Assembly (NCBI GenBank): GCA_028277205.1
Contig: JANQGT010000010.1
Location: forward strand, 1-38,490
Direction: 5' to 3'
DNA length: 38,490 bases
DNA from: Candidatus Altimarinota bacterium
GTDB lineage: Bacteria > Patescibacteriota > Gracilibacteria > BD1-5 > UBA2023
Part shown: positions 1 through 38,490 of the stretch, piece after piece
How the letters are laid out: each line of letters opens with the position of its first letter
How positions within the stretch are numbered: position 1 is the first letter of the stretch
Made by a program: the position numbers and the translations under genes
The notes under the pieces: model-generated
Seen by the model: only the letters and a program-made list of their open reading frames with translations
Told to the model about the DNA's origin: nothing
Database searches by the model: none

Positions 1-2
1 AC

Positions 3-467
3 TCCGGAAAGCTCCTCGTCTCGGCGATCGATCCCGAGACCGGAGAGACGACGGACAGCGACGACGATACTACTGCCAATGCGCCATCTGCGAGCACCCC
101 GGAAACGAATGCATCCGGATGAGACGGTGACGCATCCGAGAGCGACACACCCAGCACACAAACACAAGACAGCACCCGCATCGCCGAGATCCGCACCGCC
201 TACGAGGCAAATAGAATCGCCGAGGCGATCGAGCTCGCCGATGCATATCTGCGGGATTTCCCGAGTGATATCGACGTCCGAAAAATCCGCTATCGCGGGC
301 TCTATCTGCTGCAGCGCTACGACGAGGCACTCTCCGAGGTGCGTCGCGTCGAAAATCTGCAGGGACAAAATCTGGAAACAGTCGTCGCCTGTGATGGCTA
401 TGCGATCGCACGTCTCGCGGGAGATGCGGACGAGCAGTCCCGATTTCAGGGGCTCTGCGAGCGGTAG
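3..467 (+). CDS. TPR-like repeat protein, C-terminal part (5' truncated by window edge)
   Basis: Open frame 3 from the window start: SGKLLVSAIDPETGETTDSDDDTTANAPSASTPETNASG(UGA)DGDASESD...RIAEIRTAYEANRIAEAIELADAYLRDFPSDIDVRKIRYRGLYLLQRYDEALSEVRRVENLQ...LCER, then TAG. Helical, TPR-like pattern. One in-frame UGA read as Gly. Confidence 0.6.
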
Positions 468-579
468 TGGGATAGTAGCAGCATCGCATTTCTAGACTCC
501 AATGAGCTGGGGGTCTTTATGCATTGACAAGGAAAATGGGATATGATAGCCTATAAGCGTATCCCTATTTTTCTCCCCT

Positions 580-747
580 ATGCGCCACTCGCACATCCTC
601 CGCGCGCACACGCCGCGCCGCATCCCCACCCAGTTTCGTTCGCGATCTCTCGCCGAGATCGAGCTCGCCGCCCAGTGCTACGGCAGCTGAACGGAGACTC
701 GATTTGATCCCGAGACGGGAGAGTATCGGCTGTATATCGTGGGGTAA
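580..747 (+). CDS. small hypothetical protein (55 aa)
   Basis: MRHSHILRAHTPRRIPTQFRSRSLAEIELAAQCYGS(UGA)TETRFDPETGEYRLYIVG, then TAA. Open only when UGA is sense. No family recognised. Confidence 0.35.
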
Positions 748-759
748 AATTACTGGTAA

Positions 760-1230
760 TTACGCTGCTATTTCTTTCGGAGTAGCAGCGCTTTTGGTGA
801 TCAATGCATCGAGAGCGAGAAGCCGTTCTTCCTCGGGGGCAAGTACCCCTCACTCCGATTGTTTTGCCTGAATAGCGCGTACAGCACCTGAAAATCGTCA
901 AAACGCGTTCATGATCGGGAAAATGGCAGGATTTGTCGGGCTACAAAGCAATGGGAATCTATCACGTATCTGCTCGAATATCGCCCAGATCATGCCAATA
1001 GCCAGAAGGTGTTGAGTGGTAGGAACACTTCCATTGAGACGAGACAATCCATCTAACACCTCACGAAAAAGACTCGACACTGTAGAAACATCGAGATTTC
1101 AGATTTGTTCTCACACCTGCTCGCTCGCAGCAGTAACAATTGCCAAGAGAGCAGTGCCAGTATCATCAGGACGCAACGCTCTTAGATCATTCGACAATTG
1201 CTCTGCTGAAAACTCCGACACTGAAGACAT
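760..1230 (-). CDS. hypothetical protein, about 156 aa
   Basis: Continuous with UGA=Gly: MSSVSEFSAEQLSNDLRALRPDDTGTALLAIVTAASEQV(G)EQI(G)NLDVSTVSSLFREVLDGLSRLNGSVPTTQHLLAIGMIWAIFEQIRDRF...NAF(G)RFSGAVRAIQAKQSE(G)GVLAPEEERLLALDALITKSAATPKEIAA, then TAA. Confidence 0.6.
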
Positions 1231-1304
1231 AGGCGAAAAAAAGAATACACGCTCCAATATAGGAGCATGTTTCGATCTGTCAACTTTTTCTTTTCTATAA
1301 TTTT

Positions 1305-3200
1305 CTAGTGCACCGTCACGACGACGATCGGCTCCTTTCCGATGGCGGTAAAAATCGCGTCTCCGGTTTTCTTTGCGACAAACTTTTTAAACTGCTCGAC
1401 ATCCGCGAATTTCTCGGAGTCTTTTTGCAGCGCGTTTCGGATCATCTCTTCGATCTTTGACAGGAGCTTTGGAAACTGCTCCAGCGCCACCATCCCGCGA
1501 CACTCCGTACGGATGAGGTAGTCGCCTTTTCGCTTTCCGATGCTCACGACTACGACCCCATTTAGCTGGAGCTGGTACCGATCGTGCATGTGATTTTCGC
1601 GTGTCATCCCTACCAGGCTGCCGTCGATGGTCATGGCGCGATGCGGCGCGTACTGATCCATGAGCTCGAATCCCTCGGCACTAAATTCCAGAATACGACC
1701 ATTTCGCAGGATGGGCACGCGATCCTCGGAGTATCAGAGCTCATAGGCGTTGCGCGCATTTCCATAGAGCATGTGCGGATATCCGTAGATGGGCACGTAG
1801 ACCTCGGGGCGGATGAGCGAGATCATTTTCAGTGTGTCATCGCGGCGAGCGTGTCCTCCGGCGTGGATTTCCGATTCTTTGTACTGGAAAATACGCGGAC
1901 CCTGCGCCGAGATGATATCGAAGAGATTTTGGACCGAGCGCTCGTTTCCGGGAATGACCGACGAGGAAAAGACGACCGTATCATCCGGCAGCAGCGCAGT
2001 GTCCTGCGACTCTCCCGTCGCGATCCGGGTCAGCGCCGCAAATCGCTCGCCCTGCGCACCGGTACAGCAGATGACGACCTTTTCTTTCGGGAGTTTGTCC
2101 GCCTCCTGCATCGTGATGATCGTCCCCTCTTTCGGGCGGGCGTAGCCGAGTTTGATCGCGATGTCCATATAGTTGTTCATACCGCGACCGAGCAGGACGA
2201 CCTTACGTCCGAGCTTTTCGGCGGCGGCGATGATGATCATCACCCGATCGATGATAGAGGAAAATGTCGCCGTGATGATGCGCCCCTGCGCAGCCCGCAT
2301 GATCTCCTCGATAGAGTTGATGACTTCGGACTCAGAGATGGACGAGCCGATGAGGTGCGCATTTGTCGAGTCGGAAAACAGCGCCCGCACTCCCCGATCG
2401 CCGTACGTTTTCAAAAGATCATAATCCGTAGACGGACGATACGGGAGCGGTTTTTTATCAAATTTCCAGTCTCCGGTATGGATAAATCGTCCGATCGGCG
2501 TCTCGATGGAGAGACCCACCGAGTCCGGAATGGAGTGATCCACCACGAACGGCGTGACGATAAAGTGTTTGCCGATCTGTACCGGTTTTCCGCGCTCGTA
2601 CTGGGTCAGTCGGGATAGCGGCGCATTCAGATCCGCCTGTCGCATTTTTATGAGCTCGTACGCCATGGGTGTCGCATACATGAGAGTATCGCGCCCGAGC
2701 TGCGGCATGATATAGGGGATCGCTCCGATATGGTCGATATGTCCGTGCGTGATGGCGATACCCGCGATCTTTTTATGACGCAGATAGGAGAGATCGGGGA
2801 TGCTCCCGTGGATACCGTGCTGATCCTGATCGGCAAACTGGATCCCCATGTCGATGATGAGCACCTCTCCCTCGTACTCGAGTCCCATGCAGTTGAGTCC
2901 CACCTGCTCCACCCCTCCGAATGGAATCACGCGAAGCGTGCCTTTTTTGAGTGCTCCGGCACGATACTCTGTCACTCCGAGCTTGCGGCGCAGTGCCTGG
3001 CGGGGAGTGAGATAGGGAAACATTTTTTTGTTTCGCTTATCCGTAAATGGAAAGACATAGCTCTCGCCGGGATTCGGACGCACGTCTTTCGCGGATCGTC
3101 CGCCTCCACGATGAGAGGATGCGGACGGAGCATTCGAGCGGTGCGAATTGCCGGAGCGTCCGCTTGTTTGTCTGGGAGATTGTTTTGATTCGTGGTACAT
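1305..3200 (-). CDS. rnj: Ribonuclease J (metallo-beta-lactamase/beta-CASP)
   Basis: ORFs 1734..3200 and 1305..1718 are in frame across a UGA (NAYEL-G-YSED). Metal motif ITHGHIDHIGAIPY, HTGDWKFD, and GGHARRDD C-terminal motif. Basic N-terminal extension. Ends in TAG. Confidence 0.93.
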
Positions 3201-3208
3201 ACGGGAGA

Positions 3209-4681
3209 CTATATACGTGATGAGGAGTCGAAAATGACGGGGATGATGACCGGAGCGCGTTGAAATTTCGCCGAGATTGCTTTTTCCAGTTCGCGCTTGA
3301 TGATTTTTTCATGCGCATATATCGGCAGATCCGCGTTTGTCTGCAGTGCTTTTTGGAAAATATCGGGTACCGCACGCATGACGAGGCGACGCAGCTCATG
3401 CACATCATGGACAAACGCAAGCCCCCGCGTCTCGATCCGGATACTCGTTATTTCTCGCTTTGGCATATCGGCGACGACGGCGACGGTCATGGCTCACGCT
3501 GTCTGCATCTGTGTGCGCGCCTGCATGGTGTGATGCGCAGAGGTATTTATGCCGGTGACGTCCGCCACCAGTGTATCAAAATACAGGCGCACCGCATGCA
3601 CGTCGATGCGTCGATGCTCGGTGATATCGACGATATTGCCATGCTGCAGCGGCGTAAACTGCTCCTGCGCACGAACGCCGTAGGCGGGATTTTTCTCAAA
3701 GGTTTCATGAGGGTTGACCGTGATGCATTTTTGCACCCGCAGGAGTTTTATCCGCTCCTGCGTCGTATCCGAGAGACTGTGCGCCGGTCAGCAAAATACG
3801 AGATCGCAGGGTCCGAGCGCCTCCATCATCTGCGACGCCTCGGCATCGGGATCGAGAAAGAGGATGCGTCCGTTTGGAGTGTCGATAGTCGCGCTATTGT
3901 GCGAATGATGCGATCGTCCCGACAGCGAAAAACTGCGAAATGTGATCGCATCCACCGTCGTCTCGTGCTCGTATCCGGATTTGACGACAGCGTATTTCAG
4001 GCGATCGGAAAGACCGAGTTTTTCGAGGCGAGTACGAATGGCGTCGATGATATTTTGATAGGCGTACACCATCGGAAAATCGAGATGCACGAGCATGGGG
4101 ACGATCCCATCCAGTGTCTCGGGACCGCAGTCCGTCAGAAACCACGCACGAATATGCTCTCGCATCGGGATCAGGATACGGATATCGGGCATGATGATCT
4201 GCGCCCCCGGAAACTCCGGAGAGCTTGATTCGAGTCCGCTTCAGACGAGGTAGCTCTTTTCATCGTGCCGCACGAGGTACATGGGCATGCGGACGTATTC
4301 GGTGTCCGAGAGCGTGATCGTCCGAGTCGTATCGGGACGCTGCGGCGGGATAAACACGCCTTTATTTTGCGGGAGATCCGGGACGAGTCGGGGTGCTTTC
4401 GGGGTTTTTCGTTCGGTGTGTTTTTCCGCCTGCGATCAGGCAGGACGAGCGGATCTGTGCATGGGAGGACGCTCGGACGAGACCGGGGACGGTCGTGTAG
4501 ATACGGATGAATTTGAGCGGCGCGAATGGGAAACAGCGCGAGAAACCCGCGAAGCATGCGCGTTTTCCCGGACATTTTCGGGGGTATGATTTTTGCGCGT
4601 GGAAATATCAGGAGTCGTACGAGGTCGCGATTCACCAAACGCGATCTCCTCCTCGAGCTCCTGAAAGAAGCTATCAGACAT
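3209..4681 (-). CDS. degenerate RNase J paralog: MBL-like core without metal ligands or beta-CASP domain, plus RNase J-like C-terminal domain
   Basis: ORFs 4436..4681, 3788..4192, 3494..3736 and 3209..3490 fuse in frame through UGA codons (MSDSFFQELEEEIAF...SSRI, then TAG). Co-linear with the neighbouring RNase J: FLTDCGPETLDGIVPML vs AITHGHIDHIGAIPYI; CDLVFCGPAHSLSDTTQERIKLLRVQKCITV vs ESEIHAGGHARRDDTLKMISLIRPEVYVPI; SIRIETRGLAFVHDVHELRRLV vs LIRTECRGMVALEQFPKLL. Confidence 0.8.
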
Positions 4682-4907
4682 AAAAATCTCTCAAAAAAAT
4701 ATAAAGAAGAACTCTAGACCCGGTAAACCCTCCACGACCCGGAAATCTCAACAATATCAGCATGGAAAGGGATTTACTCGTACGAGAGAAAAAACACCTG
4801 CTGCTTTTCGCACTCGGACCAACAAACCGCTACCATATCCAAACATACCGCTCCTCTTCGTCGCGATGACACTCTGCGACTCCCCTATTCAAAAAGAAGA
4901 AATCCCA

Positions 4908-5885
4908 TTATATCGGATCTCGAATATAAAACAAATATTTTTTCGAGTCGATGGGCAGTTTCGTCGTATCCCAAAAGTATCCCGAGGCATCCTCGACACC
5001 GAAACTCGTAAACTGAAACGACGCATCCGAAAATACGTATTTTGACAAAAACTCGTATTTGCGGCGCATCGCTGGATTGTCCCGGGTACGAGCGCGAAAT
5101 TCGTCATTATGAAACACATAGTACGCAAACGACTCGGCGAAATCCTCATACTGATTTGACAGCGCGTATCCCGAGGGAAAGTCCGAGAGCTCCGCCTCCG
5201 AGCGCTTTACCATGGCGTCGGTCCACGATATCGCATAAAAATCGCGGGATCGATCAAATCCGAATACGTTTTTCGTAAAATACCTGATGTCGACCACATG
5301 TCCGATCTCATGCACCAGCACCTTTGAAAATTCGTCGATATCGTCCATCGAGAGTGCGAGCGTGACAGTCCGTCCCGTCGCCTGTCCTCGCGGCTCGTCG
5401 CGATCCGCATCCAGGATGATCATGACATCCTTCGCGCGCTCGGAAAATCGCCTGGAGGAGAGTGTCGTCTCGATCGCTTCTTGAAAGCTTCGAGCGACAC
5501 GGGCATCCGTCGGACGCAGCGTGATAGTAAAATTTTTTCTCGCAAACGCCCCGGACGACGCATCAGTCTCATCACTGGGCATCGTATCGCGTGCAGCAGA
5601 AGAGAGGATCTCCGGGAGCTCGGATGTCTCATCGTCTTCGTGAGAGTGGATTTCGACAGACGATTTCGGTGTATCATCTTTCGTCATTTCTTGGTCTTTT
5701 ACCGTAGTGCGGTCTTTTCACTCTCTCGGCTCAGCAGTCTCGAAAGCGATCGACTCGCGATGATAGACGGATGACGAGTCGTAGCCAGTCTCGGTCTCCG
5801 GAGTCAGCACGACCCGGGCGCCGAGAAAAACCGCCGAGAAAAAAAGCGTATAGACTCCAAATTTTATCGTATCGGAAATCGCCAT
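4908..5885 (-). CDS. membrane-anchored zinc metallopeptidase-like protein (HExxH)
   Basis: MAISDTIKFGVYTLFFSAVFLGARVV...EPRE(UGA)KDRTTVKDQEMTKDDTPK...FSKVLVHEIGHVVDIRYF...NQYEDFAESFAYYVFHNDEFR...RDPI, then TAA. N-terminal hydrophobic segment. Confidence 0.75.
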
Positions 5886-5915
5886 ACTTATACTTTTATT
5901 TTTGAAGTGATGGGA

Positions 5916-6314
5916 CTACAGATCAAATACGAAATTGATAAGCGCATTGACGAGAGGAAACGCGATGAGCGTCAGTCCAAAGCCGAGAAGCGAGTAGAGA
6001 ATTCCCTTCTTTGCGGTGCCCGCCTGAGAGTCATCGCCATTTGACACGATGAAGAGAATGGAGGAGTAGATGATCATCGCGATCGCAAGAAGCGATCCGG
6101 CAATGATGATATTGTTTGCGATCTGGATCACGCGTGCCTTTACATCGCTCGCCGAGTAGTCGCCTCCTACCTCCAGCGATCCCTCCGGCTCGCATCACTC
6201 CAGACTCCCGAGGACACTGCTTTCGTCGTAGCTGCAGCTCGCGACGGCGATCCCCGAGGCGACCATCGAACACGCGAGCGCAAATCCGAGCAGCACTATC
6301 GATGTGAGTCGCAT
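5916..6314 (-). CDS. T4SS-pilin-like (TrbC/VirB2-type) small membrane protein 4
   Basis: MRLTSIVLLGFALACSMVASGIAVASCSYDESSVLGSLE(UGA)CEPEGSLEVGGDYSASDVKARVIQIANNIIIAGSLLAIAMIIYSSILFIVSNGDDSQAGTAKKGILYSLLGFGLTLIAFPLVNALINFVFDL, then TAG. Signal peptide plus two TM segments with a GDDSQAGTAKK-type connector. Confidence 0.75.
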
Positions 6315-6325
6315 GGTGAGTATTT

Positions 6326-6691
6326 TTATGAAAAATTGAATCCGAGGACGATACGTACTGCCACATATGCGAGCGGGACGATAGCGAGTCCGACGCCGAC
6401 ATAGATGAGCGACAGCCACGCTTTTTTATGTTCCTCCTCTTTTCCGTCCGCCATCAGGAGACGAAATCCCGTATACAAAAACACTCCGACCGCGATGAGC
6501 GCGAGCAGTCCGATGATATAGTTTTGTGCGACGGCGAAAAAATTGTCCCGGAAATTCACGCTCGTCTCGTCTATTCACGATATCGCTGCCGACGTACCTC
6601 CCTCGATGAGCAAATCCGAACGCAGATCAGCATACACCTGCGCAGAAAACAGCAATCCAAAGCCAAGAATGAGGACAATAAGAAAACGCAT
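6326..6691 (-). CDS. T4SS-pilin-like small membrane protein 3
   Basis: MRFLIVLILGFGLLFSAQVYADLRSDLLIEGGTSAAIS(UGA)IDETSVNFRDNFFAVAQNYIIGLLALIAVGVFLYTGFRLLMADGKEEEHKKAWLSLIYVGVGLAIVPLAYVAVRIVLGFNFS, then TAA. Same two-TM architecture. Confidence 0.72.
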
Positions 6692-7062
6692 TAGAGTCGG
6701 ATGTTATTGACGAGATTCACGAGAAAATACGCCGAAGCGGACGAGAGCACTCCGATGAGCGCATACGCGATGACCATGCGTGCATTCTTGAGTTTTGACT
6801 CATCTCCGTAGGACAGGATCATGAGGACACCTCCGTAGCTCACCGCCAGGATCGCGAGGATTCCCACGTATTTCAGGATTTCGGCGAGGATGTCGCTTGC
6901 GGCGTCGAGCGTGTCCTCCGGTGTCTCTTCCAGCGGCAGTCAAAATTTTTCCGGCTCCGGCAGTCCATCCGCGGCATATACACTCTCGCCGATGCTCGTG
7001 GCAAAAGCACAAAAAAGCACTGCGAATAGGAGAAATGAGAAGAGTCTTATGAAAGCACCCAT
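6691..7062 (-). CDS. T4SS-pilin-like small membrane protein 2
   Basis: MGAFIRLFSFLLFAVLFCAFATSIGESVYAADGLPEPEKF(UGA)LPLEETPEDTLDAASDILAEILKYVGILAILAVSYGGVLMILSYGDESKLKNARMVIAYALIGVLSSASAYFLVNLVNNIRL, then TAA. The stop overlaps the next start (TAATG). Confidence 0.72.
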
Positions 7063-7643
7063 GAGACAAACTGGATGATGGAGTACGAGAGCAGCGCCAT
7101 GATAATCGCAAGCAAATTGTACGTGATGATGGATTTTGCCATACCGGCACGACTGGAGTCCCCGGCGCTCGCCATGAGGATGATGCCTCCTATCACGATG
7201 AAAAGTCCCGCCATCGTGGCAATCGCGACAAGGAGGATATTGACGATATTGGCGATGAGTGCTGTGATATTATCAGCGCCCTCATCATACGGATCCCCCG
7301 ATGAGAGCCGGAAATATCCGGTGTCGATCATAAAGCCCGGACTCGTGATATCTGTGCCTCATACTCCTGCACCTCCGCTCCCTCATCATCCCGTCGTCGG
7401 GTCGGCACCCCCGGGAATATCGCCTATGCCTCCCGTCGTATTGCGATCGCTCGCACCATTCACAGAGTCGGCACTCCCCGGAATAGCATCCGCATCTCCT
7501 ATCGTATCGCGAGACACCTCTCAGGTAGCAGCAAGTGTGTCGGAAACAACTATCGAGCGCGAAAAGTCATCCGAGACCAGTAGCAAGCACCCGAAAACAA
7601 AAACAATGCAAGCAAGAATGAAAGCGCGAAATACCGACTGCAT
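7047..7643 (-). CDS. T4SS-pilin-like small membrane protein 1, with a long Gly-rich linker
   Basis: MQSVFRAFILACIVFVFGCLLLVSDDFSRSIVVSDTLAAT(G)EVSRDTIGDADAIPGSADSVNGASDRNTTGGIGDIPGGADPTTG(GG)GSGGAGV(G)GTDITSPGFMIDTGYF...GDSSRAGMAKSIITYNLLAIIMALLSYSIIQFVSWVLS. Four Gly residues are encoded by UGA. Confidence 0.72.
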
Positions 7644-7709
7644 ATACTGATACAAGGCTATAAGTCCCAATGGCAAGCATATCATATTTTCGCTTGGATC
7701 GCAAAAAAA

Positions 7710-7737
7710 TTGCGAATAGTCCCGCCGCTACTATAAT
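7710..7737 (+). promoter_or_regulatory. putative sigma70-type promoter (TTGCGA-N16-TATAAT)
   Basis: -35 TTGCGA at 7710-7715 and -10 TATAAT at 7732-7737, upstream of the start at 7769. Confidence 0.5.
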
Positions 7738-7768
7738 GCATGCATTTGTTTATAATTTTCAAAGGCGT

Positions 7769-8149
7769 ATGCGCGTCGTCCTCAGCGTCCTCGCAAACTG
7801 ACTGCTTCTCTTTGCGCTCGCCTATTTTTTGCCGTATGATGCGGACGCCGGTGCAGGCATCATCTCCAGCGGGACATCCCAGCTGTATCTGGTAGGCGGG
7901 ACGATCCTCGGCGTGCTGAATGCCGTAGTCAGACCTATCCTGAAGATCATATGATTTCCATTTATCATTCTCTCGTTCGGACTGTTTATCCTCGTGATCA
8001 ATGCTATCATTCTCCGCTTGCTTGAGATTATTTTAAAAATTCTTGATATTTCCTGAGTACGATTTGAAATCGAGGGACTCGCACACTATGCGATGGCGGT
8101 TGCAATCTTTACAGTCTTTAATATACTCTACAATCTCCTCTTTCGATAG
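7769..8149 (+). CDS. phage holin family 4-like membrane protein
   Basis: MRVVLSVLAN(G)LLLFALAYFLPYDADAGAGIISSGTSQLYLVGGTILGVLNAVVRPILKII(G)FPFIILSFGLFILVINAIILRLLEIILKILDIS(G)VRFEIEGLAHYAMAVAIFTVFNILYNLLFR, then TAG. The LNAVVRPILK...P..I.T.GLF.LVINA pattern resembles the Phage_holin_4 family. Confidence 0.75.
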
Positions 8150-8218
8150 ACAGAGGATCCTGGGAAAGTTTTCAAAAATCTTTTGTACATTTTATCGGCT
8201 TTTCACACTCTCACGATC

Positions 8219-8440
8219 ATGACAGATATCCTGACCGTATCGCTTCTCATCACGAGTGCTCTGCTCGTCATCATCATCATCCTGCAGCCAAAAGGAGAAT
8301 GACTCTCTCTGACGGGGACGAGCGTAGGCAGCTCCGCCCGCTTTGAAAAGCGGGGCGCCGAGCTCATGCTGCATCGCATCACTATCGCACTTTCCGTCGT
8401 CTATGTCGCGCTCGCGCTCGCACTGTATTTGCTTGGATAG
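8219..8440 (+). CDS. secG: preprotein translocase subunit SecG
   Basis: MTDILTVSLLITSALLVIIIILQPKGE(UGA)LSLTGTSVGSSARFEKRGAELMLHRITIALSVVYVALALALYLLG, then TAG. The SecG LQPKGEGLS signature has its Gly encoded by UGA. Confidence 0.88.
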
Positions 8441-8461
8441 CGCGCTTTATCGAATTCGCTC

Positions 8462-10636
8462 ATGTCGGTCCTCGCAAAAATTTCGAAGTATCTGCTCTTT
8501 CTCGCGGTATTTTTTACGTTTCTCGTTTCCGCGCATCTGGTCGTAGCATACCTCTACCATGACAGTACGATACTGCCGGAGGAGGGCGGCACCATCAGCA
8601 TCGGGCTCGTCGGAGACGTCCCGTCACTCAATCCGCTGGAGTACGGAATGCATCCGAAAAATGACATCGTACTGCGATATCTGTATCGCTCCATGCTGCG
8701 CTATGATCCGCTGCGGCGCGAGGTGGTGGGCGACATCGGAAACTGCGATTTGGGGCAAAATTTCAGTATCGTGCAGTGCTATCCAAATCAGGGGCTCTGG
8801 AGCGACGGTACGCCCATCACGACGGAGGATATCCTGCAGACCTATCGCACCCTCAGCGAAAGCGATATCAATCCTGCGCTCAAAGCCATCCTCTCGGAAA
8901 TCACCATCGAAGACACCGGCGAGTACATCGCGTTTCGCACAGATAATCCCGACGTCGAGATCATCACGCTCTTTCTGGCGCCCATCGTATCGGCAGAGGA
9001 GGCTCGGCAGATCCGGCGCGGCATCCTGGATCTGGAGGCGATACCGGCATCCTGACCGTATACGTATGCATGACGCGAGGGAGTAGACAGCTATAATTCT
9101 GAGAAAATCACCCTCGTCAAAAATCCAAACTTTTGAGGCGACGAGCGGATATATATCGGTCGGACGGTGTTTCGGTTTTTTCCGGACGAGCAGACGCTTT
9201 TGAAAAATGAGAGCATCCTCAATGTCATCCCAGCGACCGAGACCACACCGCCTCCGGAGTCCCCGAGATTCGAGCCGGTAAAAACACTCTTGCCGCAGTA
9301 TATTTCCCTGTTTCTCAATAGCGAAGAAGTCCCCGCAGACATCAGAAATATCGTACTGTTTCACCTCGAAAATACTCAGTACGCGTCACTCTCGAGCGAT
9401 CGCTGAAAAGTCATGCCGGACATTTTCTTTGGAAATCCCGAGCCGCACGAGCTTCTTTCAAAGAATATCGCAGAACCGTTCAATATCCTCGGATTTTACA
9501 AACGCGATACTTTGATACATCTTTACAGCGAAGAGATCGAAGCGCTGGAGCAATGAGAGCTCCCCGACAGCAGTACTCCTGCAGAGCCCGCACCCGCGAT
9601 ACCCGCAAACACGCACTTTTCAGCGCCGACCTCCGAGAGCATCTATTTCTTTTCCGGAAACAGCGAGGGCGAGCTCATCCTCTCGTGATCCGTCCCCGCC
9701 GACACGACCGCCGTCCTCATCAATGGCTATCGCCTCTCCCGCTATGTCCCCGGAAGCGGAACATTTCTCTATAGATCACGCCTCGATCTCGGCAATCTGC
9801 GCGAGGGAGAAAATATCTATAGACTCACGCTCGAGCGTGCTGGACAGCGCGAAGAGGTGGAGACACTGACGGTCTACTACTCTCCCGATGCGGCACGCCT
9901 CGCCGAGATACGAGGCAATGTCATGTCCGAATACACGACCCCAGAGCCGGAAACACCCGATCCGGACACCGTCGAAAAAGCCCGTACAGGTCTGGAAAAA
10001 TCTCTCGCGCAAGTCGAAAAGCTCGACAACACCTACTACTACAATCGCGACTTTGTGCGCTATACGCTCGATATGCTGTATACCAATCAATCGCATGTCG
10101 TCCCCGAGCTCGTATGAGAAATCTCCGAGGCGCTAAAGCTCATCGGCATACACGTCAATCATCGGGAGATCAGTCTGGAGGAAATGCGAACCATCATCGA
10201 CTCTGACCAAAAAACATACGATATGCTCCTGACGGGCGTGCACCTCGGGACGCTCGGGTACAATATATTTCCATTTTTTCACTCGGGACAGGCGGAGTCC
10301 GGATTCAATTTTTCAAAGATCAAAAGCATCCCCCTGGACGTCGAGCTCGAGACGCTGAAATCCCGATTTCAAAAAGGCGAAGACCTCGCATCAGTACAGG
10401 AGACGATCCGTACACTCGTGCATAAAGAACACGCCGTCCTCCCCTACTATGCGTCGTATCGTACCTGGTACGTCGATCGAAATCTGGAAAACATCCCCAG
10501 TCCCGAGCTCCTCCCCTCGAGTGCGCACCTCGTAGAGCTGACGCGCGACTCCTCGATCATCCGTCGATACGGGATCGAGTGGGACATGAAAACGGGTACG
10601 GATTTTTTCTCCTGGATATCTGAGTCCATACGATAA
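8462..10636 (+). CDS. peptide/oligopeptide ABC-type solute-binding protein (SBP_bac_5-like) with inserted Ig-like domain
   Basis: ORFs 8462..9055, 9167..9406, 9857..10117 and 10184..10636 are in the same frame across seven UGAs. SBP motifs: LVGDVPSLNPLEYG, LWSDGTPITTEDILQTYRTL, SGPYTYAGREGVDSYNSEKITLVKNPNFGGDERIY. Ends in TAA. Confidence 0.82.
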
Positions 10637-11583
10637 TGACGACACAATCGGTACTCGACGCGTGGCGCCTGCTAAATGAAAAAGAGACACTCAAACGATT
10701 TAATTTTTTTCCATCTCTCGTCACGACGGTCTATCTCGGCGGACTCATCCTGTATCAGGTGGCGTTTACCTACGCCGAGACCGAGAGAGGAGACAGTGCG
10801 GCGGCGTTTTTTCGGCGCCTTTTAGAGCTCGCGTATGAGGAGTATTTTTTCTATATCGTGGTGATAGCGATAGTCGGAGTGCTGACCTACGTCGTCACGA
10901 TACCCCTCTCTCAGGCGTGACTGCTCGCCCTCATAGACAAGCACATCCGCCTGGATCGGGGGCTCATGCAGGCATCGGGAGACCGCTCAGAGCATTTCTA
11001 TAGCTACGCTCTCTCGAAGGGCATCATAAAATTTCTACCGGTCTTCGAGCTCAATAACATCATGGTTCCTTTCAATCTCCTGAGCATTCTCTCATTTTAC
11101 CTCTTTCTCATACGCATCCTGGATGAGTATATCGTCACCGTCTCCGTCATCGTCGGCGTGTATTTTCTCATCAGCCTCTTTGTCAATATTCTCTTTGCAT
11201 ACTCCCGATACTTCATCGTATTTGAAAATATGTCGGCATTCCAGGCGATCGGGGCGTCGATCGAGATGACTTTTGACAATCTCTCTGAGACATTCAGATT
11301 GTATTTCACCATCCTGCTTGTGTACTTTCGTACGCTGCTTGCCGCGGCATTTTTTCTCGTATTTCCGTTTTTGCTGTTTGCAGCGCTCTCGTATATCACG
11401 ATCGACTATATCCGCTCGATCGGGATCGTAGCGCTCGGAGTCGTATTTCTCATATTTCTCGCACTCGTCTCGCACCTCAATTCCGTACTCGAGATTTTCA
11501 CCCAGACCGTCTGGTACAATACCTACATGGAAAACAAGCAGGAAAAGACCCGACAAGAAGGAAAGAATCAGGAGACAGCATAG
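10636..11583 (+). CDS. polytopic membrane protein of unknown function
   Basis: ORFs 10636..10920 and 10966..11583 are in frame across one UGA (SQA-G-LLALIDKHIRLDRG). Multiple hydrophobic segments. The start overlaps the preceding stop (TAATG). Ends in TAG. Confidence 0.7.
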
Positions 11584-11715
11584 CGACGCATCTGAAAAAT
11601 TTTCATGATCGCTTGATCACCCGAAATCTGAAAAATGCTCGAAAGCGTACTCGCGATACCGTATCGTATGAATGTATCGCGATTATGGTCTGACACAAAT
11701 ACGTGCGAGAAAGTG

Positions 11716-11743
11716 TTGGCATTTTCAATCACGGGACTATAAT
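11716..11743 (+). promoter_or_regulatory. putative promoter of alaS (TTGGCA-N16-TATAAT)
   Basis: -35 TTGGCA at 11716-11721 and -10 TATAAT at 11738-11743, 29 nt before the ATG at 11773. Confidence 0.55.
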
Positions 11744-11772
11744 GCGATTGTACTCTCGTAAGCCCCTCTCTT

Positions 11773-13902
11773 ATGTCCATCCACTCCTGAGATATTCGCT
11801 CGAAATACCTCGAGTTTTTCCGACAAAAACAGCACGCCGTCATCGAGTCGGCACCCCTCGTCCCGGAAAATGATCCCTCCGTCCTCTTCAATACGGCGGG
11901 CATGCAGCCCCTCGTCCCCTATCTGCTGGGGAAAAAACACCCCATGGGCACGCGTCTGGCTGACGTGCAAAAGTGCATTCGCACCGTCGACATTGACGAT
12001 GTAGGGGACAATACGCACTGTACATTTTTCGAGATGCTCGGAAACTGGTCGCTCGGCGACTATTTCAAAGAAGCGTCGATCCAGTGGTCGCACGAGCTTT
12101 TGACCAGCTCGGAGTGGCTCGGCATCGATCCCTCATGGCTCGCCGTCACGGTATTCGAGGGTGATGAAAACGCACCCCGCGACGAAGAATCGGCGACGAT
12201 CTGGAGGCAGCTCGGCATCCCCGAGAGTCGGATCAGCTACCTGCCGGCGGAGGACAACTGGTGGGCGGCGGGACCGACGGGACCATGCGGACCGGACACC
12301 GAGATTTTTTACTGGGTGGGCGAGGGCGAGCCGGATCCAGAGTCAAATGTCGCGAAAGACCCGAAAAAATGGATGGAAATCTGGAATAATGTCTTTATGG
12401 AGTACAATCGCAAAAAAACAGAAAAAGTCCTTCTTCTTGATGGGATGCATTGCCTCTTTGATGAAAATCTGGGAGTGGACGAAGCGGTGCTCAGTCGCGC
12501 TCGCGCGCTCTCATCGCGCATCATCGTGGTGACGATGGTCTCACGCGATGCACTCTCCCACCTCGCAGATATAGGTCTCGAGGTCATAAGCTACGATTTT
12601 GATCCGCCGAAAACCAATCCCGATTTTTTCAAAAAACTCCTCTCAGAAAAGTCGCTGTCCCCCGACGATGTCGTGTATATCGATCACGCGGAGGAAAATC
12701 TGAAAAGCGCTCGAGACGCTGGCATCACAAACTGCGAGCTTTTTGAGGCGGTAAGATCATTTGACAAGCTGGAGAAATATCTGTACACACTCGAAAAACT
12801 GCCCGCGCAAAACGTCGATACCGGCATGGGACTGGAGCGCATCACGGCGACACTCGGGCATGTAAAGTCCGTGTATGAGACCGACATATTCGCCGATGTC
12901 CTGGAAAAAATCCGCACCATCGTATGAGCAAACAACTATCATGAGCGATCGGCGCGCATCATCGCCGATCACCTGCGCGCCGCCACGCACCTGGTCGCCG
13001 ACGGCGTCGTCCCGAAAAACGTCGATCAGGGATATATCCTGCGACGGCTGATACGACGGGCGATTCGCGAATTTTTCAAAATGGGATATGAAGAGCGGAT
13101 AATCGCCGAGATCGCACGGATGTACATAGCGAAATTTCGGGATGTCTATCAGTCCGTACGCGATAATGAGACGATGATCATAGAGGAGCTGCAAAAAGAA
13201 GAAGAGCGATTTGCAAAGACGCTGAAAAACGGACTGCGCGAGCTGGAGAAAACCGCCGAGCCCATCACGGGAAAAGTCGCCTTTGATCTCTTTCAGACGT
13301 ACGGATTGCCGCCGGAGATGATAGAGGAGGAGCTCTCAAATCTCGGTCGTCCGCCATTTGATCGTGCAGAGTTTGATCGAGAATTCGAGCACCATCAGGC
13401 GATTTCGCGTGCGGGTAGTGAGCAAAAATTCAAGGGAGGACTCGCCGATACCGCCGTCGAGACAGTGCGACTGCACTCCGCCACCCACTTGCTTTTGAGC
13501 GGACTGCGGCACGTGCTCGGCGATCATGTCCATCAGGCGGGTGCGAATATCACGACCGAGCGCTTGCGGTTTGACTTTACGCATCCGGAAAAGCTGACAG
13601 ACGAGCAAAAGAGCGAGATAGAGCAATTTGTCAATGACGCCATTCAGACCGGATTTAGTGTGACGATAGAGGAAATGCCCAAACAAACAGCACGCGAGAC
13701 CGGTGTCGAGTGAAGTTTTTGGGAGCGGTATCCGGAGATCGTGTCTGTCTATACGATGCAGAGCGTCGATGGTACGATCTACTCGCGCGAGCTCTGCGGC
13801 GGTCCACACGTCGAGATCTCCGATCGGATGGGTACATTTCGCATCACGAAAGAAGAGTCATCGAGTGCAGGCGTCCGGCGGGTGAAAGCGGTACTGGAAT
13901 AG
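11773..13902 (+). CDS. alaS: alanyl-tRNA synthetase with internal HAD-like insertion and no C-Ala domain
   Basis: MSIHS(G)DIRSKYLEFFRQKQHAVIESAPLVPENDPSVLFNTAGMQPLVPYLLGKKHPMGTRLADVQKCIRTVDIDDVGDNTHCTFFEMLGNWSLGDYFK...VDTGMGLERITATL...FADVLEKIRTIV(G)ANNYHERSARIIADHLRAATHLVADGVVPKNVDQGYILRRLIRRAIREF...LHSATHLLLSGLRHVLGDHVHQAGANITTERLRFDFTH...TGVE(G)SFWERYP...RELCGGPHVEISDRMGTFRITKEESSSAGVRRVKAVLE, then TAG. Three UGA=Gly. Confidence 0.95.
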
Positions 13903-13922
13903 TATTTGATAACCGGTTTTTC

Positions 13923-14363
13923 ATGAAAATCACTCTCTGCGGCAGTCTCGATTTTTCCCATGAGATGGGCGATATCGCACGGCAGCTCGAAATACTCGGG
14001 CATATCACTCGCATTCCCTATAATGCAGAACGAGTTCTCTCTCAAGAAATAACGCTGGAAAATATCATACATGCAAAAGAAGATGGCACAAGAATGGTCA
14101 AGCTCTCCATCGAGCATGATGCTATCCGCCGCCACTATCGAAAAATCGCCGAAGCCGACGCCATCCTCGTGGTAAACCTCGAAAAGAAATGAATCCCCGG
14201 CTATATCGGCGGCAACACGTTTTTAGAGGTAGGATTCGCGCATGTACTGGATAGAAAAATTTTTCTGCTGCATGAAATCCCCGACATGCCCTACACGACG
14301 GAAATTCGCGCGATGCAGCCGACTGTGATCGCGGGCGATCTGGAGCGCATAGTCAGTGAGTAG
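13923..14363 (+). CDS. nucleoside 2-deoxyribosyltransferase-like protein
   Basis: MKITLCGSLDFSHEMGDIARQLEILGHITRIPYN...IEHDAIRRHYRKIAEADAILVVNLEKK(UGA)IPGYIGGNTFLEVGFAHVLDRKIFLLHEIPDMPYTTEIRAMQPTVIAGDLERIVSE, then TAG. The CGS start and AILVVN..K.GIPGYIGGNTFLEVGFA pattern fit NDT-fold proteins. Confidence 0.7.
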
Positions 14364-14400
14364 TCAGCGCTGATCTTCACGAAAATTCGACATTTCCACC

Positions 14401-14429
14401 TTGAGAAATCAGGCACCATATGCTACTAT
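14401..14429 (+). promoter_or_regulatory. putative promoter (TTGAGA-N17-TACTAT)
   Basis: -35 at 14401-14406 and -10 at 14424-14429, upstream of the M23 gene start at 14460. Confidence 0.45.
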
Positions 14430-14459
14430 AGAGAGCGCTCTAGTGCATAATCAGTTTTT

Positions 14460-16514
14460 GTGAAGCTATCGCTTTTTTCAGGTATTCGAGTGTTTGCATG
14501 CGTCCTGCTTTTGTTTGGGGTAAATGACGCCTTCGCAGACGACGGATTTCGCTATCCGTTTGATCAGGTAGCGCATCCGGACTGCCGATTTTCCGAGTGG
14601 TCGACCCTCGACGACGAGTGTAAAATCGACATGCCCCGAATCGAAAACGCCGACTACGAACGCTATAAAAATGACTTTCTCTATCAGCGACTGTATACCG
14701 TCCTCTGGGGCGCCACCTACAAATACGGATGGGACGTAGGACAGGGATCGCATCTGGGCATCGATGTCGCTACGAGCCGCGGGACGCCCGTCGTCTCCAT
14801 CGCGGACGGGACGGTCGTACAGGCAGGGTGGCTGGGCGGATGGGGAAATACCGTCACGGTGCGCCACCGACTCGAGGACGGATCATATTTGTTTTCAAAC
14901 TACGCACACCTGTCGAAGATCTCGGTCGTCTCCGGACAGTCGGTCGCATCCGGAGAAAAGCTCGGAGAAGTGGGCAGCACGGGAAACTCGACGGGAAATC
15001 ATCTGCATTTCCAGATCGATACGACGGATCAGTCGCACCCCTACTACTATATCACCTGCGGCGCCGGCAGAAATCCGTTTGATATCGTCAATGGCGGACT
15101 CTGCCGCACCTGGCTCGAAAACAATACCATCGATCCCATCGCTTTTCTGGAGAGCGGAGAGCTGCTCGCGCAGGCGCCGACCGTCACAAAGGAAACAGTG
15201 GAAAAAATCAAAGAGCAGCCCCGCGTCGTCATTGATCAGACGGAGGTCGAGAGCCGCGAGGAGATCCTGAAAAAAGAGCTCGACATTTTCCTCGAAGATC
15301 ATACGATCCGCGTGAGCCTGACCACTCTCGAGAGAAATATCCCCCTCGGCGGCACGGTGGAGGGAGCGATCATCGTCAAACGAAAGCGTAAGCCCTTTAC
15401 GTGAATCCTGCCCGCCGAAGGCATCACGCTGCACGCCGATCCGGGAGTACTCGATTTTTCACCGGAGCGGATCCTGGATATAGAGGACGGCATGCGTACA
15501 TTTACCATCAGAGGGCTGCAGTCCGGACGACATCCCATCAGTCTGCGCATCGGCGACCAGATCCTCTCTGTCACGACCGTGGACGTCTACGTCCCCGAGC
15601 AGGAGCGGGATCCGACGGACGGGGCATTTTTCTACGATCCTAGTATAGAGCTCGCGGATGAGCGGACGGGAGGGTATATCATGAAAACGTCTCGGGGAGC
15701 GTACCAGCTCGATATTCCATTTGATGGTGTATACGTGCTCACGGCGACATCCGGACGCGCGAAATTTTGCAATGTCTCCCACAAACAGCGAAAGGAATGC
15801 GCGACGGGCGAGCTGGTGGATGATCTCATCTTTACCTATGCGGACACGTATCGAGGCGTCCTCGTGTTTAATCTCGTGCCCCTGGACACCCGGGACGTGA
15901 CGCTGGAGGTGTCCCGCTATGATGATCGCAGCATTCTCTCGACCGGGCGGGATATCAGTGTCTCGCTGCCGCGCGATCTGGATACCGCTGGCATCTATCG
16001 CGACGATATCCTCTGAGCACTCAAAAAATGACTCGTGCGCGTACGCTCCGGACGCATCCTGCACGATCGTGATCTGCGCGGACGCGAAGCAAAAGAAATC
16101 ATCCAAAACATGCTCGGCTACGCCTACCTGCGAGCTGGCAATGATCGAGCGCTCAAGCAAGCTTTGGATGCGCTCATGAAGCGATTTGTGCAGAGTGCCG
16201 ATGCGACAGTGAGCGATTTTGACGTGCTGACCCGGGGACAGTTCGCACGGCTGGTCATGGAGGCATTTGCCGATCCGCGCGATATCGTCCGCGATACCGG
16301 CAGACTCCGGGACGAGGACGGCGAATACCGGGCTGAAATTTCGACACTGCGAGTCCGCGATGCATTCGCATGGAAAGACCGGTTTTCCGAAAATTATTTT
16401 CAGCCGGCTAAAACCCTCACACTGTGAGAAAGTCTCTATTTCGCCGATACGTACCTCGAAAATTTCATAGAGCGAGCAGAGAAACGAGGACAATCATTGA
16501 CACTCTGAGAATAA
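14460..16514 (+). CDS. secreted M23-family (LytM/DD-endopeptidase) protein with long C-terminal region
   Basis: GTG start and signal peptide. M23 core: GSHLGIDVATSRGTPVVSIADGTVVQAGWLGGWGNTVTVRH...FSNYAHLSKISVVSGQSVASGEKLGEVGSTGNSTGNHLHFQID. UGAs at KPFT-G-ILPAEGI, DIL-G-ALKKW-G-, TLTL-G-ESLYF and TL-G-E, then TAA. Confidence 0.88.
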
Positions 16515-16517
16515 AAT

Positions 16518-17231
16518 CTATCACTCAAAAAATTTTTTATACAGCATTCGAAATACGATATTCAGCGCGTTGCCGCTGCGCTGTCATTTTGCCAGTGAAT
16601 AGGCATCATAGCGGATCGTGACGGGCACCTCTAGAAATGCAATATCATTTCGTACGAGCAGCTCCACGAGCTCGGATGCATACTCCATGCCGTCCATCGT
16701 GAGCTGGATTTTTTTTATGCTGTCGATGGAGAGTACCCGATAGCCATTGTGCGAATCCGAGAGCCACACCCCCGAAAACGCATACGTAAACCACCGTCCG
16801 CCTATGAGCACGAGCCTGCGAATACAGGGAATATTTGAGGATGCATCCCGACTCAGAAAGCGCGAACCGAGAAACACCCCGACCTCCGGATATCGCTCGA
16901 TCGCATCCAGAAAGTGCGCCATATCCGCGATATCATGCTGTCCGTCCGCATCAAATGTGATGACATACCGGACATCCGCACTGTCACATCCGGTACGCAC
17001 ATACGAAAATCCGGTCTCAAGCGCGGCGCCGGCACCGCGATTTATGGGGTGTCGGAGCGTCGTGATGTCGGATCGACTCGCCAGATATTCCCGCGTGCCG
17101 TCGGTACTCCCGTCGTCGATGACGATGATGCGGTCATATCCGGCGCGCCGGATGGTATCGATCACCTCCGGGAGACGGGTAATCTCATTGTACGAGCGGA
17201 TGAGGACGACAAACGCCGAGAGATCGAGCAT
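16518..17231 (-). CDS. family 2 glycosyltransferase (dolichyl-phosphate-mannose synthase-like)
   Basis: VVLIRSYNEITRLPEVIDTIRRAGYDRIIVIDDGSTDGTREYL...FDADGQHDIADM...GSRFLSRD...DSHNGYRVLS, extended past UGA as SLAK(G)QRSGNALNIVFRMLYKKFFE(G), then TAG. Confidence 0.87.
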
Positions 17232-17258
17232 GATAGCGCATTCAGATCAGTATGGCTG

Positions 17259-17264
17259 ATTATA
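17259..17264 (-). promoter_or_regulatory. possible -10 box (TATAAT) for the GT2 gene
   Basis: The reverse strand reads GGTATAAT about 27 nt upstream of the ATG. No convincing -35 found. Confidence 0.3.
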
Positions 17265-17288
17265 CCGAAAAACACGCCGAGATACAGT

Positions 17289-18956
17289 CTACGCCGAGAA
17301 AATATCGCGTACGAGCAGTTGGATCTTTCGTCGACCTCGAAAGCTCGAAACGGATACCTCTACGACGAGCGAGACCACGTCCGTCGCACGCAGGCGGTCA
17401 TACCACGCCCCCCATCAAAACGCCATGATCTCCACACCCTGCGGACAATCCGTGATAAAAAAGCGCAAGTGTCGCATACCATCACCCAGAAAGTCGATAC
17501 GGGAGAGACGGACGTTTTCCATCAAAAACAACGGCTTTTCATTTCCGGGTCAGTAGGGGGCAAAGGTCGCAAGCATCGAGATAAGCGCCGCATCGATATG
17601 GGAAATATCGAGGATACACTCTGGGGAAATGCAGCTGACCGGAGGCGCATCCGGAAACAGTGTTCGAGTATGCGCGAGGATTTTTTTTTGAAATTCCTCG
17701 AAATACATAGCATCCATCGTAAATCCCGCCGCCTGACGATGCCCGCCAAATCGCAAAAAATACCGGGAAAACTCCGAAAGCAACCCGATGATATCCAGAT
17801 ACTCCGGGCTCCGACAGCTTGCGATGAGTACGCCATCCTCTCGGCGCAGGCAGCATGCCGGTTTTCGAAACTGCTCCGAAAGCCGTCAAGCAACGAGACC
17901 GGTCAGTCCGTGCGGGATATCATCGGATACGAAAAACAATACCGGCTCGGATGCATCCACCGATTCGCACGCGACGGCAAAATACCGGTCTGTCAGAGCG
18001 CGACGCTTGAGATTGAGCTGTTCGAGCGCTGCGAGGCAACCATCGAGATTTTCCTCTCTGGCAAGCAACGTACGAAGGGCGAGAAGCGCGTCGTCGAGAC
18101 GTCATGCGGCATTGAGCCTGGGACCGATGTGAAATCCCACGACATCGCTCTCGAGTCCATCGGAAAGTCGCTCCCCGACGAGACGAGCGAGACCGGGATG
18201 ACAGCTTTCGCGCATCTGCGAAAGTCCGAGACTCGCGATGACCCGGTTTTCCCCTACCAGATCCATACAGTCGGCGATCGTGCCGAGTGCGGCGAGATCT
18301 ATGTATTTTCTGAGGATATGGACAATTTCATCATGAGAGAAAATCTGCAGCGCAACAGCATGCAAAAACTGAAACGCCACCCCGGCACCCGACAATCCGG
18401 GAAACGGATAGCTCGTATCGGGTAATCGGGGATTGAGCACTGCGAGTGCATCAGGAAGCGTCTCGGGAACACTGTGATGATCCGTGACGATGACATCGAT
18501 ACCGCGTGATCGTGCGGTCGCTATCGTGTCGGTATCGCGCGTCCCGCAGTCGACGGTGATGATCAGTTTCACGGATTTTTCCGAGAGATCATCCAAAAAG
18601 TGCGCGCGAAATCCGTACCCGTCCCGTACGCGATGCGGCAGACGATAGGATACCTGTACGCCGATTTCATGAAAAAATCGCACAAGCAACGCCGTCGCAG
18701 AGACACCATCGACATCGTAGTCACCAAAGACGACGACGCGCTCCCCCGTCTGTCGCGCATGCAAAACCCGGTCAACCGCCCTGTCCATACCGGGAAAGAG
18801 AAACGGATCCGAGAGATGCGAAAAATCGGGCGCGAAAAAGCGCTCGGTGTCCACGATGCCGCGCCGGGCGATCATGCGATCGCGCAGCTCATCGACCGAG
18901 GAAAACCGGGATGCCGCATCGATATCCCGACCGGACCAAGAAAGACTCATAGACAC
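17289..18956 (-). CDS. recJ: single-stranded-DNA-specific exonuclease RecJ
   Basis: VVVFGDYDVDGVSATALLVRFF...ITVDCGTRD...VIVTDHHSVPETLPDALAVLNPRLPDTSYPFPGLSGAGVAFQF, continuing across UGAs; ...RFGGHRQAAGFTM...FAPY(G)PGNEKPLFLMEN...IMAF(G)WGAWYDRL..., then TAG. Confidence 0.93.
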
Positions 18957-19022
18957 ACCGCCAAGACAAGAAGTGCATCGAATAGTATCGGATTTTTCGC
19001 GTCTGGCAAGAAAGCCCTGCCA

Positions 19023-19694
19023 CTACTCCCCCGACGTGTCCCGGTTTTTTTCTCGAAAATACCGGCACGTACGCCGTAACGGACAGTCGTGACACCGGGG
19101 ATTTCTGGCGGTACACCGGTATCGCCCGAAGAGTACGAGCGGGTGGTGGATGCGTCGCTTTTGCTCATCGGTCAGCATCTCGTCGAGGACTCGATCCGTC
19201 TCGTCCGGCGTGCGCGTCGAGACCAGCCCCAGACGATTTGCCACGCGATGCACGTGTGTATCGACACCCACATACGGCGCATCATAGAGCACCGAGAGAA
19301 TGACTTTGGCAGTCTTTACTCCGATACCGGGGAGCCTGCGCAGCGCAGGCATATCATTGGGAATTTTCCCGGCGTGTTCTTCGTGCAGCATTCGCGCGCT
19401 CTCATGGATGTGCTTTGCTTTGGTTTTATAGTAGTTGACACTGCGGACGTACTCGGTCAGTGCTTCGAGCGAGAGCGCCAGCATATCGCCGGGAGTTTTC
19501 ACTCGGGCGAATAATGGCGGCGTGATGCGATTGACCTGTCGATCCGTGGTCTGCGCGGAGAGCATCACCGCCATGACGAGCTGAAATGGCGTCTCATACA
19601 CGAGCTCTGTGGGAATATCGGGACACTCCGAGCGTATGGCGGAAAACCACGCATCGATCTGCGACCGGGAAATGCGAGTGCTACTGGATCTCAT
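19023..19694 (-). CDS. nth: endonuclease III
   Basis: PFQLVMAVMLSAQTTDRQVNRITPPLF...LPGIGVKTAKVILSVLYDAPYVGVDTHVHRVANRLGLV...CTARNPRCHDCPLRRTCRYF (HhH-GPD plus 4Fe-4S cysteines). No UGA. Ends in TAG. Confidence 0.95.
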   Translation of the reverse strand: MRSSSTRISRSQIDAWFSAIRSECPDIPTELVYETPFQLVMAVMLSAQTTDRQVNRITPPLFARVKTPGDMLALSLEALTEYVRSVNYYKTKAKHIHESARMLHEEHAGKIPNDMPALRRLPGIGVKTAKVILSVLYDAPYVGVDTHVHRVANRLGLVSTRTPDETDRVLDEMLTDEQKRRIHHPLVLFGRYRCTARNPRCHDCPLRRTCRYFREKNRDTSGE

Positions 19695-21786
19695 ATCCTT
19701 CTCATCGTGAATATACTGACTGTTTGTCCGGACTCATGATCGCCGGAAAAATGGTATCGCACGGAGCAAAATCACTCGAATAGTCCAGCGAATACGCACA
19801 GGGGCACGACGCGCACGCGGATACCTCTCCGTAGGCGTAGGCAGATCAGGAGAGACGATTTTGCTGACACGTATCCTCGGGAAATACGCTCGCGAGCGTC
19901 GTCGCATCGGCGCTCGCGGTCGCCGCTTCATCCAAATCAAGAGTCTCGGCATTCGATACTGCAAGTGTCGTATTTGTCTCATCCGAGTCCGAGAGTATCG
20001 CGGTACTCGCGAGATCTCGGGTCGCTATCCGGGGGCATCCGAAAAATTCGGAAGTGCCGTATACTCGAGGGCACTCATCCTCTGTATCGGGTATGCTATC
20101 GCGATCGTAGTCGCCACTGTCACGCACATGCACGAGCAGTGAAGCAAAACCGGTATTTCCCGCCGAGTCGCGGACGATGAGAGTCGCTCGATACGTCCCC
20201 GGAGACTCGTATCGATGGGATGGAGACTCGCCCGCGGCATCCGTCCCATCACCGAGATCCCACGTGTATGCAGCTGCTCCGACGACTCCGTCGATATCCA
20301 GTGAAAATCCGACCGACTCCCCAACCGCGGGGGCGATGGGATCGACTGCAACTGCGACGAGCAGAGAGCCGAAAACGCGACACGAGGCACCCTCGGCGCA
20401 CTGTGCGATCGATGTCGAGCTGCAGACGTATCCATCCGGACACGAGCACGACTGGTCACAGGCGGGTATTTCATCATCTGGGCTCTCATCGGGATCTATA
20501 GTACGATACAGGTGAAATCTCGCGCTGCCCGATTCGCGTCCATCCTGAGCGATCGCGCGCACCGATCCAAACCATACTCCCCGGGAAAAACGAACACCCT
20601 CAAGCGTCCGTCCCTCATAGCGCGCGATCTCTCCCGTATCACGATGGGTGATCGTCCAGACATATCGCGTCTCAGACGAAAAATCCGAAAGAGCGTACAG
20701 AGTCATCGGGGCATTTTCACTGGTCTCGCCGTCCGTCTGTACTCGCACGGCGAGCGATCCGACGAGCGCTCACGCGGCTGTTTCGTCTGCTATAGTATTT
20801 TCGTTTGCATTCGCATCGAAAGCATTGTCGGTCTCGCCGTTATCTTCATCATCGGCAATATTTTCTCTATCGTCCGAGCCAGGCGTATCACGCCCATTTT
20901 CCGAAAATGACTCGGATATACCGGTATCGTCACTCCCATCCCCGGGAAATGATTCGGACGTACCGGTTCATTCCCGGTCTTTGGAAAATCGCTCATCCGC
21001 ATCACCCTCGATATCCCGGTATTCACAGAGACTCGTCGCGAGCGTACGAGCTGCCATACGAGCAAAATCGGCGCGGGTCAAGTATTCATCCGGAAATATC
21101 CGCCCCTCCTCGTCAACTGCTATCATATCAAAATCGATCGCCCGCTCGGCATATGCATACCAGTAATCGGATACATCCGAGAGATCATAGCGCCTCGGCG
21201 GAGGATCAGCATTTCGCGCATCATCCCACAGATCCGCCTGCCGCAAAAGCAGCGCCGTCGCCTCGATGCGGGTGATGGCATTTTCCACGCAAAATGGAGA
21301 CTCGGAGTACACTGCGCCGTTTTGGCATGCGGTCGTCCCGTCGGGACCGAGTATGTATCCCTGCACGATACCCTGGCTGTTTGCCTCGGATATGCAGTAA
21401 AAATTTTCATTGGCATACGAGACGTCGGGAAACGGACGACGCACATACCGGGATACGAGATCGAATCCCGGAGTACGACAGTTTGTGCATCCCACCTCCA
21501 TGACGATGGCAGTAAAATCATCGCGGCGGATGAGCGCCTGCGGATAAAATCGATGCTCGAAATTATCGGAGATGATGCCCTGCTCGTAGAGTGTGCGCAC
21601 GTCGTCGTAGTACGCATCGGACGGCTCTATATCGGTATACGGCAGCGCAAATGCTTTCGTATCGAAAACACCTGTCGCCACCAACGAAAGCGCTATGAAG
21701 AACACGATCCGAGACAGAGAAAACGCGAGCATTTGAGAGAAAATTATACCGAGCATTATCGTCACAATAGTAGCATACATTTTCAA
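19681..21786 (-). CDS. SLH-type surface protein with PKD domain and thrombospondin-3-like calcium motif
   Basis: ORFs 20968..21786 and 19846..20748, plus a tail, are in frame via UGAs. N-terminal SLH-like segments (YTDIEPSDAYYDDVRTLYEQGIISD...RRDDFTAIVMEV; YDLSDVSDYWYAYAERAIDFDMIAVDEEGRIFPDEYLTRADFARM). PKD (AYTWDLGDGTDAAGESPSHRYESPGTYRATLIVRDSAGN). TSP3-like DYDRDSIPDTEDECPRVYG. Ends in TAG; overlaps the nth start by 14 nt. Confidence 0.83.
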
Positions 21787-21792
21787 AAAACG

Positions 21793-23613
21793 CTACTCGA
21801 CCGTCACGCTCTTGGCGAGATTTCTCGGCTTGTCGACATCATTTCCGAGTACGACGGTCATATGATAGGCAAACAGCTGAAGCAGAACAACCTGGACAAA
21901 CGGCACGAGCTCATACACCGTCTCCGGAAAGCGCAGCACATCATCATACAGCGCCGCGTCCGCCCGATCGCTTATGACACCGATGACGGGACCCGAGCGA
22001 GCGTGGATCTCCTGCGTGGAGCTTTGATTTTTGGCGTGCAGGGGTCCGTCGGCATTCAGGATGATCGTGGGAAAATTTGCATCGATGAGAGCGAGAGAGC
22101 CGTGTTTGAGCTCTCATGACGAGTACGCCTCGGCGTGGTGGTAGGTGGTTTCTTTCAGCTTGAGCGCGCCCTCCTGTGCCATCGGCAGCTCCAGCGCACG
22201 CCCGAGAAAAAAGAAGTTTTGGTAGGACGCGTATTTCTCGGCGACAGTCCGTATCGCATCCGAGCGGGCGAGCATCCGGGCGATGAGATCGGGCAGCTTT
22301 CTCATCTCAAAGAGCAGGTACGCATACTCGGCGTGCGGGAGCGTGCGAGCATTTCCGAGTGCGAGCGCCATCAGCAGGAGCGTGAGGATCTGCCCGGTAA
22401 AGGCTTTCGTCGAGGCAACACCGATCTCGACACCGGCATGCGTATAGAGTCCCGCATCCGAGAGACGTGCGATGCTGGATCCCGGTACATTCACGACACC
22501 GAATGCATAGCCGCCCTTCGCTTTCACGAGCTTCATGCATTCGAGGGTATCGGCAGTTTCTCCGGACTGCGAGATGAAAACATAGACTCTGTCCGCATGA
22601 ATCCGATGCCAAGAGTATTTGAACTCCGCCGAGACCACGACATCCGTCTCTATACCGGACAAATGCTCGATATAGTGTTTTCCGACGAGTCCGGCATGAT
22701 AGCTCGTCCCCGACGCGATGATGACGATGCGCGATATGTCGCGCTTCGCGAGTGCTTTCAGCGTAGGACTGGCGATCTCTGCAGTCTCGAAATTCACACG
22801 TCCGGCAAAGACATTTTCCACCACCTGCGGCTGCTCGTGGATTTCTTTCATCATAAAATGCGAAAACTCCCCGAGCTCGGTGGCGATCTCCTCTCCGGAG
22901 AGCTCCTCACGATCGCGTACGATTTGCACGCCGCCATTGACGATAGTGTAGTCGTCGCGGGATCGCACGACGAAAATATCGCCGTCCTCCAGAGACACAT
23001 ATTCATCGCAGATGCCCTCCAGACTGCGACGATCGCTCGAACAGTAGACGCCATGCTCTGCAAATCCGAGCACGAGCGGGCTTCATTTTTTCGCGCCAAA
23101 GAGCCTGTCCGGATGATCACGATCCAGAAAAACAAGCGCATAGGCTCCCTCGATTTTCGAGGTAAAAAGGCGCAAAGACGAAATCGGATCATCCGAGGCG
23201 ATGGTCGCATAGAGATTGGTCGCGACCTCCGTATCCGTGGACCCCTGACAGGAGATCCCCTGCGCCGAGAGCTTTGCAGAAAGCTCGGACATATTTTCGA
23301 TGATACCATTGTGCGCCAGGTGGTATCGCCCATCGTATGAGATGTGCGGATGACAGTTTTGCTCGGACACACCGCCGTGCGTCGCCCACCGCGTATGTCC
23401 GATACCGACACGTCCATCCGAGAGTCCGATCGCATCCACGGCATTTTTTAGCTCCTGGATACGACCGACTCGTTTGACAGTGGCGATATCGCCGGAGTCC
23501 CGCGCGACGGAGAGTCCGGCACTGTCGTAGCCGCGATACTCCAGTCGACGCAGTCATCGCAGGATTTCGTCGCTTGCCGGATACTCTCCGAGATAGCCGT
23601 AGATACCGCACAT
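21793..23613 (-). CDS. glmS: glutamine-fructose-6-phosphate aminotransferase (isomerizing)
   Basis: MCGIYGYLGEYPASDEILR(G)LRRLEYRGYDSAGL...GIGHTRWATHGGVSEQNCHPH...FGAKK(G)SPLVLGF...SGTSYHAGLVGK...FISQSGETADTLECMKLVKAKGG...STKAFTGQ...AEAYSS(G)ELKHGSLALID...DVDKPRNLAKSVTVE, then TAG. Three UGA=Gly. Confidence 0.97.
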
Positions 23614-23675
23614 ATGAGAAATGTTTGAGAAAAAGAAAAATGATACGAAATTTCAGCAAAAACGAAAACGGAAAT

Positions 23676-23705
23676 TTGGATTTTTTCGATGGTGTATGCT
23701 ATACT
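23676..23705 (+). promoter_or_regulatory. putative promoter (TTGGAT-N18-TATACT)
   Basis: -35 at 23676-23681 and -10 at 23700-23705, upstream of the start at 23738. Confidence 0.45.
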
Positions 23706-23737
23706 GTGCAGACATATATGCTCCTGACAATACACGC

Positions 23738-24175
23738 ATGCAGCCTCCGGAAAAATCCAGCATTCTCGATACACTCAGCACCCTCGAGGGCTTTGCCGAC
23801 ATGGGAGCTACCGATATAGAGCATCTCGTCGAGATCTCGGAGTATACGCTTCTTGACGCGGGGACACAGGTATTTCGCGAGGGAGATGCATCGGACGGGC
23901 GGGCGTATATCATCCTCTCGGGACGAGTGGAGATCCTGATCGGGGATTCGGCGGTGACGACCATAGAGTCGGGAGCGATATTCGGCGAGTACGCCCTGAT
24001 ATCGGATGAAAATCGCACTGCCACAGCCATCACCGTCGAGCCGACCGAGTGCCTCATTTTGGGGCAGGAGCCGATGCGTCTGCTCGCGAGTGAATATCCG
24101 CATATCAATGCGATGATGCTATCCAGGATAAAAGAAAACATCACCCATCACCGCGGCGCATTCGCGGATATGTAG
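23738..24175 (+). CDS. cyclic-nucleotide-binding-domain protein
   Basis: MQPPEKSSILDTLSTLEGFADMGATDIEHLVEISEYTLLDAGTQVFREGDASDGRAYIILSGRVEILIGDSAVTTIESGAIFGEYALISDENRTATAITVEPTECLIL..., then TAG. CAP_ED/cNMP motif; no DNA-binding domain seen. Confidence 0.85.
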   Translation: MQPPEKSSILDTLSTLEGFADMGATDIEHLVEISEYTLLDAGTQVFREGDASDGRAYIILSGRVEILIGDSAVTTIESGAIFGEYALISDENRTATAITVEPTECLILGQEPMRLLASEYPHINAMMLSRIKENITHHRGAFADM

Positions 24176-24305
24176 ATACCCATATAGTCCTGCCATCCGG
24201 TCTCCGGCACGATTTTTTGGGTCAATCCTCCGCAGGATCAGCGCTTGTTTATCCACTCTCGACTGCGACAGTCGGGGCACTTTGCACAAACGACTGTATA
24301 CAGAC

Positions 24306-25655
24306 CTATGCGCGAGACTGAATATACTCGGTAAATTCGCGTAGTTGTCGCTCTAATATCTGCTTGGTTTTCGCCTCGATATTCAGACGTAAAAGCGGTT
24401 CGTTTGACGCCGGACGAATGTTTGCCCACCAGTCATCCGCACGAATCGTGACGCCGTCGCCACGTCGGGGAGAAAATCGCGCATAGTCGCGCTCCAGCGA
24501 ATCGAGAATCGGGACGACATCACGAACCTGAAAATTTGTCTCGGGAATCGCTTCATAGTTGTGAAATTCTTCCCAGATCACCGATGCGGGGATATCTCGT
24601 CTAGAGAGGTATTCGAGAAATATGACAAAGGCAATAACGGCACTGTCGATTTTCCCGCTATCGCGAAAAAAGTAGTGTCCCGAATGCTCACCACCAAATA
24701 CGATTTCCGGACGTGCCTGCATCGTTGCTTTGATATATACATGCCCTACATACTCCTCTACGATATGTCCGCCGAGACGCTCTACCCTATCGCGCAGATC
24801 GTCGCCTGTGACGGTATTGGTGATGATATGCGCGCCCGGATGGCGCTCCAGGATGATGCTCGCGATGATGGCGGACACCTACGTCCCGGAAAACATGCGT
24901 CCGAGCTCGTCGCATATGCAGACCCTGTCGCCGTCTCCGTCGAATATCACCCCGAGATCGGCGGACGTCTCCCGCACTCGACGGGTCATATCGAGCGTGC
25001 TCGCAGGCTCGATCGGGGTCGGCAGGTGATGCGGAAAATCACCATCGATATCGAAATACATCGCATCCAGCGTGATGCCGAGTCGCTCCGAGAGCGGACG
25101 CACGACGAGTCCCGCCACGCCGTTTGCCGCATCGGCGACGACGCGAATCGGCTTTATAGCACTGGTATTGACACGCGAACAGACGTGATCGAGCCACGCA
25201 GGTAGGATATCGCGCGTTTCGGCATTTCACCGGGTCGGTGGCGAAAAGTTGTCTTTGACAACGAGATCTCGAAGTAGCTCCCCTGTCTCTTTGAAGCTCA
25301 CGGGGACAGCATGGTTGCGACAGAGCTTTATTCCATTGTATTGTTTTGGATTATGACTCGCGGTGATCATCGCACCAAAATCGACATCATCGTAGTGCAG
25401 CGTGGAAAAATAGAGCATATCGCTCGTCACCATCCCGAGATCGACGACATTTTTGCCCTGTGTACGCACACCGTCGACAAACGAACGATGAAGCTCCGGC
25501 GACGACAGCCGTCCGTCGCGTCCGACTGCGATACGTGAAAAATCAAAATGCTGCGCGCATGCGCGCCCGAGTCTGAAAAACATATCCGCATCGATATGAT
25601 CCGGTACGACACCGCGCAAATCGTACGAACGGCAGAAAAAGTCGAGATGATGCAT
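24306..25655 (-). CDS. phosphomannomutase/phosphoglucomutase family protein
   Basis: MHHLDFFCRSYDLRGVVPDHIDADMFFRLGRACAQHF...VGRDGRLSSPELHRSFVDGVRTQG...GAMITASHNPKQYNGIKLCR...PPTR(G)NAETRDI...GVIFDGDGDRVCICDELGRMFSGT(G)VSAIIASIIL...FGGEHSGHYFFRDSGKIDSAVI...RPASNEPLLRLNIEAKT, then TAG. An upstream in-frame Met at 25703 is also possible. Confidence 0.93.
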
Positions 25656-25727
25656 GTGGAGAATATGAATGCCCGAGTATATGGGAAAATCTCGTAAATA
25701 CAATCATATGAGCATGCAGATAAGAAT

Positions 25728-25755
25728 TTGCATTTTTCACACTTTTCGCCATAAT
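25728..25755 (+). promoter_or_regulatory. putative promoter of tRNA-Leu (TTGCAT-N16-CATAAT)
   Basis: -35 at 25728-25733 and -10 at 25750-25755, directly upstream of the tRNA. Confidence 0.4.
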
Positions 25756-25764
25756 GGCGCGCAC

Positions 25765-25849
25765 GCTGGGGTGGTGGAATGGTAGACACGCAGGTTTCAG
25801 AAGCCTGTGCCCACAGGGTGTGAGAGTTCGAATCTCTTCCCCAGCACCA
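25765..25849 (+). tRNA. tRNA-Leu, anticodon CAG
   Basis: GCTGGGG...CCCCAGC acceptor stem, A discriminator, encoded CCA. Anticodon loop TTCAGAA in a CAGG/CCTG stem. Long variable arm (TGCCC-ACA-GGGTG) of a class II tRNA. T-arm GAGAGTTCGAATCTC. Confidence 0.93.
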
Positions 25850-25964
25850 GAAATTTTCAATACGGACTGAAAACGGACATTGAAAGAGATTATACATGTC
25901 CTCAGACAAATACGAGCTTTCAGCTCGCTCCCGTCGAAATACGCTCACACAACGCCAGCCGCTA

Positions 25965-25990
25965 AAAAGCCCCCGTATGCGGGGGCTTTT
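25965..25990. terminator. Rho-independent (bidirectional) terminator
   Basis: AAAAGCCCCCGTATGCGGGGGCTTTT: perfect GC-rich hairpin flanked by an A-tract and a T-tract. Located between the tRNA-Leu unit (+) and the end of the SLH gene (-). Confidence 0.9.
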
Positions 25991-26013
25991 ATGTAAACTG
26001 ATTTCTGTAGGAG

Positions 26014-28131
26014 CTATCTCGCCACTGCAAACGACTCATCTGCTTCGAGGGTATTCATCGTCTCGACGACGATCTTTGATACCTCTGCGCGGGTGATCGG
26101 ATCATTTGGTCGAAAGACCAATCGTCCGTCTACAGTCTGACCGCTCACGATACCGAGCTGGCGTGCCGTCTCCACGTATCCGATCTGCCAGGAATCGACG
26201 ATATCCGTAAAGGCGGTGGTGCGAACCTCTGAAGCTATACCCGCAGCATTGAGGAGGATTTTCATCGCCTCGGCGCGAGTGATAGGATCATTCGGACGAA
26301 AGACGAGTGCGCCATCAATCGTTTGTCCCGAGAGAAATCCACGCTCCAAAGCCGCCGCAACGAGGGGTATCTGCCACGGCTCGACGACGTCGGTGAATAC
26401 CGTAGTCCGAGCCGACTCATCGTAGTCGATATCGAGTCCTCTCATGACCATTTTCAGAAATTCGGCACGGGTTGCAGTATTTTCCGGACGAAATGTCCCA
26501 TCGGCATATCCCGAGACGACACCCATCTCGGCGAGTCTCATGATGTATTCGCGAGCAAATGTATCGGCAATATCGGTAAATGACGCGACACTGTCGGTTT
26601 GCTCATCGGAGGTACTATCCTCGTGCTCTCCGCCAGTCTCCGGCACGAGCACAAAGTACGACAGGTGTGCAGTATCAAATTCGACGATATTTTCCTCTAC
26701 GACGATCCGATCGTGAAATTCGAAATTTCTCCTGTCTCTGGAGCTGTAGACGAGCAAGCGAGTCTCGTCGGCGTATGCTACGGGCACCGTGATTTGTATC
26801 GGTCGGCTAAATTCGAGATTGGACGTATCGCTTCCGGCAAACAGGATAACGACATTATTTTCGCGTGTTGCCTGATTGACGAGCTGTACGGGAGCGCGGA
26901 ATTTTCCGTCCCACTGTTCATCGGATGTGATCACGGTATCCCCGGGTATCGTGAGAAACAGCGATGAATTCGGATTGGTCTTTAGTACGATCGATCCGCG
27001 TCCGCTGGTCGCGACTACCCGTCGCAGTCCATCAGCCAGCTCTGTCTCAAATTCTATGGTTCACGCGAGAGTCACGGGAGCGATGATAGACTGATCAACT
27101 CGTGTCAATTTCGTGGAGAGATTTTCGCTTTCTTGTATTGCTTTCTCGATATCGGGAGCTGTGCCGCATTTTCCGTCATACGCGCTCGATGTGTGATCTC
27201 CGTCCGGACAGTCATCGAGCGTCAGGCGGGATCCTCCCGATCCTCCACCTCCACCACCGCCGGAGCTGCTACTGCTACTGCTGGTCGTGGGATCGTCTAC
27301 CGCGGCAAATGTCGATGCGAGACACGTGTAAATGGTCGCGACTTCGCTCGAGACTGTAGCAACGGCGGACTCGGGCGAAGGTGTCCCATTGCTCGAGCAC
27401 GTCGCGGTCGCAGAGTTTGTAAGACCCGTAGTCACAAATCCCGATCCGTGATCGGTGCGGATATCGATGCTGCCGTCGCTGACTCCCGGGACGGGAATGT
27501 CTACACGGATGGGCTTTGAAAAGAGAAACGAAATTGAGCCAGATCCAAATCGGGTCGCACCGCTGATGGTGCCAAACCCCGAGACCGTCGTATCGTCGGA
27601 GGTATCCTCCGTGTCGAGATCGTCGGTGCTAAAGGGGCTGCCGTCAGTAGTAGAGATCTGCACTCCCGCGGGCAGGATGACGCGAGCACTAGAGCTGCCG
27701 ATCTGAGAGGCGATCTGCACCGCCCGCTGCACCGTGACCTGCGTTATCTCAGTCTGGCTGATGCGAGAGTCAACCTCTACCACAGATGAGAGCTCGTCAA
27801 CCGTGATGGAGGTGGGATTTTCAAATGCTGTAGTCGTACTGTCGGTGGAAAACGAATCCGACTGTCCGTAGTATCCGATACCGTCAATATTGTACGATCC
27901 AAAGCCGTATCCATATCCATATCCGTATCACCATCCGAGGCTTCCGTACCCGTATCCGTAGACAAAGTCGGATATCGTGAGACCGGTAACGTCCGTATAA
28001 TCGGGGTAGACCGCGCGCCAAAATGCGGCGAGCGCACTGTTTGCGCTTGCATTCGCGATGATCATCGCGATAATGACCGTCGCGGCAGCGAGCGATCGTG
28101 CGGTGAAGCGAATCGATGACGATGTATTCAT
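26014..28131 (-). CDS. S-layer-homology surface protein, three C-terminal SLH repeats
   Basis: MNTSSSIRFTARSLAAATVIIAMIIANASANSALAAFWRAVYPDY...VYGYGYGSLGW(UGA)YGYGYGYGFGSYN...DDPTTSSSSSSSGGGGGGGSGG...VTLA(UGA)TIEFETELADGLRRVVATSGRGS...then SLH repeats SFTDIADTFAREYIMRLAEMGVVSGYADGTFRPENTATRAEFLKMV, VFTDVVEPWQIPLVAAALERGFLSGQ...FRPNDPITRAEAMKIL, AFTDIVDSWQIGYVETARQLGIVSGQ...FRPNDPITRAEVSKIV, then TAG. Confidence 0.9.
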
Positions 28132-28279
28132 ACGTGGAAAGATCGAGAAGCCAAAAAATGAGCAGAGAAATTTTAGTCGATGGAGCCGTAAAAGTCAATT
28201 CATTTTTCAAAAATATTTCTCTAAATCCTCAAAAAATATCGTGTCATATCCGAAACACCAGAAACACATCGATCATATC

Positions 28280-28885
28280 ATGTCTTCGAAAGTCACAAAA
28301 GAAGAGAAGATCTGACGCCTCCGAGAGTTTTTTCGAGCGCATGAGATTCGTCTTTTTTTTGATTTTGACGATACGATCGTACATATCGAGAGCGGTCTGT
28401 ATGGAAAGTACACGCTTTTGAAATGGTTTTGGCGCAAAGAGGCGCATGAGCGCTCGCAAACTGTCAACGACATCATGGAGGCGACACGCATCAATCCGGC
28501 ACTCATCGAGACAATATCGAAAAGCAATCTCCGAGGAAATGCCATCATCATCAGCCGAAACTATCATGCGGTCATACGCGCTTTTCTCATGCGGCATGCG
28601 GATATCCTGCAGGACCACGGCATCACGCTGGTATGATGAGTCGGGCAGTGGGGAGGACGATTGCGATTTCGCTCACGCGAAAAGCTGGATTTTTTAGCAT
28701 CAGGATCGATGCTCGTCGCCGATATGTTTGAGGATAAAAGGCTCCATGCTCACCCTCGGGTCATCCTCGTACAAAGATTGAGCTCGATGGCGAAATGACT
28801 CATATATTTTAGAAAAATACTCAAAATCGCCGGGTTTTTCATCGCAAAAATTTTGAAAACAATAAAAAACCAAGAAAAGTCGTAG
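28280..28885 (+). CDS. HAD-superfamily hydrolase-like protein
   Basis: MSSKVTKEEKI(UGA)RLREFFRAHEIRLFFDFDDTIVHIESGLYGKYTLLKWFWRKEAHERSQTVNDIMEATRINPALIETISKSNLRGNAIIISRNYHAVIRAFLMRHADILQDHGITLV(GG)VGQWGGRLRFRSREKLDFLASGSMLVADMFEDKRL..., then TAG. HAD motif I FDFDDT. Confidence 0.65.
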
Positions 28886-29225
28886 ACCGTATCAAAAATC
28901 GCTTTTGCAAAAAACGAGATTTCACATACTGCTGTATCGAAAAAATCATTATTATGTCGGATCACTCCCCAAAAGACAATCAATCCGCACGCAATCCACA
29001 CGAGCCTCCAAGAAATCCCGATATTCATCTGCATACCGACACCCACTCTCCGAAGGGCATGCGTAGAGGAAATCATCACATTCTTGCGACAGCGATTTTG
29101 ATGGATATAATTTTCTCGATCACCCACAACAACAGTCCCCTTTCTTACATATGAAAATCAATCAATGCATTGTTTTCAAATAATGATACTATCATACCAC
29201 CTCTTTTTTCATCAAAAAATCACAC

Positions 29226-31436
29226 ATGTCTAGAGCCTTAGATATTATTTTCGATCCATTTTTTATTGCACTGTCAGGCATCGGAATTGGTGCCTTCGCA
29301 CTCCGTCAGGCATGGTCTCGCAAATATATACAAGAAACTCCCAAAATGCTTATCTGGATATTTCTCGCGAGTCTATTGATCGCGAGTACGATACATATCA
29401 TCCCGGAAATATACAGAATTTTTCTTTGAGAACACAATTTCTCCTATCTTATTTCACGACACTTACAGCTAACGTTTTTTACAGTATTTATGGGGATATT
29501 ACTCATATCTCCTCTTCGTGTGCCGCTTCTGGAAACATACACGACCGACCCGAGAGATCACCAATACGGGGCTCGCCCGAGACAGGCTGGTATTTTTTCT
29601 TGGATCAATCTGCTATGGGAAAAACATATCTGACCATTTCCCATTATCACGATCATCGTTGTCATGGTTTTTCTCGGATTTGCCCTCACACACCTTTGAC
29701 AGTTTATGAGTGTCGACGAACCAAAATGGCTATACGAAAGAGTGCCGCAACTGTATACAGCACTCTCCAACGGAGCATGGGAAGAAACATACATCAACGA
29801 TAAGCCCGGTATTCTTCCTTCCTTACTTGCGGGGACGATTTCTTCTTTTTTTGATTTTACATGGTTTGAGAGGCGACCCGAGATTTTCGAGTGGTATCTC
29901 TTTATTTGGCGCCTGCCTATCGTACTGTTTTCCGCGGGTATGCTCCTGCTCGTGTACCTGTATTCGAACCGACTTTTTGGTAAAATGTTCGCAGTGCTCG
30001 CTACCGCATTGATTGCATTTCATCCTATTTTGATGGGGATATCCCAGATCGTCAATCCGGACGCAACTCTCTGGAGCACCTCGCTTCTCGCATTTCTGAC
30101 ATTTTTTCTCTACATCAAAGAAAACAAATTCCGTTATGTTCTGTTAACCGGAATATTTTTATGACTCGCCTTGATCTCAAAATTTTTTGCTTCATTTTTC
30201 TACCTGCTGTTTTTCGTCGTCATACTCTGAGAATACTTACTCGCACTAACAAAAAAAGAGCAATTTTTTACGAGAATCCTAGATCTGCTAAAAATATACG
30301 GCATTTCCATGCTGGTGTACACATTCCTCTTTCCAGCGACATGGATCAACCCTGAGCAAATATTTCTGTGAACGATAGCATGAAATCTTGTATCCACGGG
30401 AGTGATCTATGGAAGTGTCATATTATTCATCGTTGCTATAGACATATTTTTGCTCGACGAAAAAATAATCGGAACAGTGCGTCGAAACGCGTGATTGTTT
30501 TGCGCTACGAGTATCCTATTATTGACGACACTTCTTTTGGGAATTGCGATACTTCTTCAGTACAACGTACTTTTTTGAGAGCCATTTTTTACTTTCAACG
30601 ACTACGTGTTTTCATGAGCGATTGTGCGAGGGCTTACGCCAGATTTGATAGCACTTATAAATAATCTCTTCGTATCATTCTATTCAACTTTTTATGTGTT
30701 GCCGCCGACACTCTTACTTGGATTTTACGGCAGCATATTTGTGATGCTCCGATACTATAAAAGATTTTCACGGTTTGAAATGTTGATGTTACTGACGATT
30801 TTTGTTTTTTATTTCATCTTCATATTTGGCGGAGTCAAATCGTGATACACGGCATCGGCAAGATACCAGATCATACTATTCCCCGTGATAGCATGTCTCG
30901 TGGCACTCGTGATCACCCGTATACTCCCACATAAAGGGGTATTGACAGCTATCATAGTCGCAAGCATTATACCCATTTGAAGCATATTTCCATTTTATTT
31001 TGTCTATACAAACAGTCTCAACTCGCAAGACTACGTAACGACTGAGCTATGGTGATTCGGGTGATATGAGGTTGCACAATTTCTCAATGCACTTCAAGAA
31101 ACGTCCGGTCAAGATATCGCCATATGGGTCGATAGAGAAGGGGTCAACAATTTTTACTCCTGAACAACTTTTTGGCGAGGCAGGCACAATCCCTTTGAGC
31201 ATTCACAAATCGAATACCTTGTTCTCACTCCAGGAGGAGAGCGAATTTTTCGAAAAGCACTCAAAGATTGGAAACAATGATCGCGCTATCACTACGCATA
31301 TATCGCCGCAAATACATCAATCTTGGAATACTATGAATCTGCAACACCCATCTACATTAAGCACATAGGGCACAAAAACAACTGGATAAAAGTCGTGCCC
31401 GTATCGAGTGAACGACGGTATTCACAGGCACCGTAG
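29226..31436 (+). CDS. GT39/ArnT-like membrane glycosyltransferase (dolichyl-phosphate-mannose-protein mannosyltransferase-like)
   Basis: One 736-codon frame when 16 in-frame UGAs are read as Gly. MSVDEPKWLYERVPQLYTALSNGAWEETYINDKPGILPSLLAGTISS...LYSNRLFGKMFAVLATALIAFHPILMGISQIVNPDATLWSTSLLAFLTFFLYIKENKFRYVLLTGIFL(G)LALISKFFA...VKS(G)YTASARYQIILFPVIACL...ELW(G)FG(G)YEVAQFLN..., then TAG. Confidence 0.85.
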
Positions 31437-31588
31437 ATACCAATGGGCAAATTCACAGTACTTTTTTCAGTGCACTTCTTTGAATCGATTTTCCTTAGAA
31501 CTGGAATCTATTGACTCATTCCCGACTTAACGGGATATCCTGTCAAAAGGATGGTATGAAGATGATTTCATGGCAATCTCCCTGCGTC

Positions 31589-32851
31589 CTATCAAATTCG
31601 TTTTTTCATCAGATGCCGCAGGACCACAGCATTCCCCAACGCCATGAGCGAATATGCCGCTACCGTACTCAAAGCAGCAGCAATCGCTCAATACAGCGGA
31701 ATGAAATACCAATTGAGTCCGATATTGAGTAACAGCGGTCAGATAAAAACAAGCGCTCGCAGGTGCCCACCCATCTCATAGTCGATAAATCCATTGAGCG
31801 TGATGACGATCGCGGTCACAAATACAAACGCACTGAAAATCTGCAAGACGGAAGCGGCGGGGATGTACTCCACTCCGTAAAAAAACGACAAGAGCATGGG
31901 CGCAAACCAAAAAATCGCGATACAAAGTGGCACAAAGAGCAGTATAATCGCAAGGAAATTTCCCCTCACGAGAGCGTGTTTGTCGTTTATATTTTCTCGC
32001 TGTATGATGAGCGGAGCGAGACCCATGCTCATGACGAGTGCGATCTGCGGCAGTCGATTCACGAGATTCTTCGCGGCGGTATACCATCCGAGCTCGATCT
32101 CACTGCTGAGCCATCATATCATGATGGTGTCGATTTCCGTCAGGACCATAAATCCGAGAGAGATAAAAAAGAAAGGAACGGCATTTCGCAGGATCGTCAC
32201 GATATCAGACCGACGAAGCACCATCCATCCAGAAAGAAAGTGACGATGACGAAAAAGCACCCACACGGCGGCAACCGCGACCGAGAGAGCAAACACCATG
32301 CTCGTGGAGGCGAGTGTCATCTCGGTATACGCGACAAAGACACCCGCACATGCGAGCAGTAGTCAATACTCCAGCAGATTGAGCAGACAGGCGGAGCGCA
32401 GATCGTGAAATCCCCAAGCGATTTCACGAAAGTAATTTGTGATGATGCGTCCGGTCACATACAGTACGAAAGCCCCCGAAAACCCCAATCCGTATCACGA
32501 GACATCGGACGGGACGAATGCCAAAAAGGCGATCGTCGCTCCGAGGAAAATCGCAAGCGTAACAAGTCTCACGAAAAACGCATGCCGGAGAAACGATGAA
32601 GCGTCTGCGGAATGGGCGACATGCGCGAGCAATACGCGCGACGAAGTCCCAATACCGAGATCGCCGACCGTCGCGAAGATCGTAAGTATCGCAAACCAAA
32701 AGCCCCATACCCCGTACGCCTCGACACCGAGCTCGCGGGCGAGGATGACATTCGTGATCAGGATACCGATAAAAGCAACTCATTTTGACGCAGCCGCCCA
32801 GAGCGTTTCCCGTACGCCTTTGGATCGCAGGAGTCTTTTTAGGATTGCCAT
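31589..32851 (-). CDS. polysaccharide flippase (Wzx/MATE-like), 420 aa
   Basis: MAILKRLLRSKGVRETLWAAASK(G)VAFIGILITNVILARELGVEAYGVWGFWFAILTIFATVGDLGIGTSSRVLLAHV...TEIDTIMI(G)WLSSEIELGWYTAAKNLVNRLPQIALVMSMGLAPLI...FFYGVEYIPAASVLQIFSAFVFV..., then TAG. Confidence 0.87.
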
Positions 32852-33732
32852 ATCATCTCAAAATCAATACCGATCAGCTTCGACAGAGCGCGCACGTCCG
32901 ACTGGAAAAACTCTCGATACAGCCGAGAGTAGAGATCCGGATCGAGCGTATGCGGAGTTTTCGGACGAGTTTTGAGTGTCATGCAAACAAGCTCGTACAT
33001 AAACCTGAAAATACCGGTTTTTCGCGCCCACTGGAGCGTCCGGTACATTTTACGCCTCGATAAAAATCGTCGGATTTTCTGCAGCGATTGATGCAAAAGT
33101 GGCGCTATCGGATCTCATCTTTCATTGCTTTTCCGATAGAGTGTACCGAGGAGAGACGACTCGGCTCACAAGAATTTTTCCAGTGCATGCAGCGATTTTT
33201 CGGGAGTGCGGATAAATTTTTCAAAGACAATCACATAAATGCGCTCCCTCGGAAATCGAGCAAAAAAGGAAGCAAGCTTTTCGCCGTACAGACTGTAGTC
33301 GACGAGATACGAGCGAGTCTGTAGCGCCTGAGAAAAAGACCCTCCAGAATCAAGTCCGAGCTGTCGATCATAGAGATAGTGCGAAAATGCTCGTCGCACC
33401 GGATGACGAAGGACAGCTATGAGTTTTGTATCCGGAAACAACTCGTGCATACGCTCCGGAGCGATCCTGTCCCGAAAGTAGGCGGGAGTAAATTCGCCCG
33501 TTTTCTGTCCCGATTTCGCCTCTCGAAAAAAGTGGGCATACCACTCGATACTCTGATGAAATGGATAATTTTCGATACTCTGATCCTCTACAAAGTGAGC
33601 ACTGAAATAGGTAAGCTCTTTATCGGCGGAGATGAAAATCTGCGGATGCTCTCGCAAACAGTCGGCGATCCAGGTGCTCCCGGATTTCGGCGCGGCGATA
33701 CCCACGAAGTCAAGATGAAAGGATGATGGCAT
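32839..33732 (-). CDS. sulfotransferase family protein
   Basis: MPSSFHLDFVGIAAPKSGSTWIADCLREHPQIFISADKELTYF...GEFTPAYFRD...FPDTKLIAVLRHPVRRAFSHYLYDRQLG...RERIYVIVFEKFIRTPEKSLHALEKFL(G)AESSLLGTLYRKSNER(G)DPIAPL..., then TAA. PAPS 5'-loop (PKSGSTW) and RHPVRRAFSHY 3'-PB motif. Overlaps the flippase start. Confidence 0.92.
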
Positions 33733-33734
33733 AC

Positions 33735-34391
33735 TTACTTGTTTACTGTGCAGACGATTACGAGTGTTTTCGCAAAGACATCATAGGACAGGCGACGAAA
33801 AAGCCAGTTTCAGTATCGTCCGAGCGGGAGCTTTGACATAGCGCCGAGTACGTACACGTCCGAGCGCACCACCGAAAATCCGTACGACTCCAGCAGATCG
33901 CACATGCGCTTCTGGCTAAATGACTGCAGGTGCCCAACTTTATGGAAAATCGCACCGCATTCCGGACATCGAAAAGAGTTTTTTTCGAGATCTTCTTCGA
34001 AAGGAACGGTGATGATGACGCGCGCTCCCTGTCGGGCGACGCGACGGATCTCCCGCAGCCCCGCATCAATCTGCTCATGCGTGAGATGCTCTAAAACCTC
34101 GGTCGCGAAAATCGTCTGAAAATGGCTGTCTCACTTTGGAATTTCGGTGATGGATCCTGTTTCTATGAGATCGTGCTTTGGATTTATATCGATGCCCTCC
34201 GCGTCGAATCCGCGATTTCGAAGCTCTATCACGAGCGAGCCCTCCCCCGCACCGACATCGAGGATCGGCGAGCGACAGTATTTTTTTACGATCCGCACGA
34301 GTGTCTTGGCATTTTTCTGAGCCTGGTAGCCGATGTGCGCATACACGCGCTCGATATCGGTCTGATACCGTTCATTGTGAATGTCTCGCAT
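33735..34391 (-). CDS. class I SAM-dependent methyltransferase
   Basis: MRDIHNERYQTDIERVYAHIGYQAQKNAKTLVRIVKKYCRSPILDVGAGEGSLVIELRNRGFDAEGIDINPKHDLIETGSITEIPK(G)DSHFQTIFATEVLEHLTHEQIDAGLREIRRVARQGARVIITVPFEEDLEKNSFRCPECGAIFHKVGHLQSFSQK...GRY(G)NWLFRRLSYDVFAKTLVIVCTVNK, then TAA. Confidence 0.9.
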
Positions 34392-34399
34392 AAAAGAAT

Positions 34400-36334
34400 T
34401 TAGAAATACGAAAGTGAAACCCCATAGCGTTTCGCCCAGAGATTCAGCATGAGCAGGAGCCAGAGTTTTTTGCCATGGCGCGCACCGCGATCGTGCTCCC
34501 GAAACAACCGCTCAAGCTCATCCCGACGACAGACCTGCACCGCAAGCGATCCGGACTCAAGGATGCTGTCCCGGGAAAACTCCCGAAGCTCTCATCAGAG
34601 CCATGCATCGATGGGAATGCCAAATCCGGTTTTTTTTCGATACAAAAGATCGTGCGGGAGATAGGGCGCAAGCAGGGTTTTCCAGATGTATTTTCCGCCG
34701 GAGTCAGCATGATATTTGTACTCGTACGGCAGAGTCGCCGCAAACTCCACGACCTCACGATCAAGCAGCGGACTGCGTCCTTCAAGCCCATGACTCATCG
34801 TGGCGATGTCGACCTTTACCAGCAGATCATCCGGCAGATATGTGCGAATATCGAGGGAAAAGATCTCATCGATACCGCGGGCGTCGTGTCCCTCCGTCGC
34901 CCGGACGAAAGCATTTTTTTGCGATGTGAGGCGAGCGCAAAACTCATCGGATAAAAGCGCGTGTTTCGAAAACGGCTCGAAATAGTGGGTATAGTAGTAG
35001 TGTCGTTCGACTGCCGAGAGTCCGAGCGTACGCAAAAATATATGCAGCTTGTAGAGTGTGAGGGCGGGTCGCCACCGATACGCCGCGAGAACCGCACGCG
35101 CAAAAGTCTGGGGAAACGGGACAAATCGGGCGATGCGATCGGCGATGGCGTGTCGGCGATATTTGTCGTATCCGGCGAAATTTTCATCGCCCCCGTCTCC
35201 ATTGAGCGCGACTTTTACGTATTGCGACGCTTTTTGCGCGAGGATGAAGCTCGGCAGCGCCGAGGGATCGGCATACGGTTCTTCGTACTGCTCGACGATG
35301 CAGTCGATGAGCGGAGGCATATCGCCGCTTGCTACGAAAAACTCGCGATGACGCGTCCCGTAGCGCCCTGCGACCCGACGCGCAAAAAGTCCCTCGTCAA
35401 ACTCCGCCTCGTGAAAACGAATCGTAAATGTCTGCAGTTCGCTCACATATTCCGAAGCAAGCGCGACAATACCGGCACTATCCACTCCTCCGCTCAAAAA
35501 CGCTCCCACCTCGACGTCGGCGACGAGACGAGACTTGATGGCGGATCGGATTCGATCCGCCAGCTCGCGCTGCGCATGAGCGAAATCCAGCGAGGTTTTT
35601 TGTGTATACGAGAGCGACCAGTAGCGCTCTATAGCGAGCTCACCAGTACGAATATCATACGTGAGACAGTGAGCCGCCGAAAGTTTTTCGATACCGAGAA
35701 ATCCCGTACGCGGCGCCGGGACATACTGCAGCGTCAGAAAATCGTAGATCGCCTCGGGATCGGCGGCTGGGTCGAAACCGGGATGATCGAGCAGTGCTTT
35801 GAGCTCGCTCGCAAAGAGAAACAGCCCATCACGATAAAAAAATTTGAACGGCTTTTTTCACAGTCTATCCCGTGCTGCGAATATGATATTTTCCCGTCGA
35901 TCGTAGATCGCAAAGGCAAACATGCCATTCAGACGATCAAGGCAAGAGCGTCCGTAGGCATGATACGCTTTCAGGAGTACCTCCGTGTCGCTGCCTGAGA
36001 AAAACCGGTACCCGTACTCCCTCGAGAGCTCTTCGCGCAGAGAGACAAAATTGTAAATCTCGCCATTGAATACGAGGATGATATCCGCATCCGAGAGCTC
36101 TGAATCCGTGACGATCGCTCGATCCTCGGAGGCGACATACCCCATCGGCTGGTGTCATCGAGGACTCAGCTCCAGGATGGACAGCCTCGTCTGTCCCATG
36201 AGGACGCACCCGTCGGAGGAGAGAAAATGTCCCCGATCATCCGGACCGCGATGAGACAGTGCGCACGCCATCGCCTCCGCCCGGTCGTGCGAGAGCGATC
36301 ATGAGACGTCGTATCCTCCGAATATGCCGCACAT
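34400..36334 (-). CDS. asnB: asparagine synthetase (glutamine-hydrolysing)
   Basis: MCGIFGGYDVS(G)SLSHDRAEAMACALSHRGPDDRG...LELSPR(G)HQPM...LVFNGEIYNFVSLREEL...SGSDTEVLLKAYHAYG...LNGMFAFAIYDRRENIIFAARDRL(G)KKPFKFFY...AFLSGGVDSAGIVALASEY...NGDGGDENFAGYDKYRRH...EGRSPLLDREVVEFAATLP..., then TAA. Confidence 0.95.
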
Positions 36335-36346
36335 AGTACAAAAAAA

Positions 36347-37462
36347 TTATCGAAGCAGGGTGAGAAATTTCCGGGCTGCACGATCGGGATCGTGTTCGTC
36401 TTGCGCGTATTTTCGGGCATTTTTTCCCATGCGTTTCAGATAGCTCTCATCATCGAGCGCCGCACGCACACGCGTACAAAATCCCTGTACGTCCGACGAC
36501 CCTGCGACGATGCCCGCCTCATGCGTGCGAATGATATCGTCCGGATCGAGTGTCAGAGAGAGGATAGGCAGTCAGTACGCCATCGCTTCCAGCATCGTAT
36601 TTGCAAAGCCCTCGGACTCGGATGTCAGCACGAAAGCGCGAGACCGCCGATACAGAGTAAATATCCGCTCGGGATCGACTCAGTCCAAAAACTCGACATT
36701 GCTCATCCGCCGGGCACGCTCGCAGATCGCAGCGAAACACCGCTCGCCCTCAGGGTTATTTGCTCTGGGGAGGATCATGATACCCGTTTTCTCCGGCAGA
36801 CGCTCCAGCAGATCCAAAAAAATCTCCGGACGTTTCCACGGCTCGGAGCGCCCGACCCAGATGAGATCGATATCCGGACTCCCCGACTGCGTGGGGATCG
36901 TGACGAGATTTTTGAGGATGAGGTCCGGTTTTCTGGAAAAATGACACTCGAAATCCCGGGACTGAGACCGGGTCTGCGCCACGATACAGTGGGCGAGACG
37001 AAAGACAATGCGCATACTCATTGCCGTCCAAAAGCCGAAAAATCGCCGCAGTCGAACACGATCGGTCTCGGCGTCGTGGGCGAGCATATAGACGACCCGG
37101 ATACCCCGCAGCCGACAGAGTATCACCGGTAAAAACACTCCGGCATTCGCCGAGCGAAATACGGCATTTCGTGTCCGGATGCGCATGAGCACACCCAGCA
37201 GAGAAAAGAGCGCGACGATTTTGATCGAGCCGGCACGAAACGCCCGATGCAATGAAATACCGGGAATATCCGGCATCAAGACACCCCAGTCCGGTACCGT
37301 ATAGACGACACGCTTTCCGAGAGTGGCGAGCTGTCTGCCGAGCAAAAACACCTGTCGCTCCGAGCCGCCCGTCGTCTGCCGGATCTCCGGTATGAAAAAC
37401 GCAAGCACCTTTGGTGCGACGAAGCATACGTCATGAGGGATGTCCTCTCCGGAGGCGGACAT
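36347..37462 (-). CDS. family 4 glycosyltransferase
   Basis: IRQTTGGSERQVFLLGRQLATLGKRVVYTVPDWG...IDLIWVGRSEPWKRPEIFLDLLERLPEKTGIMILPRANNPEGERCFAAICERARRMSNVEFLD(UGA)VDPERIFTLYRRSRAFVLTSESEGFANTMLEAMAY(UGA)LPILSLTLDPDDII..., then TAA. Confidence 0.9.
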
Positions 37463-37634
37463 TATGGCTGGGGGCTTTGAAGATGATATCGCGCATTATA
37501 GAAAAAAAGTGTGATTTTCCAAACGATCATACTCTCAATGGAGCGTGCATCCCTCAAGTATTCGCGATGGCATTTCTTCGGGACGTTCGTTTTTTTATAG
37601 ACTGCCGATAGTATCTTTTAGCTATTTTTACACT

Positions 37635-38490
37635 ATGGCTGTACAGCACATGACCGCCTCCGAGTGGAGCGCGGAAAATCCCATACTCATAAACGGACAA
37701 ATCGGCATCGAGACCGACACGGGCAAAGCGAAAATCGGAAATGGCGCCGACGGATGGAATGCGCTTCCTTATTCTCTTTCCGGGCTGACTGCTCTCGCGG
37801 ACGCTATTGCTTTGTCCCAGTTTCATGCGATACCGTCGAGCACTGCGGACAATGTCATGACCTGGGCGGACGCAAACGGCGACACACCGAAAGACAGCGG
37901 TGTCCCGATCGGAAGTATCCTGACCGACACGATGAAGACGGGAAACGATGCGAATGTCGTCTCCGGTACGGCGGGCACGGATGGAAATCTCGCCCGATGG
38001 GATACAAACGGCGATCTGGTCGATGCACATCTCTCGGCGATACATATCGGCAATACCATCACGGGAGACCGTCAGGTGGACATAGAGAGCGGTACCGCCG
38101 ACGATATGGCGATCGGAGGGACGACGCCGAGCACGGGCGCATTCACGATACTGTCGGCGGACAAAGCCTGAATCAATACCGGCTCGCCGTTCGCACCTCT
38201 CGCGGTCAATGTCCCGGACAGAACCGACGGAGAGACCACCGATATCGCCTCGGCGGCATTGCTTGCATGACCTTCGTCCGCATCCGTTTCACATGACTTT
38301 TCAAACAGTACCGCTATCATGCGAGTCATCGGACGCGATGTATCGAGCAATCTGCAATTCGGAGTGGCAGATGGTTCTTACGGTTTCAACCCGTGGGTAC
38401 AGGCATCGCTTGATAATTCTACTACCGGAGACGATTTTGGAAATAAACATATCCTCCTCCAGCCGATCGGAGGCAGTGTCGCCGTATGAG
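37635..38490 (+). CDS. phage-tail-fibre-like / surface adhesin protein (3' truncated by window edge)
   Basis: MAVQHMTASEWSAENPILINGQIGIETDTGKAKIGNGADGWNALPYSLSGLTALADAIALSQ...GTADDMAIGGTTPSTGAFTILSADKA(G)INTGSPFAPLAVNVPDRTDGETTDIASAALLA(G)PSSASVSHDFSNSTAIMRVIGRDVSSNLQFGVADGSYGFNPWVQASLDNS.... The N-terminus matches the 'NP.L..GEIGIETDTG..KIGDG...WN.LPY' module of phage tail-fibre/receptor-binding proteins. Confidence 0.8.

What the first reader, a model, noticed from the sequence alone, without database searches (positions are those of the whole stretch)
37635..38490. Phage tail-fibre-type receptor-binding module at a chromosomal locus, cut by the window edge
The N-terminal MAVQHMTASEWSAENPILINGQIGIETDTGKAKIGNGADGWNALPYS is the module seen at the start of many phage tail-fibre/receptor-binding proteins, and resembles targets of diversity-generating retroelements. 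It adjoins a glycan cassette, not phage structural genes. It could be a host-recognition adhesin or the start of a prophage or tailocin. UGA-Gly codons within it show adaptation to code 25.
Basis: partly seen in the sequence, partly recalled or inferred. Interest (0 to 1): 0.62.

Follow-up and report, generated by a model that had tools for sequence, protein, structure and literature searches.

The report
Orphan phage tail-fibre gene in bacterial chromosome
A single intact phage-type tail-fibre gene sits among sugar-coat genes in a bacterium that reads UGA as glycine, and part of its receptor end is nearly identical to the fibre gene of a virus found with the same genome; it is not part of a visible prophage at this spot nor of a retroelement diversification system.

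Summary
The ORF at 37635 begins with an Mtd_N-type (PF18454) tail-fibre N-terminus, the module that also caps streptococcal phage hyaluronidases in solved structures. The window ends because contig C51 ends. Its last 99 bases are the first 99 of contig C25, where the ORF runs on in frame to a 345-aa end. Beyond lie host genes, not a prophage. No reverse transcriptase was found in the bin and no export signal is seen, so the DGR-target, prophage-start and tailocin readings fail. A second genus of the family (G028) has an orphan gene with the same N-terminus in a continuous 82-kb contig, also inside a glycan cassette and also convergent with a RibF-like gene; its C-terminus is unrelated. Best reading: a phage-derived orphan tail-fibre gene in a variable glycan locus, whose distal module was recently exchanged with a code-25 phage. 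Its function in the host is inferred. Moderately interesting; a new member of a known kind.

The parts
37635..38490 (+). Orphan tail-fibre-type gene, first 285 of 345 codons (TGA=Gly); continues in contig C25 (L004) to its stop at C25:279-281
37635..37775 (+). N-terminal Mtd_N / phage hyaluronidase capping-type module, residues 1-47
   Evidence: Pfam PF18454, PHROGs, PDB 6x3m, 2c3f, 3eka
38168..38293 (+). Stretch shared with the last gene of phage contig C31 (97.6% over 126 bp, 3 mismatches; the only significant match between C31 and C51+C25)
38392..38490 (+). 99-bp assembly overlap, identical to the first 99 bp of contig C25
38169..38171 (+). TGA codon read as Gly179, inside the shared stretch
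38268..38270 (+). TGA codon read as Gly212, inside the shared stretch
38487..38489 (+). TGA codon read as Gly285
36347..37462 (-). Divergent flanking gene, glycosyltransferase group 1 (371 aa): left border is a host glycan cassette, not phage

Best explanation
It is an orphan, phage-derived tail-fibre (receptor-binding protein) gene, 345 aa. It has an Mtd_N/hyaluronidase-type N-terminal virion-attachment module, a fibre-type middle, and an exchangeable distal module. It is resident in a variable surface-glycan locus of a UGA=Gly (code 25) genome. It is intact but has no neighbouring phage genes, reverse transcriptase or export signal. Part of its distal half was recently exchanged with, or copied from or to, the fibre gene of a code-25 siphophage in the same bin (C31). 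Shown: domain identity, completeness of the ORF across the contig join, host-type genes on both sides, near-identity to C31, and a second orphan of the same N-terminal type in a comparable position in another genus. Inferred: that it works, when it works, as a tail fibre or as a donor of receptor-binding modules for phages of this host by homologous recombination, rather than as an exported host adhesin.
For: N-terminus: Mtd_N, PHROG tail fibre and phage hyaluronidase capping module. C-terminal residues 304-345 are 62% identical to a Sinorhizobium phage protein. ORF complete over the 99-bp contig overlap. Host-type genes on both sides. C31 is a siphophage cassette: portal 7e-41, MuF plus S78 protease, TMP_3, tail tube, Dit, terminase; its last gene shares 126 bp at 97.6% after an unrelated N-terminus, and nothing else in C51+C25 is shared with C31. 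G028, another genus of the family, has an unambiguous orphan with the same N-terminus inside an 82-kb contig, beside CTP_transf, UbiA, GT9 and methyltransferase genes, with no PF04860 portal in that genome. In both genomes the gene reads toward a convergent RibF-like gene 7-9 kb away.
Against: The C51-C25 join rests on a 99-bp overlap, which itself implies a branch in the assembly graph; reads were not available. No expression or virion data. The N-terminus is no closer to the G028 copy (44-49%) than to some phages (53% over 53 aa, Arthrobacter phage Ingrid), so shared descent of the two orphans is not shown by sequence. C31 ends inside the shared stretch, so the full phage fibre is unknown. 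Whether C31 is an integrated prophage, a free phage or a mis-binned contig is unknown. The structure prediction failed (pLDDT 34).
Confidence: 0.62

Rival explanations
1. Neutral relic: the last intact gene of a decayed prophage, with no present function.
For: No other phage gene on C51 or C25 by inspection; the gene is rare (2 of 288 genomes of the class); no promoter-like site found on the + strand upstream of the start.
Against: The ORF is intact over 345 codons and shares almost identical sequence with a phage, implying recent exchange rather than old decay. A comparable intact gene stands in a comparable place in another genus.
Confidence: 0.16
2. A phage sits between C51 and C25: a prophage inserted through the shared fibre module, so that window and C25 hold the two end genes of a prophage and the 99-bp overlap is a repeat at its two borders.
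For: The 99-bp overlap marks a graph branch. C31 runs in the same direction and ends inside the shared module. Some short contigs read as N (masked), so missing phage pieces may not be visible.
Against: The direct join continues the frame in phase to a plausible end. The orphan in G028 is in one continuous contig with a similar neighbourhood. C31 has no contig-end overlap with C51 or C25.
Confidence: 0.1
3. Host-adopted adhesin or contact protein used by an episymbiotic cell to recognise a partner.
For: Position in surface-glycan cassettes in two genera; receptor-binding architecture.
Against: No signal peptide, transmembrane or anchor segment in either protein. The modules that match anything match phage proteins.
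Confidence: 0.06
4. Chimeric contig: the last ~850 bp of C51 come from a phage and were misjoined to host DNA.
For: Near-identical stretch in a phage contig and an assembly branch at the end.
Against: The N-terminal half of the gene has no copy elsewhere in the bin. G028 shows a gene of the same type in a comparable setting.
Confidence: 0.05
5. Target of a diversity-generating retroelement.
For: The N-terminal domain is that of the BPP-1 Mtd family.
Against: No reverse transcriptase match at E<=1 in a 93% complete genome, while controls ring. No C-type-lectin domain found. Only three differences from the C31 copy, not an adenine-directed pattern.
Confidence: 0.01

Closest known systems
Streptococcal phage hyaluronidases (PDB 2c3f, 6x3m, 3eka), tail-spike proteins
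   Same: N-terminal 44 residues align (E 9e-6 to 3e-4)
   Different: No match to the hyaluronidase catalytic part; here it lies outside any phage gene cluster and uses TGA=Gly
[quoted passage not shown]
   Same: N-terminal Mtd_N domain
   Different: No C-type-lectin variable region, template repeat or reverse transcriptase found
Fibre-position gene of the code-25 siphophage on contig C31 of the same bin
   Same: 126 bp at 97.6% in the distal module
   Different: Different N-terminus; it lies after Dit and tail genes in a morphogenesis cassette
Code-25 prophages of Gracilibacteria and Absconditabacteria (Liu et al. 2023, PMC10746230)
   Same: Phage genes that use TGA=Gly in such hosts
   Different: Those are prophage regions recognised by portal, tail, terminase or integrase genes; this is a single gene without them

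Membership tests
Mtd_N-containing phage receptor-binding proteins (PF18454) | Mtd_N domain at the N-terminus | tested here: met
   24.8 bits against cut-off 26.3 in the protein scan, 28.6 bits over cut-off in the genome scan; PDB phage hyaluronidases align over the same residues
Mtd_N-containing phage receptor-binding proteins (PF18454) | encoded in a phage tail gene cluster | tested here: not met
   Host-type genes on both sides in C51 and C25
Mtd_N-containing phage receptor-binding proteins (PF18454) | incorporated into a virion and binds a receptor | not testable with these tools
   needs virion proteomics and binding assays
DGR target protein | adjacent or genome-borne DGR reverse transcriptase | tested here: not met
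   no RVT_1 match at E<=1 in the own genome; controls ring
DGR target protein | C-terminal variable region with C-type-lectin fold | tested here: inconclusive
   no such domain in Pfam or PHROGs scans, but the model of the window part was too poor to judge the fold
DGR target protein | template repeat differing at adenines | tested here: not met
   no repeat of 60 bp or more in C25; the only paralogous stretch is inside another ORF with 3 differences
Complete prophage or tailocin at this locus | head/tail morphogenesis or integrase genes beside it | tested here: not met
   none on either side by inspection; integrase-type genes lie on C18 and C47; an unseen insertion at the join is not excluded
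Exported host adhesin | signal peptide or membrane anchor | tested here: not met
   no hydrophobic stretch of that kind in either orphan by hydropathy

The most novel reading that the evidence does not exclude
A lineage of code-25 bacteria keeps, at a variable surface-glycan locus, a chromosomal phage fibre gene whose distal module is exchanged with infecting phages: a host-borne reservoir that links receptor synthesis and receptor binding in one hypervariable locus, used either by resident phages to follow surface change or by the host as a decoy.
Probability: 0.12. Interest if true: 0.62.

Novelty: new member of a known kind. Interest (0 to 1): 0.32.

Why it matters
Receptor-binding proteins of phages that infect code-25 Patescibacteria are hardly described. 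The pair found here (orphan gene and phage C31) ties a phage module to a host glycan locus, and so gives a testable host-phage pairing independent of CRISPR spacers. It also shows module sharing between a chromosomal fibre gene and a phage in a reduced genome.

Tried and rejected
DGR reading: no RT, template repeat or lectin domain found. Prophage continuing rightward: C25 carries host-type genes. Relatives of the window protein in IMG/VR and GTDB contigs by pattern search: none. Exact module fragments in viral and genome contigs: none. Relatives of the C31 capsid in IMG/VR: none; of its portal: one weak local match. Empty-site comparison: the flanking membrane-protein gene on C25 has no homologue in 26 other family genomes, so no empty site could be read. 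AlphaFold single-sequence models of both orphans failed (mean pLDDT 34-35), so no fold search was run. Contig-end overlaps did not place C31 next to any other contig. Two family searches failed on wrong coordinates and were repeated.

Full report
What is there. The window is the complete contig C51 of a 1.06-Mb, 52-contig, 93.4% complete genome. The last 99 bases of the window are the first 99 of contig C25. Other joins between contigs of this assembly show the same 99-bp overlap (C32-C41 and C1-C41), so it looks like the k-mer overlap of the assembler. Reading on into C25, the frame stays open and stops at C25:279-281, giving a protein of 345 aa. The start at 37635 is supported by the alignment of its N-terminus with that of the G028 homologue.

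What the protein is. Residues 6-38 match Pfam Mtd_N. Residues 4-98 match PHROG tail-fibre families to 3e-11. Residues 4-47 match the N-terminal part of streptococcal phage hyaluronidases of known structure, and tblastn finds the N-terminus in tail proteins of Rhodococcus, Gordonia, Arthrobacter, Streptococcus and cyanobacterial phages. The last 42-47 residues match a Sinorhizobium phage protein at 57-62%. The part between (about 135-300) has no family match; by eye it has the repeat style of fibre shafts, but this was not tested. There is no signal peptide or transmembrane segment by hydropathy. A single-sequence AlphaFold model was useless.

The neighbourhood. To the left, divergently, lies a group-1 glycosyltransferase and, by inspection, further glycan genes. 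To the right, on C25, come a polytopic membrane protein (no Pfam match), and genes that by inspection are glycosyltransferases, a dehydrogenase, RibF, RecO, prepilin peptidase and MurA. No phage morphogenesis gene and no reverse transcriptase was seen there; the genome as a whole has no RVT_1 match.

The phage link. Contig C31 (15.7 kb) is a siphophage morphogenesis cassette: terminase, portal (7e-41), MuF and S78 protease, major head protein, tail tube, tape measure (TMP_3) and Dit. It uses TGA for 7.6% of glycines, the host genes 8.6%, the orphan 9.8%. Its last gene begins with an unrelated N-terminus and after some 47 codons runs into sequence that matches window 38168-38293 at 123 of 126 bases; the contig then ends. 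This is the only significant DNA match between C31 and the joined C51+C25. A shared distal stretch behind different N-termini is the usual signature of modular exchange between phage fibre genes (established knowledge). All four TGA codons of the orphan lie in its distal half (0 of 21 against 4 of 20 glycine codons, Fisher p=0.048); this is weak support for a separate origin of that half. Code-25 prophages of Gracilibacteria and Absconditabacteria are already reported (PMC10746230).

A second orphan. Of 77 genomes of the order and 288 of the class, one other has a clear Mtd_N gene: G028, another genus of the same family. Its 338-aa gene (C18:41099-42115, minus) lies in an 82-kb contig between a cytidylyltransferase-like gene and UbiA, GT9 and methyltransferase genes. 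That genome has no PF04860 portal. In both genomes the orphan reads toward a convergent RibF-like gene 7-9 kb away, with a different set of glycan genes in between, and a PP2C-like/RecO/prepilin-peptidase block nearby (names by inspection). Among 27 family genomes this RibF form was found only in these two. This supports the C51-C25 join independently, since the Mtd_N end is on C51 and the RibF gene on C25. The two proteins agree over the first ~60 residues (44-49%) and not convincingly beyond. Because some phages are as similar in that part, common descent of the two orphans is suggested by position but not by sequence. A more distant genome of the phylum (G573) has two tandem Mtd_N genes beside a third fibre-like gene near a contig end.

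How it most likely works. The gene is best read as a tail-fibre gene living outside a phage: attachment module in front, receptor-binding module behind. Without export it can meet a receptor only as part of a virion or after lysis, so the likeliest use is through phages: complementation of, or recombination with, the fibre gene of a resident or infecting code-25 phage. The near-identity with C31 shows such an exchange has happened in one direction or the other. That step is shown at the sequence level; the direction, the benefit, and any expression are inference. A neutral relic is the main rival.

Limits. Reads and depth were not available, a dozen short contigs read as N, C31 ends inside the shared stretch, and the 99-bp overlap implies a branch whose other arm is not seen. 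An insertion of a phage between C51 and C25 is therefore unlikely but not excluded.

Noticed in passing
L005 (contig C31), 1-15664: Siphophage morphogenesis cassette in code 25 within the bin, with no close relative of its capsid and only one weak local match of its portal in IMG/VR by pattern search; the only PF04860 portal among the 27 family genomes.
   Followed up: partly
L143 (G000:C47), 7840-15224: Possible filamentous-phage (inovirus-like) element in a code-25 genome: integrase, a protein with a weak M13 protein I match (phrog_1675, 5e-4), small membrane proteins and a 1189-aa protein with 22 TGA codons.
   Followed up: partly
L141 (G573:C11), 8397-10899: Two tandem Mtd_N proteins and a further fibre-like protein near a contig end in a distant genome of the phylum, with no phage morphogenesis gene recognised by eye in the 8 kb on the visible side.
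   Followed up: partly
window 28200-37462 and L004 (C25) 1-7100: The glycan locus around the orphan shares no detectable genes with that of G028 while nearby housekeeping genes are conserved: a hypervariable surface-glycan locus.
   Followed up: partly
window 25765-25849; L019 11732-11815: tRNA-Leu genes lie within 12 kb (own) and 2 kb (G028) of the orphan genes, possible old integration sites.
   Followed up: no
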